DNA of 64,000 bases, from positions 62,001 to 126,000 of the forward strand of contig WYAX01000009.1 in the NCBI GenBank assembly GCA_011525625.1, in the 5' to 3' direction. Below, one piece after another: positions 1 to 64,000 of the stretch. The stretch's first letter is position 1; each line of letters opens with the position of its first letter. The translations under genes and the position numbers were made by a program. Origin of the DNA: Nitrospira defluvii. Lineage in GTDB: Bacteria; Nitrospirota; Nitrospiria; Nitrospirales; Nitrospiraceae. The notes beneath the pieces were generated by a model. It had not been told where the DNA came from and did not search any database. It saw only the letters and a program-made list of their open reading frames with translations.

Positions 1-2
1 GC

Positions 3-3000
3 CTGACGGGTGTGTTCAGCTTTACGCCCGATGCGACGCAGGTGGGTACGTTCACTCTCGTGTTTGTGGCCTCTGACGGATCGGTCTCGTCGTCAGAAAC
101 CATTGCCCTCACCGTGACGGGGGCCGTCCCCGGTGCGCCGACCAGCTTGTCAGGACGTGTGGATGATAGCTCCGGCAATCCCGTTGTCGGCGTGGCCGTG
201 TCGTTACGCGATGTGCCGACGACGACCACGACGAACACGGCGGGCGAATTCACCCTCGCCTTTGCCGGCCACCCAGCGGGGCGTCAACTCCTCGTCGTCA
301 CGGGGCTGCCGGCTGGATATGCGAACTTAGTGGCGCCCGTCGATCTGATCGCTAATACGGCGAATGTGTTGCCGAGTCCCGTCACCACGCCGCCGTTGGA
401 TCTGGCGACGGCGGTCACCGTGAACCCTGCGGCCACGACCACGCTGACGAGTGCGACCGCCCATGTGACCGTCGTGATTCCACCCGGCCGGGCGAAGAAT
501 GCTGATGGCACGCCCTATACGGGGCAGCTGACGATCAGTCCCGTCCCTGAATATGGCCGTCCCGAATCGCGACCCGTGGAATTGCGGCCGGGTCTCTCGG
601 TGACCATTCAACCGGCGGGCGTCATCCTCGATCCACCCGTCCCCATCACCTTTCCGAATGTCGACAACATGCCGCCGGGCAACGAGTTTGACTTGTGGTC
701 CTTGTATCCGGACACCGGCACGTTCTTGGTGGTGGGACGCATGCGGGTCAGTGCCGATGGGGCGACCGTGGAAATGATTCCCGGCACCGGAGGGGTTCGC
801 AAGACGGCCTGGCATTTTGCCATGCCTCCGGAATCCAGAGGAGATGTCGCCGAAGTGCCGAGCAAGGAAGGGGAATGCGTGGCCTGTTGGACGGGCTCGG
901 AAGCGGACCTCACGGCCGGTGCTCTGGCCCTGGACGAAATCATTCCGGGGATTCGCACGCTGGGGGCGACGCGGGATCTGGCCCTCCACTATCGATCGAC
1001 CAATGCAGATGTGCAACGCATTGTCCCGGTGAACGCGACGCTTCGAGTCCAGGCGGCCGTACCAACGACCTTTTCAGCGCGCCTCTCAATCGGTGGTGTC
1101 CAGCTCGGACAAGACCGGTATTGGGATAGCCGTGCCTTGCCGGAGAATGCGGATTCCGTCTCCCGTCTCGGTGTGCAATTCGACGGCAGCGCCCTCCCGA
1201 CCGGCGTCTATCCCTCTGAGCTCCTTCTGTTTTCCAACTACCCGCAGTCGAGCATCGGCGGAGTGACGCGGAGTCAGGTCTTGCTCCGGAATGAACAGGC
1301 GAGCCCGTTCGGTGCTGGGTGGACCGTGACGGCCCTGGATCGCCTCTACCCACAATCGGACGGATCGGTTGTGTTGGCCAAGGGTACCGGCAGTACGCTG
1401 CTCTATGGTGCGGCGGGACGGCCACTCGTGGTGGAGAGTTTCGATCAGACCCGCAGTCTCACGGTCAGCGGGGTCAACGCCAGTTTTGTCGCCGGTTCGA
1501 TGCATGCGGCGGCGCGCGCCGACCTCTTGAATACTGCCAACTTCGGGGCGCTCGGGACGATTCGTCGACCCGTCACCCTTCGGAGCGGGCTCAACCTCGT
1601 CACGTTACCGGCCTTGACCGGCGTGGATGTGTTCGTCCTGAATCTTCTGACGACCGAATTGACGGCGACGGAAGTGCAAGTACTGGAGCAATTCGTGCGC
1701 GAAGGAGGGACCGTCCTGGAAATTCGGAATACGGCCGTGACCCGGCCGTTGCTCTTTGGAACCTTGCCCGCGCCGTTCATCGGCGACCTCACGGCAGACG
1801 TGACGCCGGAGGGCCTCACGTCGCTGCTGGGCAACGGGCCGTTCGGCACGATCATCAGTCCGCTGCTGACCGGCGGGAACGCGGGGTATGCGACCACCGG
1901 GTTGGCGACCGTGCTGGCCCGGAATGATCTCGGCCCGAACGTCCTCCTGCTGCCGCCCGGGACGGTCTTCTCCGGCGCGGGACGGGCGGTCTTGATCGGG
2001 GATGAAGAGATCGTCGCCTCAGGCTATACAGGTGGTGCGGGGTCGAACCGCTATACGGAAGGCTCGAATCGCACCTTCTTTCTGAACGCGATCGCCTACC
2101 TGGCCAGTGCGCCAGGATACAAGCCTGTCTTGCCGACGGGCCCGACCGCCATCACGCTGCAAGGCCCTCCGGATGAGTATGCGGTCTTGGTGCGACAGGT
2201 GGATGGCACCTATACCCGAACGGCCAAAGACGGCACGGTGTCCCAATTCAGCCCGCAGGGCCTGTTCACGAGTCTGCGCGATCGGAACGGGAACCAGACC
2301 ACCTATGCCTATGACGGCAGCGGGCGACTGGTGACGATCACGGACCCGACCGGGCAGGTGACCACGCTGGCGTATAGTGGGACCAAGGTGCAGAGTATCA
2401 CGGACCCGGCGGGCCGCGTGACGCAATTGGAGTATGATGCGGCGGGCAACCTCCAGCGGCTGCGCGGCGCGGATGGGACGGCGGTGACGTTCGCCTATGA
2501 TGCACAGCATCGGCTGATTCGTCGGACAGACGCCCGGAATCAGATCACGCAGTACACCTATGATGCCAGCGGTCGCTTTGCCCAGGCGACCTCGCCGGAC
2601 GGGGCGACCCGCGCGGTCACCCCCAGTCACACCATTGCGGTGCCCAATTTCGCGGCGGGGCAAGGGACGGCCGGCAACCCGGCGCCCTTGAGTGCCACGA
2701 GCGTCAACCGGGCGACGTTTACGGATGCCACCAATCACAGCACAACCTTTGAACTGGACGCGCTGAGCCGTATCACGAAGCAGACCGACGCGTTGAACCG
2801 AGTGACCACCATCACGCGGGATGCCCGAGGCAACCCCACGCAGATCGTCCGCTCCAATGGCGCGGTCACCACCATGACCTACGACGCCACGGGCAATCTA
2901 CTCACGAGTACGGAGCAGGCCATTGCCGCGACGACCACGTTTACCTATGAGCCGACCTTCAACCAGGTGACCAGCATCCGCGATCCCAAGGGCAATCTGA

Positions 3001-6000
3001 CCAGCATCACGTACGATGCGAAAGGCAATCCGCTCACGATCACCGACGCCCTGAACCAGGTGACCACGTTCACCTACAACCCGCAGGGCCTCTTGCTCAC
3101 GACCAAGGACGCACTCAATCAGACCACCACCTTTACCTATGACGCGCTGGGCCGACTGCTCACCACGACCGATCCGCTGACTCGGACAACCACGCTGACC
3201 TACGATGCGGCGGGCAACGTCGCGACCAGCACCGATGCCCTCAACCGCGTCACCACGTTCGCCTATGACGTGAAGAACCGGCTCACGCAGGTGACCGATC
3301 CCAATACGGGTGTCACGGCCTATGCCTACGACGGCACCGGCAATCTCCTGACCGTGACCGACGCGAAGAACCAGGTGACCACCTTTGCCTACGATGGCCG
3401 GAACCGGCTGCTGAGCACCACCGATCCCCTCGGCAAGATCGAAACCTATACCTACGACGGCAACGACAACCTGCTCACCAGAATTACGCCCAAGAACGAG
3501 ACCATCACCTTCGCCTACAATGCCGTGAACCAATTGCTCAGTAAGACCCTGCCGGGCAGCCAGGTGACGAGTTACCTCTATGATCTCGCCGGCAACGTGA
3601 CCACCGTGACGGATCCCGATAGCGTGCTGACCATGACCTATGACCTGGCGAACCGCCTGACTACGGTCAAGACGGATGGCTCCCCAAATCAACCCGCCGT
3701 GACCTTAGCCTACAGCTATGACCCCACTGGGAACCGGCTGAGCCTGACCGATCCGGTTCAGGTGGCCAGCTACCGCTATGATGCGTTGAATCGCCTGCAG
3801 TCCTTGACCCAGCCGACAGCCCCGGCCACTCGGCTCCCCAATCTGCTCGCCACCTGGCCAGGGGATGGGAGTGCGGCCGATCCCGCGGGCGGCCAGTCGG
3901 GCACCGTGCAACTGGGCACCACCTTCGGACCCGGTGTCCGCCAGCAGGCCTTTGTTTTTGACGGGGTGGATGACTATGTGAGCATCCCGGATTCGGCGGT
4001 GCTCGATAGCCTCAGTACCAACGCCACCCTGGACGCCTGGGTCAAGCCGGAGATCCCCTTCGGGGCCGAAGCCTGGCTCTTTGCCCGGCGCGATCCCTTC
4101 GTGAGCGAAGGATTCTCCGTGGCCGTGTTGCAGGATGGAAAGATCCAACTCACGGTTCGGACGACCACCAGCCCCACCGTGTCCGGCTCCACATTCCGCT
4201 CGACCGCGAGTGTGATTACTTTCGACCAATGGCAACATGTGGCCGCAGCCGTGGATACCGTGGCGGGTACGGCGCAGATCTGGGTGAACGGGCAGGCCGT
4301 CAGCCTGACCGCCGTGTTTGGCCCGGCGTCCTTGAGTGGGACCCTCTTCAATGTGAACCAGCAGTATCTGGGGCGACGGCAAGACCCGAACACGGCGGGT
4401 GGGGGCGGGCATTTTAAGGGTGAGCTCGACGAAGTGCGACTCTACGGGCGGACGCTTACCCTGGCCGAGGTACAGAGCCGGGCGCAGGCCCAACCCGTGG
4501 CGACCTATGGGTATGACGCGCTCTCGCGTCGGGCAAGCCTGACGCTCCCGAACGGGATCCAGACGACCTATACCTATGATCCCGCCTCACAGATCACGAA
4601 CATCCTGCATCAACTCACGGCCACCAGCAGCCAGATCAACAAAGCCGACTACGTCTATAATCTCGTCGGCAATCGGACCAGTCTGACGGACCGACGGGGA
4701 CCGCAGACGTTTGGCTACGATCAGTTGGATCGGCTCACGAGTGCGAGCCATCCGCTGCTGCTGGATCCGCAAGCCTTCGCCTATGACGCGGTGGGGAATC
4801 GGACCACCGGCGGGAGTGTTGTGAACCCGGGGAATCAACTGACCGCGGATACGAACCATACCTATCAGTACGACGATAACGGGAACCTCATCAGAAAAAC
4901 GCTGCTCGCCACGGGCAACTATACGCAATACAGCTATGATGCGGAGAATCGCCTGACGCAGGTGCAGGAGTTCGCCGCGGGGAATCCGACCGCCATCACG
5001 ACCAGCAGCTATCGGTATGATGGCTTGGGGCGACGGATCGAAAAGGTGGCCAACGGCCAGACCACGCGCTACATCTACGATGGCGAAGATATTCTGCTGG
5101 AATATAATGGCAGCAACGTGCTGCAGGCACGCTACACCCACGGCCCCGGCATTGACGAGCCGTTGAGCCGGACGCCGATGGTGCCAGGCCTCGGCAGTGG
5201 TCAGACGGCGGTGCTGGCTTCCACTCCTGACGGCCTGCGTGGGCCGGTAGTGGATGATGGGATTAAGGTGAATGGCCAGGTATCGGTCGGCTTTGTCTTC
5301 GTCTCCGGGATGCCGGCTCCGGCCATCGGCCAGCCGATTGACTCGACTGGCCTCGAACAGCCGATCGCGCCGATCGATGTCACGGCTGCCGCGGCCACCG
5401 GCACGCTTGCGGTGGACCTGATCGATACGGGGGGCATCGGCGGCAATGCTCCACTCTATCTGGTGACGCGCGACCAGGCCACGAACCAGGTGCTCGAGAG
5501 CCGCCTGCTGTTTCCCGCCCGTGCCACGTTTGCCTCGACGACGCCGCTGGGGACACCGCTCGTGGTGGCCTCGGCGACGGTGCCCACGACCACACCGGTG
5601 GCGGATGGCACGCTGTACTATCACCAGGACGGCCTCGGTACGGTGACAGAACTCACCGATATCAACGGCAGCGTCGCCAAAGCATATGCGTATGATGCGT
5701 ACGGGAATATTCTGGAGTCACCGGGTACGGTGGAGCAGCCCTATACGTATACGGGCAGGGAGTTCGATCAGGAAACGGGTCTCTACTACTACCGGGCTAG
5801 ATATTATGATGCGGCGACGGGGCGTTTCCTGCAGAACGATCCGATAGGTTTCAGAGGAGGGGATGTTAACCTTTACCGGTATGTTTCGAACAACCCTATC
5901 TATTTCAGCGATCCAGTAGGTTTGCAAAATACAGCTGTGTTCCCTGGGACTGCAGCTGGTTCAGCGGCTCAGGGGACAAGCGCTGGTGTGAAAGGAGCTT

Positions 6001-6347
6001 TACAAGGCATCGGGCTAGGTCTTGGAACTGTAGCTGGTGCAATAACTGGAGTAACTATATTTCCCGACTCCGCTGGCGAGGGATCCGACATAATTCCTCT
6101 TCCTGATACCTATCCCGATACTCTGCTTCCTGAAGACGATACTGTACCAGATATTCTTCTACCCCCTTATATAGACATCGATACGGAGATTGCATGCCCA
6201 GTTGACCCACTTCAGTACAGTCCGCATAAAAAGAAGAGGCCATCGACTTACGATAAGCATACTAAACCTCGACCTGGACGACCGACAGAGAAGAAGAAGC
6301 AACAACCAGGTTGGAAGCCATTCAACGACAATAAGCGGAGACCATAA
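3..6347 (+). CDS. RHS/YD-repeat surface protein with polymorphic C-terminal tip (5' truncated)
   Basis: The frame is open to the first base of the window, so the true start lies upstream; the GTG at 12 is probably internal. Residues (numbered from that GTG) read as an Ig-like end (1-37), a carboxypeptidase-regulatory-like domain (about 40-110), an RHS N-terminal region (about 290-480), many YD repeats (about 740-1270), an inserted LamG/concanavalin-type domain (about 1275-1490), more YD repeats, and the RHS core near 1860-1970 with DGLGTVTELTD, TGREFDQETGLYYYRARYYD and NPIYFSDPVGL. After DPVGL about 140 residues form a separate tip. It is AT-richer, has a Gly/Ala-rich hydrophobic stretch, a Pro/Asp-rich linker and a basic end containing KHTKPRPGRP. 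In the family such tips are swapped toxins or effectors released from the RHS shell. The toxin type is not recognised. Confidence 0.93.
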   Translation: MTGVFSFTPDATQVGTFTLVFVASDGSVSSSETIALTVTGAVPGAPTSLSGRVDDSSGNPVVGVAVSLRDVPTTTTTNTAGEFTLAFAGHPAGRQLLVVTGLPAGYANLVAPVDLIANTANVLPSPVTTPPLDLATAVTVNPAATTTLTSATAHVTVVIPPGRAKNADGTPYTGQLTISPVPEYGRPESRPVELRPGLSVTIQPAGVILDPPVPITFPNVDNMPPGNEFDLWSLYPDTGTFLVVGRMRVSADGATVEMIPGTGGVRKTAWHFAMPPESRGDVAEVPSKEGECVACWTGSEADLTAGALALDEIIPGIRTLGATRDLALHYRSTNADVQRIVPVNATLRVQAAVPTTFSARLSIGGVQLGQDRYWDSRALPENADSVSRLGVQFDGSALPTGVYPSELLLFSNYPQSSIGGVTRSQVLLRNEQASPFGAGWTVTALDRLYPQSDGSVVLAKGTGSTLLYGAAGRPLVVESFDQTRSLTVSGVNASFVAGSMHAAARADLLNTANFGALGTIRRPVTLRSGLNLVTLPALTGVDVFVLNLLTTELTATEVQVLEQFVREGGTVLEIRNTAVTRPLLFGTLPAPFIGDLTADVTPEGLTSLLGNGPFGTIISPLLTGGNAGYATTGLATVLARNDLGPNVLLLPPGTVFSGAGRAVLIGDEEIVASGYTGGAGSNRYTEGSNRTFFLNAIAYLASAPGYKPVLPTGPTAITLQGPPDEYAVLVRQVDGTYTRTAKDGTVSQFSPQGLFTSLRDRNGNQTTYAYDGSGRLVTITDPTGQVTTLAYSGTKVQSITDPAGRVTQLEYDAAGNLQRLRGADGTAVTFAYDAQHRLIRRTDARNQITQYTYDASGRFAQATSPDGATRAVTPSHTIAVPNFAAGQGTAGNPAPLSATSVNRATFTDATNHSTTFELDALSRITKQTDALNRVTTITRDARGNPTQIVRSNGAVTTMTYDATGNLLTSTEQAIAATTTFTYEPTFNQVTSIRDPKGNLTSITYDAKGNPLTITDALNQVTTFTYNPQGLLLTTKDALNQTTTFTYDALGRLLTTTDPLTRTTTLTYDAAGNVATSTDALNRVTTFAYDVKNRLTQVTDPNTGVTAYAYDGTGNLLTVTDAKNQVTTFAYDGRNRLLSTTDPLGKIETYTYDGNDNLLTRITPKNETITFAYNAVNQLLSKTLPGSQVTSYLYDLAGNVTTVTDPDSVLTMTYDLANRLTTVKTDGSPNQPAVTLAYSYDPTGNRLSLTDPVQVASYRYDALNRLQSLTQPTAPATRLPNLLATWPGDGSAADPAGGQSGTVQLGTTFGPGVRQQAFVFDGVDDYVSIPDSAVLDSLSTNATLDAWVKPEIPFGAEAWLFARRDPFVSEGFSVAVLQDGKIQLTVRTTTSPTVSGSTFRSTASVITFDQWQHVAAAVDTVAGTAQIWVNGQAVSLTAVFGPASLSGTLFNVNQQYLGRRQDPNTAGGGGHFKGELDEVRLYGRTLTLAEVQSRAQAQPVATYGYDALSRRASLTLPNGIQTTYTYDPASQITNILHQLTATSSQINKADYVYNLVGNRTSLTDRRGPQTFGYDQLDRLTSASHPLLLDPQAFAYDAVGNRTTGGSVVNPGNQLTADTNHTYQYDDNGNLIRKTLLATGNYTQYSYDAENRLTQVQEFAAGNPTAITTSSYRYDGLGRRIEKVANGQTTRYIYDGEDILLEYNGSNVLQARYTHGPGIDEPLSRTPMVPGLGSGQTAVLASTPDGLRGPVVDDGIKVNGQVSVGFVFVSGMPAPAIGQPIDSTGLEQPIAPIDVTAAAATGTLAVDLIDTGGIGGNAPLYLVTRDQATNQVLESRLLFPARATFASTTPLGTPLVVASATVPTTTPVADGTLYYHQDGLGTVTELTDINGSVAKAYAYDAYGNILESPGTVEQPYTYTGREFDQETGLYYYRARYYDAATGRFLQNDPIGFRGGDVNLYRYVSNNPIYFSDPVGLQNTAVFPGTAAGSAAQGTSAGVKGALQGIGLGLGTVAGAITGVTIFPDSAGEGSDIIPLPDTYPDTLLPEDDTVPDILLPPYIDIDTEIACPVDPLQYSPHKKKRPSTYDKHTKPRPGRPTEKKKQQPGWKPFNDNKRRP

Positions 6348-6390
6348 TCGTGCAACGATTGCTGGCAATTACTAAGGGAGCTGAACTTCA

Positions 6391-7080
6391 ATGCTAGCGG
6401 GAATAACCCTTCTCTTTAAGTGTAGATCGAGGAGTGCGCTTTTAGGGATGTTGAATGATTATGTTGTTTCAGCGAGGTCCCTTAGGGACCTCAAGAAGCG
6501 CGCAGTAAATCTAGGCAAAAGAGAGTCCCATCGCATTGCTGTTGATACGAAAATGAGCTGCGAATATTTGGGGCTTTACGATACATATTATGTCTGTGGA
6601 CCATTAAAGTCAGGAGCCCTACTTGGATATACGAGCACATGGGGAATCAAACAAAAGACACTTCTTCCGATGATGAACGAAATTCGAATCAGGAAGGCAC
6701 TCTCGGGAAGCTCTAAGGGTGCTTACGTTATTGATGCCGTGTATGTTATCGGCTCTCAAAAGCCTCCAATCTTCAAGCGAAGAATAATTGAAGCAGCTCT
6801 GCTCGTTGAGCATGACGGCAAAAAAGATATTCTTGAAGTCGCAGGTCGACTAGCTAACTCCCCACATGTAAAGCGCAAGATAACGAGAGACTTGAGACGC
6901 CAGGTTTTACCTGAAGAGTTAGAGATCGCTGGTTTTTCGAGCATTCGCAGATGGGCGAGCCCTTCTGTAGGTTTAGGGAGGTGCTTTAAGTGTAATGTGA
7001 AACGCTATGCGAAAGAATTTATGATCAGCAGGCTTCTTCACGAGGAAAAGAAGCTGGTTTTCCCGAAACCCTTGAGGTAA
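6391..7080 (+). CDS. Hypothetical protein, candidate immunity gene of the RHS tip
   Basis: A 229-aa protein beginning 43 bp after the RHS stop, with GGGAG as a possible ribosome site upstream of the ATG. No signal peptide or clear membrane segment is seen; it is basic, with a CFKC pair near residue 200. I do not recognise the family. Its DNA is markedly AT-richer than the neighbouring RHS core, matching the RHS C-terminal tip, so tip and gene probably arrived together. Position directly behind a polymorphic tip and in front of a decayed RHS copy is the usual place for an immunity protein, but that role is inferred only from context. It could equally be a second cargo gene. Confidence 0.6.
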   Translation: MLAGITLLFKCRSRSALLGMLNDYVVSARSLRDLKKRAVNLGKRESHRIAVDTKMSCEYLGLYDTYYVCGPLKSGALLGYTSTWGIKQKTLLPMMNEIRIRKALSGSSKGAYVIDAVYVIGSQKPPIFKRRIIEAALLVEHDGKKDILEVAGRLANSPHVKRKITRDLRRQVLPEELEIAGFSSIRRWASPSVGLGRCFKCNVKRYAKEFMISRLLHEEKKLVFPKPLR

Positions 7081-7118
7081 CCATGTGCGTTCTCCGTCTG
7101 ATAGTGAATTGGGCTCCT

Positions 7119-8063
7119 CCTACGATCCCGCCAATCGGGAGACCGCAATTAGCCATTAGCTCACGACCACCAGCAGCCAGATCAACAGGGCCGACTATGT
7201 CTATAATCCCGTCGGCAATCGGACCAGTCTGACGGATCGACGGGGCGCGCAGACGTTTGGCTATGACCGGTTGGACCGACTCACCTCAGCCAGCTACCCC
7301 TTGCTACTCGATTCGCAAGCGTTTGCCTATGACGCGGTGGGGAATCGCACCACCGGTGGTGTTGTCGTGAACCCAGGGAATCAACTCACGGCGGATACTA
7401 ACCATAGCTACCGATGGCGAAGACATTCTGCTGGAATATAATGGCAGCAACGTGCTGTAAGCACGCTATACCCACGGCCCTGGCATCGACGAGCCCTTGA
7501 GCCGGACGCCGATGGTGCCGGGCCTCGGCAGCGGGCAGACGGCTGTGCTGGCTTCCACCCCGGATGGCCTGCGGGGGCCGGTGGTGGATGATGGGATCAA
7601 GGTGAACGGCCAGGTGTCGGTGGGCTTTGTGTTCGTCTCGGGGATGCCGGCGCCGGCGATCGGGCAGCCGATTGATTCAACCGGCCTCGAACAGCCGATC
7701 GCGCCGATCGACGTCACCGCCGCCGCGGCCACTGGCACCCTTGCGGTGGACCTGATCGATACGGGGGGCATCGGCGGCAATGCTCCACTCTATCTGGTGA
7801 CGCGCGACCAGGCCACGAACCAGGTGCTCGAAAGCCGCCTCCTGTTTCCCGCCCGTGCCACGTTTGCCTCGACGACGCCGCTGGGGACGCCGCTCGTGGT
7901 GGTGTCCGAAGATGCAAAATCCTTACATGTCGAATCTCGCAAGCTCTTGATTATCCAAGAATGTATGAACGTTTTGCCCAGACGGCAACAGGTAATTGCG
8001 CGAACTAAATCTGTTGACAGAGGCGCGGTCGGAAGTAATTTTCTTTACAAAGATGCGGCATGA
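7119..8063 (+). pseudogene. Decayed duplicate of the RHS core region
   Basis: From about 7119 the sequence follows the RHS gene at about 4570-5567. It matches closely but has a deletion of roughly 230 bp (joined near 7400), and a TAA at about 7457 where the parent reads CAG. From 7497 a 188-codon reading frame continues (starting SRTPMVPGLGSGQ), nearly identical to the parent until about 7903. There the similarity stops before the DGLGTVTELTD core and unrelated sequence follows (see the repeat at 7903). This is the expected footprint of RHS tip displacement: an old core fragment left behind when a new tip/immunity pair was inserted. It is unlikely to encode a working protein. Confidence 0.8.
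7903..7993 (+). repeat. Diverged repeat copy A (SEDA-x-SLHVESRK segment)
   Basis: About 90 bp here match 11164-11253 at roughly 80%. In the + frame both copies can be read as SEDAxSLHVESRKxLI followed by QExMxVLPR. Several of the differences are synonymous in that frame (TCC/TCT, TTA/TTG, TTG/TTA, GTT/GTC), suggesting both descend from one coding sequence. I do not recognise the parent gene. In this copy the segment is joined exactly where the RHS duplicate ends. Confidence 0.6.
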
Positions 8064-8291
8064 TAAGACCATGATTTTTCTATGGAAATAGCGACGAATG
8101 AGTTGGACGTTCTCTGCTGTTTCAGACACACTCCGCGTCGAAGCGCGTACCAAACGCAGCATCAGTATAGAGAACAGATTTGCCAGAATGTTTCTCTCAA
8201 TTACGAGGAAACAGGATCGATACCTTCGAGTCTTCAGCCAACGGGCTAGTAAATCCTTAGAATATTTCGAATCGTGTTTGGAGAGAGCTCT

Positions 8292-8909
8292 TTGAATTGG
8301 TTGGTGTTGTTGGCAAGTATTGGAGGGTATCTTTTAGGATCGATTCCTTTCGGCGTCGTCGTATCACGATGGTTGGGCTCGCCTGATCCCAGGCTGGCGG
8401 GGAGCCGGAATGTCGGATTCACCAATGTCTTGCGGGTCGGCGGGAAAAAGGCCGGGATCCTGACGTTGCTCGGTGACATTGGGAAGGGGTGGCTCGTCGG
8501 ATGGATAGGTACTCTACTGTTCCACCAAGAATCCGCTATTCTGCTCGTGGCTCTGGCATCTATCGTTGGGCATCTCCATTCCGTCTTTCTGAATTTCAAA
8601 GGAGGGAAGGGCGTGGCCACGGCCTTAGGAGCGGTGCTGGGGGTCGCCCCCTGGGTCGGGCTCACCCTCATGGGCATATGGGTCGGAGTGGTCTTGTTGT
8701 GGAGATATTCTTCCGGGGGTGCACTCGTGGCCTTTGGATTGTTTCCAATTGTGGCGCTGCTGTTTCATCAATCCTGGCTCTTCGTGTTATTCGCCTGTCT
8801 AGTGGCTATCCTCATCTGGTCCAAGCACACCGATAATCTTGTCCGTCTCTGGATGGGTACAGAACGGCGCATTGGTGATCGTCCCTCCGATCAAGTCGCT
8901 CCTCGTTGA
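8292..8909 (+). CDS. plsY: Glycerol-3-phosphate acyltransferase PlsY
   Basis: Polytopic inner-membrane enzyme that transfers the acyl group of acyl-phosphate to glycerol-3-phosphate, the first step of phosphatidic acid synthesis. About 205 aa, normal for the family. The signature segments are visible: GYLLGSIPFGVVV near the N terminus, GSRNVGFTNVLRVGGKKAG (glycerol-phosphate site), GHLHSVFLNFKGGKGVATALG, and a C-terminal IWSKHTDNLVRL. The TTG at 8292 is chosen because GGAGAG lies six bases upstream; an in-frame GTG at 8274 is an alternative. It is a housekeeping gene standing alone between accessory segments. Confidence 0.93.
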   Translation: MNWLVLLASIGGYLLGSIPFGVVVSRWLGSPDPRLAGSRNVGFTNVLRVGGKKAGILTLLGDIGKGWLVGWIGTLLFHQESAILLVALASIVGHLHSVFLNFKGGKGVATALGAVLGVAPWVGLTLMGIWVGVVLLWRYSSGGALVAFGLFPIVALLFHQSWLFVLFACLVAILIWSKHTDNLVRLWMGTERRIGDRPSDQVAPR

Positions 8910-9319
8910 GGAGTAGATTCCATTCCAACCGATAGACTGCTAAGGGTGTTACGTGTGACTACACTCCAATACGCGCTGAATTCACCGTTTAGAGCATTGC
9001 TCACCGTATCCGCACTCGTGTCCGGAAGGATGCGCGCCACATGCTCATCGCTCGTTCTCTGCCATGCTTCACCTCGCGATCTTTGGTATCTTTGTCCTGC
9101 CATGTCAGCTTGGTTTTGATAAATCGCAATTTGCGAGTGTTGGCACACATGATTTAATCACATAGCTAATTACTGGTAACGCTTGGTCCTCAGATTCCTA
9201 CTGTCTGATCTCACTTGGTGTGGAACCTGGGGCTGATGGATGGATCTGAACCCCATGAGGAATGGAATGCTCTGGGGGCAGTCAGCTAAACCAAGCCGCA
9301 GGAAAAGGGCGCAGTACTC
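8910..9319. other. Intergenic region without recognisable gene
   Basis: About 410 bp between plsY and the next reading frame. Only short, unconvincing frames occur on either strand and I see no strong hairpin followed by a T-run, no tRNA and no clear promoter. Confidence 0.5.
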
Positions 9320-10264
9320 ATGGAATATGCCTTAGAGATTGCTCAAACACAGAAAGGGAAGCACAAAAAACGTCTAGTTAAGATCGACACACTTGATGGT
9401 CAAACAACCGGAAATTTTTTCTGTCCTGATCCCGAGTGTTCAGTTCCCGTTTTTCCAATCTTTCCTGATAAAACGAAAACGTCACAAAGCCCATACTTCA
9501 GAGCTGGTGCGAAGCAGGGTCATGTGGACAACTGTCGCCAAGATGGCACCCCTCGATATGAAGCCAAGGATGGTGGGTCGATGTGTGGGTCAGTCGTGGA
9601 CCGTCCCCAGAAAATCTGCAGCGAGTTCCCAGTTCGCTTTATACGAGCGCGTGTTGATGCGGCTGAAGACCATAATGGTACCGACGGACAGCAAGGAGAC
9701 CATTTGGAATCACTGGGAAGAGAACACCAGTATAGTGGAAGTAATACCACGGATCACCCAGAGAGCAAGCGCGGAAGTGCATTGATTCGAAACTTTGCCG
9801 AAGCGTTTGAACATTTGCCCCGGCCTCTGACCGAAATGAATATAGAAATTCCTAGATGCCCTGCAAAGACCTATGCCGAGACATTCTTAACTCCATCACG
9901 CGGTGTTCAGTACATCGGCCAGGCAATAATCCATATCTACCGTGGGCATTATAGTCACCACAATGAATATGGCTCCGGGGTGTCGATCTACTTTAAGGAG
10001 CAAGTCAATGGTAAGCCTTTGAGCGTTTGGATCGCTAATGCCTTGGGACCAGAGCTGATTCGATCTGAATTGATTAAACGATTACATCAGGCAGCAGCAG
10101 GCTGTTCGGCAATGGTGTATGTGCTTGGGAATTTCATCGCCACCCATGGCAAGTATGCCATTGAGGCTCTTGCCATCAATGACGTTTGGGTCACGCTTGA
10201 GAATGAGCACGAACTACGTTCCATACGAGAGCGTGAGACTCTGAACCTTGAGTCGCTGGCCTAG
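9320..10264 (+). CDS. Hypothetical protein with N-terminal Cys cluster (CoiA-like in style)
   Basis: A 314-aa protein. The first 75 residues carry CPDPEC (C35, C40), SPYFRAGAKQ and HVDNC. This arrangement resembles the N-terminal metal-binding head of CoiA-like and related competence or phage-associated proteins, where such a head precedes a nuclease-like region. No nuclease motif is obvious in the rest. Residues about 95-155 are low in hydrophobics and may be a linker; the C-terminal 150 residues look like a folded domain (IIHIYRGHYSHHNEYGSGVS). The start is an ATG with no strong ribosome site. Its 3' end overlaps the convergent gene on the other strand by about 50 bp. Function unknown. Confidence 0.6.
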   Translation: MEYALEIAQTQKGKHKKRLVKIDTLDGQTTGNFFCPDPECSVPVFPIFPDKTKTSQSPYFRAGAKQGHVDNCRQDGTPRYEAKDGGSMCGSVVDRPQKICSEFPVRFIRARVDAAEDHNGTDGQQGDHLESLGREHQYSGSNTTDHPESKRGSALIRNFAEAFEHLPRPLTEMNIEIPRCPAKTYAETFLTPSRGVQYIGQAIIHIYRGHYSHHNEYGSGVSIYFKEQVNGKPLSVWIANALGPELIRSELIKRLHQAAAGCSAMVYVLGNFIATHGKYAIEALAINDVWVTLENEHELRSIRERETLNLESLA

Positions 10265-10687
10265 AAGGCAGACAATTCTCCAGGCCTCATCGAAATTGAT
10301 GGCCGTCAAGTTAGTGAGTAGCGGATTGTGGCGCTCTCTTTGCCAGGCCTCCGATTCGAATTCCCTCCGTACTGGATAACCTTCTGGATTCTTCTCGCCA
10401 AACACAATTCCGATTGCGACCTCAGGTAAGTCCTGAGTATAGAGACTGATATCCAGGAATCCCTCTGGGTAGGTCCCAGGCTGGTACGGAGGAGTATAGC
10501 CTCCGATGTTCATGATACATCCTTCGTAGTCTTTAAGCACTTCAACGAGCAGAGTGACCATGTGGTCAGCAAAATTATGGTTTGATTTGGGACAGTACGT
10601 CGCCCCACGACGGGCAGCGGAATAACAAATAATTCGGTTTGGCAGCATCTGACCTTGTTCCATTTTTATTGTCTCGTCTGGTTGCAT
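10214..10687 (-). CDS. Hypothetical protein
   Basis: About 157 aa if the ATG at 10687 is used (another ATG lies at 10663); no clear ribosome site decides the start. The protein has scattered Cys, a segment GGYTPPYQPGTYPEGFLDIS and a Trp-rich region toward the C terminus. It looks cytoplasmic and I do not recognise the family. It is convergent with, and overlaps, the end of the preceding gene. It sits in the AT-richer accessory stretch between plsY and the first metal operon. Confidence 0.5.
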   Translation of the reverse strand: MQPDETIKMEQGQMLPNRIICYSAARRGATYCPKSNHNFADHMVTLLVEVLKDYEGCIMNIGGYTPPYQPGTYPEGFLDISLYTQDLPEVAIGIVFGEKNPEGYPVRREFESEAWQRERHNPLLTNLTAINFDEAWRIVCLLGQRLKVQSLTLSYGT

Positions 10688-10877
10688 ACAATTGAAGCAA
10701 TTAAAAATATTGTGTTTATTTAACAAATCACGTGAAAGCTTGCGCGACAGACAGTTATTTGGAGGGCTGCAACCGAAGATTTAAGCAATGTGGATGATGT
10801 CATGACAAATATATGGGAGTCACTCTACGCCGTAGCAAAGTTATGGTCCTCTGCTCTTGTAATGGATAATTCATCGG

Positions 10878-11048
10878 CTACCTGTTCTCCATCTTTTCCT
10901 TTGACCATCTAATTTGGGAGGCATGACGAGCCGCCTCACGTCGCTGTTCGGGTGTCATCGTAAGGGTTCTTGCTCTGCCCCCTTCTAGTCGGACGGCCAA
11001 ACGGCCCAATGCGACGGCATGTGGGTTCTTCACTCGCTTCTTCTCCAT
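10878..11048 (-). CDS. Small basic protein (GRLA / TPEQRREAARHA family)
   Basis: A 56-aa gene starting with ATG at 11048, with GAGGTG as ribosome site seven bases upstream. The product contains NPHAVALGRLAVRLEGG, RARTLTMTPEQRREAARHA and ends QIRWSKEKMENR. Small proteins with the same NP-x-A-x-x-LGRLAxxKGG and LTP-x-x-RxEIARxAA pattern are widespread in bacteria. I know of no established function; the helix-rich basic character would suit nucleic-acid binding. It is the only small gene in this stretch with both a good ribosome site and a family-like sequence. Confidence 0.7.
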   Translation of the reverse strand: MEKKRVKNPHAVALGRLAVRLEGGRARTLTMTPEQRREAARHASQIRWSKEKMENR

Positions 11049-11163
11049 TGCTCACCTCGTTGTCGAGTGGTGTATTGTTGAAAAAGGATAGCCGACAATT
11101 GTCTCTGTCGGAACGGATTCTCCTGCCAGTTTTCTGCAGTTTGCGGCGTGCTTTGTGGCCCTT

Positions 11164-11253
11164 CTTGTTCTGTCTGAAGATGCAATCTCTTTGCATGTCG
11201 AATCTCGCAAGTTCTTAATTGTCCAAGAATTCATGAAAGTCTTGCCCAGACCG
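11164..11253 (+). repeat. Diverged repeat copy B (SEDAISLHVESRK segment)
   Basis: Partner of the segment at 7903-7993. Here it reads SEDAISLHVESRKFLIVQEF followed by MKVLPRPSQEL, in the same relative frame as copy A. It lies in an otherwise featureless stretch (11049-11485, about 430 bp) ahead of the first efflux operon. The reading frame continues to 11658 but the remainder does not look conserved. Confidence 0.55.
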
Positions 11254-11485
11254 TCACAGGAGCTGGCAATGGCGGGAGAATCGGCGGAACCGATTGAACG
11301 GTGGACAGCCAACGTGGTTACGATGTGCTGCGACTGCAAAGTTTCCAGTACTGGCCCCAAAGGGATCGAACCCCAGGCGCAGTTGTTCGTCGACTTCGCG
11401 ACCAGTGGAGTCACAATGCAAGGCAAGCCACTCTTGCGAGCAGACCCAAAGAGTGCTAAGGTTTTTGTACCCAGGAGACATCTCC

Positions 11486-11845
11486 ATGCGCCGTTTCCAT
11501 CCTCTCCTCTCCATAATGTTGGTCCTGCTCCTTCTTGTATTGAGTTTCAATGCCTATGCCTGCCTCTTGCCGGTGAGCAGCAGTTCAAGCACGGAGATGG
11601 GCAATGGCTGCTCCACACCTGCAGAGCAACCGGCACGGCAGGTGTGCGACGCCTTTAAGACGTTCAATGTCGAGGCATCCGGTCAGGGCCAACCCACGTT
11701 CGATAGCCAGATGCTCTGGTTCGGAGAAACTGTTTCGGATGTTCTTCTCTCGTTACCCTCCACAAACGGTATCCTCAAGTATCCTTTCCCCTCAGACAGT
11801 TCGTCTCAACTACTCCGGACAAGCACGACCGTTCTTCGCATTTGA
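11486..11845 (+). CDS. Small exported protein at the head of Cus operon 1
   Basis: About 119 aa. The ATG at 11486 follows AGGAGA. The N terminus MRRFHPLLSIMLVLLLLVLS then NAYAC is a signal peptide with a possible lipobox Cys. The mature part has CSTPAEQPARQVCDAF and ends in VLRI. Another small exported protein with the same VLRI end stands in front of the second Cus operon (33341-33697), and a His-rich exported protein stands in front of the third (63231-63701). The position suggests a periplasmic metal-binding or accessory protein of the pump, but the family is not known to me. Confidence 0.6.
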   Translation: MRRFHPLLSIMLVLLLLVLSFNAYACLLPVSSSSSTEMGNGCSTPAEQPARQVCDAFKTFNVEASGQGQPTFDSQMLWFGETVSDVLLSLPSTNGILKYPFPSDSSSQLLRTSTTVLRI

Positions 11846-11999
11846 TCTTTCCATCCTGAGTTTTTTCAACCCATTGTTCTAAATCGTATTGCTCAGCCCT
11901 CGTGCTGAACGCGCCAGGCCATCCCGCTTGGCCGTTAGCACCGATCGCCGGTTGTTCAGTTGGAGTGCTGAGCCCAAGAGTTTGTGAAGGAGGATTCTC

Positions 12000-13277
12000 A
12001 TGAGATGGAATCCATTACGCCAGTGCCTCACGATGGCCGTGGCCGGAGTGATGTTTGTCGGTGGACTCCCAGACTGTGCCGATGCGGATGAACGCGTTCA
12101 GCCAGCGACGTTGGGCTTGGCGGGGTTGATCCAGGAAGTCTTGGCGCGGAATCCTGAAATCCAGGCGGCGCGGCAGCAATGGGAGGCCGCCTCGAAACGA
12201 GTGCCGCAGGCGCGCTCGCTTGAGGATCCCACCCTGTCAGTCCAATGGTGGAATGCTCCCGAATCCTTCAATCTCGGTCGGGCGGAGAACACCATCATCG
12301 GACTGTCGCAAAAGTTCCCCTTTCCCGGAAAACTCACTCTGAAGGAAGAGGTTGCCAATCGGTCGGCTCACATGACAGAGCAGGCGTTGCGTGCCAAGGA
12401 ACGCGACCTGATCGCCCGCGTCAAGCAGGCCTACTACGACCTGTTCCTCACCCACAAGGCGATCCACATCCACCACGAACAGATCGACCTGCTCAAACAG
12501 TTTCTTGAGATCGCTATTGCGAAGTTCCGGACTGGGAAGGGTAGCCAAGTGGACGTGCTCAAAGCCCAAGTCGAGCTCTCCACCCTGTACCAGCGTCTTC
12601 CGGTTCTGGAACAGCAGCGAGATACGGCCCAGGCCAAAGTGAACACCTTGTTGGATCGGGATCCGCGGTTTCCGTTGGGCTCTCCACAGGTGCCGCGCGA
12701 CCAGCGGTTCGACAAGGAGCTTGAAGAACTGTATCAGACAGCCGTCACTGCCAGGCCTGAGCTCAAGGCCGGCGAGTTGGCCGTCCAGCTGAACGAAGGC
12801 GTCCGCGCCCTCGCTCAGCGCCAGTACTACCCGGATGTCAGTGTGGCGTTCCAGCGTTTCCAGAACTTTCATGCCAACGACGGGTTCGGCGCCATGGTGT
12901 CCATCAACATGCCGTTCGCGTTCTGGACCAAGCCGAAGTACGACGCGGCCGTGCAGGAGGCGTCGGCAGCGGTCGCGGCGGCACGCGCAGACCTCCACAC
13001 AGCGGAAAACCTGACCCGGTTCCAGATCCGGGATCTGCTGGCAAAAGTCCGGGCGAGTTGGGAAGTGGCGGTGCTGTACCGGACCACGGTGCTGCCGCAG
13101 GCCGAGCAGGGCGTGGAAGCCGCGCGGGCCGACTATCGCACCGGAAGGACGTCCTTTCTGGATCTCATCGACGCAGACCGGGCCTGGCGGGAGTTTCAAC
13201 TGGCGTACTGGCGAGTGCTGGTCGATCGCGAATCCCGCGTGGCTGAGCTCGAACAGGTCGTCGGCACGGAATTGTAA
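12000..13277 (+). CDS. cusC: Outer-membrane channel of Cus-type efflux system 1 (TolC family)
   Basis: 425-aa TolC-family outer-membrane factor. A signal peptide is followed by two repeats of the outer-membrane-efflux domain. Typical pieces are LIQEVLARNPEIQAARQQWE near residue 45, ISLSQKFPFPGKL-type sequence near 100, long alpha-helical segments, and a C-terminal repeat (TVLPQAEQGVEAARADYRTG, FLDLIDADRAW). AAGGAGG lies just before the ATG. The gene starts an operon with the adaptor (4-bp gap) and the RND pump. In the family it forms the trimeric duct that passes metal from the inner-membrane pump to the outside. The PFPGKL motif is shared with the second system's channel (33789-35132). Confidence 0.92.
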   Translation: MRWNPLRQCLTMAVAGVMFVGGLPDCADADERVQPATLGLAGLIQEVLARNPEIQAARQQWEAASKRVPQARSLEDPTLSVQWWNAPESFNLGRAENTIIGLSQKFPFPGKLTLKEEVANRSAHMTEQALRAKERDLIARVKQAYYDLFLTHKAIHIHHEQIDLLKQFLEIAIAKFRTGKGSQVDVLKAQVELSTLYQRLPVLEQQRDTAQAKVNTLLDRDPRFPLGSPQVPRDQRFDKELEELYQTAVTARPELKAGELAVQLNEGVRALAQRQYYPDVSVAFQRFQNFHANDGFGAMVSINMPFAFWTKPKYDAAVQEASAAVAAARADLHTAENLTRFQIRDLLAKVRASWEVAVLYRTTVLPQAEQGVEAARADYRTGRTSFLDLIDADRAWREFQLAYWRVLVDRESRVAELEQVVGTEL

Positions 13278-13280
13278 AAA

Positions 13281-14972
13281 GTGAGGGATGTCATGATGAC
13301 GAAAATGTGGAGTCAAAGACGAACCATGTGGATCGCGATCGGAGCTGGAATCGTGATGCTGACGCTCGGGTCATGGTTCATGACCGGATGGGAGCGACAC
13401 CAACTTCCTCTGCCTGACGAGAAGACGTCCGATCAAAGCCAGACGGAGCAGAAGGAGCGCAGCCTGCAGGGGATGCCGATGTCTCCCAGCCAGGAAACCG
13501 GTCCTCCCCAGGCCTATGCCATGGTGACGCCGACGAAACAGCAGCTGATTGGCGTGAAGACCGCGGTGGTCGAGACACGTCCGCTTGAGACCACCGTCCG
13601 GGCGGTCGGCAGAGTGGACTACAACGAAGAACGCATTACGCATATCAACCTGCGGGTCTCGGGATGGGTGGAAGAGCTCTTTGTGGACTATACGGGACAG
13701 GTCGTGCACAAGGGGCAGCCGCTGTTCACGCTGTACAGCCCTGACTTGGTCGCCAGCCAGGATGAGTACCTGCTGGCGCTGCGAACCCAAGCCAAGGTGA
13801 AAGACAGTCCTCTTGCCGACGTGCAAGAGCAGGCGGAGCACATGGTGGACGCGGCACGCGACCGGTTGCGCCTGTGGACGGTCTCGGAGCAACAGCTCGA
13901 CGAGTTGGCTCGGAGGGGCAAGGCCAAGACCGCGATACCGATCTATTCGCCCTTCAGCGGCTACGTCACCGAGAAAAAAGTCTTCAGGGGGATGTTTGTG
14001 GAGCCCGGGATGAGGCTCTACACGATCGCGGACTTGTCGACGGTCTGGGTGAATGCCGAGATCTACGAGTTCGAGGTCCCGTTTGTCCAGGTCGATCAGC
14101 AAGCCGCTATCACGTTCTCCTCGTATCCCGGACAACCTTTTTATGGACGGGTCTCGTACATCTACCCCTACCTGAACGAGCAAGCTCGTACCGTCAAAGT
14201 CCGCCTGGAATTACCGAACCCGGGTTTACGACTCAAGCCGGAGATGTACGGAGACGTGCTGCTCAAGATCAATCGCGGAAACCAGGTCGCGGTTCCCGAA
14301 CAGGCGGTGCTGGACTCTGGAACGCGGAAGCAGGTCTTTCTGGTTCGCGGAGAAGGGCTTTTTGAACCACGGGAAATCAAGGTGGGACCCAAGATCGGAT
14401 CCTTTTATGAGGTTCAGGAGGGGATCGAGGCAGGTGACCGGGTGGTGACATCCGGAAACTTTCTGATCGATTCGGAGAGCAAGCTCATGGCCGCCATGGA
14501 CATGATGGGTTCGCTGGGGATGGGCGGTATCAAAATGGAACAGGCGCAGATGGGACAAATGGACATGGGTGGCATGCCAATGGGAGAAACACAGCCGGAG
14601 AAGCCGACGCAAATGGCGAAGGCGTCGGGAGACAAGAAGGCAGGGGGACTGACTCTTGCGCTCTCGACAGAGCCCGCCTCACCGCGGATTGGCGAAAATC
14701 TCATCCGAGTCACCGTGAAAGGTGAGGGAGGCAAGCCGGTGGCAAATGCAAACGTTCAGCTCACCTACACGATGCCGATGCCGGGCATGATGCCGGCCAC
14801 GGTGCCGATGAAACCCGGTAAGGATGGGGCCTATGAGGCGAAGGTCAATCTTGGCATGGGCGGCCGGTGGGACCTGACCGTCACCGTGCAGCGTGCTGGC
14901 GGGGCCGATGTGAAGGAAACGTTTTCCGTCACGGCAGGCGGCGCAGGTATGTCTGGTATGCCGGGAATGTGA
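13281..14972 (+). CDS. cusB: Periplasmic adaptor CusB-like with C-terminal YtkA/FixH-like domain
   Basis: 563 aa, longer than ordinary CusB (about 400) because of an added C-terminal domain. It has an N-terminal membrane anchor, then the membrane-fusion fold: GWVEELFVDYTGQVVHKGQ and LYSPDLVASQDEYLLAL (hairpin entry), YSPFSGYVTEKKV, LSTVWVNAEIYE and GNFLIDSESKL. A Met-rich linker follows (about 400-440: MDMMGSLGMGG, MGQMDMGGMPMG), then a beta-sandwich of the YtkA/FixH type (about 455-555) containing MPMPGMMPA. The separate lipoprotein at 18655 carries the same domain. The Met clusters suggest Cu(I) or Ag(I) handling. Starts at GTG 13281 or ATG 13293/13296. Confidence 0.9.
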   Translation: MRDVMMTKMWSQRRTMWIAIGAGIVMLTLGSWFMTGWERHQLPLPDEKTSDQSQTEQKERSLQGMPMSPSQETGPPQAYAMVTPTKQQLIGVKTAVVETRPLETTVRAVGRVDYNEERITHINLRVSGWVEELFVDYTGQVVHKGQPLFTLYSPDLVASQDEYLLALRTQAKVKDSPLADVQEQAEHMVDAARDRLRLWTVSEQQLDELARRGKAKTAIPIYSPFSGYVTEKKVFRGMFVEPGMRLYTIADLSTVWVNAEIYEFEVPFVQVDQQAAITFSSYPGQPFYGRVSYIYPYLNEQARTVKVRLELPNPGLRLKPEMYGDVLLKINRGNQVAVPEQAVLDSGTRKQVFLVRGEGLFEPREIKVGPKIGSFYEVQEGIEAGDRVVTSGNFLIDSESKLMAAMDMMGSLGMGGIKMEQAQMGQMDMGGMPMGETQPEKPTQMAKASGDKKAGGLTLALSTEPASPRIGENLIRVTVKGEGGKPVANANVQLTYTMPMPGMMPATVPMKPGKDGAYEAKVNLGMGGRWDLTVTVQRAGGADVKETFSVTAGGAGMSGMPGM

Positions 14973-15030
14973 GAGGGAGAGGGCTCGATGAGTCTGTGAT
15001 AACGGAAGTCTGAGACAAGCGAGGTGCACC

Positions 15031-15384
15031 ATGCAAAGCATCCGACGAAAAGGATTCATCAAAGTGCTTGCACTCCTGGTCGCGTTGGGACTGTCAGCCT
15101 GCTCATTCCTCGGAAGTCCTCCTGGTGAGCTGTTAGCCAGGAATGATCATGTGGCGTTGGCCGCTTGGTATGAGAATGAAGCGGGCAGGCTGCGCCAGAA
15201 GGCACAGGAGATGGATCAGATGGTGGAGGAATACCGGAAGAATCCAGAACATGCATCGCGGATGATGTTACACGGCCCCAAAGTTGATTTTGTCCAACAA
15301 TGTCACATCCTCGCAGCGGCCTATCGGCATGCTGCGACGGAGGCGGAGACCTTGGCCAAATCGCATCGTGTGTTCATCCCGTGA
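15031..15384 (+). CDS. Small lipoprotein, NDH-ALAAWY family, paralogue 1
   Basis: 117 aa with a lipoprotein signal (lipobox LSAC at about residue 25). The mature part is helical with the family core NDHVALAAWYENEAGRLRQK, and near the C terminus CHILAAAYRHAATEAETLAK. Two other copies occur at 21365 and 40066 with the same core (KNDHAALAAWY, NANDHVGLANYY) and a Cys-His or Cys-x pair before the last helix. All three lie beside metal-efflux genes, here inside the operon between adaptor and RND pump. I know of no function. A periplasmic helical accessory or metal-binding role is an inference from location and from the conserved His and Cys. Confidence 0.8.
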   Translation: MQSIRRKGFIKVLALLVALGLSACSFLGSPPGELLARNDHVALAAWYENEAGRLRQKAQEMDQMVEEYRKNPEHASRMMLHGPKVDFVQQCHILAAAYRHAATEAETLAKSHRVFIP

Positions 15385-15451
15385 TGCCACAGAGAGAAGG
15401 GCATCCGGCCTTCGGCCTTACCAGAGGCATTCGGAACGAGATGGGTGAAAA

Positions 15452-18400
15452 ATGATCGAACGGGTCATCGAGTGGAGTACAAAAAATACATTTCTGGTCT
15501 CGCTCGCGCTGCTCTTCCTGATGGGTTGGGGGGGATGGGCCGTCTATCACACGCCGTTAGATGCGATTCCGGATCTGTCTGATGTGCAGGTGATCATCTT
15601 CACCGAGTGGCCGGGACGCAGCCCAGACCTCGTGGAGGACCAAATCACCTATCCGATTATTACCTCGATGCTGGGGGCGCCCCGAGTCAAAAATGTCCGA
15701 GGACAATCCTTTCTTGGGCTGTCGTTTGTCTACATCATTTTCCAGGACGGAACGGACATCTACTGGGCCAGAAGCCGAGTCGTGGAGTACATGCAGGGGG
15801 TCAAGGAAAAGCTGCCGGAGGGCGTCTCGCCGACGCTGGGCCCTGATGCGACCGGTGTCGGCTGGGTCTTTCAGTATGCCCTCGTCGACAAGTCCGGCCA
15901 GCACGACCTCGCCGACCTGCGGACCTTTCAGGACTGGTATCTGCGGTACTGGTTGCAAAGCGTGCCGGGTGTGGCGCAGGTCGCGTCCATAGGCGGGTTC
16001 GTGAAGCAGTATCAGGTGCAAGTGGACCCCACGAAGCTGCTGGGGTATCACATTCCGCTCAAGAAGGTCATCGAGGCGATCCAGCGAAGTAACAACGATG
16101 TCGGAGGACGGGTGATGGAAGTCACGGAGCGCGAATATATGGTGCGCGGACGAGGGTATATTCGGTCGTTGGATGATATCCGCAAGATCGCCGTTGGGAC
16201 GGATCAGCAGGGCACACCGATTACGGTGCAGGATCTTGCCCAGGTCATGGTGGGGCCCGACATGCGCCGCGGGGTGGCCGAACTGGACGGCCAAGGCGAG
16301 ACGGTCGGCGGCATCATCGTGATGCGGTATGGGGAGAATGCGCTGGCGGTGATCGAGCGGGTCAAAGAGAAGTTGGCCGAAATCGGCCCGTCGCTCCCAC
16401 CGGGCATGGAGATCATTCCGGTCTACGACCGGTCGGAATTAATCCGTCGAGCCATCGCCACGCTGAAGGAAAAACTGATTGAAGTGAGCGTGGTCGTCAG
16501 TCTGATTAGTCTACTGTTTCTCTTTCATCTCCGCTCGGCCCTCGTGGCCATCCTGACATTGCCGGTCGCGATCCTGCTGTCGTTTCTCGCCATGTACTAT
16601 CTCGGGATCACCTCCAACATCATGTCCTTGGCCGGTATTGCGATTGCTATCGGCGCGATGGTCGATGCCGTGATCGTGATGATCGAGAATGCCCACAAAC
16701 GCTTGGAGCAATGGGAGCGCGGCGGTCGCTCAGGCTCTCGGGCAGCCGTCATCGTGCAGGCCGCGCAGGAGGTCGGCAAGCCGCTGTTTTTCTCGCTCCT
16801 TATTATCACCATCTCCTTTCTGCCGGTCTTCACCCTGGAAGCGCAGGAGGGGCGTCTCTTCAAGCCGCTTGCGTTCACCAAGACGGCGGCCATGTTCTTT
16901 GCGGCCCTTGTCTCGATCACAGTTGCGCCGCTCTTGATGGTCTGGCTGCTGAAGGGAACGATCAGTTCTGAGGAGAGCAATCCGATCAATCGGGTCTTGC
17001 TGCGACTGTACCGGCCCATCGTCTCCGGTGCGTTGCGCGTCAGGTGGCTCGTCATCATCCTCGCCGTCCTGGCGGTGGCCGTCACCGTTCCTTTGTATGC
17101 ACGGCTGGGCTCCGAATTCATGCCACCGCTCAACGAAGGGACGATCCTCTTCATGCCGACGGCGTTGCCGGGGATTTCGGTGACCGAGGCGACACGGCTC
17201 TTACAGCGACAAGACCAGCTGCTGAAGCAGTTTCCGGAGGTGGACCATGTGTTCGGAAAAGTCGGCCGGGCGGAAACACCCACGGATCCCGCCCATTTCA
17301 GTATGGCCGAGACGACGGTGACCTTGAAGCCCGAAGAGCAGTGGCGGCCAGGCGTCACCTGGGATTCGCTGATTGCTGAGCTGGACCCGCTGCTGAAATT
17401 CCCTGGGATGCCGAACATCTGGTGGATGCCGATTCAGACCAGGACGGAGATGCTGGCCACAGGGATCCGCAGCAATCTCGGCATTAAAATCCTGGGCCCG
17501 GACCTCGTTGAGATCGAGCGCATTGGGCTCACGATCGAAAGTCTGCTGCAAGGACTTCGCGGGACACGCAGCGCCTATTCCGAACGGGTCACAGGGGGCT
17601 ACTACCTGGATGTTCAGGTCGATCGTGATGCGATCGCCCGGTACGGGTTGACCGTCGAAGATGTCGAGGACGTCATCGAGTCGGCCATCGGGGGGAAAAA
17701 CATCTCGCAGACGGTCGAGGGTCGGGAACGGTATCCCATTAATGTCCGATATGCCAGGGCCCTGCGTGACGATCCGGAATCCCTAAGACGTGTCTTGGTG
17801 GAGACTCCGAGTGGAGCGACGATCCCCATGGCTCAGCTTGCCCAGATTTCGATGGTGACCGGACCCCCAACGGTGCGCGATGAACGAGGCTCGCTGTCCG
17901 GCATTGTGTTCGTGGACGTGACGGGACGGGACCTGGCCGGATATGTCGCCGAGGCGCAGCGGGTGGTGCGCGAGCACGTCCGCCTGAAACCCGGCTATCG
18001 ACTGGAGTGGGGGGGGGGACAGTTCCAATATCTGGAGCGGGCCAAGGCCCGCCTCAGGATCGTGGTGCCGGTGACTATTTTTCTGATCTTCGTCTTGCTC
18101 TACATGAATTTTCGGTCCGTCACCCGGAGTCTGATCGTGCTGCTGTCGGTACCATTTGGGGTGATCGGGGCGATTGTGTATCTGTACCTGCTCAAGTATC
18201 ACCTGAGCGTGGCCGTCTGGGTGGGGATCATTGCCTTGGCCGGCGTCGCGGCTGAGACGGGGGTGATCATGATTATCTTCCTCGACGAAGCCTATGAACG
18301 CTGGCAACGGGAGGGACGGCTTCACTCCATAACAGATCTCCACCTGGCGATTATCGAAGGCGCGGTCCAGCGCGTGCGGCCGAAGGTGATGACGGCATCG

Positions 18401-18625
18401 GCTATCTTGATCGGGCTGTTGCCGATTATGTGGAGCCATGGATCCGGTGCGGATGTGATGAAGCGGATCGCGGCACCGATGATCGGCGGCATGGTGTCGT
18501 CGACCCTGCTCACGTTGGTGGTCATTCCGGTGTTGTATGCCTTGTGGCGGGGGAGAGCTCTGCCGGCCGAGGCACCTGTCGAGGCCGAGGCAGAGAAACG
18601 TCTCGTCCCGTTAGAGAATCTTTGA
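15452..18625 (+). CDS. cusA: CusA-like RND pump 1, Cu(I)/Ag(I) type
   Basis: 1057-aa heavy-metal RND transporter of the inner membrane, driven by proton import and assembled with the CusB/CusC-like proteins. It has two sets of six membrane segments with large periplasmic loops. The monovalent-metal (HME4) signature GAMVDAVIVMIENAHKRLE is present. Three Met at 568, 618 and 667 (in FMPTALPG, FSMAETT, TEMLATG) correspond in order and spacing to the Cu-binding Met573/623/672 of E. coli CusA. This argues for Cu(I)/Ag(I) rather than Zn/Co/Cd. It follows the lipoprotein by 67 bp. Length is normal for the family. Confidence 0.95.
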   Translation: MIERVIEWSTKNTFLVSLALLFLMGWGGWAVYHTPLDAIPDLSDVQVIIFTEWPGRSPDLVEDQITYPIITSMLGAPRVKNVRGQSFLGLSFVYIIFQDGTDIYWARSRVVEYMQGVKEKLPEGVSPTLGPDATGVGWVFQYALVDKSGQHDLADLRTFQDWYLRYWLQSVPGVAQVASIGGFVKQYQVQVDPTKLLGYHIPLKKVIEAIQRSNNDVGGRVMEVTEREYMVRGRGYIRSLDDIRKIAVGTDQQGTPITVQDLAQVMVGPDMRRGVAELDGQGETVGGIIVMRYGENALAVIERVKEKLAEIGPSLPPGMEIIPVYDRSELIRRAIATLKEKLIEVSVVVSLISLLFLFHLRSALVAILTLPVAILLSFLAMYYLGITSNIMSLAGIAIAIGAMVDAVIVMIENAHKRLEQWERGGRSGSRAAVIVQAAQEVGKPLFFSLLIITISFLPVFTLEAQEGRLFKPLAFTKTAAMFFAALVSITVAPLLMVWLLKGTISSEESNPINRVLLRLYRPIVSGALRVRWLVIILAVLAVAVTVPLYARLGSEFMPPLNEGTILFMPTALPGISVTEATRLLQRQDQLLKQFPEVDHVFGKVGRAETPTDPAHFSMAETTVTLKPEEQWRPGVTWDSLIAELDPLLKFPGMPNIWWMPIQTRTEMLATGIRSNLGIKILGPDLVEIERIGLTIESLLQGLRGTRSAYSERVTGGYYLDVQVDRDAIARYGLTVEDVEDVIESAIGGKNISQTVEGRERYPINVRYARALRDDPESLRRVLVETPSGATIPMAQLAQISMVTGPPTVRDERGSLSGIVFVDVTGRDLAGYVAEAQRVVREHVRLKPGYRLEWGGGQFQYLERAKARLRIVVPVTIFLIFVLLYMNFRSVTRSLIVLLSVPFGVIGAIVYLYLLKYHLSVAVWVGIIALAGVAAETGVIMIIFLDEAYERWQREGRLHSITDLHLAIIEGAVQRVRPKVMTASAILIGLLPIMWSHGSGADVMKRIAAPMIGGMVSSTLLTLVVIPVLYALWRGRALPAEAPVEAEAEKRLVPLENL

Positions 18626-18654
18626 CTAATAACAACCTCAAGGAGGGAAGTGCG

Positions 18655-19143
18655 ATGACATCCATAACCCAGTTTGTTGCAGCGTCCCTGATGCCGGCGT
18701 TGGTGTCGGGCTGTATGTGCATGATGCCGATGGAGAAGATGGATATGGGGAAGGACAACATGGGACAGATGGACATGGGGGACAAAGGCCGGAGTCATGA
18801 GATGACCGGAATGAAGATCGAAAAAACGAAGGCTGAAAAACGGGTGGGGGACCTGATCGTGGCCTTCTCGACCATTCCTGCGAAACCGACAGTGGGCGAG
18901 AACGTGTTGCGCGTGAAGCTGACCGATGCTTCCGGAGGAACCGTCAGAGACGCCGTGGTGACGTTTGATGTGACCATGACGATGCCAGGAATGGCCGTGA
19001 TGGAAGAGAAAGCGGCCATGACCAGAGACGTGTATCAGGCAAACACGAACTTTGGCATGGCAGGAGAATGGCAAATCACCGTCAAGATCCAGCGGGCGGG
19101 GGAAGCCGAACGGCGTGAACACTTCACTGTCACCGTGACCTGA
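18655..19143 (+). CDS. Met-rich lipoprotein with YtkA/FixH-like domain
   Basis: 162 aa. AAGGAGGG precedes the ATG at 18655. The lipobox LVSGC is followed at once by a Met-rich run (CMCMMPMEKMDMG, MGQMDMGDKG), then a beta-sandwich domain similar to the C-terminal domain of the adaptor at 13281: VGDLIVAFSTIPAKPTVGEN, TMTMPGMAVMEEKAAM and NFGMAGEWQITVKIQRAGEA. The same domain thus occurs fused to the pump adaptor and free as a lipoprotein in one operon, which suggests a periplasmic metal-delivery step for the pump. That role is inferred. The gene begins 29 bp after cusA. Confidence 0.82.
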   Translation: MTSITQFVAASLMPALVSGCMCMMPMEKMDMGKDNMGQMDMGDKGRSHEMTGMKIEKTKAEKRVGDLIVAFSTIPAKPTVGENVLRVKLTDASGGTVRDAVVTFDVTMTMPGMAVMEEKAAMTRDVYQANTNFGMAGEWQITVKIQRAGEAERREHFTVTVT

Positions 19144-19213
19144 GAAGCAGGGCTCTTTAGAGCAACACTCTGACGGTGCGGTCCCCTGGCTGTGTCGCGA
19201 CAGGTGGAGGACG

Positions 19214-19669
19214 ATGAGCCGGTTGTGGGATGACGCTTCAAGGACCCCATTAGCCACGACTCTAGCACGCATCTTTATTGCGGCGGTTGTCGTCAATTAT
19301 CCCTGGGAACGCGCGCAGTCCACGCTTTACGTGGCAAGGGATGGAACCTCTATTCCCTGGTGGCAGTGCTTCTCGATGAGTCTCGGCGACGGCCTGCTCG
19401 TCCTGCTCATGTTCTGGATCGGGTGGATCTGGTTTGGTCAGCCAGGATGGTTTCAGCATCCTGGGCTGCGAGGGTATGCGCTCATGGCCGTTACCGGGCT
19501 TGTCATGATCATTCCGCTTGAATGGATCATGATTTACGGGGCGAAATGGTGGAGCTATACCACACAGATGCCCCTCATTCCGGGCGTTGCCGTGGGCGTC
19601 AGCCCGGTGGCCCAGATGTTACTGCTCCCGCCGTTGATCCTCCGGGCCGTCGCGATGTGGCATCGCTGA
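19214..19669 (+). CDS. NYPWER membrane protein, paralogue 1
   Basis: 151 aa with about four membrane segments. The ribosome site GGTGGAGG precedes the ATG. Conserved features shared with the copies at 21799 and 40831 are NYPWERxQSxLYV in or after the first helix, DGLLVLLMF in the second, PGLRGYALM, a Glu-Trp in the third helix (LEWIMIY), WWSYTTQMPLIPG, and QMLLLPPLILR at the end. The paired Glu-Trp, Trp-Trp-x-Tyr and Gln-Met positions in the membrane could bind a ligand. I do not recognise a named family. Each copy lies near a copy of the NDH-ALAAWY lipoprotein. Confidence 0.82.
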   Translation: MSRLWDDASRTPLATTLARIFIAAVVVNYPWERAQSTLYVARDGTSIPWWQCFSMSLGDGLLVLLMFWIGWIWFGQPGWFQHPGLRGYALMAVTGLVMIIPLEWIMIYGAKWWSYTTQMPLIPGVAVGVSPVAQMLLLPPLILRAVAMWHR

Positions 19670-19688
19670 AGAACGAAGGAGGCGCCGC

Positions 19689-20426
19689 ATGGCGCAACAG
19701 CACTCACGATTCCAAGCAGAGTCGCTTCCGGACCTTTCAATTATCATCCCGGCTTTAAATGAAGCGGATGAGCTTGACGCGACCTTGCACGCCATCGCTT
19801 GCTTGCGAGGCCATAAAGAAGTGATCGTCGTCGATGGCGGGAGTCAGGACATGACGGCAGAGATTGCCCGACAGCATGGCGCATGCGTCATGCGGGAGCA
19901 AGGCGGCCGTGGAAGGCAGTTGCACGCGGGCGCCAGTCTGGCTAAGGCGGATATCTTATGGTTTCTGCATGCCGACACGATTCCACCTGCCAACGCTGTG
20001 GAGCATATCAAGGAGGCATTACAAGGTCCCGACATCGTGGGTGGATGCTTCGCGGTCACGTTCGCCGGCTCAACATCCAGCGCACGCTTCCTGACGTGGC
20101 TATTTCGTCGTTTGCATAAGGTAGGACTGTGTTATGGAGACGCGGCGATTTTTGTGAAACGCCATCACTACACCACTATGGGCGGCTTCCCGCCGTTTCC
20201 AATTTTCGAGGATGTTGCGCTCCTGCAATCCCTGAAGGCCATGGGCCGCCTCGTCGAATGTCCGGCTACCGTCACGACCTCTTCGCGCCGAATCGAACGA
20301 TGTGGCTTGGTGAGGACCTTAGGACTGTGGACGGCCTTGCAAGTGCTGTACTGGCTCGGTGTCTCTCCCTATACTCTCGGTCGCTTCTATCGCCCCGTCA
20401 AAGGCCAGGTGCAAACTCCGCCATGA
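19689..20426 (+). CDS. Family 2 glycosyltransferase, TIGR04283 type
   Basis: 245 aa. AAGGAGG precedes the ATG. GT-A fold signs are LSIIIPALNEADELDATL at the start, EVIVVDGGSQDMT (nucleotide-sugar site), GRGRQLHAGA and DILWFLHADTIPP (the His-Ala-Asp is the metal-binding position), then GGFPPFPIFEDVALLQSLKA. The pattern matches the rSAM/selenodomain-associated transferase 2 group, often found in clusters of unknown pathway. The gene is in the metal island between two membrane-protein cassettes, with no obvious partner. The acceptor is unknown. Confidence 0.88.
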   Translation: MAQQHSRFQAESLPDLSIIIPALNEADELDATLHAIACLRGHKEVIVVDGGSQDMTAEIARQHGACVMREQGGRGRQLHAGASLAKADILWFLHADTIPPANAVEHIKEALQGPDIVGGCFAVTFAGSTSSARFLTWLFRRLHKVGLCYGDAAIFVKRHHYTTMGGFPPFPIFEDVALLQSLKAMGRLVECPATVTTSSRRIERCGLVRTLGLWTALQVLYWLGVSPYTLGRFYRPVKGQVQTPP

Positions 20427-20532
20427 ACAGTGCATGTGCGAGAAGAAGAGAACTTCAGCTGTCGTGCGGTAAAACGGACTCTCTTTCTGCTGTGGGCTGA
20501 GCGTCAGTCTTACGAAATGGGAAGGATGTTCG

Positions 20533-21237
20533 ATGACGCAGGGAAGCGAACCTTCTAGCCGACTCTTCACAACCATGGTGTTGGTCCTCAGTGGCGCAGG
20601 CTTCTTTGCAATAGGTACTCTTGTGTCCTGCATGATGCCGATGATGGGGATGATGGGCATGGATGACAAGAACGATCAGGGCATGATGGACCAGGGCCAC
20701 ATGAAGGACATGATGCAGCAGATGATGGGCGGGATGTTACCGCCAGGCATCACGCCTCAAGACCTTCCGGAGCCAGAGAGCCGTGGAGCGACATTGCTGA
20801 GCACTTACTGCTCTCAATGTCACAACCTTCCTAGTCCGCGGATGCACACGGCAGAAGACTGGCCTCGCGTGGCTGGCCGAATGTTGATGCGAGAGCGGAT
20901 GATGGCCAGAATGCGCGGCATGATGATGCGGGTGAAAGCTCCCACACCCCAGGATGAGGAGGCGTTACTGCAATATCTGAAGGCCCACGCCATGCAGGCG
21001 TTGTCTCCCACAGCAGTTCCCGCACCGGATTCACCAGGTGCTGCCCTCTTTCAGCAGACATGCGCGCAATGCCATGCCCTGCCTGAGCCGAAACAGCACA
21101 CAGCCTTAGAATGGACGGCCGTGGTGAAGCGGATGCGAGAGAACATGAAGAATATGGGACGCAGGGAGATCACCGATCAGGAGGCGAGGGACATTACCGC
21201 TTACTTGGAGCGACACTCACGTGAGAACGAGAGATGA
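20533..21237 (+). CDS. Met-rich di-haem cytochrome c lipoprotein
   Basis: 234 aa. GGGAAGGA precedes the ATG. An N-terminal hydrophobic segment ends in a lipobox-like LVSC (C33), followed by a Met-rich tract (MMPMMGMMGMDD, MKDMMQQMMGGML). Two c-type haem sites follow, CSQCH (93-97) and CAQCH (177-181), each trailed by a similar segment (HTAEDWPRVAGRM, HTALEWTAVVKRM), so the protein is an internal duplication. It is expected in the periplasm, held to a membrane. The Met tract resembles those on the island's copper proteins, so a link between electron transfer and Cu(I) is plausible but unproven. Confidence 0.88.
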   Translation: MTQGSEPSSRLFTTMVLVLSGAGFFAIGTLVSCMMPMMGMMGMDDKNDQGMMDQGHMKDMMQQMMGGMLPPGITPQDLPEPESRGATLLSTYCSQCHNLPSPRMHTAEDWPRVAGRMLMRERMMARMRGMMMRVKAPTPQDEEALLQYLKAHAMQALSPTAVPAPDSPGAALFQQTCAQCHALPEPKQHTALEWTAVVKRMRENMKNMGRREITDQEARDITAYLERHSRENER

Positions 21238-21364
21238 CAAGTCGACGATGTGTCCAGAACTACGCAGAAACAACAGGCGGGCGTTGAGGAGGAAGTGGGA
21301 ACTGGATTATGCGAGCATCAAGAACTCATGGCGACGAGCACTATAAATCAGGAGGCGGGGAATC

Positions 21365-21730
21365 ATGAGAGCCTGGTGGAATCTACTAAGGTCCCTTATA
21401 CCGGTGCTGGTGATGTTTGGGCTCGTGGCATGCGCGGCCAGCGGGAGCCCTCCTCAAGAGCTTATTGCCAAGAATGACCACGCCGCCCTGGCAGCCTGGT
21501 ATACAAGGGAGGCTGCGGGCCTACGATGGAAGGCCGAGGAGATGCGCCTGATGCTGGACATGTACGCGAACCCTTCTTATCAACCCGCTCCGAAAGAGTC
21601 CAAAGCGGAGTTGATCGCTCACTGTCAGCGCTTCATCGAGTACTACACCAAAGTCGCCGAGGAGGCCGAACGTATGGCCCAAGCTCATCGAGATGTCATG
21701 AAGCAATCGCAAGAGATGGACCGCAGATAA
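21365..21730 (+). CDS. Small lipoprotein, NDH-ALAAWY family, paralogue 2
   Basis: 121 aa; AGGAGG precedes the ATG. The signal peptide has a lipobox near VACAA. The core KNDHAALAAWYTREAAGLRW and the C-terminal HCQRFIEYYTKVAEEAERMA correspond to the copies at 15031 and 40066. The next gene, 68 bp downstream, is an NYPWER membrane protein, so here lipoprotein and membrane protein are direct neighbours without any pump gene between. This supports a functional pair. Confidence 0.8.
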   Translation: MRAWWNLLRSLIPVLVMFGLVACAASGSPPQELIAKNDHAALAAWYTREAAGLRWKAEEMRLMLDMYANPSYQPAPKESKAELIAHCQRFIEYYTKVAEEAERMAQAHRDVMKQSQEMDRR

Positions 21731-21798
21731 CACGATTGATTCTAGCAGCTTGTAGTCTCCCTCCGGGTGGTCGGAGGAATGTTTGTCCTTTTTCTCCG

Positions 21799-22251
21799 AT
21801 GCGAGGGATTCCCAATAGTCTCAAGACCAGTCTCCGGCAGCTTCTGGCCATGTATGTCGTGGCCGTCCTTTTCAATTATCCATGGGAACGAGTGCAGTCA
21901 TCGCTCTACGTTGGCATGGACGGTGCCAACGTCGCGTCATGGCTTTGCCTTGTGGCAAGTCTGATCGATGGCCTGCTCGTCTTGGTCATCTTTACGGTCG
22001 GGTGCATCATACTTCGTCGGCGAGATTGGTTTGAGAACCCTGGCGTTCGCGGCTATGTCTTGATGCTAGCCATGGGGCTTGCGATCAGTGTGATCGTTGA
22101 ATGGGCGACGGTTCACGTCGCGCACTGGTGGTCATACACGGAGCAGATGCCACTCGTGCCTTGGCTCGGTGTGGGGCTTCTGCCTCTCGCTCAGATGCTC
22201 TTTTTCCCACCTCTGATCTTCCGCATCGTCGCCTTCTGGCGCCATTGGTAG
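21799..22251 (+). CDS. NYPWER membrane protein, paralogue 2
   Basis: About 150 aa if the ATG at 21799 is used; the open frame continues upstream through the lipoprotein gene, where it is only a shadow. An ATG at 21850 is an alternative. Conserved marks: NYPWERVQSSLYVG, DGLLVLVIF, PGVRGYVLM, EWATVHVAHWWSYTEQMPLV and QMLFFPPLIFRIVAF. About four membrane helices. It ends the first cluster; about 170 bp later a strong promoter begins the next operon. Confidence 0.8.
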   Translation: MRGIPNSLKTSLRQLLAMYVVAVLFNYPWERVQSSLYVGMDGANVASWLCLVASLIDGLLVLVIFTVGCIILRRRDWFENPGVRGYVLMLAMGLAISVIVEWATVHVAHWWSYTEQMPLVPWLGVGLLPLAQMLFFPPLIFRIVAFWRHW

Positions 22252-22420
22252 GTTTGGTTACATAGAGCCAGGAACTTGTCTCGGCTCCTGAATGGTGAGC
22301 GTTCGCGCAAGCAGGTTTCCATCCTCGATCACTTCTGCCCGCTGCATCTTCAGCAAGCCGAGATCTGACCTTCCTGAATCCTGTGACAGCCTAGGACGAC
22401 ATCATGGCAAATGGTGGCTA

Positions 22421-22475
22421 TTGACAGGGATACCCGGTATGCCTATTATATAGGGGTACCAGGTACTCCTATATA
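22421..22475 (+). promoter_or_regulatory. Sigma70-type promoter with palindromic operator
   Basis: TTGACA (22421-22426) and TATTAT (22444-22449) are separated by 17 bp, a near-consensus housekeeping promoter. The spacer contains ATACC-C-GGTAT (22430-22440). Overlapping the -10 and start site is a near-perfect palindrome: arms 22447-22460 and 22462-22475 (TATATAGGGGTACC and its complement, one mismatch) around a single A. A repressor bound here would block the promoter. The next gene encodes a CsoR-family repressor, whose known operators are GC-centred palindromes, so autoregulation is the simplest reading. Confidence 0.82.
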
Positions 22476-22490
22476 GCTTGGAGGGACACG

Positions 22491-22793
22491 ATGAAAATTC
22501 CATTTCTAGGCGAGAAAACCCAGATCATTACTGAGGAGCGCAAAGCCGACGCCACACTGCGACTCAATCGCATCGAGGGGCAAATCAAGGGTATCAAAAA
22601 AATGGTCGCCGAAGGACGTCCGTGTGTCGAAATCCTCACACAATTGGCCTCAACCCAGGAGGCGCTTCGGGGGCTCACCAAGTTGATGATGCGCAACTAT
22701 CTGGAGAACTGTGCGACGGAGGCGATCCGCTCTAAGAGCGGCGACGAAATCTACGATGAGCTCATGAATGTGATTTTTAAGTTCGCCAAGTAG
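22491..22793 (+). CDS. CsoR/RcnR-family metal- or sulfur-sensing repressor
   Basis: 100 aa, all-helical DUF156 family. RLNRIEGQIKGIKKMVAEGR is the DNA-binding and oligomer helix. The sensing Cys are C45 (RPCVEIL) and C74 (NYLENCATEAI). In copper-sensing CsoR a His lies four residues before the second Cys; here that residue is Tyr70. A Cys-only site is more like the persulfide sensor CstR, or a modified copper site, so the inducer is uncertain. The ribosome site GGAGGG precedes the ATG. It is the first gene of an operon with a P1B-ATPase, which favours metal sensing. Confidence 0.9.
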   Translation: MKIPFLGEKTQIITEERKADATLRLNRIEGQIKGIKKMVAEGRPCVEILTQLASTQEALRGLTKLMMRNYLENCATEAIRSKSGDEIYDELMNVIFKFAK

Positions 22794-22859
22794 CACGGAT
22801 TGCAGTAGCTGGCCGCTGCCCGATCCTGAAGAACTTGGTCGGGAAGAGGAGATTGCACC

Positions 22860-23054
22860 ATGGTCGCCAAGATCGCCAAGCACCTGTTTGACTGTCCGCT
22901 CTACGATGAAACCGGGCTCTGTGGTTTCACTCCGTTACTTCTAGTGACGCTCGGAGCCATAGGACTGGGCTGGGTAACCGGGTACTTCGATGTCATATTG
23001 TTTCCAGCTCTGGCCGTGTTATTTACCCTGACCCTGTACAGGATTTTAAAGTGA
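22860..23054 (+). CDS. Small membrane protein with N-terminal Cys pair
   Basis: 64 aa with GAGGAG before the ATG. The N terminus has DCPLYDETGLCGF (two Cys nine residues apart) just ahead of two closely spaced membrane helices. Size and layout are like the small mercury transport proteins (MerF/MerE) but the Cys are outside the helices rather than as an in-membrane pair, so I do not assign it to them. The CP-x-n-LCGF motif also recalls the microproteins at 26238 and 26925. It lies in the csoR-like operon. Confidence 0.7.
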   Translation: MVAKIAKHLFDCPLYDETGLCGFTPLLLVTLGAIGLGWVTGYFDVILFPALAVLFTLTLYRILK

Positions 23055-23118
23055 ACCTGGGTGCAAGCACGTTCTACCAGTGATCCAAGGCTGACGAGTC
23101 TACAAAGACGGAGCGCAA

Positions 23119-23805
23119 ATGATCGTCGAGGAATTTCTCAAGACCTATGCCGAGGTGCTCCTTCATGGCTCTTGGTTGGTCGTCGGGATTGCCCTTGTGG
23201 CCGGCCTGCTCAGTAGCGCCATTTGTCCCTTCACGCTGCCCGTTGGCCTCGGCATCGTCGGCGTGGTCGGCACGGCGGAAAGTCGAATCTGTGGCACCGG
23301 TTTCCCGATTGCCATGGCCTTTTTTGCCGGCCTCGTCCTCAGTCTGACCGCGCTCGGCGCACTTGCGGGAGTCTTGGGCTTTGTCGCCACGCAAGCCATT
23401 GGCCAGTGGTGGATGCTGATCATGGCGGCGCTGGCGTTCGTCGCCGCGTTGGCGGTCCTTGCAGGGCCGTCGGTCAGGCTGCACGATGTGACGGTCCTGC
23501 GGCGGCCTGGGCTTCTTGGTGCCTTCGTCTATGGGCTTGTTTTCAGTCTTGGCACACCGGCGGTCTCCCTGCTCCTCGTGCTCACCGTCGCCGCGGCCGA
23601 ACACCAGCCGGCCTATGGCGCTCTGTTGGCGCTGGGATATGGCGTAGGCCGGGGCCTACCCTTCCTACTGCTTGGGCTGTTTTCGGGTGTGGCGATGCGG
23701 CTGCGCTGTCAGCCGTCGTGGTCCCGCGCGGTTCAAGTCACCACCGGCAGCCTGCTGCTGGTGATCACGGGCTATTACCTCTGGATCTTTCTGCGACTCA
23801 GCTAA
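23119..23805 (+). CDS. CcdA/DsbD-like membrane protein
   Basis: 228 aa, about six membrane helices. A Cys-Pro in helix 1 (SSAICPFTLPVGLGIVG) and the internally repeated plan (a second related segment near FSLGTPAVSLLLVLTV) match the CcdA/DsbD transmembrane family, which passes reducing equivalents from cytoplasmic thioredoxin to periplasmic proteins. The second repeat has Thr-Pro where the redox Cys would be, so the standard two-Cys mechanism may not apply. The gene is followed directly by the P1B-ATPase, so a role in reducing or delivering metal to that pump is plausible but inferred. Confidence 0.82.
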   Translation: MIVEEFLKTYAEVLLHGSWLVVGIALVAGLLSSAICPFTLPVGLGIVGVVGTAESRICGTGFPIAMAFFAGLVLSLTALGALAGVLGFVATQAIGQWWMLIMAALAFVAALAVLAGPSVRLHDVTVLRRPGLLGAFVYGLVFSLGTPAVSLLLVLTVAAAEHQPAYGALLALGYGVGRGLPFLLLGLFSGVAMRLRCQPSWSRAVQVTTGSLLLVITGYYLWIFLRLS

Positions 23806-23817
23806 ATGGAGGCTCAC

Positions 23818-26223
23818 ATGGCAAACAATACGTTCGAACCCATCCAGATGAAGGTCTCAGGGATGATGTGTTCCTTCTGCACGATGAGCATCGAGCGCGC
23901 GCTGAAGCGCTATCCCGGCGTCAAGAGCGTACTCGTCAATCTGGTCCACGGGATTGTCTTGGTAGAAGCCGATACCACACACATTACCCGAGCGGAATTG
24001 GCTACCGCGGTCGAAAAGCTTGGGTACAACGTCTCCTCCACCGAGGTGCAGCAGTACGCGACAGATGAGGCGATCTTCTCGGTGATTAAGCAGCGGGGAC
24101 GGATCGGCATGGCTCTCGCCCTGCTCGATCTGATCGTGGACCCCTTCAATCTCTTCAGCTTGCCGGCGTACCCGCGAGCTCTGTTCAGCTTCGCGGTGGC
24201 CGCGGTGATGCTGTTGTGGGTCGGCTATCCCATCCTGCGCAAGACGCTGCTGGCCATCGGCCAACGCGTGATCAACGCGAACGTGCTCCTCTCCGCCGCG
24301 GCTTGGGGCTCGTTCATCGTGGGCAGCTTGTCGCTCGTCGATCCGCGCTGGCCGAACTTTCTGCCGGTGGCGGGATGGTTAATGGCGCTGCATCTGTTCT
24401 TTGGCTACTTCAAGCTCGATGTGCGCAAGAAGGCCTCCGAAGCTGTCCGGAAGCTGCTGTCGTTGCAACCACCGAAAGCCCGGGTCCGTCGAGGCGAGCA
24501 GCTCATCGAAGCGCTGACCAGTGACGTGACGGCCGGCGAGATCGTGGAGGTCCGGCCAGGGGAACATATTCCGCTCGATGGCGAGGTCATCGAAGGGATG
24601 GCCAGTGTCGATGAATCCAGCTTCACCGGGGAATCGATCCCCTCCGCCAAGGAGATCGGGACGAAGGTCATCGGCGGGACGCTGAATTTGGATGGGCGGC
24701 TCATCGTGCGGGTGACCAAAGTCGGCAGCGAGACCTTCCTGAGCCAAATCGTCCGGCTGATGACCCAAATCGCCGAGCGTAAGCCACCGATCGAACTGTT
24801 AGCCGATCGGCTCATGAACTACTACGGGCCAGTCGTCTTTCTCATCGCTGGCCTGGCCTTTGCGGTGTGGCTGCTCGTGACCGGCGATGCCACCAAGGCG
24901 ACCCTGGTCCTGCTCACCACGGTTATTATGGGCTATCCCTGTGCCTTGGGGATCACGACGCCCATGCTGGCCGCGATTGCCGGCGGCAAGGGCATTGCGA
25001 TCGGGCTGTTGGTCAAGGCAAGCGAGGTCTTCCACGGACTGTCGACCGTGAATACGGTGGTCTTCGACAAGACGGGGACGCTCACCTACGGTCGGCCAAC
25101 GGTGACGGATCTGGTACCGATGGGCACCGACCGTGTGGAATTGTTGAAGGTGGCGGGGGCGGTGGAGGCATCCTCCGAACATCCCCTGGGTCAGGCTATC
25201 CGCTTCTTTTCGGAGCGGGAAGAGGTCCATACCGCTGCGGTCGAGCAGTTCCGGGCGTGGCCAGGCAAAGGCGTGTCAGGCACGGTCCAAGGCGCGGAGG
25301 TGCTCGCCGGTAAGCCCTCGTTCATTGAGGAACGCGGCGCGAAGCTGACCCAAGATGTTCGCACTCAGATTGATCGGCTCAATGGCGAAGGGAAAACGGT
25401 GGTAGTGATCGTTCGAGGAGGAACGTTGCTGGGACTCGTGGCGCTGCAAGATACGCCCCGGCCGGGCACCAAACGGCTGATCGAGAAGCTGCGCGAGAGG
25501 GGATACAGAACGGTGATGTTGACCGGGGATGCCCGCCGCGTGGCGGAAGCCATCGGCCAGACGCTCATGATTGATGAGGTCCGAGCGGAATTGCTCCCGC
25601 GAGAGAAGGTCGAGGCCATTGAAGGTCTCCAACGCGAAGGTCGGAAGGTCGCGATGGTGGGAGACGGTATTAACGATGCCCCTGCCCTGGCGCAAGCAGA
25701 TGTCGGTATCGCAATCGGGGCCGGAACGGATGTCGCGATTGAATCGGCCGGCGTCATTCTGGTCGGCGACCGACCAGATGACGTCCTGAACGCCTTGACG
25801 TTGGGCAAGGCGAGTTACCGCACGTTGACCGGCAATGTGATCGTGGCCGTCTTCTTCAACATCGTGGGGATGCTCTTCGCCGCGTTCGGGTATGTCACCC
25901 CCCTGTTTGCGGTCGTCTTTATGGTCGTGAGCATCTTTGCCATCCTCCTCAACACGCTCAAGATCCGCTGGATGAAGCTGGAGCGCGAGGCCGTGTCGGA
26001 GCACGCCCCACTGGCAGAGCGGGAATTCCTGATCCCCAACATGGTTTGCGAGGGCTGCGCCACGAAGATTCAGCAGAGCTTGCAAGCAGTCCCTGGAGTC
26101 CGCGAGGTGAAACCCAAAGTGGCTCAGAAACATGTCCAGGTCACCTATGAGCCCGCAAAGGTTCCTGTAGAACGCCTGAAGGAAGTCATTGAGCAGGCGG
26201 GGTTTACAGCGCTCGAAGCGTAA
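23818..26223 (+). CDS. P1B-type heavy-metal ATPase with YPC motif and HMA domains at both ends
   Basis: About 801 aa from ATG 23818, chosen because GGAGG lies just upstream (the ATG at 23806 overlaps that site). N-terminal HMA domain GMMCSFC (C18, C21), the eight-helix P1B core with TGES, phosphorylation site DKTGT (D417), HP motif SSEHPLGQAI and [14 protein letters not shown], then a second HMA domain at the C terminus (NMVCEGCATKIQQSL). The metal-binding motif in membrane helix 6 is Tyr373-Pro-Cys375 (GYPCALG) instead of the usual CPC, which should change selectivity or affinity. It shares an operon with a CsoR-like repressor and a CcdA-like protein. Confidence 0.93.
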   Translation: MANNTFEPIQMKVSGMMCSFCTMSIERALKRYPGVKSVLVNLVHGIVLVEADTTHITRAELATAVEKLGYNVSSTEVQQYATDEAIFSVIKQRGRIGMALALLDLIVDPFNLFSLPAYPRALFSFAVAAVMLLWVGYPILRKTLLAIGQRVINANVLLSAAAWGSFIVGSLSLVDPRWPNFLPVAGWLMALHLFFGYFKLDVRKKASEAVRKLLSLQPPKARVRRGEQLIEALTSDVTAGEIVEVRPGEHIPLDGEVIEGMASVDESSFTGESIPSAKEIGTKVIGGTLNLDGRLIVRVTKVGSETFLSQIVRLMTQIAERKPPIELLADRLMNYYGPVVFLIAGLAFAVWLLVTGDATKATLVLLTTVIMGYPCALGITTPMLAAIAGGKGIAIGLLVKASEVFHGLSTVNTVVFDKTGTLTYGRPTVTDLVPMGTDRVELLKVAGAVEASSEHPLGQAIRFFSEREEVHTAAVEQFRAWPGKGVSGTVQGAEVLAGKPSFIEERGAKLTQDVRTQIDRLNGEGKTVVVIVRGGTLLGLVALQDTPRPGTKRLIEKLRERGYRTVMLTGDARRVAEAIGQTLMIDEVRAELLPREKVEAIEGLQREGRKVAMVGDGINDAPALAQADVGIAIGAGTDVAIESAGVILVGDRPDDVLNALTLGKASYRTLTGNVIVAVFFNIVGMLFAAFGYVTPLFAVVFMVVSIFAILLNTLKIRWMKLEREAVSEHAPLAEREFLIPNMVCEGCATKIQQSLQAVPGVREVKPKVAQKHVQVTYEPAKVPVERLKEVIEQAGFTALEA

Positions 26224-26237
26224 AGGCGGTGATCGCC

Positions 26238-26324
26238 ATGTGTCCATGGGTCGGCATGCTCGGCTTCTGCCCGTATGAGGTGGCATCCCGCGTCTGGCAG
26301 TGGGTGCAAGGCCTCTTTGCGTAA
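26238..26324 (+). CDS. 28-aa Cys-Pro microprotein, copy 1
   Basis: ATG 26238 to TAA 26324. The product starts MCPWVGMLGFCPYEVAS and ends RVWQWVQGLFA. The upstream stretch from 26223 (AAGGCGGTGATC) differs by one base from the perfect complement of the 16S tail, so translation is likely. A related 29-aa frame with its own strong ribosome site lies at 26925: both have MCP, six residues, G-F-CP, and then a Ser-Arg. This copy is the last gene before a terminator in the csoR-like/P-ATPase operon. Two Cys-Pro pairs suggest a metal site; function unknown. Confidence 0.62.
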   Translation: MCPWVGMLGFCPYEVASRVWQWVQGLFA

Positions 26325-26342
26325 GCAGAAAAGGGCAACACG

Positions 26343-26379
26343 GGCGACCGGTCTACTGTGCGCCGGTCGCCATTTTATT
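26343..26379 (+). terminator. Rho-independent terminator
   Basis: Perfect 9-bp stem GGCGACCGG / CCGGTCGCC (26343-26351 and 26363-26371) with an 11-base loop, followed by ATTTTATT. It closes the operon that begins at 22421. Confidence 0.85.
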
Positions 26380-26432
26380 GCATCAGACATGAGCAAGTCC
26401 GATCCTCTCTAAGTCGGCGCGTCCTAAATCCC

Positions 26433-26464
26433 TTGACTCGGTACTATGGTACAGGGGGTATCGT
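26433..26464 (+). promoter_or_regulatory. MerR-type promoter/operator
   Basis: TTGACT (26433-26438) and TATCGT (26459-26464) are about 20 bp apart, the over-long spacing typical of MerR-controlled promoters. The spacer holds GTAC-TATG-GTAC, the same GTAC-N4-GTAC dyad as the classical mer operator. Unlike the divergent classical mer layout, merR itself lies directly downstream on the same strand, so the regulator heads its own metal-inducible unit. The expected transcript start is only about 0-12 bases before the start codon. Confidence 0.78.
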
Positions 26465-26469
26465 TCGCA

Positions 26470-26919
26470 ATGGGTGATGGCATGGCCACTGAACTGACGA
26501 TCGGACGGCTTGCAAAGCAAGTTGGCGTCAATGTTCAGACGGTCCGATATTATGAGCGGCGGAAGCTGCTCCCGCCGACCTCCCGCATGCCATCAGGCTA
26601 CCGCCTCTACGGCAATGAGGCACTTAGGCGCTTACGGTTCATTCGGAACGCGCAGACGTTGGGTTTCACGCTGCAGGAGATTGCCGAACTGCTGAATCTG
26701 CGAGTCAGCTCGACCGCTCGTTGTTGGGACGTGCAACGGAAGGCGCAGGCCAAGCTGGTGCAGGTCGAGGCCAAGACCCGAGACTTGCGGGCGCTTGCCC
26801 GCTCGCTCCGAGTATTGGTCCGGAATTGTCAGGCTGGTCAGCCCACCGACCGCTGTCCGATCCTAACGAGTTTGGAAAAGGAGAGAGGAAGGCCGGTTGA
26901 GGCCAACACGAGGAGGTGA
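26470..26919 (+). CDS. merR: MerR-family regulator, mercury-type Cys triad
   Basis: About 149 aa from ATG 26470 (ATG 26482 is possible; the more upstream ATG at 26446 lies inside the operator and is unlikely). Winged-helix head LTIGRLAKQVGVNVQTVRYY, ERRKLLPP and MPSGYRLYG. Three Cys follow: one after STAR, the second exactly 35 residues later (RNC) and the third nine residues after that (DRC). Those spacings equal Cys82-117-126 of the Tn501 MerR that bind Hg(II). With a mer-type operator ahead and a MerB-MerT gene behind, mercury or organomercury sensing is well supported. Confidence 0.92.
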   Translation: MGDGMATELTIGRLAKQVGVNVQTVRYYERRKLLPPTSRMPSGYRLYGNEALRRLRFIRNAQTLGFTLQEIAELLNLRVSSTARCWDVQRKAQAKLVQVEAKTRDLRALARSLRVLVRNCQAGQPTDRCPILTSLEKERGRPVEANTRR

Positions 26920-26924
26920 CGACC

Positions 26925-27014
26925 ATGTGTCCATTTGCGGAATGGCTGGGCTTCTGTCCATTTGCAGCGCCGAGCCGCATGGGTCGGCCGACGGAGACCA
27001 GATGGGTGCCATGA
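26925..27014 (+). CDS. 29-aa Cys-Pro microprotein, copy 2
   Basis: ATG 26925 to TGA 27014, preceded by AGGAGGTGAC, an excellent ribosome site five bases upstream. The product begins MCPFAEWLGFCPFAAPSR and ends in GRPTETRWVP. It starts six bases after the merR stop. The N-terminal 18 residues match the copy at 26238 (MCP-x5/6-LGFCP-x4-SR) while the tails differ. Two such frames, each with a strong ribosome site and each next to a metal operon, make chance unlikely. Possible roles are a metal-binding peptide or a regulatory leader. Confidence 0.68.
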   Translation: MCPFAEWLGFCPFAAPSRMGRPTETRWVP

Positions 27015-27079
27015 GATGGGTGCCATGAAATGGGCAACTCACGGGTAACGCATCTGCTGGATCTCCGGGCTTCGATGCG

Positions 27080-27097
27080 GCCAGCCTCGGGGCTGGC
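27080..27097 (+). other. Stem-loop upstream of the merB-merT gene
   Basis: GCCAGCC-TCGG-GGCTGGC forms a perfect 7-bp stem with a four-base loop. It has no T-run, so it is not a standard terminator. It lies between microprotein 2 and the fusion gene and could attenuate, stabilise or process the message. Confidence 0.5.
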
Positions 27098-27131
27098 TAC
27101 CTAAGGCGTTTAAGAGACAAGGAGAGAACTT

Positions 27132-28319
27132 ATGGCAGACACATGCTGTGAAGGCGCTAGGGGCGTCGACAATATCTCAGGCTGGGCCGGTGAGACCGGC
27201 ACAATTCAACCGGATACGGGGGAAAGGCCGGTTGTTCCAACAGCGACCGAAACCGCTAAAGGGCTCGTGGCTGAAGCCATGTCCATGCTCGGATGGGATC
27301 ACACCAAGTTGAACCACACTGAAGATGCCGTTCGGCGTTACATCCTCACGCAGTACCCATTGCAAGGAGGAGCGCCAAGTTGCCGAGAGATCGAAGAGGT
27401 ACTCGGGCTGGCCGGCACGGAGGTCCAGACCATTCTCAGGCGACTCCATGAGCTAGACATCCTCTATCTTGAGCCTGGGTGCCTTGAGATCCGGCTCGCC
27501 TATCCATTCTCTTCTGTCCCAACGCGACATGTCGTGAAGTTTGAGGATTGGGCGGAAGCGAAACCTGTCTACGCTCAGTGCGCGGTCGATGCGTTAGGAA
27601 TTCCCTTCATGTTTAGTCACGACCTCTCCGTTGCTTCCTCATGTGCGCACTGCTCCAAGCCGGTCACACTTGAGGTGCGCAACCGGATGATTGTGACCCA
27701 CAACCCGGCGGAAACCGTCGTGTGGGCGGGGACGACTCGTTCAGGGCCCGCGGCGACATCCGTCTGTCCCACCATCAATTTCTTTTGTTCTTCGGATCAT
27801 GTCGTTGCATGGTTGCAAGGCCAAGCCGACACAAGGGGGGCGATTATCAGCCTCGCTGAGGCGTTCTACATCGGCAAGGAGCTATTTGAGCCTCTGCGCA
27901 TTGCAGAATCGGATTCGACATCTCACTCGACGAGGAATGCGCAGACAGTTCACGCTGAAAGAGCGGCGTTGACGGCCACTTCAACGGGATCTCTGGTGGC
28001 GGCGTTTTTGGCATCTGTGTGTTGCATCGGCCCACTTGTGTTCGCTGCTCTGGGCGTAGGGATCGGAGGGACCGGATTGCTGGCCGGCGCGGCGGGATTT
28101 CTCAAGGGACTGCTGCCCTACCGACCGTGGTTCATCGGCCTGACCGTACTGTTGCTTGGAGTCAGCTTCTACCTGGCGTGCCGGAAACCAACGAGCGCAT
28201 GTGCTCCCGGTTCGATCTGTGCTCTCCGTGAGACCACGCGAGCGTCTCGGGTGCTCCTGTGGGTCGTGACAGCCATTGCCCTCGGGTTGGTTTTGGCGCC
28301 CTATTGGTTGGGAGTCTAA
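27132..28319 (+). CDS. MerB-MerT fusion: organomercurial lyase joined to mercury transporter
   Basis: 395 aa. AAGGAGAG precedes the ATG. Residues about 40-260 are alkylmercury lyase: C150 and D153 in AQCAVDALGIPFMF and C212 in TSVCPTINFF match MerB Cys96, Asp99 and Cys159 in order and almost in spacing. Residues about 283-395 are MerT: CC at 297-298 in the first helix (ASVCCIGPLVFAALG), PYRPWFIGLTVLLLG, and the loop pair C357/C363 (CAPGSIC), as in MerT 24-25 and 76/82. The joined protein would cleave organomercury C-Hg bonds at the cytoplasmic face of a mercury importer. Both halves keep their key residues. Confidence 0.92.
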   Translation: MADTCCEGARGVDNISGWAGETGTIQPDTGERPVVPTATETAKGLVAEAMSMLGWDHTKLNHTEDAVRRYILTQYPLQGGAPSCREIEEVLGLAGTEVQTILRRLHELDILYLEPGCLEIRLAYPFSSVPTRHVVKFEDWAEAKPVYAQCAVDALGIPFMFSHDLSVASSCAHCSKPVTLEVRNRMIVTHNPAETVVWAGTTRSGPAATSVCPTINFFCSSDHVVAWLQGQADTRGAIISLAEAFYIGKELFEPLRIAESDSTSHSTRNAQTVHAERAALTATSTGSLVAAFLASVCCIGPLVFAALGVGIGGTGLLAGAAGFLKGLLPYRPWFIGLTVLLLGVSFYLACRKPTSACAPGSICALRETTRASRVLLWVVTAIALGLVLAPYWLGV

Positions 28320-28354
28320 CGTTGGTCTTTGTGCGGAACAAAGAGAGGATGACC

Positions 28355-28726
28355 ATGAAGTCAGGAACACTAACGTTAGGTTGCTTCCTTTTTGCGGTTT
28401 CTTCCCTGCTCCTTGGTGGTGGCTGGCAGATTGATGGCGATAGCCTAGCAGCAGAAGCTCAGGAGCTTCAGACGATCACCCTGCGGATTGAAGGAATGAG
28501 CTGTGGCGCCTGCATCAAAGATGTGCGGGCCGCCCTTTCCAAAGTGCCAGGTGTCAAGGTAGCAGAGGTCAAAGTTGGAACGAAGTGGTTCTTCTTGAAT
28601 GACTACTCCGATGCACGGGCAATTGTCACATGCGAGCGAGGGACAACGACGGCTGACGAGTTGATCAAGGCAGTCGAGGCAGCGAGTAGCGCGATCAGTA
28701 CTTACAAAGCCAAGCAAGTTGACTGA
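28355..28726 (+). CDS. MerP-like periplasmic metal-binding protein
   Basis: About 123 aa; GAGG lies six bases before ATG 28355 (ATG 28349 also in frame). An N-terminal export signal is followed by an HMA-type domain with GMSCGACIKDVRAALSKVPG (C50, C53) and a Thr-Cys later in the domain. Larger than classical MerP (about 91 aa) because of an insert around residues 75-97 (WFFLNDYSDARAIVTCERG). It would bind periplasmic Hg(II) and hand it to the MerT part of the preceding fusion. It could also be a general HMA metallochaperone; the neighbourhood favours mercury. Confidence 0.85.
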   Translation: MKSGTLTLGCFLFAVSSLLLGGGWQIDGDSLAAEAQELQTITLRIEGMSCGACIKDVRAALSKVPGVKVAEVKVGTKWFFLNDYSDARAIVTCERGTTTADELIKAVEAASSAISTYKAKQVD

Positions 28727-28744
28727 AGGCTTAAAGGAGGAACG

Positions 28745-29134
28745 ATGAATAGAGCGCAAGAGACAGGAGTAAACGATTCCATCTTTGCGGAACTGCGTCG
28801 CTTGAGCCCGAAGGTAACCGGCGGGTTACTACGCATGCGCCAGGAGACCTATCGGGATGCGGCGGTCGCCGCCAAATATAAACTGCTGGCGGCAATGGTC
28901 GTCTCCATCACCATTCGTTGCGAACCCTGTCTCAGGGCTTATGTGAGGATGGCCCATGAGAAGGGTGTCTCTCAGGAGGAACTGATTGAATTCCTCGACG
29001 TGGCCATAACGATGCAAGGCTGTCCCGGCGAAGAGTGGGCGCTCAAGGCGTATCGAATCTACAAGGAATGTCTGATAGGTGGGCCCATAGACAAGACCAC
29101 GCTGTGTTGCGAGCACGGCGGTTCCGACGCATGA
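28745..29134 (+). CDS. AhpD/carboxymuconolactone decarboxylase-like protein
   Basis: 129 aa, AAAGGAGG before the ATG. The family motif CEPCLRAYVRMAHEKGVSQE holds the CxxC pair (C59, C62) and the His that in AhpD form the peroxidase site. A further Cys near residue 96 and a C-terminal CC (LCCEHGG) are unusual. It directly follows the MerP-like gene, 18 bp away, so it probably belongs to the mercury unit, perhaps giving thiol-redox or peroxide protection. Substrate not known. Confidence 0.85.
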   Translation: MNRAQETGVNDSIFAELRRLSPKVTGGLLRMRQETYRDAAVAAKYKLLAAMVVSITIRCEPCLRAYVRMAHEKGVSQEELIEFLDVAITMQGCPGEEWALKAYRIYKECLIGGPIDKTTLCCEHGGSDA

Positions 29135-29214
29135 GAGAACAAGACTGGCCGTGCATGATATTTCTGAACGTCTAGAATCTGTTGCGCGACTGGAGAGACG
29201 GTAGGCTACGAATC

Positions 29215-29844
29215 ATGAGGCACTCCAGGAATAAAACGAACCGATCAGAACCGCCAAGTGAGGGCGTTTCCACCACATCGCTGGCGACGTCTGAGCCTCA
29301 CCTGAACGACATGATCCAACGACTTCTAGAGCATGAGTCTGCGTTCCGAGTGTTTCTACGTCGTCGTGTTGGTGACGAGGCTCTGGCTGAGGACTTATTG
29401 CAACAAAGCATGATCCGAGCCGTTCACTGTCACCATTCCGTACGAAATGATGACAGTGTGGTGGCCTGGTTCTATACAATCATTCGCCGCACACTCATCG
29501 ACTATTATCGCTCGAAAGGCGCGGAAGCTCGTCGTAATGAAGCCTTTCTCCAAGAACTGACTCTCTCTGGAGACGATACGGAGCCCCCACTCGACGAGGT
29601 GAAAGCCACCGTCTGCACCTGCCTTCACCGTCTCCTTCCGAAGCTACGTTCGAACTATGCCGAGCTCATCCGGAGAATCGATCTCGAGGACGAATCTCCG
29701 AAACGCGTCGCAGAGGAGTTGAAGATCTCCCACAACAATCTCACGGTTCGGTTGCACCGAGCCCGTCAAGCCTTGCGCGCCAGCCTGGAACAGTCCTGCG
29801 GGGTCTGCAGTACACACGGCTGCCTGAATTGCACCTGCGAATAA
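29215..29844 (+). CDS. CorE-like ECF sigma factor with Cys-rich tail
   Basis: About 209 aa from ATG 29215 (a TTG at 29182 is also possible). Sigma2 region about 35-105 (DEALAEDLLQQSMIRAV, VVAWFYTIIRRTLIDYYRSK) and sigma4 about 135-190 (ESPKRVAEELKISHNNLTVR, LHRARQALR). There is a CxC (C134, C136) in the linker between the domains and a Cys cluster at the end (C195, C198, C203, C206, C208). Both features are known from CorE-type ECF factors, which bind Cu or Cd directly and need no anti-sigma factor. None is seen here. It precedes copZ/copA and is a likely metal-responsive activator. Confidence 0.88.
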   Translation: MRHSRNKTNRSEPPSEGVSTTSLATSEPHLNDMIQRLLEHESAFRVFLRRRVGDEALAEDLLQQSMIRAVHCHHSVRNDDSVVAWFYTIIRRTLIDYYRSKGAEARRNEAFLQELTLSGDDTEPPLDEVKATVCTCLHRLLPKLRSNYAELIRRIDLEDESPKRVAEELKISHNNLTVRLHRARQALRASLEQSCGVCSTHGCLNCTCE

Positions 29845-30015
29845 ACCAGTTTGCCGGCATCGTCCGCAACGACGAGTCCTAGCCTCATACCCACGCCAGC
29901 TCAATTGTATCTACAGGCACTGTAATAATTGGCGCTCTCTTCCGTCTGAAGGGGTGAAGGATGCGCGTTTTTTGAATGTGAGACGCGCGAAACCCACTCA
30001 CTGAGGAGGTTCGCC

Positions 30016-30234
30016 ATGGACGAATTGACCCTGAAGATCACCGGGATGAGCTGCGGGCATTGCGTCGGACAGGTCACGAAGGCGCTGACCCGGCTCGACG
30101 GCGTGCAGGTAAACAGCGTAAAGGTCGGCGAAGCGATCGTCGTGTATGATCCGAGGGAAATCGTTCCCACGGAGATTATCCAGGCTGTGACCGAGGCAGG
30201 ATATGAGACCCAATTGGTCAGGAGGGTGGCATGA
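30016..30234 (+). CDS. copZ: Copper chaperone CopZ-like HMA protein
   Basis: 72 aa, a single HMA ferredoxin-fold domain with GMSCGHC (C13, C16) and a conserved C-terminal AVTEAGYE. GAGGAGG precedes the ATG. It overlaps the next gene by an ATGA. In the family it carries Cu(I) in the cytoplasm to the N-terminal HMA domain of CopA, which lies two genes downstream in the same operon. Confidence 0.92.
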   Translation: MDELTLKITGMSCGHCVGQVTKALTRLDGVQVNSVKVGEAIVVYDPREIVPTEIIQAVTEAGYETQLVRRVA

Positions 30235-30611
30235 GCGTGATGGAATGGATCGTCATCATCGGCGGCATCTCCTTAATCGCCTGGATCAATTGGTATTTCT
30301 TTCTGGCCCGACAGCCGGTGTCGAACGCCGGGATTGACGGGGAGGGAGTCCAGGAGGTCGCCATTGTGGTTGAAGGCGGCTATCACCCAGCCGTGGTAAG
30401 CGTGAAGAGGGACAGGCCGGTCCGGCTCGTCTTCGACCGCCGAGAACGGTCAGGTTGTTCGGAAGAGGTTGTCTTTCCGGATTTCGGGGTCCGCAAGTTT
30501 TTGCCCGCCTTCCGAAAGACCTCGATCGAGCTGACGCCGGCACAGACGGGCCATTTCGAATTCACCTGCGGGATGAGCATGTTGCACGGTCGGCTCATCG
30601 TGCAAGACTGA
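30231..30611 (+). CDS. Membrane-anchored cupredoxin-like protein
   Basis: 126 aa. One N-terminal membrane helix ([20 protein letters not shown]) holds a periplasmic cupredoxin-type beta-barrel: [33 protein letters not shown] and [14 protein letters not shown]. The His, Cys and the C-G-M-S-M-L-H-G segment are plausible copper ligands as in EfeO/plastocyanin-like domains. It starts in ATGA overlap with copZ and is followed 13 bp later by copA, suggesting it accepts Cu(I) from the pump on the outer face or reports it. Confidence 0.85.
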
Positions 30612-30624
30612 CGAGGAGAAAACC

Positions 30625-33045
30625 ATGCCAACTACGATTCCCCTGATGGTGATAGAGAAACGGAACCGGACAGAGACGACCGACACCGGAACCACAGCGA
30701 CGACCCGTGAGAAGGTCATGATTCCCGTGAAGGGAATGACCTGCGCCGCCTGTCAGGCGCGAGTGCAACGGGCGTTGCAGGCAACGCCGGGCGTCCTCAA
30801 CGCCTCAGTGAACCTCATGCTGAAGAATGCTGCCGTCACGTACGATCCTATGGTGACCTCCCCCATGGTCCTGGTCGAGGCGATCCGCGAGACCGGCTAT
30901 GGCGCGGAACTAGCCGCGCAGGATCAGAGCGCGTTCGATGAGCAGGAGGCACAGGATCGGGCGCAGGAGGAAGAATATCGGGAACTCAGGCGCAAGGCGT
31001 TGTGGAGTGGAAGCATCGGTCTGCTGGCCATGGCACTGTCCATGCCGCTCATGGGGTCTGCCGAGGCGGATGTTCATGGACCGGTTGCCGATCCGTTCAT
31101 GCGATGGGCGATGGAATCCATGACCCCCGCCATCCACGCCGTCGCTCCCTGGCTCTATGCGTTCACCCCATGGGTGCTCTCGTACGCGCTGCTCGCGCTG
31201 ACCTTGCTCGTCATGGGTTGGGCGGGGCGGCATTTCTACGTGCGCGCCTGGTCCGCCTTCCGACATCACTCGGCGGACATGAACACACTCATCGCAGTCG
31301 GCACAGGGGCAGCCTTCCTCTACTCCGTGCTGGCGACTGTGGCGCCGGAGTTCTTTCTGAATCGGGGCGTGCTGCCGGACCTCTATTATGAGGCGGTGGT
31401 CATGATCATTGCGCTGATCCTGACCGGCAACGCGCTGGAGGCACGGGCCAAGCGCCAGACCTCTGCGGCCTTGAGGCGTCTGGTGGAACTCCAACCGAAC
31501 ACGGCGCGGGTGGTGCGGGCCGGCGCTGAGATAGACATCCCAGTGAACGAAGTGCAGAGCCAGGAGATCGTGATCGTGCGACCGGGAGAACGCATTCCTG
31601 TGGATGGAGCAATCATTTCCGGGACGAGCGCGGTCGATGAATCGATGGTGACGGGCGAATCATTGCCGGTCGAGAAACAGCCGGGGGATCGCCTCATCGG
31701 TGGCACGATCAATAGGACCGGCGCCTTCCGGTATCGCGCGACGACGCTGGGGGCGGACAGCGTCCTGGCCCATATCGTCAAGCTGATGCGTGATGCTCAG
31801 GGCTCACGGGCACCCATCCAGACGCTTGCCGATCAGGTCAGCGGGATCTTCGTGCCGATCGTGCTGTCACTCGCGATCGCGACGTTCGTGATCTGGTTTG
31901 TGACCGTTGACCAGGCGCCGGCCGTGCGTGCGTTTGCCGCGGCGGTGGCGGTCCTGATCATTGCCTGCCCCTGCGCGATGGGACTTGCCGTGCCGACTGC
32001 CGTCATGGTGGCGACCGGCAAGGGAGCCGAAGGGGGTATCCTGATCAAGGGCGGCGAGGCGTTGCAGCGGGCCGGCCAGATCAACGCCGTCGTGTTGGAT
32101 AAGACCGGCACGATCACCGAGGGGCGGCCGACCGTCACGGACGTGGTACCGGTTTTGGGTTCAGAGTGGTCTGAAAACGATCTCGTACGGCTGGTCGCCT
32201 CGATCGAGACCTCCTCTGAACATCCGCTGGCTGAGGCGATCGTGCGCTATGCGAAGGAGCAGGCGCTGTCCCTCGCGACGGTAGACTCGTTCCACTCCGT
32301 CACGGGACGGGGCGCGACCGGCGTGGTAGACGGCGCCGCGCTGGCTGTCGGCAATGAGGCACTCATGGCTGATCATGCGGTGGATCTCACCACAATGAAA
32401 GCGGAAGCGGAACGTCTAGCCGGCGAGGGGAAAACGCCGATGTATATCGCGATCAACGGAACGTTGGCGGGGTTGATCGCCGTAGCCGATCCGATCAAGC
32501 CGACATCCCGTGAGGTCGTTCAACAATTGAACCGACTGGGGCTCACGGTCGTGATGCTGACGGGAGATCATCAACGCACCGCGGAGGCCATCGCACGGCA
32601 GGCCGGGATCGACCGCGTGGTCGCTGGGGTATTGCCGGATGGCAAAGTGGCCGAAGTCCGACGCCGTCAGCAGGCAGGAGAAGTTGTTGCGATGGTGGGC
32701 GATGGTATCAACGATGCTCCAGCCCTGGCGCAGGCCGATGTCGGATTCGCGATCGGCACCGGAACCGATATCGCCCTGGAGGCGAGCGGCGTGACGTTGA
32801 TGCGGAACGATCTCCAGGGCGTCGCGTCGGCGATTCTTCTGGCCCGGCGAACGATGCGGACGATGAAACAGAATTTGTTCTGGGCATTCGTCTACAACGT
32901 CGTCGGCATTCCAGTAGCAGCCGGCATTCTCTACCCGGCCTTCGGTATTCTGCTCAGTCCCATTCTGGCCAGTGCGGCCATGGCGTTCAGTTCAGTCAGC
33001 GTGGTGACGAACAGCCTGCGGCTCCGGCGTGCGCGGGTGGCGTGA
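30625..33045 (+). CDS. copA: Cu(I)-exporting P1B ATPase CopA
   Basis: 806 aa. One HMA domain (GMTCAAC, C40 and C43), eight membrane helices, TGES, CPC motif C448-P-C450 in [20 protein letters not shown], phosphorylation Asp D492 in [25 protein letters not shown] and [14 protein letters not shown]. All marks of a P1B-1 Cu(I)/Ag(I) exporter are intact. GAGGAG precedes the ATG. The operon copZ-cupredoxin-copA is compact and lies after the CorE-like sigma factor. This is the only canonical CPC ATPase in the window. Confidence 0.96.
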
Positions 33046-33340
33046 GGGATTCGGAGAGACGAAAGGAGAAGATGTGAGGCGCTTCGCTACGGTATGACAT
33101 GGGCGATTGACCCGAAATGCCTCAAGAGGATCCGTCTATGAGGTTCATGGTTTGCGGTGAAGGTTTGCGTAAGTTGCTAAAATCACATGCAATAACTAAA
33201 TGCTGCCGTTCTCATTGGCTGGGCACCGCTCATGCTTTATCTACAGGCGGGTGAGTCGATAGACTTGACGTGGTGGCTACAAATTGGCAGAAGCTGTGCA
33301 CAAAGTCGGATGAGCCGTGCTCCAGGGAGTGCTTGGTTCA

Positions 33341-33697
33341 ATGATTCCGCGGATGAATAGGCAGTGTATCGCGCTGGTACTTGCCTTCGCCCTCTGTCAG
33401 GTGATCGGGATGATGTGTGCCGTACCCGATCTGTCGGTCCCGAAAGGAACCGCCATCTTGCTGGAAGAAGCTATGACATGCCCGATGGATGGGACAGTCA
33501 TGTGTCCACCGTCACTCACCTCGTCTCCCGAACGCCAGATAAAGAACAGCATGGTCACAGACATTGATCATGCGCCGATCCTGCTCAGCGTTGCCGTAGC
33601 TCTTAGAAGTCCTTCAGTCCCGACGCCGTGGTCTTGGAGCAGCGTGTTGTCCATTGTTTCCGTCTCCATAGGTTCTTCCCCGGTCCTCAGGATCTGA
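33341..33697 (+). CDS. Small exported Cys/Met protein at the head of Cus operon 2
   Basis: About 118 aa; start uncertain (ATG 33341 or 33353, GTG 33317), no strong ribosome site. Signal peptide IALVLAFALCQVIGMMC, then TCPMDGTVMCPPSL, which resembles a metal-binding loop, a second hydrophobic stretch, and a terminal VLRI as in the protein ahead of Cus operon 1. The 295 bp before it (33046-33340) show no other gene. The shared position and end suggest one rapidly diverging family of pump-associated exported proteins; function unknown. Confidence 0.55.
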   Translation: MIPRMNRQCIALVLAFALCQVIGMMCAVPDLSVPKGTAILLEEAMTCPMDGTVMCPPSLTSSPERQIKNSMVTDIDHAPILLSVAVALRSPSVPTPWSWSSVLSIVSVSIGSSPVLRI

Positions 33698-33788
33698 TCC
33701 CACACCGCCAATTCGTTCACGTACCGCTCAATGTCCAACATTGAACGGTACGGATTCCATTACTCAACGTCCTCCTGGAGGTGCTGTC

Positions 33789-35132
33789 GTGAAACGATCA
33801 CTCGTTCATAGCCTGCCGTGGGTCTTTTCTGCCCTCACACTCTCCATCTTAGACCTCACCCCACTGAGTGTCAGTGGCGCACAAGAGACTGGTGGGGTTA
33901 CACGCTCGGATAGCGCGGTCCACACGGCACCCGGTGACGATCGGATTCATCTCCAGAGTCTCATCGAGGAATTCGCCCGGCAGAACCCGGAGATTAAGGC
34001 AGCGCGAGAGCGGTGGGAGGCAGCCAGAGCCGTCGTTCCCCAGGTGCAAACGCTCCCGGATCCCAAGCTTCAGGTCGGCTATCAACGGATGCCAATGGTG
34101 GAGCCGCTTCAAGGGGCCATGTACGGTCTTGCGCAGGAAATTCCATTCCCTGGCAAGCTGCGCCTCCGAGGCGAGGTCGCCACGAGAGAGGCGGAGCGGT
34201 TCGAGCAGGAGTATCTTGCGACGCGGCTCCGGTTGATCGCCCGGCTGAAGCAGGCTTATTTCGATCTGCATTTCATCCACAAAGGGATTGAGATTGTCGA
34301 GCGAAACAAGCAACTGCTGCTGCAGTTCGAGAAGACGGCCAAAGCCCGCTACAGTGTGGGGCAAGCAGCCCAGCAGGACATCTTTCGCGCCCAGGTAGAG
34401 ATTTCCCGTGTCCTCGACCGGCTCGCCGTGCTCGAACAGCAAAAAGAAAGTCTGCACGCGGAGATCAATCGTCTCTTGAATCGTCCTCCTGCTGGGCCCC
34501 TCGGCACTCCCGAGGAGATCCATGTCACACTCCTGACTGTGCCATTGCCGGAGCTGAGTCAACGGGCCGAGGACTTCTCGCCTATCCTGAGAGCCTCCGT
34601 AAAGGGCGTGGAACGGGGCGAGCAAGCAGTCTCGCTCGCGCGGCGACAGTACTTTCCTGATTTTGACATCAATGCATTAGGACTGCGGAACGATCGCATT
34701 AACGACAACGGTTACCAGGTGATGCTCGGAATTAAGATTCCTCTCTGGTACGAAACGAAGCAGCGTCAAGGTGTGAGGGAGGCGGCTGCCGGCTTGAACA
34801 GTGCACGCGAAGAGTTTACGGCCACGCGTCAGGAGGTCCTGTTCCAAGTGAAGGATTCATTCGTCCAGGCTCAGCGGGCGGAGCGGCTCGTGATGATCCT
34901 GCGTGATGCCATCATTCCACAGGCAACGCTAGCGCTCCGAGCCGCGCAATCGAGCTACGCAGTCGGCAAAGTAGATTTCCTCACGCTCTTAAATAGTCTA
35001 TTGACGTTACAGGACAGTGAACTCGAGCTTCATGGCGAGATGGTCTCACATGAGAAAGCGCTCGCGCGGTTGGAAGCCATAACCGGTGGGCCTTTGACTG
35101 GGGTAGTCCAGGAGGGAACTCAGGGCCAATGA
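33789..35132 (+). CDS. cusC: Outer-membrane channel of Cus-type efflux system 2 (TolC family)
   Basis: About 447 aa from GTG 33789, chosen because GGAGGTG lies six bases upstream (a TTG at 33741 is also open). Signal peptide, then two outer-membrane-efflux repeats: LIEEFARQNPEIKAARERWE, MYGLAQEIPFPGKLRLRG, AKARYSVGQAAQQDIFRAQV and YAVGKVDFLTLLNSLLTLQD. The layout and the IPFPGKL motif are as in the channel at 12000, but the sequences are well diverged, so the operons are not a recent duplication. It overlaps the adaptor gene by ATGA. Confidence 0.92.
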   Translation: MKRSLVHSLPWVFSALTLSILDLTPLSVSGAQETGGVTRSDSAVHTAPGDDRIHLQSLIEEFARQNPEIKAARERWEAARAVVPQVQTLPDPKLQVGYQRMPMVEPLQGAMYGLAQEIPFPGKLRLRGEVATREAERFEQEYLATRLRLIARLKQAYFDLHFIHKGIEIVERNKQLLLQFEKTAKARYSVGQAAQQDIFRAQVEISRVLDRLAVLEQQKESLHAEINRLLNRPPAGPLGTPEEIHVTLLTVPLPELSQRAEDFSPILRASVKGVERGEQAVSLARRQYFPDFDINALGLRNDRINDNGYQVMLGIKIPLWYETKQRQGVREAAAGLNSAREEFTATRQEVLFQVKDSFVQAQRAERLVMILRDAIIPQATLALRAAQSSYAVGKVDFLTLLNSLLTLQDSELELHGEMVSHEKALARLEAITGGPLTGVVQEGTQGQ

Positions 35133-36385
35133 CTCGTCGGCCTCTGTATATCGGCCTTACACTTCTGCTGACTGTGGGGCTCGCCATTACGTGGTGGTGG
35201 GCAACTCGGGATTCCATGCCGGCACCTCCCGAGACGCAACCTGACGCGATGCCGACCCATGAGGCCATGCCCGGTATGGAACATCCAGGGGACAAGCCGG
35301 CATCGAAAGCACAGGCGGGAGGCGACCTGCCCTCGCCGCCACCGGATCTGACGTCGCGCACCGTGACGATCTCGCCCGAGCGGTTACAGACGATCGGCGT
35401 GAAATTTGAGGAGGTCGCACGGCGCCCGCTCGAAAAAGTCATTCGCACCGTCGGCCGGGTAGCGATCGATGAGCGCCGCTTCGCACGTGTCAACCTCAAA
35501 TTCGCCGGCTGGATCGACGAACTCTTCGTGAGCGCCATCGGGGATCACGTGAAGAAGGGGCAGAGCCTCTTTACCATCTACAGCCCGGATATCGTCGCGA
35601 CCCAAGAGGAATATCTGTTGGCCCTGCAGAGTATCAGGGAGCTTGGTCAAAGCGAGTTCCCTGAAGTGTCCCGTGGGGCGAAAGATCTGCTCGAAGCCAC
35701 CCGGCGACGGTTCCAATTGTGGGATATCACGCCGGATCATATTCGGGACCTCGAGCAAACGGGAAAAGTTCTCCGAACCCTGCCAATGCATTCTCCGATT
35801 ACGGGAACGGTCATTCGCATGGAAGCCCGAAGAGGCACCTACGTGAGTCCCGGGACAGAGCTGTATATGATTGCCGATCTCGCGCACATCTGGATCTTAG
35901 GCGACATCTATGAGTACGAGCTGCCCTTCATCACCATCGGTCAAGGGGCCACGGTCACGCTCTCCTACGATCCCAGTACGAAGCTCCACGGCCATGTCGG
36001 ATTCATCTATCCGACGCTTGATCCCAAGACGCGGACGGCCAAGGTTCGATTCGAGCTGGAGAATCCCGGTGAAAAGCTCAAGCCGGAGATGTATGCGAAT
36101 GTGGCGTTGAAGATCCCGTTTGGGACACGCCTGGCGGTCCCGCGCGACGCGGTCATTGAATCGGGGGAGCGCCAGTTGATTTTCATCCACCATGGAGGGG
36201 GCAAACTGGAATGGCGGTCCGTCAAGCTGGGCGTGAGTGCCGAGGACTGGGTGGAGGTGGTGGAGGGACTCAAGGAAGGTGATCACATCATCACGTCGGC
36301 GAACTTTTTGATCGACTCAGAGAGCCAATTGAAGGCAGCCGTGAGCGGTATGGCGGGGATGCCGGGCATGAAGATGAAGGATTGA
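35129..36385 (+). CDS. cusB: Periplasmic adaptor of Cus-type efflux system 2 (CusB-like)
   Basis: 418 aa, normal CusB length, without the extra YtkA-like domain seen in the first system. N-terminal anchor, a short Met/His linker (MPTHEAMPGMEHPGDKP), then LKFAGWIDELFVSAIGDHVK, YSPDIVATQEEYLLALQS, the hairpin, MHSPITGTVIRMEARRGTYV, LAHIWILGDIYEYELPF, and a C-terminal SANFLIDSESQL ending in MAGMPGMKMKD. It bridges the RND pump and the outer-membrane channel. It begins inside the channel's stop codon and ends six bases before cusA, so the three genes are co-translated. Confidence 0.92.
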   Translation: MTRRPLYIGLTLLLTVGLAITWWWATRDSMPAPPETQPDAMPTHEAMPGMEHPGDKPASKAQAGGDLPSPPPDLTSRTVTISPERLQTIGVKFEEVARRPLEKVIRTVGRVAIDERRFARVNLKFAGWIDELFVSAIGDHVKKGQSLFTIYSPDIVATQEEYLLALQSIRELGQSEFPEVSRGAKDLLEATRRRFQLWDITPDHIRDLEQTGKVLRTLPMHSPITGTVIRMEARRGTYVSPGTELYMIADLAHIWILGDIYEYELPFITIGQGATVTLSYDPSTKLHGHVGFIYPTLDPKTRTAKVRFELENPGEKLKPEMYANVALKIPFGTRLAVPRDAVIESGERQLIFIHHGGGKLEWRSVKLGVSAEDWVEVVEGLKEGDHIITSANFLIDSESQLKAAVSGMAGMPGMKMKD

Positions 36386-36391
36386 ACGCCC

Positions 36392-39300
36392 ATGGTTGCA
36401 CAGATCATCGAGTTCAGCGCGAGAAACCGCTTCATTGTCTTTCTGCTGGTCTCTGCATTCTCAGTGGTCGGACTCTGGGCGATGTGGCAAACACCAATCG
36501 ATGCGTTGCCGGATATTTCCGACACGCAAGTCATCGTCTATACCACCTGGCCGGGGCGCTCGCCCGATCTCGTGGAAGATCAAATCACCTATCCGATCGT
36601 CACTGCCTTGCTCTCCGCGCCGAAGGTCACCGTCGTCCGTGGTTTCTCGGACTTCGGCTATTCCTACGTCTACATTCTCTTCAAAGACGGGACGAATATT
36701 TATTGGGCCAGGTCGCGCATCCTCGAACGGTTGAGCCAACTCTCTGGCCGCATGCCGGAGGGGGTCACGCCGCAACTCGGCCCAGACGCGACGGGCGTGG
36801 GATGGGTCTTTCAGTACGCCCTGGTCGATGAGACCGGCCAGCATGATCTCGCCGCCCTGCGCAGTTTCCAGGATTGGTATTTGCGGTACTGGATACGCGC
36901 CGTGGAAGGCGTGGCCGAGGTGGCCAGTATCGGCGGGTTTGTCCGGCAGTACCAAGTGAACCTTGATCCGACCAAAGTATTGGCCTATCGCCTCTCTCTC
37001 CCTTCTATTGTCGAAACGATTCGCCAGAGCAACAACGACGTAGGGGGCCGCGTCGTGGAGTTCTCCGGAATTGAATACTTGGTCCGTGGGAGAGGTTATA
37101 TCAAGAAAGTTGGGGACATTGAGAAGATCGCTGTGGGGGTCAACGAAAACGGCACACCAATTCTGTTGCGCGACGTCGCGACGGTGCGACTGGGCCCCGA
37201 CATGCGACGAGGACTGGCGGAGCTCAACGGCCAAGGCGAGGTCGCGGGCGGCATCGTCGTCATGCGCTTCGGCGAGAATGCGTTGACCGTAATTGAACGG
37301 GTCAAAGCCAAGCTCAAAGAACTAGAACCCTCCATGCCAAAAGGCATGAAGGTCGTCACGGTCTATGACCGGAGCGACTTGATCCATGAATCGATCGCCA
37401 CGGCCAACGAAAGCCTGCTGGAAGAACTGATTGTGACCGGCTTGTTCATTATCGCCTTCTTGCTGCATGTCCGCTCCGCGATCGTGCCCATTCTCACCCT
37501 GCCGCTTGCGGTGCTGATCGCGTTCATTCCCATGTATCTGCTGGAGATCGGCATCAACATCATGTCACTGGGTGGCATCATCGTCGCGATCGGGGACATG
37601 GTGGATGCCGCGATTGTGATGGTGGATAACGCACACAAGCGTTTAGAGGACTGGGAGCGAGACGGACGCAAGGGTGAGCGGCTCCAGGTCCTGATTGATT
37701 CGGCCAAGGAAGTGGGCCCGCCGATTTTTGCCTCAGTCCTCGTCATTGCCATTTCGTTCATCCCGATCTTTGCCCTCGAATCCCAGGAAGGGCGCATGTT
37801 CAAGCCCCTGGCCTGGACGAATAATCTCGCGATCGCCATGTGCGCGGTGCTGGCCATTACCCTGGTGCCCGCCTGCCTGCCGACCTTCATTCGCGGAAAG
37901 ATCTTTCCGGAACAGAAGCACCCGGTGAGCAGGAGCCTCCAGCGCCTCTATGCGCCGCTGTTGCGATGGACACTGGTGCATCGCGGAACCGTGGTGGCCC
38001 TCGCCATCGGACTCCTGCTGAGCATCGTCCCGGTCTATCAGCGTATGGGCTCCGAGTTCATGCCGCCTCTGTACGAAGGTACGATCCTCTATATGCCCAC
38101 GACGCTCCCCGGGCTCTCGGTCACGGAGGCCAGTCGACTGCTCCAGATGATGGACCAGAAGCTTCGTACGTTCCCCGAGGTCGAGCATGTCTTCGGCAAA
38201 GCGGGACGGGCGGAGACCTCCACCGACCCGGCGCCCTTCAGCATGATGGAAGTGGTCGTCGAGCTGAAATCGAAGGACCAGTGGCGGCCAGGCCTCAGCT
38301 ATGAAGGACTGGTCGATGAGATGGATCGCGCGCTCAACATTCCTGGCGTGACCAACGCTTGGACGATGCCGATTAAGGCGCGGATCGACATGTTGACCAC
38401 CGGCGTCCGCACGCCGGTGGGGATCAAGATCTTCGGTCCCGATCTGAAGCAGATTGGACAGATCGGCGAGCATCTCGAGATGGTACTCAAAGAGGTCCCC
38501 GGCACGCGGAGCGTCTATGCAGAGCGGGTGTCCGGCGGATACTTTCTCGACTTCGATATCAACCGTGACGAGATCGCGCGTTACGGGCTCAAGCTGATGG
38601 ATGTCGGCAAGATCATCGAAACGGCCATCGGGGGTGAAAGTATTGCGACCACGATCGAGGGCCGTGAGCGCTATCCCATCAACGTCCGTTATCTCCGTGA
38701 GTTGCGGGATGATCCTGAAAAACTGAAGCGCGTGCTCGTGGATACGCCGACCGGTGCGCAAGTGCCGCTCGCGCAACTCGCGACGCTCCGATTCGTCAAA
38801 GGCCCACCCATGGTCCGGGATGAAAACGGCATGTTGGCCGGCTACGTCTTTCTCGACATGACGGGGCGTGATGTCGGCGGATATGTGGAGGATCTCAAAC
38901 GGGTTGTGGCGGCAAAAGTCGAACTGCCGCCGGGCTATACGATTGCCTGGTCCGGCCAATATGAGTTCATGGAGCGGGCGAAAGCTCGGTTGAAGTTCGT
39001 CGTGCCGTTGACGCTCATCATCATCTTCGTCATCTTCTATTTCACGTTCCAATCGGTGGCAGAAACCTGCATGGTGATGGTGGGGGTGCCGCTCTCGCTG
39101 GTGGGGGCCATCTGGTACCTGTCGATCCTTGGCTACAACATGAGCATTGCCGTGTGGGTAGGATTCATCACGGTCGTGGGCACGGCCGCGGAGACCAGTG
39201 CCGTCATGTTGGCCTACTTGGATGAGGCCTGTGCCCGGCGTAAAGCGGCTGGAGGTCTCACGACGCTTCAGGATGTAATCGAGACCGTCCATAGTGGGGC

Positions 39301-39970
39301 GGTGGAACGTATCCGACCGATGGCCATGATCGGCATCGTCGACGTGATAGGGCTCTTCCCAGTGATGTGGGCCACCGGCACTGGCGCCGATGTGATGAAA
39401 CGAATTGCGGCTCCACAAGTCGGCGGGGTGTTCTCCGCCATGATCCTCACGCTGTTTGTCATTCCGCCCGTCTATGTCATGTGGCGGTGGTGGAAGGAAC
39501 GGACAGCGACTCAGATGAGTGATGCGGCATTACCAAGAACGGAGGAGAAGGAAATGACAGGAAGAGGAGTGCTCACGCTCATGGTGCTGGTAGGTGCGAT
39601 GGCAAGTCTTGGGTGCCAATCGACACCTAAGCCGACGGTTTTGTCTACACCGACCGGGACCAATGCCGCAGCGTCACAGCACAATGACGAAGGGATCCAG
39701 GCCTATCAGCAGCAACAGTGGGAGAGTGCGAAACAACATTTCGACGCGGCGATCGCCGCGTCTCTGGAGTTCGCCGAAGCCCATTACAACTTAGGCATGA
39801 CCTTATATCGACTGAAGGCGATGCAAGAGGGTGACGCGCATTTCATCAAGGCAGCGAATCTAGCGCCGGGGAACAAGGTCATTTGGGATGCGCCGCCTCT
39901 GAGGGGTGTGACGGTTCCGGACAAGGAAGTTCCTGGAATGTCGTCGGATGGACATATGCACAGCCACTAG
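36392..39970 (+). CDS. cusA: CusA-like RND pump 2 continuing in frame into a TPR lipoprotein
   Basis: Residues 1-1054 are a complete Cu(I)/Ag(I)-type RND pump: GDMVDAAIVMVDNAHKRLED in helix 4 and three Met at 568, 618 and 667 in MPTTLPGLS, FSMMEVVV and IDMLTTG, the same numbers as in pump 1. Where the family stops (after YVMWRWWKER) no stop codon occurs. The frame runs on into a segment that looks like a separate lipoprotein (see 39554). The pump C terminus is cytoplasmic, so a fused signal sequence would have to act as an extra membrane helix. Either a true fusion or lost stop codon with internal re-initiation is possible. Confidence 0.93.
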   Translation: MVAQIIEFSARNRFIVFLLVSAFSVVGLWAMWQTPIDALPDISDTQVIVYTTWPGRSPDLVEDQITYPIVTALLSAPKVTVVRGFSDFGYSYVYILFKDGTNIYWARSRILERLSQLSGRMPEGVTPQLGPDATGVGWVFQYALVDETGQHDLAALRSFQDWYLRYWIRAVEGVAEVASIGGFVRQYQVNLDPTKVLAYRLSLPSIVETIRQSNNDVGGRVVEFSGIEYLVRGRGYIKKVGDIEKIAVGVNENGTPILLRDVATVRLGPDMRRGLAELNGQGEVAGGIVVMRFGENALTVIERVKAKLKELEPSMPKGMKVVTVYDRSDLIHESIATANESLLEELIVTGLFIIAFLLHVRSAIVPILTLPLAVLIAFIPMYLLEIGINIMSLGGIIVAIGDMVDAAIVMVDNAHKRLEDWERDGRKGERLQVLIDSAKEVGPPIFASVLVIAISFIPIFALESQEGRMFKPLAWTNNLAIAMCAVLAITLVPACLPTFIRGKIFPEQKHPVSRSLQRLYAPLLRWTLVHRGTVVALAIGLLLSIVPVYQRMGSEFMPPLYEGTILYMPTTLPGLSVTEASRLLQMMDQKLRTFPEVEHVFGKAGRAETSTDPAPFSMMEVVVELKSKDQWRPGLSYEGLVDEMDRALNIPGVTNAWTMPIKARIDMLTTGVRTPVGIKIFGPDLKQIGQIGEHLEMVLKEVPGTRSVYAERVSGGYFLDFDINRDEIARYGLKLMDVGKIIETAIGGESIATTIEGRERYPINVRYLRELRDDPEKLKRVLVDTPTGAQVPLAQLATLRFVKGPPMVRDENGMLAGYVFLDMTGRDVGGYVEDLKRVVAAKVELPPGYTIAWSGQYEFMERAKARLKFVVPLTLIIIFVIFYFTFQSVAETCMVMVGVPLSLVGAIWYLSILGYNMSIAVWVGFITVVGTAAETSAVMLAYLDEACARRKAAGGLTTLQDVIETVHSGAVERIRPMAMIGIVDVIGLFPVMWATGTGADVMKRIAAPQVGGVFSAMILTLFVIPPVYVMWRWWKERTATQMSDAALPRTEEKEMTGRGVLTLMVLVGAMASLGCQSTPKPTVLSTPTGTNAAASQHNDEGIQAYQQQQWESAKQHFDAAIAASLEFAEAHYNLGMTLYRLKAMQEGDAHFIKAANLAPGNKVIWDAPPLRGVTVPDKEVPGMSSDGHMHSH
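39554..39970 (+). CDS. TPR lipoprotein, in frame with cusA
   Basis: 138 aa starting at ATG 39554, preceded by GGAGGAGAAGGAA, which is a good ribosome site within the cusA frame. The product starts with a lipoprotein signal (VLTLMVLVGAMASLGC) and then two TPR-like helices pairs: NDEGIQAYQQQQWESAKQHF and FAEAHYNLGMTLYRLKAMQE. The end is His/Met-containing (SSDGHMHSH). The presence of a private start, a signal peptide and a lipobox argues that it was, and may still be, translated by itself. In the sequence as given it has no stop codon separating it from the pump. Confidence 0.7.
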   Translation: MTGRGVLTLMVLVGAMASLGCQSTPKPTVLSTPTGTNAAASQHNDEGIQAYQQQQWESAKQHFDAAIAASLEFAEAHYNLGMTLYRLKAMQEGDAHFIKAANLAPGNKVIWDAPPLRGVTVPDKEVPGMSSDGHMHSH

Positions 39971-40065
39971 GCCGGAAGGGTATGCGTTCGCGAAGCACGC
40001 GAGTACAGCGTCACGATTACTTACTCACACAGTGAATTGGTTCACCGCCAACAAGAGAGGTTGTC

Positions 40066-40410
40066 ATGCTAAACGGTCGATGGGCGTTCATGGTTGTCGC
40101 GGCTGGCTTGGTAGTGGTTCTTAACGGCTGTGCGGAGACATCTGCTCAGCGGATGATCAATGCAAACGATCATGTGGGTCTGGCCAATTACTATGCTCAG
40201 CAGGCGCAGGAGCTGAGGGAAAAGGCGAAGGCGTGGGAGGGGACAGCCGAATTTTATGAGAAGCATTCGGATCCCCACGGGAAAACTGAACCGAAGCAAC
40301 ATGCTGCTCACTGTCGGGCGATCGCTCACAACAACCTGAAAGCGGCGGACGAAGCGGATGCGCTGGCCCAAGAACACCGCGCGATGCGTCCGCACGGCAT
40401 GATTCAGTAA
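40066..40410 (+). CDS. Small lipoprotein, NDH-ALAAWY family, paralogue 3
   Basis: 114 aa, AGAGAGG before the ATG. Lipobox LNGC near residue 22, then the family core NANDHVGLANYYAQQAQELR and a C-terminal HCRAIAHNNLKAADEADALA. It matches the copies at 15031 and 21365 in length, order of motifs and the His/Cys placement. It follows the second Cus pump by about 100 bp, as copy 1 accompanies the first. Confidence 0.8.
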   Translation: MLNGRWAFMVVAAGLVVVLNGCAETSAQRMINANDHVGLANYYAQQAQELREKAKAWEGTAEFYEKHSDPHGKTEPKQHAAHCRAIAHNNLKAADEADALAQEHRAMRPHGMIQ

Positions 40411-40457
40411 ATGACTCCGCAAAGCCGTTTTATGGGATCTGGCCCAAGGATGACAGC

Positions 40458-40802
40458 ATGCGGTGCCTGACGAGATGGCTGGGGATTGGTGTAGCGCTCG
40501 GACTCTCGGCCTGTGCGCATACGATACCGGTGGATGCGCCGGTGGTGGATCGGGTCCTGGGAGATCAAGCCTTGCGAGAGCAACTGGTGGCACGAGGCAC
40601 GCAGGATGAGCACTTTGTGCACGAGGTGCTCCATCAACTCGGACAGGGACCTGACGGGGATCGAAAGCTCGCTCGCCTCCTGGCTGAACATCTCGACCAC
40701 CATCCGACGCTCGAGCGAACGGTATTTCAGGAACTGGCGGCGCACCGAACGTTTCAGGATTGGATACTGGAGAGGTTGCGTGGGCAGCAGAAACCGCATT
40801 GA
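40458..40802 (+). CDS. Small lipoprotein of unknown family
   Basis: 114 aa, AAGGA before the ATG. Lipobox LSAC at about residue 19, followed by an Asp/Val-rich and then strongly helical, His- and Leu-rich chain (HFVHEVLHQLGQGP, LAEHLDHHPTLERTVFQELA, RTFQDWILERL). Similar helical DUF-type proteins occur near metal systems, but I do not recognise a named family. It lies between the paralogue-3 lipoprotein and the NYPWER membrane protein and probably shares their transcript. Confidence 0.75.
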   Translation: MRCLTRWLGIGVALGLSACAHTIPVDAPVVDRVLGDQALREQLVARGTQDEHFVHEVLHQLGQGPDGDRKLARLLAEHLDHHPTLERTVFQELAAHRTFQDWILERLRGQQKPH

Positions 40803-40830
40803 GTCAGGAACGTCTCATGGCGACGAGAAC

Positions 40831-41322
40831 GTGAGCGCGTCATCGTCCGAGCACTGGTCCGGCGATCTAGTCCGGCAGGTCACGATGCTTGTTGTCGTGG
40901 CGGTCCTGGTCAATTATCCCTGGGAGCGCCTGCAGTCGCCGCTCTACGTTCATCCCGGCCGAGCCGGTATTCCGTGGTGGCTCTGTCTGGCTGCGAGTCT
41001 GGCGGACGGCCTGTTCGTTGTGGCGATCTTCGGCGTCGGCTGGATAGCCCTGGGTCGCCGAAGATGGTTCGAGCAGCCGGGAATCGAAGGCTACATTGTG
41101 ATGCTGATTTCAGGTGTCGCGATCAGCGTCGGAGTCGAGTGGACCACCGTTCATGTGCTGCGCTGGTGGACGTATGGTGAACAGATGCCGCTCGTGCCCA
41201 TCGTCAACATCGGCCTTGTCCCTTTGACCCAGATGCTGGTGCTTCCGCCGCTGATCTTTCGGGGCGTCGCCGTCGTGTCTCGATATGTCGATAGCATGCG
41301 CGCCAAAGCCTGTGGACAATGA
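40831..41322 (+). CDS. NYPWER membrane protein, paralogue 3
   Basis: About 163 aa from GTG 40831; ATG 40885 is an alternative and the frame is open further upstream inside the preceding gene. Conserved points: NYPWERLQSPLYVHPGRAG, DGLFVVAIF, PGIEGYIVM, EWTTVHVLRWWTYGEQMPLV and QMLVLPPLIFRGVAVV. About four membrane helices. It closes the second Cus cluster, mirroring the first cluster. The following 230 bp (to 41549) contain only a 20-codon hydrophobic frame at 41335 of doubtful meaning. Confidence 0.8.
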   Translation: MSASSSEHWSGDLVRQVTMLVVVAVLVNYPWERLQSPLYVHPGRAGIPWWLCLAASLADGLFVVAIFGVGWIALGRRRWFEQPGIEGYIVMLISGVAISVGVEWTTVHVLRWWTYGEQMPLVPIVNIGLVPLTQMLVLPPLIFRGVAVVSRYVDSMRAKACGQ

Positions 41323-41549
41323 GCACAGAGTGTCATGAAGGCCAATATCGCGAAGAGATTCAGCTTGGTGACCGTTTCGATCCTGGTCGTTCTGTGAAAG
41401 GCGGTGAGGCACGAGTTCAAATGGGACAATACGATCATTGACGCCAACGGTTGAGAGTCGGTGGCGAAGAGTGAACGATGATGGCAGGCCCATGCGCGGT
41501 GGAAAGAGGAAGTACTATTCGATTGGATACCAGTAGAAGGGGGGGCGAA

Positions 41550-41762
41550 ATGAAACAGCAATTTGTGAAGGGGAAGCGCGATGAAAAGGCCGTCAGCGCA
41601 AGAAAGGATAACCCCCAAGAGGGCGCCTTATCCGATGAGCGACAGGAGCGCATTGCGAAGCGGGCCTATGAGCTCTATCTCGAGCGAGGTTGCCGGGAGG
41701 GGTGCGACGTGGAGGATTGGGTCGACGCGGAGCGAGACATTCTTGCGTTACCCCGAGGATAG
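41550..41762 (+). CDS. DUF2934 protein, copy 1
   Basis: 70 aa from ATG 41550 (purine-rich AAGGGGGGGC upstream). The motif RIAKRAYELYLERG, then CDVEDWVDAERDILALP is the DUF2934 helix pair, found as short proteins or tails in many proteobacteria and Nitrospirota. Biochemical role unknown. A second member lies at 58763-59041 on the other strand. Confidence 0.85.
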   Translation: MKQQFVKGKRDEKAVSARKDNPQEGALSDERQERIAKRAYELYLERGCREGCDVEDWVDAERDILALPRG

Positions 41763-41837
41763 GAGCGAATGTTCTCCAGCCGACAGGTTCAACGTCGTCG
41801 CGACTCTGTGTGGGCGAAGAGAGAAGGTGCATAACCG

Positions 41838-43691
41838 ATGAACACCGTGAAAGATCCGGTTTGTGGAATGATGATTTCGGTTGGTGAAGGACTCTCTGTC
41901 GTCTATCTGGGACAAGAGTTCCGGTTCTGTTCTGATCTCTGCAAACGAACCTTCCTGGCTACACCGGAACGCTACGCGGCTGGACCGACAGGAACGGCAC
42001 CGAGCGTCGCGGACGTGACCAGGCGCATTGCGTATTTTTCGATGGAAGTCGCAGTGGATTCGGGCATGCCGACCTACAGCGGAGGCTTAGGTGTCCTGGC
42101 CGGTGACACGTTGCGGTCCTGCGCCGATCTCAAAATTCCTCTCGTCGCCGTCACTCTTCTCTATGGACGCGGCTATTTCGAGCAACACCTGGATGAATGG
42201 GGCAATCAGCGTGAACAGCCTGCGCGTTGGGATCCCTCGAAGTTTGCCCGGTTGCTCCCTCCGACGGTCCACGTGTCCATTGAAGGCCGCCCCGTCGTGG
42301 TCCGGGCGTGGCAGTACGACATCACCGGCCTCTCGGGCTATGTGGTTCCCTTGCTGCTCTTAGATGCCAATGTCGAGGAGAACATAGCCGGCGATCGGGA
42401 ACTGACCGGTGATCTTTATGGTGGCGATGAGCGGTACCGTCTGGCTCAGGAAATTCTGCTGGGTATCGGCGGCGTCCGGATGCTCCGTGCGTTGGGCTAC
42501 ATCCACATTGAACGGTTCCACATGAATGAAGGCCATGCGGCCTTGCTCACTCCTGAGCTGCTGCGTGAGCGCCAACAGAGAGAGCCGGCGGCGTGGGATT
42601 TCGACGGCGTGAGACGGGACTGCATCTTCACCACCCATACCCCTGTGCCGGCCGGCCATGATCAGTTCTCTTATGGACTGGTGAAGCAGCTGCTCGGTGA
42701 GACAGCGCCGCTGGAAGTCCTGCAGATGCTGGGCGGCAGGGACCGGCTGAACATGACGCTCCTGGCTTTGAATCTGAGCACCTACGTGAACGGGGTCGCC
42801 AAGCGTCACGGGCAGGTCTCTCAAGAAATGTTCCCGGGATATGCCATCGACTCCATTACGAACGGCGTGCATTCGGCCACCTGGACCTCGCCCAGCTTTC
42901 AGCAACTGTACGACCGGCATATTCCTGGCTGGCGGACTGATTCCTTCGCCCTCCGCTATGCCATCAGCATCCCTACTCAGGACATCTGGGCGGCGCATAT
43001 TCAAGCGAAGGCACGACTGCTTGAAGAAATCCGGAGGCGGACCTCGTTACCGTTCCGCGATGAGGTGCTGACGATCGGATTTGCCCGGCGGGCCACCCAA
43101 TACAAGCGGGGTGATCTGGTGTTCTCGGCCCCCGATGAGCTCGTCGACATTGCAAAGAAGGTTGGCCCGATTCAGCTGATTTTTGCGGGCAAGGCGCATC
43201 CCAAGGATGCGCCGGGAAAGGAGATCATTCGCCGTGTGGTTCGCGTCGCTGGTCAGGTCAAGCCGGAGGTCCAGATCGCGTATCTGGAGAATTATGATCT
43301 GGCCTTGGCACAGCTTCTGACTGCAGGGGTCGATCTCTGGCTGAACACGCCGCTTCCCCCCTTGGAGGCATCCGGCACGTCCGGGATGAAGGCCGCGCAC
43401 AACGGGGTCCCCAGCTTGAGCGTGCTCGACGGCTGGTGGGTGGAAGGTCATATCGAAGGCATCACGGGGTGGTCCATCGGCCGTGGCCCTTCTGATGCCG
43501 CTTCCCAGGAAGGGCGCGATGCCCAGGATGCCCGCGAGCTGTACGACAAACTGCGAGGGGTCATCACGCCTTTATTCTATCAGAGCCACGAACGATGGAG
43601 CGAGCTCATGCGATCGACTATTACCTTCAACGCTTCCTTCTTCAACACGCACCGCATGGTCCAACAGTATGCGGCCAATGCCTATGTGTAA
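41838..43691 (+). CDS. YHS metal-binding domain fused to alpha-glucan phosphorylase
   Basis: 617 aa. Residues 1-50 are a YHS domain (DPVCGMMISVGEGLSVVYLG, FRFCSDLCKRTFLATPERY), a small fold found on Cu, Ag and Hg ATPases. The rest is an alpha-glucan/glycogen phosphorylase of the short bacterial-archaeal type: IAYFSMEVAVDSGMPTYSGG, LGVLAGDTLRSCADL, HMNEGHAALLTPE, TTHTPVPAGHDQF, ITNGVHSATW, FARRATQYKRGDL and the PLP lysine region ASGTSGMKAAHNGVPSLSVL. The enzyme releases glucose-1-phosphate from glucans. No gap or frameshift separates the parts. YHS on a glucan phosphorylase is unexpected and suggests metal control of glycogen use. Confidence 0.93.
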   Translation: MNTVKDPVCGMMISVGEGLSVVYLGQEFRFCSDLCKRTFLATPERYAAGPTGTAPSVADVTRRIAYFSMEVAVDSGMPTYSGGLGVLAGDTLRSCADLKIPLVAVTLLYGRGYFEQHLDEWGNQREQPARWDPSKFARLLPPTVHVSIEGRPVVVRAWQYDITGLSGYVVPLLLLDANVEENIAGDRELTGDLYGGDERYRLAQEILLGIGGVRMLRALGYIHIERFHMNEGHAALLTPELLRERQQREPAAWDFDGVRRDCIFTTHTPVPAGHDQFSYGLVKQLLGETAPLEVLQMLGGRDRLNMTLLALNLSTYVNGVAKRHGQVSQEMFPGYAIDSITNGVHSATWTSPSFQQLYDRHIPGWRTDSFALRYAISIPTQDIWAAHIQAKARLLEEIRRRTSLPFRDEVLTIGFARRATQYKRGDLVFSAPDELVDIAKKVGPIQLIFAGKAHPKDAPGKEIIRRVVRVAGQVKPEVQIAYLENYDLALAQLLTAGVDLWLNTPLPPLEASGTSGMKAAHNGVPSLSVLDGWWVEGHIEGITGWSIGRGPSDAASQEGRDAQDARELYDKLRGVITPLFYQSHERWSELMRSTITFNASFFNTHRMVQQYAANAYV

Positions 43692-43765
43692 GGGAAGCCG
43701 TGCCCTAGTGAGAGTTAAAGCGGCTGAGCATCGTTCACACTAATGATCACCAAAGGAGGAGAGCA

Positions 43766-44395
43766 ATGAATTTCACACGAGTGATTACCATAGGAGTTCT
43801 GTTTTTCTTGGCGGGGGCGAGTCCCGGTGTTGTCGGGGCGGATGACAAGTCTGGACACTCGAAGATGGATGGTGGTCACGAGGCGGCGACTTGTCGGCCA
43901 TCCACCGGGCATTACCTCCATCATCTGCTGAAACATTCGAAGGAGATCGGCCTGACTGCCGACCAAGTGTCCAAACTGAAGGCGATCCAGCTCGACCTCA
44001 ACCGAACGCGGATCAAAACCGAGGCTGATATGCAGGTGTCGGAGCTGGAGCTAGCGGTACTCACTGAGGACGAGAAAGCCGATCTGTCTGCGATCGAGAC
44101 GAAAGCGAAAGAACGCGCAATGCTGGAGGTTGGCTTGCAGATGGCCGCTATCAAGGCCAAGCGGGATGCGGTGTCTCTGCTCACGCCGGAGCAACGCGAA
44201 AAAGTAACGGCCGAGCGCGAAAAAATGATGAAGGAGATGGGCGGGATGATGGGGAAAGGCGAGAAAGAAAAGAGCGAGGGTGAAAAGAAGAAACATATGG
44301 GCGGGATGATGAAGAAAGGCATGATGGGTGGGAAAAGCGGTGATGGAGACCCATCGCCGGCTCAGCCCAAAGAGGAAGAGTCTCATCAACACTAG
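43766..44395 (+). CDS. Spy/CpxP-like periplasmic protein with Met/His-rich tail
   Basis: 209 aa, AAAGGAGGAG before the ATG. A signal peptide (ending near GVVGA) is followed by HSKMDGGHEAATC, then two long helices typical of the Spy/CpxP/LTxxQ group: EIGLTADQVSKLKAIQLDL and AVSLLTPEQREKVTAEREK, each with the L-T-x-x-Q type mark. The tail is rich in Met, Lys and Gly (MGGMMGKGEKEK, MGGMMKKGMMGG) and ends ESHQH. The family includes envelope-stress chaperones and metal-sensing CnrX-like proteins; copper binding by the tail is likely but inferred. Confidence 0.88.
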   Translation: MNFTRVITIGVLFFLAGASPGVVGADDKSGHSKMDGGHEAATCRPSTGHYLHHLLKHSKEIGLTADQVSKLKAIQLDLNRTRIKTEADMQVSELELAVLTEDEKADLSAIETKAKERAMLEVGLQMAAIKAKRDAVSLLTPEQREKVTAEREKMMKEMGGMMGKGEKEKSEGEKKKHMGGMMKKGMMGGKSGDGDPSPAQPKEEESHQH

Positions 44396-44501
44396 GGTTC
44401 AAAGACCTCAATGGAACGTCGCACCCTGGGCGACGGAGGAGCAAGCTCAGTCTGTCATCATTCAGATGCTGAGTTTCCGGTGATAGTAAGGAGGTATGGG
44501 A

Positions 44502-45242
44502 ATGGAGAAATTCATGGTTGCAAGACGCCGCGGTACAGATGAATCCACACTGGCGAACTTACCAGTTTGTGTTGGTAAGAGCGCGAAGAAGCAAGGCGAT
44601 GAGGCGCCTCTCGGGAGGTGGAACGTAGCGCTGATGCTGGGGCGCAAAGTCCTCGGAGGCACGTTGGTCTTGACCGCGTGTCTGAGCGGGCCATGGACGC
44701 AATTTACGTGGGCGGACAGCAAGGACGGCGTCTTCCCCTCCGCGGATCAGGTGGGGGGGCAGGTGTACCGCGACCCTCTGGCGATAGGAACATACTTTCC
44801 GACGGATTTTGAACTGTATGACATGACCGGTGAGCGCGTCAATCTTTCACAACTCGTTTCCGTAAGGAAAACTGTCATTGCATTTTTCGTGGTGGCCGTT
44901 CCGGCTTCAGTCCTTGAGCTTAAAAAGTTACAGGATTTTGCTGCTGAGCAGGTGCCTCAGCTACAGGTGTTCAATGTGCATGCCAATACGATCCAAGCCG
45001 ACCTTACGGGGGGCGGGCCCAACAGGGCTGTCGAGGACAGCATACGCACAGTAGCGCTTGCCCGGAAAGAACACGGTCTCAGAAATCCGACGTTTGTGGC
45101 GCCAAACGATACGATGAGTCCGACCGGATTGTCTAATCGTCTCGGCGTCCGCGGCGTGCCCACCATTTTCGTTTTGGGAGCCGACGGGAAGGTGCAGAAC
45201 ATCTTTATCGGCCCGCATAACTGGAAGCCGGGCGATCTGTGA
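44502..45242 (+). CDS. Thioredoxin-fold redoxin lacking active-site Cys
   Basis: 246 aa from ATG 44502, six bases after AAGGAGG (ATG 44496 is too close). A later ATG at 44634 would give a plain lipoprotein-like start (VLGGTLVLTAC). The body is an AhpC/TSA-type fold: GTYFPTDFELYDMTGERVNL, TVIAFFVVAVPASVLELKKL and the cis-Pro region GVRGVPTIFVLGADGKVQNI. Where redoxins carry Cys-x-x-Cys this one has VPAS, and no Cys occurs in the fold, so it should not be redox active. It may bind a partner or metal; the next gene is the NosZ-like propeller. Confidence 0.82.
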   Translation: MEKFMVARRRGTDESTLANLPVCVGKSAKKQGDEAPLGRWNVALMLGRKVLGGTLVLTACLSGPWTQFTWADSKDGVFPSADQVGGQVYRDPLAIGTYFPTDFELYDMTGERVNLSQLVSVRKTVIAFFVVAVPASVLELKKLQDFAAEQVPQLQVFNVHANTIQADLTGGGPNRAVEDSIRTVALARKEHGLRNPTFVAPNDTMSPTGLSNRLGVRGVPTIFVLGADGKVQNIFIGPHNWKPGDL

Positions 45243-45294
45243 CCTGGTCACATGATCTAATGAACATTCAATCCATGATTGAGGAGGCGAAAAC

Positions 45295-46761
45295 ATGGCA
45301 ATGTCCAGGCGAGAGTTTCTACAGCGTTCGCTTACCTTCGGCACTATTGGCGCGACATCAGGATTGACCGGTCTTTCGGCGTTTGCCGCGCGTCACAATC
45401 CTATCGGAGAAGGGACGGCGGAGTTGTTCGAAAAATTCGACGGTAATGTCGTCCTCTTGGCAGGCAAATATAGCGGGCTGGTGCATGTCATGGATTTAGC
45501 GGTCCCAGAGACACTGGCGTGGTTTCCTTATGGCCTCACCGGCATGGATATGCCGATCGCCCATCATATTGCAGCGATGCCATCGGCCGACCCCTACAGT
45601 GGGTTTGACTTTTATCAGACCTTTCAGCCACCGATGGCACCGTACGTCGATGAGAACTCGCCGGAATGGAGAAATCGGGGCGACTTCAGAATGTACAAGA
45701 TGCGTTTCGACGGCTCGGGAAAGCAGAACCGCATTTCGCTGGTCAGCGACATCTCGGCCGCGACCGGCATGGCCTTGGGTGTCCACGTTGCGATCGGCGT
45801 TGGAGAGAACGCCAACAAATATGTCGCGTTTGCGGATGGTCAGAAAGACATGGTGCTGATCACCACGGTTGACGACAACCCGAAGACCGTGAGGGCATTC
45901 CGACTCGATTACGACATACTGGCGCGTCAACTGAGCGTGTCACATGTGTTTCCGGATCCCGCGACAGGCAAGTTTGATTACCAGGGTCGGAAGGGCGTGA
46001 AAACGACGCATGAAGCGATGCTCGGTGAAGAACTGATCCCTGCGGATACGACGGCGGTGTTCGTGGATGCCTTTACGTGGCATCCCACCTTGCCGCTGGG
46101 CGCCATCCTGATACGTCGACTCGGCTGTTGCTGCATTGTCGATACGCGAACGTGGGAACCATTAGCGTTACTCTCGACCGGCAAGGGATCGCCCGACAAT
46201 TTTCAGTTGGTGAAACAGCAAGGTGACACCTGGACTTTCTCGGTGCCGGCGGTAGTGACTCCAATGCACGAATCTGGTTTTCTTACGAATGGTGAATACT
46301 TTCTTGCCTGTAACAATGTGCTGCAGAACCTCGTTACGGTCTATCAGTCTACCGATCCCAATCCGAATAAGTGGAAGAAGACACATTTCGTCGAGGGGTT
46401 CGGCAATATGTATATGCCGATGCACACGGGCAACGTTCCCGATTCTCGCTGGGCATGCTTGACGCTGTGGGCACGCAAACCGAACAACGGCTTCGTCTGC
46501 AAGATCGACACGAAGACATGGAAGGTGGTCGCAAAGTGGGACATCGGCCCTGATCCCCATACAGTCGACTGTACGGTGGATGGAAAGTACATGACGGCGG
46601 TCTATAGCGGGCATCAGGCAGGGCAATCCGGACTGGTGGTGATTAATTGCCATACAGACAAGATCGAAGCACGAATCCCGAGTCCTAGCGGACATCACGA
46701 CCACGTGGTGGTCCCGCGCGATTGGGAAGGCATGAAGACATCACGCAGCACGTCGGTCTAA
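45295..46761 (+). CDS. Tat-exported NosZ-like beta-propeller protein
   Basis: 488 aa, GAGGAGG before the ATG. Twin-arginine signal MSRREFLQRSLTFG. The remaining chain resembles the beta-propeller (CuZ) domain of nitrous-oxide reductase, without the C-terminal CuA cupredoxin domain. His residues that could form a copper site are H90-H91 (PIAHHIAAMPSADPYSGFDF), H263, H325 (MHESG), H377 (PMHTGN), H422 (DPHTVD) and H467/468/470. Three consecutive Cys at 278-280 (GCCCIV) are unusual. Lacking CuA it should not reduce N2O by the known route. Between a redoxin and the PcoA/PcoB pair, a periplasmic copper role is likely. Confidence 0.8.
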   Translation: MAMSRREFLQRSLTFGTIGATSGLTGLSAFAARHNPIGEGTAELFEKFDGNVVLLAGKYSGLVHVMDLAVPETLAWFPYGLTGMDMPIAHHIAAMPSADPYSGFDFYQTFQPPMAPYVDENSPEWRNRGDFRMYKMRFDGSGKQNRISLVSDISAATGMALGVHVAIGVGENANKYVAFADGQKDMVLITTVDDNPKTVRAFRLDYDILARQLSVSHVFPDPATGKFDYQGRKGVKTTHEAMLGEELIPADTTAVFVDAFTWHPTLPLGAILIRRLGCCCIVDTRTWEPLALLSTGKGSPDNFQLVKQQGDTWTFSVPAVVTPMHESGFLTNGEYFLACNNVLQNLVTVYQSTDPNPNKWKKTHFVEGFGNMYMPMHTGNVPDSRWACLTLWARKPNNGFVCKIDTKTWKVVAKWDIGPDPHTVDCTVDGKYMTAVYSGHQAGQSGLVVINCHTDKIEARIPSPSGHHDHVVVPRDWEGMKTSRSTSV

Positions 46762-46913
46762 ACAGGAGTCGCGGCTGATGCAGCACACCTGCGACCAGAA
46801 GCCCATACACAGAACGGCTGACTATCGGTTCAACCTATTGAGATAACTCAGTTGTCTGTAGCAAGTCTTGACGACGACGTGCCAAGCCACAGGAAGCAGC
46901 CGGGCATTGAGGA

Positions 46914-47141
46914 ATGAGCGAGCGCATACGCCTTGCCACACTGAGTGCACGAGATGGACTCGATGTCGCCAAACAATGGGCACAACGGGCGGCAAGCCTC
47001 TATCGCCTGTCCGTCGGCGAGCCGACTCATTATGCGTCACAGCCGGACTGGAAACCGCTCTTTGAGCAGAGTATTCGTGAGTTGGTGGCTTTTGCAGAAA
47101 CAGGAGTGATCTCATTACCTCCGACGCCGAATCGCAATTGA
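46914..47141 (+). CDS. Small hypothetical protein upstream of pcoA
   Basis: 75 aa, helical, with no export signal, and Trp residues in VAKQWAQRAASLYRL and QPDWKPLFEQSIRELVAF. A GAGGA lies immediately before the ATG, rather too close to be convincing. It reaches into the start region of the multicopper oxidase gene (the TTG at 47138 overlaps its stop). I do not recognise the family; translational coupling to pcoA is possible. Confidence 0.5.
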   Translation: MSERIRLATLSARDGLDVAKQWAQRAASLYRLSVGEPTHYASQPDWKPLFEQSIRELVAFAETGVISLPPTPNRN

Positions 47142-47158
47142 TTGCTGATACGTCAATC

Positions 47159-49093
47159 ATGAAACCCGCAAGGCAACAAAATAGTACAAATCACCTTCCC
47201 AGTATTTCTAGGCGTCTGCTGCTCAAGCGCGTAGGCGTGTTGGGGCTGATGGCCGGGGTTGCTTCACTGATTCCCGCCTGCGGCTGGACGAACGCCGCCA
47301 CCAGGACCCGGACCGGCGTCGGTTCACAGACGCCCCTGCGTGGAGAGGTCATCGATCTAGCCATCAGCGAAACCCGCTTTATCCTTGACGGGCGAACTGC
47401 GATGGCGATGACCATCAACGGGACGATCCCGGGACCAGTGATTCGGCTGAAAGAAGGGCAGGACGTGACGCTGCGCGTGACAAACCAATTGACGGAAACG
47501 ACCTCGATTCACTGGCACGGTTTGCTGCTGCCGCCCGAGATGGACGGCGTGCCCGGGGTGAGCTTCGGTGGTATCGAGCCGGGGACAACCTTTACTTACC
47601 ATTTTCCAGTCAGGCAGAGCGGCACCTACTGGTTTCATAGCCATTCAGGCGGACAAGAGTTCTTGGGCATGTACGCTCCGATGATCATTGATCCACAAGA
47701 GCCGGAACCGTTTCAGTATGACCGGGACTATGTCGTGATGCTCTCGGATTGGACCTTCGAGCCACCCGAATCCGCACTCGCCAATCTAAAAAAACTCAAC
47801 GGCTACTACAACTTCCAGAAACGCACCGCGCGCGAGTTTTTTGCCGACATCGCCAGATCCGGGCTGTTGCCGACACTGGCCAACTACTTGAGTTGGGACC
47901 GCATGCGCATGGACCCGACCGACTTCGCGGACGTCACCGGCTACACCTTCACGTATCTCATGAACGGCTTATCGCCCAACGGCAATTGGACCGGGGTCTT
48001 TCAGCCGGGCGAGAGAGTACGTCTGCGCTTCATCGACGCGGCGAGCATGACATTCTATGACGTGCGTATCCCGGGACTTAAGATGACAATCGTGCAGGCG
48101 GATGGCCAGAACGTCCAGCCCGTCGTGGTAGACGAGTTTCGCATTGGACCGGCCGAAACCTACGATGTCATCGTCGAACCGGTCGGGGAGCGCGTGTATA
48201 CCATCTTTGCCGAAACTATGGATCGCAGCGGCTTCGCGCGGGGCACCTTGGCGACGAGTCAGGGCATGAGTGGGGAGGTCCCAGAACGGAGGCCCCGGCC
48301 GCTCCGTACGATGGAAGACATGGGCATGAGCATGGAAGGCATGGACATGCCGGGCATGAAGCACCATTCGAGCGGCAACGGGATGCAGATGCCCGACGTC
48401 GTTGCACAGGGCGAGATGCCGAGGGTGAAGGCAGCGGACGACAAGTCGAACATGGACCATGTGCAACACGGTGAAGGCATGCAGGAAATGCAAAGTATGG
48501 ACACAGGGACGGACGGCCACGACCACTCGACGATTCCCGGTGCCGAGCCCGTCAAGCATGGGCCCGATGATCATGGGACCGGCAATCAAACGGTGGCCGA
48601 GTATTCGCAGAACCGCTTTGGAGAACCCGGGAGGGGGCTGGAACACAGTGACCGGAGGGTGCTGCTCTATACTGACTTGAAAAGTCTGGCGCCCTATCCT
48701 GATCAACGTGAGCCTGAGCGAGAAATAGAACTCCACCTGACGGGCCACATGAACCGGTACATGTGGTCGTTTGACGGCAAGAAGTATTCCGAGGCGAAAG
48801 AGCCGATTCGCTTCCGCTATGGCGAGCGCCTGCGCTTCACGTTCGTGAACGATACGATGATGGAACACCCCCTGCATCTGCACGGTATGTGGATGCATCT
48901 GGAAAACGGCGCGGGCGCATACTTGCCGCGCAAGCACACCGTCGTCGTCAAACCCGCCGAGCGAGTATCGGTCGCGATCACTGCGGATGCCCAGGGACGC
49001 TGGGCTTTTCACTGCCATCTATTGCTTCACATGGAAGCGGGTATGTTCCGGGTCGTTGAGGTCGCGGGTGAGGAGGGTGCGAGACCGTCATGA
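47159..49093 (+). CDS. pcoA: Copper-resistance multicopper oxidase (PcoA/CopA)
   Basis: About 644 aa from ATG 47159 (a TTG at 47138 is also in frame). Twin-arginine signal SRRLLLKRVGVLG. The four copper-binding segments are intact: HWHGLLLPPEMDGVP, GTYWFHSHSGGQE, EHPLHLHGMWMHLE and FHCHLLLHMEAGM. Between domains 2 and 3 is a long Met/His-rich stretch (MEDMGMSMEGMDMPGMKHH, MDHVQHGEGMQEMQSMD). The family oxidises periplasmic Cu(I) to less toxic Cu(II) and binds extra copper on the Met tract. It overlaps pcoB by ATGA. Confidence 0.95.
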   Translation: MKPARQQNSTNHLPSISRRLLLKRVGVLGLMAGVASLIPACGWTNAATRTRTGVGSQTPLRGEVIDLAISETRFILDGRTAMAMTINGTIPGPVIRLKEGQDVTLRVTNQLTETTSIHWHGLLLPPEMDGVPGVSFGGIEPGTTFTYHFPVRQSGTYWFHSHSGGQEFLGMYAPMIIDPQEPEPFQYDRDYVVMLSDWTFEPPESALANLKKLNGYYNFQKRTAREFFADIARSGLLPTLANYLSWDRMRMDPTDFADVTGYTFTYLMNGLSPNGNWTGVFQPGERVRLRFIDAASMTFYDVRIPGLKMTIVQADGQNVQPVVVDEFRIGPAETYDVIVEPVGERVYTIFAETMDRSGFARGTLATSQGMSGEVPERRPRPLRTMEDMGMSMEGMDMPGMKHHSSGNGMQMPDVVAQGEMPRVKAADDKSNMDHVQHGEGMQEMQSMDTGTDGHDHSTIPGAEPVKHGPDDHGTGNQTVAEYSQNRFGEPGRGLEHSDRRVLLYTDLKSLAPYPDQREPEREIELHLTGHMNRYMWSFDGKKYSEAKEPIRFRYGERLRFTFVNDTMMEHPLHLHGMWMHLENGAGAYLPRKHTVVVKPAERVSVAITADAQGRWAFHCHLLLHMEAGMFRVVEVAGEEGARPS

Positions 49094-49977
49094 CCATTTC
49101 TTGGCGAGCTCTGTTTGCCGCCCTTGCGGCATGCCTGTGCGGGGCTGCCCCGCATACAACAGCCGTCGCGGAAGTCGCATCCACGGTCTCAAACCCAAAG
49201 GGTTCAGCCAATTCAACTGCTTCTCAGGCGTCTGCGCCCATCGGTCCTTCACCCCAGGAGGAACGCATGCTCCAGAACGTGTCCCAGCCAAGCGGCTGGC
49301 TTTCTCCCGTCAATGATCAAGAGCACCGTCTCTTCACGCTCGTCGACGTCCTCGAATACCGTCCAAGTACAGGGGGAGGTGAGAGCCAGAGCGACTACCG
49401 ATGGGATGTCGAGGGCTGGTACGGTGGGGACTACAACCGAGTCTGGTTCAAAAGCGAAGGGCAGCGGGACACGGCCTTCAAATCGGACTACGACGTGGAC
49501 TTTCAGCTGCTCTACGGCCGGTTTATTCAGAAGTACTACGATTTTCAGATCGGCCCTCGTGTAGAAACGCAATCATTCCGCGGGCGCAATGTGACTCGTG
49601 GGCTCGCGTCAATCGGGATCGAGGGACTGGTTCCCTACAGCTATGATCTGGAAGCCAACCTGTTCATCGATCAGAACGGCGCGGTTTCTGCGCGCCTCTC
49701 GTTCACCAAAGATTTGCTCCTGACGCAAAGGCTGATCCTTCAAAGCCGATTTGAAACCAACGCAGCCATACAGCGAGTCGAGAGATTCACGACCGGCTCC
49801 GGCCTTAACAACCTCGAATTGGGGTTTCGGCTGCGCTATGAAATTCGACGACAGTTTGCGCCTTACGTGGGCGTCTCCCTGGACAGAAGTTTCGGCGAGA
49901 CCGCCACACTCGTGCGCCAAGAGGGAGGAACCCCCAGCCAGGTGCGATTCGTGGCCGGAGTACGGATGTGGTTCTGA
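49090..49977 (+). CDS. pcoB: Outer-membrane copper-resistance protein PcoB/CopB
   Basis: 295 aa with a signal peptide. The CopB domain is clear: LVDVLEYRPSTGGGESQSDY, RWDVEGWYGGDYNRVWFKSE, GRFIQKYYDFQIGPRVETQ, ASIGIEGLVPYSYDLEANLF, and a final beta-strand ending in Phe (VRMWF) as in outer-membrane barrels. The N-terminal region lacks the long Met/His repeat of Pseudomonas CopB. ATGA overlap with pcoA means the two are made together; the pair is the standard Pco/Cop periplasmic detoxification unit. Confidence 0.94.
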   Translation: MTISWRALFAALAACLCGAAPHTTAVAEVASTVSNPKGSANSTASQASAPIGPSPQEERMLQNVSQPSGWLSPVNDQEHRLFTLVDVLEYRPSTGGGESQSDYRWDVEGWYGGDYNRVWFKSEGQRDTAFKSDYDVDFQLLYGRFIQKYYDFQIGPRVETQSFRGRNVTRGLASIGIEGLVPYSYDLEANLFIDQNGAVSARLSFTKDLLLTQRLILQSRFETNAAIQRVERFTTGSGLNNLELGFRLRYEIRRQFAPYVGVSLDRSFGETATLVRQEGGTPSQVRFVAGVRMWF

Positions 49978-50768
49978 GGAGTCCGCAGAGACGTACAGAC
50001 CGCTGCTTCGTAGTAACGATGCCGTTGCATCGTCTCATGGCTGATGGCCCGCGGTCATTGGCGAGGCTTCCCAGCACTATTGAAACGATGCGCCACTCGC
50101 GGCGGGAATATGACTGAATCCGGACAGTGGACGAGTCCTCCTCTGTGAAACAGATCGGAGTTCAACATGGACCATAGGACACGCGCCTGATCCACACGCT
50201 GGTTACACGATGTCGCGCGACCAGCGGAGCCATGACCGCCACGCGGGTCATTCCGTGGAGATGTTTCGCGATAAGTTTTGGTTGAGTTTCACCCTCACCA
50301 TTCCTACGGTCTTCTGGTCGCCTGAAGTCCAGCACTGGCTTGGCTACACAGCACCCTCCTTCCCTGGCTCCAGATTCATTCCCGCCATCTTCGGGACCGC
50401 CGTATTCCTGTACGGCGGCCTCGTGTTCCTGCGGGGCGCACAAGGCGAGCTGGTCGAACGCAAGCCGGGCATGATGACGCTCATCAGCTTGGCCATCATC
50501 GTGGCGTTTGGGACGTCGCTGGCTGCCACATTCGGTCTCTTCCAGGTCGAAGTCTGGTGGGAGCTTGCCTCGTTGATTACGATCATGGTGTTGGGCCACT
50601 GGCTCGAAATGCGCGCCATTTCCCAAGCCCAGGGCGCGCTCACTGCACTCGCCGCGTTGCTCCCGGACACGGCTGAGAGAGAGGGCTCCGGAAATTCGGA
50701 CAGTGTGCTAAGTGGTAGCCTGGCTTCACCCACACCACCGCGAGGTGGCCTACGAGAGGAGCGAGGCA

Positions 50769-51068
50769 ATGAAGAGAACGAGACGGAATCATGGAGCCGC
50801 CTTCAAGGCGCAAGTGGCTGTCGCTGCCATCAAAGGCGACAAGACGCTGGCCGAGTTGGCCGAGCAATTCAGTGTCCATCCCACGCAGATCACCGAATGG
50901 AAGCAACAATTGCTGGCGCGGGCCGCGGACGTATTTGGCGGCACCACACCGACGTCAGACACGCCAGATCTCAAGGTCCTCCACGCGAAGATCGGCCAAC
51001 TGGCCCTGGAGAATGATTTTTTAGAAGGGGCGCTCATCAAGGCGGGATTGTTGAGCGCAAAACGATGA
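50769..51068 (+). CDS. IS3-family transposase OrfA
   Basis: 99 aa from ATG 50769. Helix-turn-helix of the IS3 OrfA type: GAAFKAQVAVAAIKGDKTLA then ELAEQFSVHPTQITEWKQQL, followed by a leucine-zipper-like segment (LKVLHAKIGQLALENDFLEG). It overlaps OrfB by ATGA, so OrfB is expected through coupling or frameshifting. Confidence 0.93.
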   Translation: MKRTRRNHGAAFKAQVAVAAIKGDKTLAELAEQFSVHPTQITEWKQQLLARAADVFGGTTPTSDTPDLKVLHAKIGQLALENDFLEGALIKAGLLSAKR

Positions 51069-51895
51069 TCAACCGAACCCATGCCCTGCCAGTCGTTCGG
51101 CAATGTCAGATCCTCGGGTTGTCTCGCTCGACGGCCTACTACCAGCCGACGCCGGTGTCAGGGACGGAGCTGGCGCTGATGCGTCGGCTGGACGAACTCC
51201 ACCTGCGTCATCCGTTTGCTGGCGCCCGCATGCTGCGCGATCTCTTGCGGCAAGAGGGCCAGGCCATTGGACGGCGACATGTGGCGACCCTGATGCGCCG
51301 CATGGGCCTGGAGGCCCTGTATCGCAAGCCGCGCACGAGCCACCGGCATCCGGCCCACCCCATCTACCCCTATCGCCTCAGGGATCTGACGATCAGTCGC
51401 CCCAATCACGTCTGGGCGGCGGATATCACCTACATTCCGATGGCGCAGGGCTTCGTCTATCTGTTCGCGGTGCTCGACTGGGCCAGTCGTCGGGTGTTGG
51501 CGTGGCGGCTGTCCAACACGCTGACCACCGACTTCTGCCTGGAAGCAGTCCAAGACGCCCTGGCCCACTATGGCACGCCGGAGATCTTCAATACCGATCA
51601 AGGGTGCCAATTCACCAGCCAGGAGTTCACCGGATTACTGAAAGATCACGGCATCCAGATCAGCATGGACGGGAAAGGCTGTTGGCGGGACAACGTGTTC
51701 GTGGAACGACTGTGGAAAAGCATTAAATACGAGGAAGTGTATCTGCACGCGTACGAGACCATCAGCGCCGCCCAGCAGGGGGTAGCACGCTACCTGACGT
51801 TCTACAACCAGACCAGGCCGCACCAGGCGCTTGACGGCCAGACGCCTGACCAGGTGTATTATGACCATCTGACGACACGGCGGACCGCCGCGTAA
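51065..51895 (+). CDS. IS3-family transposase OrfB (DDE integrase)
   Basis: 276 aa. HTH_21-type start (HALPVVRQCQILGLSRSTAY), then the retroviral-integrase fold with the catalytic residues in ADITYIPMAQGF (D), IFNTDQGCQFTSQEF (D) and VERLWKSIKYEEVYLHAYE (E). C-terminal FYNQTRPHQALDGQTPDQVY is typical of the family. Appears complete. Confidence 0.95.
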   Translation: MINRTHALPVVRQCQILGLSRSTAYYQPTPVSGTELALMRRLDELHLRHPFAGARMLRDLLRQEGQAIGRRHVATLMRRMGLEALYRKPRTSHRHPAHPIYPYRLRDLTISRPNHVWAADITYIPMAQGFVYLFAVLDWASRRVLAWRLSNTLTTDFCLEAVQDALAHYGTPEIFNTDQGCQFTSQEFTGLLKDHGIQISMDGKGCWRDNVFVERLWKSIKYEEVYLHAYETISAAQQGVARYLTFYNQTRPHQALDGQTPDQVYYDHLTTRRTAA

Positions 51896-53586
51896 TCAGC
51901 AACCCGCCAGGCGCCACTTAAGGAAGGGGTTACACTGTCCAACCAACCGGAGCCACCTCTGAGCGGATCACCGGCACGGAAGTCCACACCGTGCCATTGT
52001 CAGAATTGCACGTGGGTGACGTGGTCCTTGTCCGGCCCGGGACCCGCGTCCCGGCAGATGGCGCCGTCATCGAAGGCGCCGCCGATGTCGATGAGTCGAT
52101 GATTACGGGCGAGTCGAAGGCCGTCTCGAAAGGACCAGGAGCCACCGTCATCGCGGGAACGGTCGCCGGCGGTGGCAGCCTACGGGTCCGCGTGACCGCA
52201 GTCGGCGAGGAGAGCGCCCTCTCCGGCATCATGCGGCTGGTTGCCGCCGCCCAAGCGTCGAGTTCTCGCACGCAAGCCCTGGCTGATCGTGCGGCCGCGA
52301 TGCTGTTCTATGTGGCGGTCGGCGCCGGCGCAATCACGTTCATCTACTGGTGGTTATTGGGGGACACACAACACGCCCTGATCCGGACGGCCACCGTCCT
52401 CATCATTGCGTGCCCCCACGCCTTGGGGTTGGCGATTCCGCTGGTGATCGCCATTTCTACATCGCTCGGCGCGCGGAATGGGCTGCTTGTGAAGGACAGA
52501 CTGGCACTTGAACGGGCCCGCCTGTTGGACATGGTGATCTTCGATAAGACCGGCACGCTGACTCGCGGTGCGCCTGCTGTCACCGGCATCGCAGCGGCGC
52601 CTGGGACGTCGGAGTTCGAATTGCTTGCGGTAGCCGCTGCGGTCGAGGCCAACTCCGAGCATCCGCTGGCTCAAGCTATTGTCGAAGAAGCCAGGCGCCG
52701 GGGTGCGCGCCAAGTGCAAGCGGCCGGCTTCGAAGCGCTGGCAGGGCGAGGGGCGCGGGCCATGGTGGACGGCAAAGGCATTGCCGTCGGTGGACCGCGT
52801 CTGTTGGCCGAGGCCAAGGCCACGGTGCCTCCAGAGGTGGAGAAGGTGACGAGCGCCTGGGCCTCAGAAGGAAGGACCGTGCTGTCTGTCATCGCCGAAG
52901 GACAACTGCTTGGTGTGCTTGCTGTAGAAGACGAGATCCGGCCCGAGTCCCGTGAAGCCGTCACCGACCTGCATCAGCTGGGTATTCGAGTCGCGATGAT
53001 CACGGGAGATGCGAAACCTGTGGCGGAGTCCGTCGCCCGGCGCCTGGGGATTGACGAGATCGCAGCCGAGGTGCTGCCCAGTGATAAGGCCGCGGCCGTC
53101 AAGCGGTTTCAAGCGGGCGGCAAGCGGGTCGCCATGGTGGGAGACGGCGTGAACGATGCCCCGGCATTGGCCACCGCCGATGTCGGCATTGCGATCGGCG
53201 CGGGCACAGATGTCGCTATCGAATCCGCGGGCATCGTGCTTGTGCATAGCGATCCGCGTGACGTGGTCGGAGCCATCGAGCTCTCTCGTGCGACCTATCG
53301 AAAGATGATTCAAAATCTTGTGTGGGCGACCGCCTACAACCTGGTGGCGATCCCGGTCGCCGGAGGCCTGTTCGTCCGCTGGGGATTCGATCTCCCGATG
53401 AGCGTGGGCGCCGTCGCGATGAGCGCGTCCACGATCATTGTGGCAGTCAATGCGCAGTTGCTGCGTCACCTGAAACTGCGGCGTGCGGTCCCTTGATGAA
53501 CTGCGCGGGGATAATCGGGGCGAACGGCTCAGAACGGCTTGCCAGTGGAGAGGCTGACTGGTGACGCTCTTCATAGCGGAGGGGAC

Positions 53587-56292
53587 ATGAACTCGCTTGA
53601 TTGGTATACCCACACGCCGGATGAACTTGAGACGACCTTGCAGTCCAATCTGGACAAAGGATTGGCTGAGCGGGAGGCCCAGCAGCGCCTGGCTGAGCAC
53701 GGCCCGAATGAACTGCCCGAGGCTCCCCCAGTCTCCGCCCTGACTCTCCTCCTCAGACAGTTTACAAGCATCATTATCTGGGTGCTGATCGGGGCAGCGG
53801 TCATCTCCGGGTTGCTGCAGGAATGGGTGGACGCCGCCGCGATCGTCGCCATCGTGCTGCTGAACGCTCTCCTGGGCTTTGTGCAGGAGTACCGGGCCGA
53901 GCGGTCCATTGCGGCGTTGAAAAAGCTCTCAATCACCATGGCGCGCGTGATCCGAGAAGGGGTCCTCCGGTCAATCCCAGCGCGTGACCTCGTGCCAGGC
54001 GATCTCATTCAGGTCGAAGCCGGCGATCGCGTTCCGGCAGACAGCCGCGTGGTCTATGCCACGGGTCTACAGACGCAGGAGGCCTCGCTGACCGGCGAAT
54101 CTACACCAGTTGCCAAATCCATCGATCCGATTCCTCACGCAGACCTCCCGTTGGGTGACCGCCATAACATGGTTTTTATGGGAACTGTAGCTGTTTCGGG
54201 TAAAGGACGGGCGGTGGTGAGCGGAACCGGAGTCCAGACAGAGCTCGGGAAGATTGCCGCACTGATTCATCGAGAGGCGCGGGCCGAACAAGAAGAAACC
54301 CCGCTGCAACGTCGCTTGGAGCACCTCGGCCACACGTTGCTGTGGCTCTCACTCGGTATCGTACTCGTGGTGTTTCTGCTCGGAGCCTTCCGTGGTGTGC
54401 CGCTCGTGACGATGTTTCTCACCGCCGTGAGCCTGGCCGTGGCGGCCATCCCTGAAGGCCTGCCTGCCGTGGTGACCGTCACGCTCGCCTCGGGGGTGAC
54501 GCGGATGGTGCAACGCCATGCCTTGATTCGCCGGCTACCGGCGGTTGAAACCCTCGGCTCGACTACGGTGATCTGCTCGGATAAGACCGGCACGCTGACC
54601 AAGAATGAAATGACCGTCACGATACTCTTTCAAGGTGGTGACGTTTTTACGATCTCGGGCGAAGGGTATACCCCTGCGGGCGAGATTCGTCGCAAGGAAG
54701 AACTCACGAATACCAGTAGGCATCTGGGACTGGCCAGTTTGTTGCGGGCGGGAGTGCTGTGTAACGGGGCTGAATTGCGCCTGGAAGGATTCGTCTGGCA
54801 GGTGCTCGGCGATCCGACCGAAGGGGCGCTTCTGGTGGCGGCAGCCAAAGCTGGCCTTTCAAAGAGCGATCTCGAACGCGAACATCCGGTATTGGGCGAA
54901 GTACCGTTCGATTCGGAACGAAAAAAGATGTGCGTGGTCCGCCAAACCACAACAGGCCCGGTGGCCTTCGTTAAAGGCGCGCCAGATGTGTTGCTGCGCG
55001 ATTGTACGCTCTGGATGACAGGCGAGGGACGGATTGAGCCGCTGACGGATGAGATCCGCCGGCAAATCCTATCCACTAATCAGCAATTCGCCTCGCAGGC
55101 GTTACGGGTCCTTGGTGTGGCCATGCGGCCGTTGGATCACGTGCCGGAGTCCTATCAGGCTACCAGCTTGGAGCGAAAGTTGACATTTTTGGGGTTGGTC
55201 GGGATGAAAGACCCGATCAGACCGGAAGCCAAGACGGCGGTGGCGGGCTGTCTAGCGGCCGGGATTCGGACGGTGATGATCACAGGGGATCACAAGGATA
55301 CCGCAGTCGCCATTGCGCATGACTTGGGCATCATGAATCCAGGCGCGCAGGCAATTTCCGGAACAGAGCTGAACCAGTTGTCGGATGAAGAACTGGAGAA
55401 GCGCGTCGCGAGCACGGCCGTCTATGCGCGTGTGACGGCAGAGCATAAGCTTCGAGTCGTCCGCGCGTGGAAGAAGCAAGGCGCAGTGGTGGCGATGACC
55501 GGTGATGGAGTCAATGATGCCCCGGCATTGAAGGCTGCGGATATCGGCGTGGCGATGGGGATCACCGGGACAGACGTGACTAAGGAAGCCTCTGACATGG
55601 TCGTGACCGACGATAACTTTGCCTCGATCGCCGCCGCGGTTGAGGAAGGGCGAGGCATCTACGACAATATCCGCAAATCCATTCACTATCTGCTCTCCTG
55701 CAACGTCAGCGAGATCCTGCTGATGCTGTTGGCCACGCTTTTCGCGTTGCCCCTTCCTCTGTTGCCGGTCCAAATCTTATGGATCAACCTGGTGACGGAT
55801 GGGCTGCCGGCCCTGGCCTTGGCCGTGGACCCGAAAGAGCCGGATCTCATGCGACGCCCCCCGCGGACGCCGAATGAACAGTTTTTCACAACGCAGCGGT
55901 TCCTGCTGTTGTTCAGTCAAGGGTCGTTTCTGGCCCTCATGACTCTGGGAGCCTTTGTCTACTGTCTGTACGGCATGGACTTAAATCTCGAACGGGCACG
56001 AACTCTCACCTTTACTGTTCTGGTGTTGGCACAACTCTTCCCTGCCTTCAATAATCGGAGCGACCGCCGATCCATCTTCGAAATCGGGCTGATGACCAAC
56101 AAGCCGCTGCTTGGCGCAGTCGCTGTTTCCATCATCCTGCAGGCCACGATTGTGCTCTTGCCGCCCATGCACGACATATTCAATGTGGTCCCCTTGGATC
56201 CTGAACACTGGCTTCTCGCAGTCGCAATCGGAATCTTACCGTTGGTCGCAATGGAGCTCTGGAAGGCATCAAGAAAGAAAGCTGACATATAG
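53587..56292 (+). CDS. P2-type cation ATPase (Ca2+-like)
   Basis: About 901 aa from ATG 53587 with GGAGGGG upstream. N-terminal cation-ATPase domain (GLAEREAQQRLAEHGPNELP), TGES, helix 4 AAIPEGLPAVVTVTLASGVT, phosphorylation site D332 in CSDKTGTLTKNEMTV, GDPTEGALL (nucleotide domain), TGDGVNDAPALKAADIGVAM, and the C-terminal helices with ILWINLVTDGLPALALAVDP. The pattern is that of bacterial Ca2+/Mn2+ ATPases (P2A) rather than heavy-metal pumps; it has no HMA or CPx motif. The exact ion is not decided by sequence alone. It follows the broken CPH ATPase by about 90 bp. Confidence 0.94.
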   Translation: MNSLDWYTHTPDELETTLQSNLDKGLAEREAQQRLAEHGPNELPEAPPVSALTLLLRQFTSIIIWVLIGAAVISGLLQEWVDAAAIVAIVLLNALLGFVQEYRAERSIAALKKLSITMARVIREGVLRSIPARDLVPGDLIQVEAGDRVPADSRVVYATGLQTQEASLTGESTPVAKSIDPIPHADLPLGDRHNMVFMGTVAVSGKGRAVVSGTGVQTELGKIAALIHREARAEQEETPLQRRLEHLGHTLLWLSLGIVLVVFLLGAFRGVPLVTMFLTAVSLAVAAIPEGLPAVVTVTLASGVTRMVQRHALIRRLPAVETLGSTTVICSDKTGTLTKNEMTVTILFQGGDVFTISGEGYTPAGEIRRKEELTNTSRHLGLASLLRAGVLCNGAELRLEGFVWQVLGDPTEGALLVAAAKAGLSKSDLEREHPVLGEVPFDSERKKMCVVRQTTTGPVAFVKGAPDVLLRDCTLWMTGEGRIEPLTDEIRRQILSTNQQFASQALRVLGVAMRPLDHVPESYQATSLERKLTFLGLVGMKDPIRPEAKTAVAGCLAAGIRTVMITGDHKDTAVAIAHDLGIMNPGAQAISGTELNQLSDEELEKRVASTAVYARVTAEHKLRVVRAWKKQGAVVAMTGDGVNDAPALKAADIGVAMGITGTDVTKEASDMVVTDDNFASIAAAVEEGRGIYDNIRKSIHYLLSCNVSEILLMLLATLFALPLPLLPVQILWINLVTDGLPALALAVDPKEPDLMRRPPRTPNEQFFTTQRFLLLFSQGSFLALMTLGAFVYCLYGMDLNLERARTLTFTVLVLAQLFPAFNNRSDRRSIFEIGLMTNKPLLGAVAVSIILQATIVLLPPMHDIFNVVPLDPEHWLLAVAIGILPLVAMELWKASRKKADI

Positions 56293-56367
56293 AAGCTGGA
56301 CAGACACTGACGTCACGGCGTTCGCCTTTGTCTAGGACGTAGTCCTGTAGGACGCAAGGAGGTGTGA

Positions 56368-57432
56368 ATGGAAAAGATGCGCGCTACCGTGTTTCATGGA
56401 ATCAACGACATCCGTGTGGAAGAGGTGGAACAGCCACATGCTGGAGTCGGCGAGGCGATGATCCGCGTCACGTTGACGACGATCTGCGGAACCGACCTCC
56501 ATATCGTACGGGGGGAATATTCAGTAAAGCCGGGTCTCATCATCGGCCACGAGCCGGTGGGTGTGATCGAAGAGCTCGGCCCGGGGGTCACCGGGTACGA
56601 GATTGGCGACCGCGTGTTGGTTGGCGCGATCACGCCTTGCGGCCAATGCCGCGCCTGCCTGTCAGGCCAGCTATCGCAGTGCGGCCACGGTCAAGGCTAT
56701 GAGGCCATCGGTGGGTGGCGATTCGGCAACACCATCAACGGTGGGCAGGCAGAATACCTGCTGGTGCCATATGCGCAGGCCAATCTCGCGAAGATTCCCG
56801 ATGAAGTGACCGATGAGCAGGTCGTCCTGCTGGCTGACATCGCCTCGACCGGGTTCAGCGGAGCGGAGTCGGGCGGGGTGCGGATTGGGGATGCGGTGGC
56901 GGTTTTTGCACAAGGACCGATCGGCCTGTGTGCGACTGTGGGAGCAAAGCTCATGGGCGCCGCGCTCGTAATCGGGATTGACGGCGATGAGACCCGGCTT
57001 GCGATGGCGCGACGGATGGGTGCCGATGTGGTCCTGGATTATCGCGAAGTGGACGTTGTGTCCGAAATCAAGCGACTGACGGGCGGCGGGGTTGATGTGG
57101 CGATCGAGGCGCTGGGCACCCAGCAAACGTTTGAGAATGGGCTGCGCTGTTTGCGGCCTGGCGGTACGCTCTCGAGCCTTGGCGTGTATTCCGGTAAGGT
57201 GCAAATGCCCTACGAGGCCTTTGCCGCGGGGCTGGGGGACCAGCGGATTGTCACCACTCTCTGTCCCGGGGGCAAGGAACGGATGAGACGGCTAATCGAA
57301 GTGGTCAAGCGCGGGCGTGTCGATCTCACACCGTTGCTCACACATAGGTTCTCGCTCAATGACATCAAAGAAGGCTACCGCATTTTCGGTGAACGGCTGG
57401 ATGGGGTTTTGAAAGTCGCTATCAGACCATGA
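56368..57432 (+). CDS. Zinc-dependent alcohol dehydrogenase family protein
   Basis: 354 aa, AAGGAGGTG before the ATG. Catalytic zinc residues in TICGTDLH and GHEPVG, structural-zinc Cys in CGQCRACLSGQLSQC, and a Rossmann NAD(P)-binding site (VFAQGPIGLCATVGAKLMGA) are present. FENGLRCLRPGGTLSSLGVY and FSLNDIKEGYRIFGERLDGV are usual for medium-chain dehydrogenases of the isopropanol/threonine type. Substrate not predictable. It is the last clearly intact gene before the integration scar. Confidence 0.93.
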   Translation: MEKMRATVFHGINDIRVEEVEQPHAGVGEAMIRVTLTTICGTDLHIVRGEYSVKPGLIIGHEPVGVIEELGPGVTGYEIGDRVLVGAITPCGQCRACLSGQLSQCGHGQGYEAIGGWRFGNTINGGQAEYLLVPYAQANLAKIPDEVTDEQVVLLADIASTGFSGAESGGVRIGDAVAVFAQGPIGLCATVGAKLMGAALVIGIDGDETRLAMARRMGADVVLDYREVDVVSEIKRLTGGGVDVAIEALGTQQTFENGLRCLRPGGTLSSLGVYSGKVQMPYEAFAAGLGDQRIVTTLCPGGKERMRRLIEVVKRGRVDLTPLLTHRFSLNDIKEGYRIFGERLDGVLKVAIRP

Positions 57433-57825
57433 ACAAGTTATCAGCCCCTAAACGGACACGAGGTCTACTGCGACGCACTTGCCCCATTTCACTCTCTTCT
57501 GTCCCCTTTGAAGTGTTCACCAGATGTTCACCAGGAGGCCAGAACTAGTCGGTTTGGGCGGGAAGAGATCGGATCGCGCGAAACAGGGAACCGCATTGGG
57601 TGCCGCGATTCTCTTGAGGAATGTGGTGTTTTGCGGGCGAAGGGGAGAAACGAGAGGCGGTTTATGAGTCCGCTGCTCTATCCACTTTGTAAGTGAAAGC
57701 CGAGAAGCTCAAGAAATGAAATGCGTGTCAGGTAGCGTCCAAGGCTCAATGTAACGCTCCCCATATCCCCGAGGAGCCAGCCACCGAGAGAGGCTCGTCT
57801 TTGTCGTTTACAGCCGGTCGGTCTT

Positions 57826-58061
57826 GGACAACCGTTTGGACAACCACTTTCTCGAAAGACCTCGAAAAGCCTCAAAAACGACCTATCGCGGATCGTCTGA
57901 TCTGGAGCGGAACTTTTGAAGATTTTGAAGGGGTTGTGGTGCCGAGGGACAGAATCGAACTGTCGACACCAGCCTTTTCAGGACATGCTCTTTTTCTATA
58001 GCGAGCTGAAATTGTTGGTGATTTGTCTTTGCGAAGTATTTGGATAACCAAACGGACAACC
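57826..58061. repeat. Paired direct repeats flanking the tRNA fragment (possible integrase arm sites)
   Basis: GGACAACC occurs at 57826-57833 and 57838-57845, and GGATAACC / GGACAACC at 58042-58049 and 58054-58061. Each pair has its members 12 bp apart in the same orientation, with the tRNA fragment 57937-57981 between the pairs. Such a layout, core flanked by paired short direct repeats, is that of tyrosine-integrase attachment sites. No integrase gene remains. The stretch 57433-57825 shows no convincing gene. Confidence 0.6.
57937..57981 (-). tRNA. 3' fragment of a tRNA-Phe (anticodon loop to CCA)
   Basis: Read on the - strand, the segment starts with the anticodon loop CTGAAAA, continues through GGCTGGTGTCGAC, the T-arm with GTTCGATTC, and ends CCCTCGGCACCA. 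The GAA anticodon and T-loop identify tRNA-Phe. The 5' half is missing: the sequence before the loop does not pair with the 3' anticodon stem. A break exactly at the anticodon loop is the usual crossover point for integrases that use tRNA genes, so this is most likely a copy regenerated by an integrated element rather than a working tRNA. Confidence 0.75.
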
Positions 58062-58138
58062 GATCACTTCAGACTATCTGAGGGGCCACAGCGTACTCCG
58101 ACTCGACAAGAGTATAGAGGGGATGAGTATTTTCTGAG

Positions 58139-58690
58139 TTGGACGGTCAACCCCGAGGACAGATCATCGATGGCCTCTCCATCCGGCACCGTCCCGCTGA
58201 TGTGGACGATCGCGCGATTCCTGGTCACTGGGAAGGGGACTTGATTGCAGATTCCAAGAATACGCACATCGCCACCTTGGTGGAGCAACAGTCGCGCTTC
58301 ACGATGTTGGTGAAAGTGCCGGGGAAAGACACGACGAGCGTGGTCACGGCGTTGAGTCAGCATGTGTGCACACTGCCCTCGGCATTACGTCGATCGTTGA
58401 CCTGGGATCGCGGGATGGAATTGGCCCAGCACAAACGATTGACGGTCGATACAGAGGTGCGGGTCTACTTTTGCGACCCCCAAAGCCCCTGGCAACGTGG
58501 CACCAATGAAAACACAAACCGTTTGCTGTGTCAGTACCTCCCGAAAGGCACCGACCTCTCACGCTATTCCCAGGCCAACTTGAATACGATTGCGTTGCGC
58601 TTGAATCAACGCCCGAGGAAAACTTTGGGGTTTCAGACCCCAGCGGCTATATTGGAGGCAGCCGTTGCAACCACCGCTGAACCCACGATT
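58139..58690 (+). pseudogene. IS30-family transposase remnant
   Basis: The region encodes the C-terminal two-thirds of an IS30-type transposase: GQIIDGLSIRHRPADVDDRA, IPGHWEGDLIADSKNTHIAT, TWDRGMELAQHKRLT, CDPQSPWQRGTNENTNRLL and LNQRPRKTLGFQTPAAIL. The DDE residues (D in EGDLI, D in TWDRG, E in NENTN) are visible. The N-terminal helix-turn-helix part is absent and a stop lies just upstream, so it is truncated. After about 58690 the reading frame continues only as an unrelated shadow of the gene on the other strand. Confidence 0.88.
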
Positions 58691-58762
58691 TACAGCCTCA
58701 CCGATCCTCCTCATCGACAAGATCCGAGCCTGTGCACCCCATGCGTGAGCATCCACGCCCGC

Positions 58763-59041
58763 TCACTCGGGGGTTTGGGCATTCAACCTTGTCTCGGTGA
58801 CGATGGCTTCCGCCTCGAACCAATCTTCCAGGTCATGTCCGTGACGGCCTCCGCGTTCCTGCCAGAGCTCGTAAGCCTTGACCGCGATGCGTTCGCGCCG
58901 GTCTTCCGGCCACACCATGAATTTCTGAGCAGACTCGCTACTTGCCGGAGACGGTACGCCTTTTCCGGCCGATCTCGCTCCGGTCGGCGGCGGGACCACT
59001 CGCGCACCGACTATCTCCTTCGATTTCGACGACGGTACCAT
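58763..59041 (-). CDS. DUF2934 protein, copy 2
   Basis: 92 aa from ATG 59041, chosen because AAGGAGGTGAG lies directly upstream. The N-terminal 50 residues are basic and proline-rich; the C-terminal RERIAVKAYELWQERGGRHG, HDLEDWFEAEAIV is the DUF2934 motif, as in the copy at 41550. Function unknown. The roughly 300 bp between it and the next gene (59042-59345) show nothing clear. Confidence 0.87.
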   Translation of the reverse strand: MVPSSKSKEIVGARVVPPPTGARSAGKGVPSPASSESAQKFMVWPEDRRERIAVKAYELWQERGGRHGHDLEDWFEAEAIVTETRLNAQTPE

Positions 59042-59345
59042 AGGGCTCACCTCCTTCTTGGTCCCATCACAGGGACAGACGTCCTCTCGCCAGGAAACCG
59101 CCTCCGGTTTCCCTTGTTTCACGTGTCGGCGTGGCAAGGGGAGGAGCTCCTGCAGGAACGCGATGCCTCATCCTCGCGGCTCGCCCCTCATCAACAACAT
59201 CCCCTGCAGCTCTCCTCACAGACCTCCCACGCAGTGAGCGGCACGAAGGCTCGGCAGGTCACCGAACGCCGCAGGAACGCGCACGGGTGAACAGCTCTCT
59301 CTTCGAGAACGCGCAGACGCGGTGTGTACGAGCCTCCAAGCGCTA

Positions 59346-59783
59346 TCAGCGGCTGGCATGTACGGTCCGGAGGCAAGGCGCCACCGATTTCTGTCGCCGC
59401 ATCAGGATCACCGGGTCCACACGCACTCCGCACAGAATACACCGCCATTCGTTGAAGTCGTCGTACTCCTCCCACACCATCAGGCCGCCGCAACAGGCGC
59501 ATTGAGTATCCTGTCGTGATCGCGCTGGGGCTGGCGGAAGGACCGGAGCATCCTCCAGCTGGGGTGCGCAACAGTTCTCCTCGGCGGGGACCATAATTGT
59601 ATATCGACCGGTCCCCGCCACGGTCAGCTTCAGGATGCCGTCCCGACTCAAGCGGTCCACTTCAAGGAAAATCTGGTTCCAGGTCAATTCAGGGCAGAAT
59701 GCTACCACGTCGTCCAGCCCGCAGCCTGGATGCTGAGTGATGACCGCGACGATCTGATCGGCTGGCGTGGTGCTCCGTGCCAT
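59346..59783 (-). CDS. Hypothetical protein with N-terminal wHTH-like region and C-terminal zinc ribbon
   Basis: 145 aa, AAAGGAGGGATGCT before the ATG. The first 65 residues look like a winged helix (DQIVAVITQHPGCGLDDVVA, WNQIFLEVDRLSRDGILKLT, GTGRYTIM). Residues about 92-120 carry CACCGGLMVWEEYDDF and WRCILCGVRVDP, a four-Cys zinc ribbon. A small DNA-binding regulator is a reasonable guess; the target is unknown. Similar orphan genes occur singly near metal clusters, but I cannot name the family. Confidence 0.75.
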   Translation of the reverse strand: MARSTTPADQIVAVITQHPGCGLDDVVAFCPELTWNQIFLEVDRLSRDGILKLTVAGTGRYTIMVPAEENCCAPQLEDAPVLPPAPARSRQDTQCACCGGLMVWEEYDDFNEWRCILCGVRVDPVILMRRQKSVAPCLRTVHASR

Positions 59784-60235
59784 AGCATCCCTCCTTTCAA
59801 CCGCCTACGAACGATCGAGCGTGCTCCCACCGATGAGCAGATTTGATGCCACCTGTGAGAGACGCGCCCTTCGCCGCCCTATTGGCATAGATAGTGAGCG
59901 ATCCCCGACGCGTATCAAGATCATGTGTAGGACCTCATGCCCTGTGACACGTTCTGAGAAAATGGAGACACGAGCCCACGCGCCGCTGTTGCAAAACGCG
60001 GCACAGAGACATCAGACATTCGGAGCGCGGCTCGTTCGATTCCGGGATTCACATTGGGCTGCGTCAGACAGGTTGTACTTTGACCTAGGCCGCCGTTCCG
60101 CCTCTGGTCTTGGTTGGGGCGATGACGGGCGGCGTCATGTCATCGTCACACGGAATAGGTTGGCAGACTGATGGTGGCGATGGGATGGACTGTCTAAAAG
60201 CTTGGACGGTCCCGTCGCAAATGTCGCCACCTCAG
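59784..60235. other. Intergenic region without recognisable gene
   Basis: About 450 bp between two diverging loci. Frames present on the + strand are low in family-like features and have no ribosome sites. Possibly more decayed sequence belonging with the malate dehydrogenase relic. Confidence 0.45.
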
Positions 60236-61188
60236 GTTCGAAAACGTCGGCGCGACGGTCGCGCTGTGGTCTGCGCCGAAGAAACTGGGCGACAGTGTCC
60301 TCTTCAACCGCACAAAGGACTCGCCGAAGGGAACGCCCTCGACCTCAAGGAAGCCTCGCCGCTGGAAGATTTCGATCTGGCGATCCAGGGCACCGATCGG
60401 TACGACGACACCAAGGCCTCCGATGTTGTGGGGAGCACGGCTGGGCTGCCTCGCCAGTCCGGCGATGTCGCGTGAAGAATGGCTCAAACGGACGCCTCGG
60501 TTGTCGGGGGCCGCTGACATCCGGATTGCCAAGTTCTCTCCAGGGAGGCGGTGCTCATCATGGTGAGCACCCCCGTTGATGCCATGCTGCGCGTGGCCGC
60601 CCGGCGGCCTCGTTCCCGAAGCGCCGGGTCATGGGAATGGCCGGCATTTTGGACTCCTCCGATTTCGAACCTGGATCGCCTTGGAACTCGAGGGTCGCTG
60701 GAAGGTACCAGCGTGTTCGTGCTGGGGAGGCTTCAAGGTACCACTCTCGCGTCATGCCTCAGTCGGTGCCATTCCGATCACCGATCGACTGTCGGTAGAC
60801 TGTATCCAGGTGCTGATCGAGCGGACCCGAAAGGGCTGGGAAGAAATTCTAGCGCGCGAGAAGGTGAGCTCGGCCTGCTCTTGCCTCGGCCGCGGCTGTG
60901 GAGCACATGGTCGAAGCCGTGGTCAGGGAGAAGACACGTGTGTTGTCGCGCGTCGCCTCTCTTCAGGGGGAGTACGGCATCGACGGCATCTTGATGGGCG
61001 TGCCGATCATTATTGGAGCCACTGGGGTGGAACGTGTGTTGGAGCGGACAGTGAATGCGATGGAACGGGAGGCGATCCAAAGGTCGGCTGACGCGGTGAA
61101 GGGGCTCGTTGACCAACTGTCGTGGGAGTCGCTCATGCAAGCACAGACGCCCTCGGCCTTCTTCACTGAACTACGGGCAGCCTTCTGA
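60236..61188 (+). pseudogene. mdh: Decayed malate dehydrogenase gene
   Basis: Pieces of an LDH-like malate dehydrogenase appear in order but in different frames: ENVGATVALW (NAD-binding start), EGNALDLKEASPLEDFDLAI, GTDRYDDTKASDVV, TAGLPRQSG, MVSTPVDAMLRVA, RFRTWIALELEG, VGAIPITDRLS, VLIERTRKGWEEIL, and the C-terminal EHMVEAVVREKTRVLSRVAS with GVPIIIGATGVERVLERTVN. Conserved catalytic segments such as the Gly-rich loop and the His-Gly-Asp region are damaged. Several frameshifts make a working enzyme impossible. The last piece (60898-61188) is an open frame of 96 codons, but only a fragment. Confidence 0.85.
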
Positions 61189-61299
61189 AGGGGGAGCCTC
61201 CCGCTCACGGACGCGCGAGCCGAGGCGTGGAACACGTACTGCCTGCATGAAGCGGATGGCTTGACCGAGCCGCCCGTCTCCTCCCCCAGACGAACACCC

Positions 61300-62862
61300 T
61301 CATGAGTCGGGAGGAGAGGACGGGACGGACCTACGAGTGGGCAGGAGATCCCGCACCCGCTCGACCGGCACCCCGAAACTGACGGCGCCAAATCGGGTCA
61401 TGGTCGCGGAGTGGATCGCGATGAGGGTCCCCCGGCGGTCAAAGACCGGGCTTCCGCTGCCCCCGCCCGTCGTTTGCGCATCATAGAGGATGCGGTTCGG
61501 CACGACGTCGGCGATATGGCCTTGCATGGCCAACGGCCAGATTCTCCCCTCGCGCGCGATCAGCCGCACCAAGAGGCCCAGATCGTTCCGAGCCTGTTGA
61601 ATCAATCCGATGGCAACCGCGTCATCCATCCGCGCCAAGAGGCCCTCGACCCCAGTGGGGTAGCCCAGCACCATGACCGGCTCGCCGGCGGCTGGCTGAG
61701 CGGATGGCCGCATGAGGGGAATGGTCGGTATCCCGGTGGGCGGGGGAGACAGCTGACCGATCGCGAGGTCCACCTGATCGGACGCGCGGACGACGGAGAC
61801 CGTCAAGGGCGTGGTCTGGCCTGGGCAGTGAGCGAGCAATGTCACCAGCTTCGGCTGTCGGCCAGTCGCGATCATCTCGGCGCTCTGTTTATCCATCGAC
61901 CACGGTTCCATGAGGTGGCGGTTGGTGACCAATTGGCCCGAAGGCTCCACGAGGAACCCGGTCCCCATATAATCCAACAATACCGCGGGGGTCCCATCGT
62001 CGGCAGCGCCCTGCTCCAGAAATCCATAGGTCCCATAGAGCAAGCACACGGCGGGCCCATACCGCTTGATCAAGGACTCCGCGCGGGTCTGCTCCGCCTC
62101 GAGAGTCTGGAGCCGCCGGGTCAGGGCCTGTACGTCCTGTGGGGAGGCACCGGCGGAGCGTTGCTCGTCAAGCAGCGCGAGCAATCGGCGTACCTCGACT
62201 TCATGGGCCGTGAGTTGCTCCGCGACCCGCGCCCGCTCTGCCGCAGTCGCGTGCTCGAGGGTGGCTTGCCACTGCCGGGCCGATTCCAGCGTCTTCGACA
62301 GGAGGGTCTGCTGTCGCTCGTAGGCTTGCCGGGTGACGTAGGCGTAGTAGCCCAGCGTTCCGATGACCCCACACAGCCCGACGAACACCGTCACGATCAC
62401 GAATCGGGCCGTGCGGGTCGCATGCCGTCGGAGGTCATACGCCAGTTGCGCGACGAAGCTCCCAACCCGTCCCCCGCGACCCAGGTCGCTCTCCGCGGCG
62501 ATATCCCTGGCATCCTGCATGATCTCCCGCACGAGTTTACAGGCGGCATATTCCTCGGGGCGGATGCGAATGCGCAACTTGGGACCCTGCGGCCCCAATC
62601 GGATGAGATCGTTGTCGCGCAGCACGATCTCATCGATCGGCTGGTGATTGACCAGAGTGGGTGCCCCTGCAGCCAGATTCCGGACATGGAGTTCACAGTG
62701 TTCCTCAAAGATTTGTGCGTGCAGCGGCGCCACCGGCCCTTGATCATCGGAGGGAAACGGGACGTCGTTCTTCGCATCTTCCCCCAGCGTGAGCCAGGTC
62801 CGATCGAAATATTGGGTCTCGCCGCGATGACAGCCGGAGAGGTGCACCAACGAAAATTTCAT
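61300..62862 (-). CDS. FHA domain, membrane-anchored trypsin-like serine protease
   Basis: 520 aa from ATG 62862. Residues about 20-95 are a forkhead-associated domain (LTLGEDAKNDVPFPSDDQGP, VNHQPIDEIVLRDNDLIRLG). One membrane helix lies at about 153-175, then a coiled coil at about 178-265. The protease domain has H316 in LVTNRHLMEPW, D365 in SDQVDLAIG, and S469 in TTGGGSGSPVFD, so the triad is complete, HtrA-like in style but without a PDZ domain. The FHA part would be cytoplasmic and the protease periplasmic, a way of linking phospho-signals inside to proteolysis outside. Strand is opposite to the metal genes. Confidence 0.9.
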   Translation of the reverse strand: MKFSLVHLSGCHRGETQYFDRTWLTLGEDAKNDVPFPSDDQGPVAPLHAQIFEEHCELHVRNLAAGAPTLVNHQPIDEIVLRDNDLIRLGPQGPKLRIRIRPEEYAACKLVREIMQDARDIAAESDLGRGGRVGSFVAQLAYDLRRHATRTARFVIVTVFVGLCGVIGTLGYYAYVTRQAYERQQTLLSKTLESARQWQATLEHATAAERARVAEQLTAHEVEVRRLLALLDEQRSAGASPQDVQALTRRLQTLEAEQTRAESLIKRYGPAVCLLYGTYGFLEQGAADDGTPAVLLDYMGTGFLVEPSGQLVTNRHLMEPWSMDKQSAEMIATGRQPKLVTLLAHCPGQTTPLTVSVVRASDQVDLAIGQLSPPPTGIPTIPLMRPSAQPAAGEPVMVLGYPTGVEGLLARMDDAVAIGLIQQARNDLGLLVRLIAREGRIWPLAMQGHIADVVPNRILYDAQTTGGGSGSPVFDRRGTLIAIHSATMTRFGAVSFGVPVERVRDLLPTRRSVPSSPPDS

Positions 62863-63230
62863 GCAGCAGGGTCTTCTCCCTTCCAAGCCGGCCACGCGAT
62901 GAATGCAAGCCCCACGTGTGGGGCTGCGAGGCGGCTGGCTCTGTTTCCGGCTTCGGTTGGGGAAGGATCCTATACGAACGCAGACCGAGCGGCAACGGTC
63001 TGCGTCGGCGATCCGCCGTGGCGGCCAGGTGCTGTGGCGGACGGCACTCGACGCATCTCTTGATGGAGCCATCGCGCATGGAGTGGGTGAAGACAGACAC
63101 AGGTGTCGCAGGCACGATGACGAATGAGGCTCTGGTTTGCAGGCCTCTGATAGAGTATGGGAGGATGGATATGGCCGTAAGGATTGCGTTGATTGATGAG
63201 GGCAGAGAACTGTGCTACGCTAAGTACTCA
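62863..63230. other. Divergent intergenic region
   Basis: About 370 bp between the FHA-protease (- strand) and the next small exported protein (+ strand). It should hold promoters for both, but none is clear enough to place. Confidence 0.45.
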
Positions 63231-63701
63231 ATGCGATTAAAGCATGGCAACGCATCATGGTTTCGCGTCGCGGTTCTCATGTGGGCGTCCTTATGGGTGC
63301 TTGCCGTGCCGTTGGTCCATATTCATCCCGAGGCCGATCATCGCCATGGGGCCTCGGATCACGTGCATGGCGGCACGGTCCACACGGTTTTCTCCACAGA
63401 CTTGGTTTGTGAGTTCTCCGGCCATGATCATGCCTCGATCGCAGACGGCGAAACCCGCTGTCCGCTCCATGTCATTACGCTCCTACCTCACGGGCCGGAG
63501 CACCTTGCAATTGATCTGGTTCTCGCTTTCTCCGGCGAGCCGCAAGTCGGCAAAGGCACCGCGCTGGATGTGGCCGCACATTCCTTCCATGCGAACCCGC
63601 CTGCGAGGCCTCATGCCGTATGGCAGCCGCGCCCCAGTTCTTCGCTGATGAATCTTTTCCTCACCACCAGTCTCTCATCTCGCGCTCCCCCTATCGTTTG
63701 A
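63231..63701 (+). CDS. His-rich exported protein at the head of efflux operon 3
   Basis: 156 aa from ATG 63231 (ATG 63171 possible). Signal peptide WFRVAVLMWASLWVLAVPLV, then a His-rich mature start (HIHPEADHRHGASDHVHGG), CEFSGHDH, CPLHVITLLPHGPEHL, and a C-terminal hydrophobic end (LTTSLSSRAPPIV). It stands before a TolC-family gene exactly as the exported proteins at 11486 and 33341 stand before theirs. The His clusters suggest divalent metal (Zn, Co, Ni, Cu) rather than Cu(I) only. Likely a periplasmic metal-binding accessory. Confidence 0.75.
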   Translation: MRLKHGNASWFRVAVLMWASLWVLAVPLVHIHPEADHRHGASDHVHGGTVHTVFSTDLVCEFSGHDHASIADGETRCPLHVITLLPHGPEHLAIDLVLAFSGEPQVGKGTALDVAAHSFHANPPARPHAVWQPRPSSSLMNLFLTTSLSSRAPPIV

Positions 63702-63810
63702 TCGCGTCTTTTTATATCTCCTAACGTTTCGATCTATTGTGTCGGCGCTACACGTCCATCTCTTATTGTGACGGGGGCGAGTTGCCATGGCGCCGATGGG
63801 GAGGACCAGC

Positions 63811-64000
63811 ATGAAACCTGCACTCGTTTGCAGAATTATGGCCGCGCTCGGATGCGTGATCATTTTGGAATCTCATCCGGCGGGCGATGCCGCCGAGCTC
63901 AGCCCGCCCGGATACACACTAAACCAAGTCGTACAGCTGGCGCTCCAACACAACCCCATGATGAACGGCGCGGAAGCAGTGCTGGAACAGAGTCAAAGTC
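63811..64000 (+). CDS. TolC-family outer-membrane channel, system 3 (3' truncated by window)
   Basis: ATG 63811 follows GGGGAGG (ATG 63787 also open). The 63 visible residues give a signal peptide (VCRIMAALGCVIIL) and the start of the first efflux repeat, YTLNQVVQLALQHNPMMNGA. It runs off the end of the window. With the His-rich exported protein it signals a third RND operon beyond 64000. Confidence 0.85.
   Translation, partial: MKPALVCRIMAALGCVIILESHPAGDAAELSPPGYTLNQVVQLALQHNPMMNGAEAVLEQSQS

Follow-up and report, generated by a model that had tools for sequence, protein, structure and literature searches.

Two short reading frames in a window of 64,000 nucleotides (the whole stretch of Nitrospira defluvii DNA that was analysed, positions 62,001 to 126,000 of contig WYAX01000009.1) belong to a real, previously unlisted microprotein family of Nitrospirota. 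Its core form has 28 aa and consists of MCP-x5-GFCP followed by an amphipathic, tryptophan-rich helix segment. The coding character of the family is well supported, as is its regulation, the main form usually being switched on by its own mercury-type regulator. An earlier note had drawn attention to both frames, and their coordinates, their common MCP-x5-GFCP pattern and their placement, one at the end of a P-ATPase operon and the other after merR, are as it described. The two copies are of different subtypes: the frame at 26238 is of the well-conserved type (type 1), and that at 26925 is of a less constrained type linked to MerT (type 2). A literature search found no paper on this peptide, and at E 0.01 neither window peptide matched a Pfam or NCBIfam family, MerF and MerT included. 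The window features are as follows.

22491..22793, + strand: CsoR-type repressor (PF02583), first gene of the operon in which the type-1 gene comes last
22860..23054, + strand: MerF relative of 64 aa, with CPLYDETGLCGF (PF11431 40.6 bits, NF033565 53.6 bits)
23119..23805, + strand: DsbD/CcdA-like membrane protein (PF02683)
23806..26223, + strand: P1B-type ATPase with N- and C-terminal HMA domains (PF00122, PF00702, PF00403; TIGR01525 over its cut-off)
26222..26233, + strand: type-1 ribosome site AAAGGCGGTGAT, directly 3' of the P-ATPase stop codon (from sequence)
26238..26324, + strand: type-1 microprotein gene, 28 aa, MCPWVGMLGFCPYEVASRVWQWVQGLFA (23 aligned relatives, dN/dS 0.18, identity drop at the frame borders)
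26342..26378, + strand: hairpin GGCGACCGG...CCGGTCGCC, then ATTTTATT (fold -23.8 kcal/mol)
26433..26464, + strand: MerR-class promoter/operator TTGACT-CGGTACTATGGTACAGGGGG-TATCGT with a 20-bp spacer, before merR
26482..26919, + strand: merR with Hg-type spacing of three cysteines (35 + 9) (Pfam MerR families; alignment)
26910..26919, + strand: type-2 ribosome site GAGGAGGTGA, overlapping the merR stop codon (from sequence)
26925..27014, + strand: type-2 microprotein gene, 29 aa, MCPFAEWLGFCPFAAPSRMGRPTETRWVP, between merR and merB-merT
27132..28319, + strand: fused MerB-MerT protein of 395 aa (PF03243 MerB and PF02411 MerT in one frame)

The first operon has the order csoR - merF - dsbD-like - P1B-ATPase - type-1 gene, and the type-1 start codon lies 14 bases past the stop codon of the ATPase. 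Directly 3' of the type-1 gene, the hairpin at 26342..26378 is a probable terminator; it was absent from the output of a simple terminator scan. The type-2 gene starts 5 nt past the merR stop codon, with the fused MerB-MerT gene downstream. Strong ribosome sites had been claimed for both frames. The site before 26925 is GAGGAGGTGA; that of the 26238 gene, AAAGGCGGTGAT, is a weakened form of AAAGGAGGTGAT, the ribosome site of its relatives. For merR, 26482 is the likelier start because the longest-ORF start, 26446, falls inside the operator. The best NCBIfam MerB-type model for the MerB (organomercury lyase) part of the fused protein is SaoL, with a score below its cut-off.

As a nucleotide pattern, MCP...GFCP matched 19 of 396 genomes of the phylum, and on inspection 16 of the matches were real and three were due to chance; the reversed pattern gave no match in the same genomes. 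Run one base short (N15 instead of N16) over 84,980 species genomes, the pattern returned 26 matches, which is chance level only. A profile search of the 175 genomes of the window's own family recovered about 30 strong copies in 23 genomes from seven genera. When Nitrospirota was searched again using a broader profile, no genome from outside this family was gained, and samples of three other phyla, 542 genomes in all, contained no convincing relative (299 from the phylum of G462, Cellvibrionales; 95 from that of G463, Rokuibacteriota; 148 from that of G465, Deltaproteobacteria). Four weak matches, three of them among the sampled Pseudomonadota and one in G1008, were rejected, being partial matches within longer frames or missing the N-terminal half. 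Carriage by plasmids was rejected, as 72,556 plasmid records held no convincing match, and so was carriage by phages or viruses: the viral contigs yielded no confirmed relative, and five pattern matches had neither a ribosome site nor a helix.

Evidence for coding comes from an alignment of 23 copies, 20 of type 1 and three of a type 3 described below. Their dN/dS is 0.18, and minority bases or substitutions at codon positions 1, 2 and 3 number 79, 49 and 187. This bias was equalled in 0 of 20,000 column shuffles, a result that is not a strict probability because the copies are related by descent. The length of 28 is kept in 21 of the 23 copies, with three different stop codons, and the other two forward frames contain stops in 17 and 19 of them. 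Pairwise identity is about 0.75 within the frame and 0.27-0.45 outside it, the ribosome site excepted. C2, W4, G9, F10, C11, P12 and W22 are invariant in all 23 copies. As for the amphipathic helix, the hydrophobic moment exceeded that of at least 95% of shuffles in four of seven peptides tested. Judged from sequence comparison, there is little doubt that type 1 encodes a protein, and selection at the codon level argues for translation of the microprotein. It is scarcely credible that these are chance frames and not genes. In favour of chance, their length is below the usual gene-calling limit and neither has a Pfam or NCBIfam match; however, the codon-position bias, the low dN/dS, the conserved ribosome site and promoter, and the complete lack of reversed-pattern matches all speak against chance, which for type 1 is already contradicted by the codon-level evidence. 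The usual gene-calling limit is 90 bases, and the 87-base gene lies just under it. Because searches for metal regulons go through annotated genes, the chief inducible product of a MerR regulon could escape notice in an entire bacterial family.

The earlier note had supposed that such frames form an overlooked short-peptide family in metal operons, and had asked for further copies near merR, csoR or P1B genes, taking their absence as the outcome that would speak against it. Copies at further metal loci support the proposal: of 20 type-1 genes, 18 adjoin a MerR of one subfamily, mostly in divergent orientation, and other copies lie in merB/merT and CusCBA operons. The MerR partners of type 1 are largely one clade, and a carboxymuconolactone-decarboxylase-like gene often comes next after the MerR-peptide pair. 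In 17 of the 20 copies, a promoter of the form TTGAC(C/T)-N20-TAnnnT with a GTAC-N4-GTAC-like dyad lies 56-65 bases upstream of the start, and 13 type-1 copies have a second promoter of the same build, back to back with the first and directed toward merR. An operator scan of ten whole genomes found 14 sites, each before a peptide or a merR as judged by comparison with the known positions of these genes; reversed controls gave 0 sites. In described MerR signals the spacer measures 19 or 20 bp and the palindrome is GTAC-(4)-GTAC (PMC1526738). This build of Hg(II)-responsive MerR promoters is shared by the 17 type-1 promoters and by the merR promoter at 26433-26464, the only MerR-class promoter in the window on either strand. 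The type-1 genes of G000 and G094 have no MerR-class promoter and stand at the end of a CsoR operon.

The cysteines of Tn501 MerR are Cys82, Cys117 and Cys126 (PMC5027573), and the window MerR and most of its relatives have the same spacing of 35 and 9. Against TIGR02051 the window MerR scores 128.1 bits, under the curated cut-off of 150.85, and is therefore called Hg-type here, not a MerR equivalog. Some type-1-associated MerRs (for example L031, L036, L038 and L095) have shifted or missing cysteines, and the MerR of G393 scores close to zinc-regulator models, with one MerR slightly better against a zinc model. Because of the below-cut-off MerR scores, the altered cysteines and the zinc-model score, zinc, cadmium or lead are possible in some lineages.

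The pairing of peptide and regulator bears on a further reading, in which the peptide, co-induced with merR, would switch the regulon off by binding MerR or removing its metal, as has been proposed for MerD. The adjacency of 18 of 20 type-1 copies to the same MerR subfamily, the largely single clade of these partners and the restriction of operator targets to the peptide and merR in ten genomes would all fit such feedback. However, G400 and G398 have the peptide with no such MerR close by, the peptide is also found under CsoR or another MerR, and its fusion partner is MerT, not MerR; we regard feedback as distinctly unlikely.

Type 2 stands between merR and merB-merT in G000, G319, G412 and G169; two of these, G319 and G412, also have merA farther downstream. 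The type-2 relatives are those of G319, G412, G169, G277 and G226, and the 26925 peptide has profile matches at E 1.9e-9 and 7.5e-12, both profiles containing that peptide. The C-terminus of type 2 is variable and poorly conserved, and one copy starts with CTG. G226 has an in-frame fusion of the type-2 peptide to MerT, in which only the part from about residue 27 onward aligns with plasmid MerT; an AlphaFold model of this fusion (pLDDT 50) was too poor to use. A MerT at L132:1094-1492 on the minus strand (G167) starts with MCPYEE, as type 2 does, without GFCP.

Two type-2 copies, L103 (G412) and L105 (G277), have TGA at codon 7 in place of the tryptophan codon of W7, and the frame that follows is still similar. 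Selenocysteine at this TGA was rejected: none of six genomes had a tRNA-Sec match above the Rfam cut-off, and the copies are therefore probably broken, perhaps independently. The TGA codons, the poorly conserved C-terminus and the position between merR and merB-merT could also suggest a leader peptide, with translation of the frame controlling the downstream genes. This is very unlikely, given that a consistent gene is usually missing downstream of type 1, that type 1 is conserved as a protein and that in the window a terminator-like hairpin follows it.

Type 3, with the sequence MC[HQ]WVEILGFCPYETASK, lies downstream of another MerR and heads an operon with an exported-looking protein of 117-119 aa and then TolC- and CusB-like genes, with a CusA-like gene as well in G400. 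A second conserved microprotein of 38 aa, MQYLLSLVPSTVIATLIRAWPAMGNIVSNVCPSCPFCP, is encoded at L097:4849-4965 (+) and at the same position in L101 and L102. Its ribosome site is AAAGGAGGTGAAA, and the peptide contains a hydrophobic helix and a CPSCPFCP tail that is invariant. In CusCBA operons its frame comes after the second MerR, whose gene it overlaps at the end, and before the type-3 peptide. That CPSCPFCP is the end of the second MerR was considered and rejected, as the tail belongs to a separate frame. A frameshifted copy of this microprotein is found in L134 (G319), and the plasmid records gave no match to it.

For type 1, no consistent downstream partner is seen in most genomes. Two copies (G050 and G277) adjoin a merR-merT-merA cluster, and two others (G127 and G251) lie beside ArsM- and ArsS-type genes. 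ArsS is a radical SAM protein, and a short cysteine peptide next to metal genes, comparable in size to methanobactin precursors, might be a RiPP-like metallophore precursor that is matured by an enzyme. This we consider highly improbable: no maturation enzyme recurs across the neighbourhoods, conservation extends over most of the 28 residues with no division into leader and core, and arsenosugar synthesis accounts for ArsS. The part of the neighbours scanned with Pfam and NCBIfam contained no MbnB or MbnC.

MerA over the curated cut-off is present in nine of the 23 host genomes. No such MerA was found in the other 14, the window's genome included, and disposal by reduction is therefore not general. 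The reading that we prefer, at roughly even chances of being right, is that a metal-induced two-cysteine peptide at the membrane surface binds a soft metal, Hg(II) or another, and delivers it to exporters or enzymes. Metal binding is here something that we infer, as are the identity of the metal, the membrane location and the hand-over. Hg(II) or a similar soft ion would bind MerR, and the metal-loaded regulator would untwist the promoter with its 20-bp spacer so that the peptide is made. Its helix would lie on the cytoplasmic face of the inner membrane, with the C2...C11 loop folded against the amphipathic helix. C2 and C11 would then hold the soft ion, most likely Hg(II), keep it from other thiols and hand it to whichever disposal system the genome has, be it a P1B-ATPase, MerT/MerA, CusCBA or CDF exporters. 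MerT usually has an N-in topology, and if this holds for the fusion, the module would be placed on the cytoplasmic side. Because there are only two cysteines, the affinity for metal may be modest unless the peptide dimerises.

A broader and more tentative reading, which we would not back at even chances, is that of a minimal mercury-response system. Here a Hg-type MerR would have, besides its own operon, a 28-residue two-cysteine peptide as its sole target, and the peptide alone would buffer or shuttle the metal in bacteria that mostly have no mercuric reductase. The peptide would be a portable metal-handling module, linked to ATPases, MerB/MerT and RND pumps either through gene order or through fusion, and the pump operons would also have the second, unrelated 38-aa microprotein (CPSCPFCP end). 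Were the peptide to bind mercury, few genetically encoded metal handlers would be smaller, and the handling of mercury without MerA in these genomes would become easier to understand. Promoter, regulator and peptide together occupy well under a kilobase, which makes for a clean test case.

The same neighbours could instead be targets of regulation, with the amphipathic helix binding the P1B-ATPase, MerT or an RND pump to alter its activity or turnover and the cysteines sensing metal, not carrying it. The peptide adjoins the P1B-ATPase in G000 and G094, MerT in six genomes and CusCBA in three, and the invariant W4, F10 and W22 exceed what metal ligation needs. There is also precedent, as MgtS (31 aa), MntS (42 aa) and AcrZ (49 aa) act on membrane transporters (PMC10710835). 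However, a transporter is absent from the transcript of most type-1 copies, the neighbouring transporters vary by genome, and the segment is an amphipathic and not a transmembrane helix, which leaves a transporter modulator unlikely. No rival, whether modulator, feedback partner, leader or RiPP precursor, fits the MerR-driven and conserved type 1 as well as metal carriage does.

Several known systems resemble the microprotein in part. It forms the N-terminus of the G226 MerT, the G167 MerT begins with MCPYEE, and the MerF relative at 22860 has its C-x8-C spacing and glycine; unlike MerF and MerT, the microprotein has no transmembrane helix or CC motif and matches neither Pfam family. NmerA (the N-terminal HMA domain of MerA) and the CopZ and MerP carriers are likewise small cysteine-pair modules, free or fused, that are thought to carry soft metal between transporter and enzyme. 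HMA domains, however, have about 65-70 aa and GMxCxxC, whereas the microprotein has 28 aa and CPx5GFCP, with no detectable homology. Metallothioneins are also small, cysteine-containing and metal-induced, but the microprotein has just two cysteines, conserved aromatics and a helix. MntS, MgtS and AcrZ are similar in size, in their link to metal regulation and in their closeness to transporters, and have no sequence relation to it. To our knowledge, these three also lack its conserved cysteine pair and its MerR control. Classical MerR regulons, with their transporter, regulator and detoxification genes, share the promoter architecture and the divergent merR layout, whereas the divergent target here is a 28-codon gene.

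The 64-aa protein at 22860 lies inside the CsoR-DsbD-P1B ATPase operon, has relatives in L028 and L099, and scores over both MerF cut-offs (53.6 against 50 for NF033565 and 40.6 against 24.3 for PF11431). The vicinal CC pair of the first helix (LCCF) is absent, being LCGF or MCGF in the window, L028 and L099, and for this reason the protein is called a MerF relative. A start similar to that of the microproteins had been suggested for it; the similar motif, CPLYDETGLCGF, is present at residues 12-23 and not at the very start. The window protein and its two relatives share an extra upstream cysteine that gives C-x8-C, the microprotein spacing. This likeness, read from sequence, could reflect common descent or convergence.

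L100 (G117:C19:113299-113373) is a type-1 remnant that lacks the N-terminus and is joined to the antisense of the CMD gene; it apparently arose when a deletion took out merR. Positions 27000-27028 of the window, where the type-2 frame ends, hold a tandem duplication, GATGGGTGCCATGA, and the C-terminus of the window type-2 peptide may therefore have been altered recently. L106 (G301) and L108 (G220) are divergent relatives with GYCPW in place of GFCPY (MCPLEQALGYCPWGAVTQLLSWLGWQ; CPSEEFLGYCPWTAFSQFVSLFIG), hinting at a further subfamily.

Follow-up and report, generated by a model that had tools for sequence, protein, structure and literature searches.

The adenylyl cyclase of Mycobacterium phlei carries a C-terminal YHS domain and is switched on by 1-10 µM Cu2+; other metals are inactive and the copper effect is reversed by EDTA, according to the part of the source that is accessible (PMC4626032). 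The same part of that source describes a toluene-4-hydroxylase crystal in which the YHS domain is without metal, and the ribosomal L24e-like protein as a single TRASH domain with Cd2+ bound in the crystal (PMC4626032). YHS domains are also found at the N-terminus of P1B ATPases (L051:4316-7042) and as free-standing proteins in the metal islands of cyanobacterial plasmids. Among the alpha-glucan phosphorylases of family TIGR02094, of which the closest solved structures are those from Segatella copri (PDB 9l6i/20yr), most are without YHS, and longer forms have other N-terminal sequence there.

Here we describe a protein in which an N-terminal YHS domain precedes a phosphorylase that shares the complete core and the active-site positions of the TIGR02094 enzymes. 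Like the M. phlei cyclase, which is proposed to be a copper sensor, it combines a YHS domain of the Asp plus three Cys type with a short linker and an intracellular enzyme, but the two differ in that the YHS domain is C-terminal in the cyclase and N-terminal in the fusion, that the cyclase makes a second messenger whereas the phosphorylase fusion would break a storage polymer, and that the copper effect has been measured for the cyclase whereas the YHS-phosphorylase is known here from sequence alone (PMC4626032, accessible part). The P1B ATPases with N-terminal YHS have the same domain and gene neighborhoods as the fusion but, unlike it, are membrane pumps without phosphorylase, and the free-standing YHS proteins match it in domain and context but have no enzyme attached. 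In the open-licence PMC literature, no paper was found on YHS joined to a glycogen or glucan phosphorylase, none on an alpha-glucan phosphorylase in copper-resistance genomic islands, and nothing useful on the Segatella copri phosphorylase or DUF3417; YHS is not mentioned in the accessible part of PMC2621215, which belongs to the literature on glucan phosphorylase and copper or heavy metal resistance. Control of an enzyme by YHS is known, while YHS on a phosphorylase did not turn up in the open-licence PMC papers searched. We propose tentatively, giving it somewhat less than an even chance, that the fusion is a metal-responsive glycogen (alpha-1,4-glucan) phosphorylase that is activated by metal and serves metal resistance.

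The YHS-phosphorylase and its copper island

In the window, i.e., the whole 64,000-nucleotide stretch of Nitrospira defluvii DNA analyzed, one open frame with an ATG start at 41838..43691 (+) encodes the YHS-alpha-glucan phosphorylase fusion of 617 aa. Its YHS domain (residues 4-47; 41847..41978, +) matches Pfam PF04945 with an E-value of 1.6e-10 and 41.3 bits against a curated cut-off of 30.3. The short-form alpha-glucan phosphorylase catalytic core (residues 64-617; 42027..43688, +) matches the Pfam phosphorylase family PF00343 (E 9.4e-31) and NCBIfam TIGR02094 with 542.3 bits against a cut-off of 191.7, residues 64-616 corresponding to profile positions 1-598 of 600. YHS and phosphorylase are the only domains that Pfam and NCBIfam find in the fusion; E1-E2 ATPase and hydrolase domains were not found by either. 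The preliminary description had reported a YHS domain at the start of an otherwise complete phosphorylase within a copper island: the fusion is confirmed by two profiles above their cut-offs (PF04945 and TIGR02094) in a single frame, the completeness holds for the short form of the enzyme, and the island is borne out by the CusC/B/A-like proteins, P1B pumps, cupredoxin, CopA multicopper oxidase and CopB encoded around the fusion.

The closest solved relative is the glycogen phosphorylase of Segatella copri (PDB 9l6i; E 5.8e-91 over residues 63-611), in which the catalytic match starts at residue 109, vs residue 63 in the window's fusion; the YHS domain occupies the place where longer phosphorylase relatives have other N-terminal sequence. 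Within the core, K518 (43389-43391, +) lies in the conserved motif EASGTSGMK and is taken by us to be the PLP lysine, and R418, K423, H267 and H345 presumably have phosphate-site roles, by analogy to glycogen phosphorylase. A variable linker with low conservation and low pLDDT (residues 48-61; 41979..42020, +) joins the core to the YHS domain, in which the predicted ligands are D6 (41853-41855), C9 (41862-41864), C31 (41928-41930) and C35 (41940-41942), all on the + strand. These four residues correspond to the one Asp and three Cys proposed as YHS metal ligands in the accessible part of PMC4626032. An assembly chimera is ruled out by the occurrence of the same fusion in complete plasmids and single-contig genomes. 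A YHS domain created by a mis-called start is likewise ruled out, as it is in the same open frame and is kept by relatives down to 27% identity over the YHS stretch.

Upstream of the fusion are the genes for a heavy-metal P1B ATPase with two HMA stretches (23806..26223, +; TIGR01525, 532.7 bits; PF00403), a cupredoxin-like protein (30231..30611, +; PF13473), a copper-type P1B ATPase with HMA (30625..33045, +; TIGR01511, 626 bits), a CusC-like outer-membrane efflux protein (33741..35132, +; PF02321), a CusB-like adaptor (35129..36385, +; PF16576), a CusA/CzcA-type RND pump with a C-terminal extension (36392..39970, +; TIGR00914, 1161.7 bits over residues 1-1039) and, directly upstream, a DUF2934 protein (41478..41762, +; PF11154, E 1.6e-13), in addition to a MerR regulator and mercury genes. 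Downstream are a putative Spy/CpxP-like metal-resistance protein with a weak match (43766..44395, +; PF13801, 23.6 bits, under the cut-off of 29.2), a CopA-type multicopper oxidase (47138..49093, +; TIGR01480, 804.5 bits) and CopB (49090..49977, +; PF05275). This side of the island also encodes a P2-type cation ATPase and a copper-type P1B ATPase that a transposase frame interrupts.

Other features of the island include an apparent MerB-MerT fusion (27132-28319, +) with alkylmercury lyase (PF03243, residues 126-253) and MerT (PF02411, residues 286-393) matches, both above cut-off. The extension of the CusA-type pump (36392-39970) after residue 1039 resembles TPR repeats, although with scores under the cut-off, and includes a lipoprotein-like stretch; a frame of the same length as this extended pump is found in a relative (L161:2998-6573). 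The copper-type P1B ATPase at 50210-53496 (+) looks split by the transposase, with an N-part at 50210-51016 (positions 2-83 of the TIGR01511 profile), an rve transposase at 51065-51895 and a C-part at 51991-53496. A 488-aa protein with a Tat-like twin-arginine start is encoded inside the island at 45295-46761 (+); it has no Pfam match and a negligible NosZ-like match only.

Elsewhere in the same genome are two more phosphorylases, a 599-aa frame without YHS that is 57% identical to the fusion and a 742-aa frame, together with a strong starch-synthase catalytic domain match (a glycogen-synthase-type gene), a GH57 gene and other YHS genes. A 962-aa frame of this genome has three successive YHS stretches (G000:C32:274834-275433).

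Occurrence, conservation and probable repeated origin of the fusion

Full-length matches from residues 1-4 on are found in 8 of 100 related genomes and in 16 of 395 Nitrospirota genomes, the source genome included in each; one further Nitrospirota fusion copy (G043) ends at a contig edge and stands outside both counts. The whole fusion is present in 5 of 557 plasmid records with any match, all cyanobacterial and with 61-63% identity; Leptolyngbya boryana and Stanieria are among the hosts of these plasmid copies. Three of the four plasmid copies examined are annotated as 'alpha-glucan family phosphorylase' and the fourth as 'putative alpha-glucan phosphorylase'. A scan of named genomes found 13 fused proteins among the best 80 of 590 candidate loci, i.e., those most like the window's protein, which is no census. 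Within these best 80, the fused proteins come from Nitrospirota, Gemmata, two anammox planctomycetes, Blastocatellia, Ignavibacteriales, a Bacteroidetes bacterium, Omnitrophica, Nostoc, two records titled Deltaproteobacteria and a Bathyarchaeon; most of the carriers are MAGs, of which single taxon labels may be wrong, and the two Deltaproteobacteria-titled records fall in Myxococcota by the tree tool. All these counts cover N-terminal YHS only, so that a C-terminal fusion would be missed. The viral contigs searched held no relative of the fusion protein. A purely Nitrospira oddity is ruled out by the fusions in other phyla.

After L041 was dropped as a duplicate of L155, 33 distinct fusions from nine phylum-level groups were compared. 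Absence of the YHS part in all relatives would have contradicted the preliminary description, and it is not observed: D6, C9, C31 and C35 are conserved in 33 of 33 fusions, as does M11, and the core residues K518, R417, R418, K423, H267 and H345 are kept equally (33/33). Mean column conservation among the fusions is 0.61 for YHS, 0.28 for the linker and 0.75 for the core.

An AlphaFold2 model of the fusion, built with 28 relatives, has a mean pLDDT of 79.9, with linker residues 49-60 below 50, and the YHS domain modeled alone reaches pLDDT block means of 89-95 up to residue 40. In structural comparison, the YHS model superposes on the YHS part of toluene/o-xylene monooxygenase hydroxylase (Z 6.4 over 48 residues, with an rmsd of 2.1), a modest similarity as Z is below 8, and also on ribosomal L24e-like chains; such a common fold gives no proof of function. 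A PDB sequence search with the YHS part alone returned no match at E-values up to 1. The predicted likeness to L24e-like chains makes a structural metal possible, given the Cd2+-bound TRASH domain described in the accessible part of PMC4626032, and the YHS cysteines might form a structural zinc site or a thiol redox/disulfide switch rather than a copper sensor. We consider this very unlikely, as the neighborhood specifically holds copper/silver-type efflux genes, and the reversal of the copper effect by EDTA in the M. phlei cyclase argues against oxidation (PMC4626032, same part).

YHS is missing in 90 of the 124 classified rows of a 125-row phosphorylase tree. This tree, which was built from the catalytic core alone, requires 4 changes of the fused state. 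A 55-row tree requires 5, and well-supported branches force at least 3 of these, although change counts by themselves do not separate gain from loss. With the Myxococcota pair constrained to the main fused clade, the log-likelihood drops by 192 (AU p 2e-7); with the Bathyarchaeal fusion constrained to it, the drop is 163 (AU p 3e-104, a value that should not be read literally). A topology in which all fusions except the Bathyarchaeal one are held together, without the nested unfused Omnitrophota, is rejected too. Based on the trees and the AU tests, YHS was most likely added to the phosphorylase on at least three separate occasions, and a single ancestral fusion is disfavored because it needs many losses.

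These results bear on whether the fusion is neutral and simply carried along with the metal islands. The islands are mobile, with conjugative-type cyanobacterial plasmids among the carriers and transposase frames in the window. However, the same enzyme has most likely gained YHS independently at least three times, and all four ligand positions are retained in the 33 proteins from nine phylum-level groups although the linker has diverged, which makes neutrality the slimmest of the possibilities considered here.

Metal and glucan genes near fused and unfused copies

P1B ATPase, CusA, multicopper oxidase, CopB, four-helix copper protein and cupredoxin genes at most 10 kb from a locus were used as metal markers, and L043, which is cut at a contig start and lacks its N-terminus, was left out of the fused and unfused counts. 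Metal genes in the neighborhood, which the preliminary description had suggested checking, go with the fused form: a marker is present at 14 of 16 fused vs 0 of 24 unfused paralogue loci of Nitrospirota (Fisher p 5e-9; among the 24 are the source-genome paralogue and those of eight genomes in which the fusion occurs as well), at 9 of 13 fused vs 7 of 66 unfused named-genome loci among the best 80 of 590 (p 2.7e-5; the 7 are probably too many, as L086 and L119 count by frames best labeled P2-type ATPase), and at 6 of 7 vs 4 of 30 of those named-genome loci that have at least 5 kb on both sides (p 6e-4), all three p values overstating independence because the loci share ancestry. A pairs test of fusion vs metal marker over well-supported branches yielded n=3 pairs, and with only three independent pairs the link is unable to reach significance once ancestry is counted. 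By the thresholds used, the marker is missing at 4 of 13 named-genome fusions (best 80 of 590) and 2 of 16 Nitrospirota fusions, several of them on short contigs. In the cyanobacterial plasmids, a metal marker lies beside 4 of 4 fused loci, and metal-pump genes adjoin the fusion in all four records examined.

Some of these arrangements are very tight. In the Myxococcota pair (L059 and L077) the order is P1B pump, cupredoxin and YHS-phosphorylase, with frames that overlap or almost touch, and in Omnitrophota L064 a P1B pump begins 8 bases past the open frame of the fusion. Operon-like packing of this kind, with P1B pumps and cupredoxins as partners at L059, L077 and L064, would also fit a YHS domain that leaves catalysis unchanged. 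Such a domain would instead anchor the enzyme to a chaperone or a metal pump, or act as a metal buffer, and the island would carry the phosphorylase simply as a local source of energy. One neighboring pump (L051) bears its own YHS, and the flexible linker with its low model confidence may indicate a loosely tethered module. We nevertheless regard docking or buffering as unlikely: the Asp and the three Cys would be dispensable for docking alone but are present in all 33 fusions, no pump was found in the examined flanks of the Bathyarchaeal fusion, and YHS-dependent copper switching is documented in another enzyme (PMC4626032, accessible part).

The Bathyarchaeal fusion (L089:1517-3283, +) has as neighbors a glycogen debranching enzyme, two glycosyltransferases and a KaiC-like ATPase, and no metal marker was found within 10 kb downstream and 1.5 kb upstream; its linker is almost missing. 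At another locus, an N-terminal YHS is found on a histidine-kinase-like protein (L065:6040-6909, +) that adjoins an unfused glucan phosphorylase and a P1B ATPase, where the sensor may be supplied separately from the phosphorylase.

Glucan genes accompany the fusion as well. A GH57 glucan hydrolase (PF03065, E 3.9e-56) lies beside 13 of 33 fused vs 0 of 91 unfused loci, where the 33 exclude the window's own locus and treat L041 and L155 as separate entries, the 91 take in L043, and one GH57 query was used, which other kinds of GH57 would escape. Phosphofructokinase, phosphoketolase or GH65 proteins are encoded near single fused loci; phosphoketolase is not fusion-specific (2 of 33 fused vs 14 of 91 unfused). 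The recurring Nitrospirota order is CusCBA, (methyltransferase, DUF2934), fusion, DUF2933, ICMT-like and GH57, with a DUF2934 gene adjoining several Nitrospirota fusions, and the cyanobacterial plasmids carry the DUF2933, ICMT-like and, in three of four, methyltransferase genes of this order. An ICMT/PEMT-like membrane methyltransferase and a GH57, exemplified by L161:10933-11745 and L161:11778-14609, follow the fusion in many Nitrospirota islands. The same one-sequence search did not find a GH57 of the island type in the window's own island; the nearest relative (G021, 91% identical) has a GH57 2.5 kb from its fusion (L167).

Possible control of glycogen breakdown by metal

The domains, the conserved ligand and catalytic positions, the repeated fusion and the linkage to copper/efflux and GH57 genes support a metal-responsive phosphorylase, as do the glycogen-synthase-type gene and the two other phosphorylases of the same genome; that metal binds, which metal it is, that the effect is activation and not inhibition, and what purpose it serves in the cell are what we infer. 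As cytosolic metal rises, a soft metal ion would be bound by D6, C9, C31 and C35 of the N-terminal YHS module on its short flexible linker, with Cu(I)/Ag(I) or Cu(II) as the likeliest candidates. Metal on YHS would then raise phosphorylase activity, the glycogen store would yield glucose-1-phosphate at no ATP cost, and glucose-1-phosphate would supply ATP and reducing power for efflux pumps and thiol defences. Autotrophy and glycogen storage are known traits of the groups from which many fusion carriers come. Reserve energy may be needed when copper poisons primary metabolism, and autotrophic or glycogen-storing carriers would fit such a need.

Metal-gated glycogen breakdown is made plausible by the kept ligands, the metal-gene neighborhood and the precedent of the M. 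phlei cyclase, by analogy with which metal on YHS should alter phosphorylase activity (PMC4626032, accessible part). In Synechocystis at high copper, mRNA of the ordinary glgP and glgX is down to 0.35 and 0.33, respectively (PMC4182526, accessible part), and copper inhibits GAPDH of S. aureus (PMC6350627, accessible part); a special enzyme may be needed because of these two effects. Two points favor activation and not inhibition: the islands bring a further glucan-breaking gene, and the drop of the ordinary glgP and glgX under copper would leave room for a dedicated enzyme (PMC4182526).

The same drop also fits the opposite logic, in which glycogen is saved under copper (PMC4182526). Metal on YHS would then turn glycogen breakdown off, so that glycogen is saved or a build-up of sugar phosphates is averted while glycolysis is blocked by copper, and both the lowered glgP and glgX transcripts and the inhibited GAPDH are consistent with such gating (PMC4182526; PMC6350627). 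It appears improbable to us, since the extra glucan-degrading GH57 at 13 of 33 fused loci argues for a wanted flux under metal stress, and the one tested YHS enzyme is copper-activated, as far as the accessible part of PMC4626032 goes.

Further observations speak against a metal-responsive phosphorylase, in addition to the fused loci without a marker, the fusion-metal link that falls short of significance in the pairs test and the alternative reading of the Synechocystis data: the Bathyarchaeal fusion is in a glycogen locus without a metal marker in the flanks examined, YHS without metal exists in the toluene-4-hydroxylase crystal (PMC4626032, accessible part), and the window's island is without a GH57 of the island type.

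In its broadest form, the proposal would be that glycogen phosphorylase of many bacteria and some archaea is under allosteric control by copper or silver as a direct ligand, that this switch was built at least three times through the addition of YHS to one and the same enzyme, and that mobile resistance islands carry a glycogen-mobilizing YHS-phosphorylase and GH57 that pay for metal export when primary energy metabolism is poisoned; this is possible, but we hold it to be doubtful. Glycogen phosphorylase is a textbook case of a regulated enzyme, responding to phosphorylation, AMP and HPr. A transition metal, if it does control the enzyme, would be a new kind of input that ties energy storage directly to metal resistance, and it would explain why glucan-breaking genes travel in copper islands. 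The repeated fusion in distant lineages is a good natural experiment on the addition of sensor domains to metabolic enzymes.
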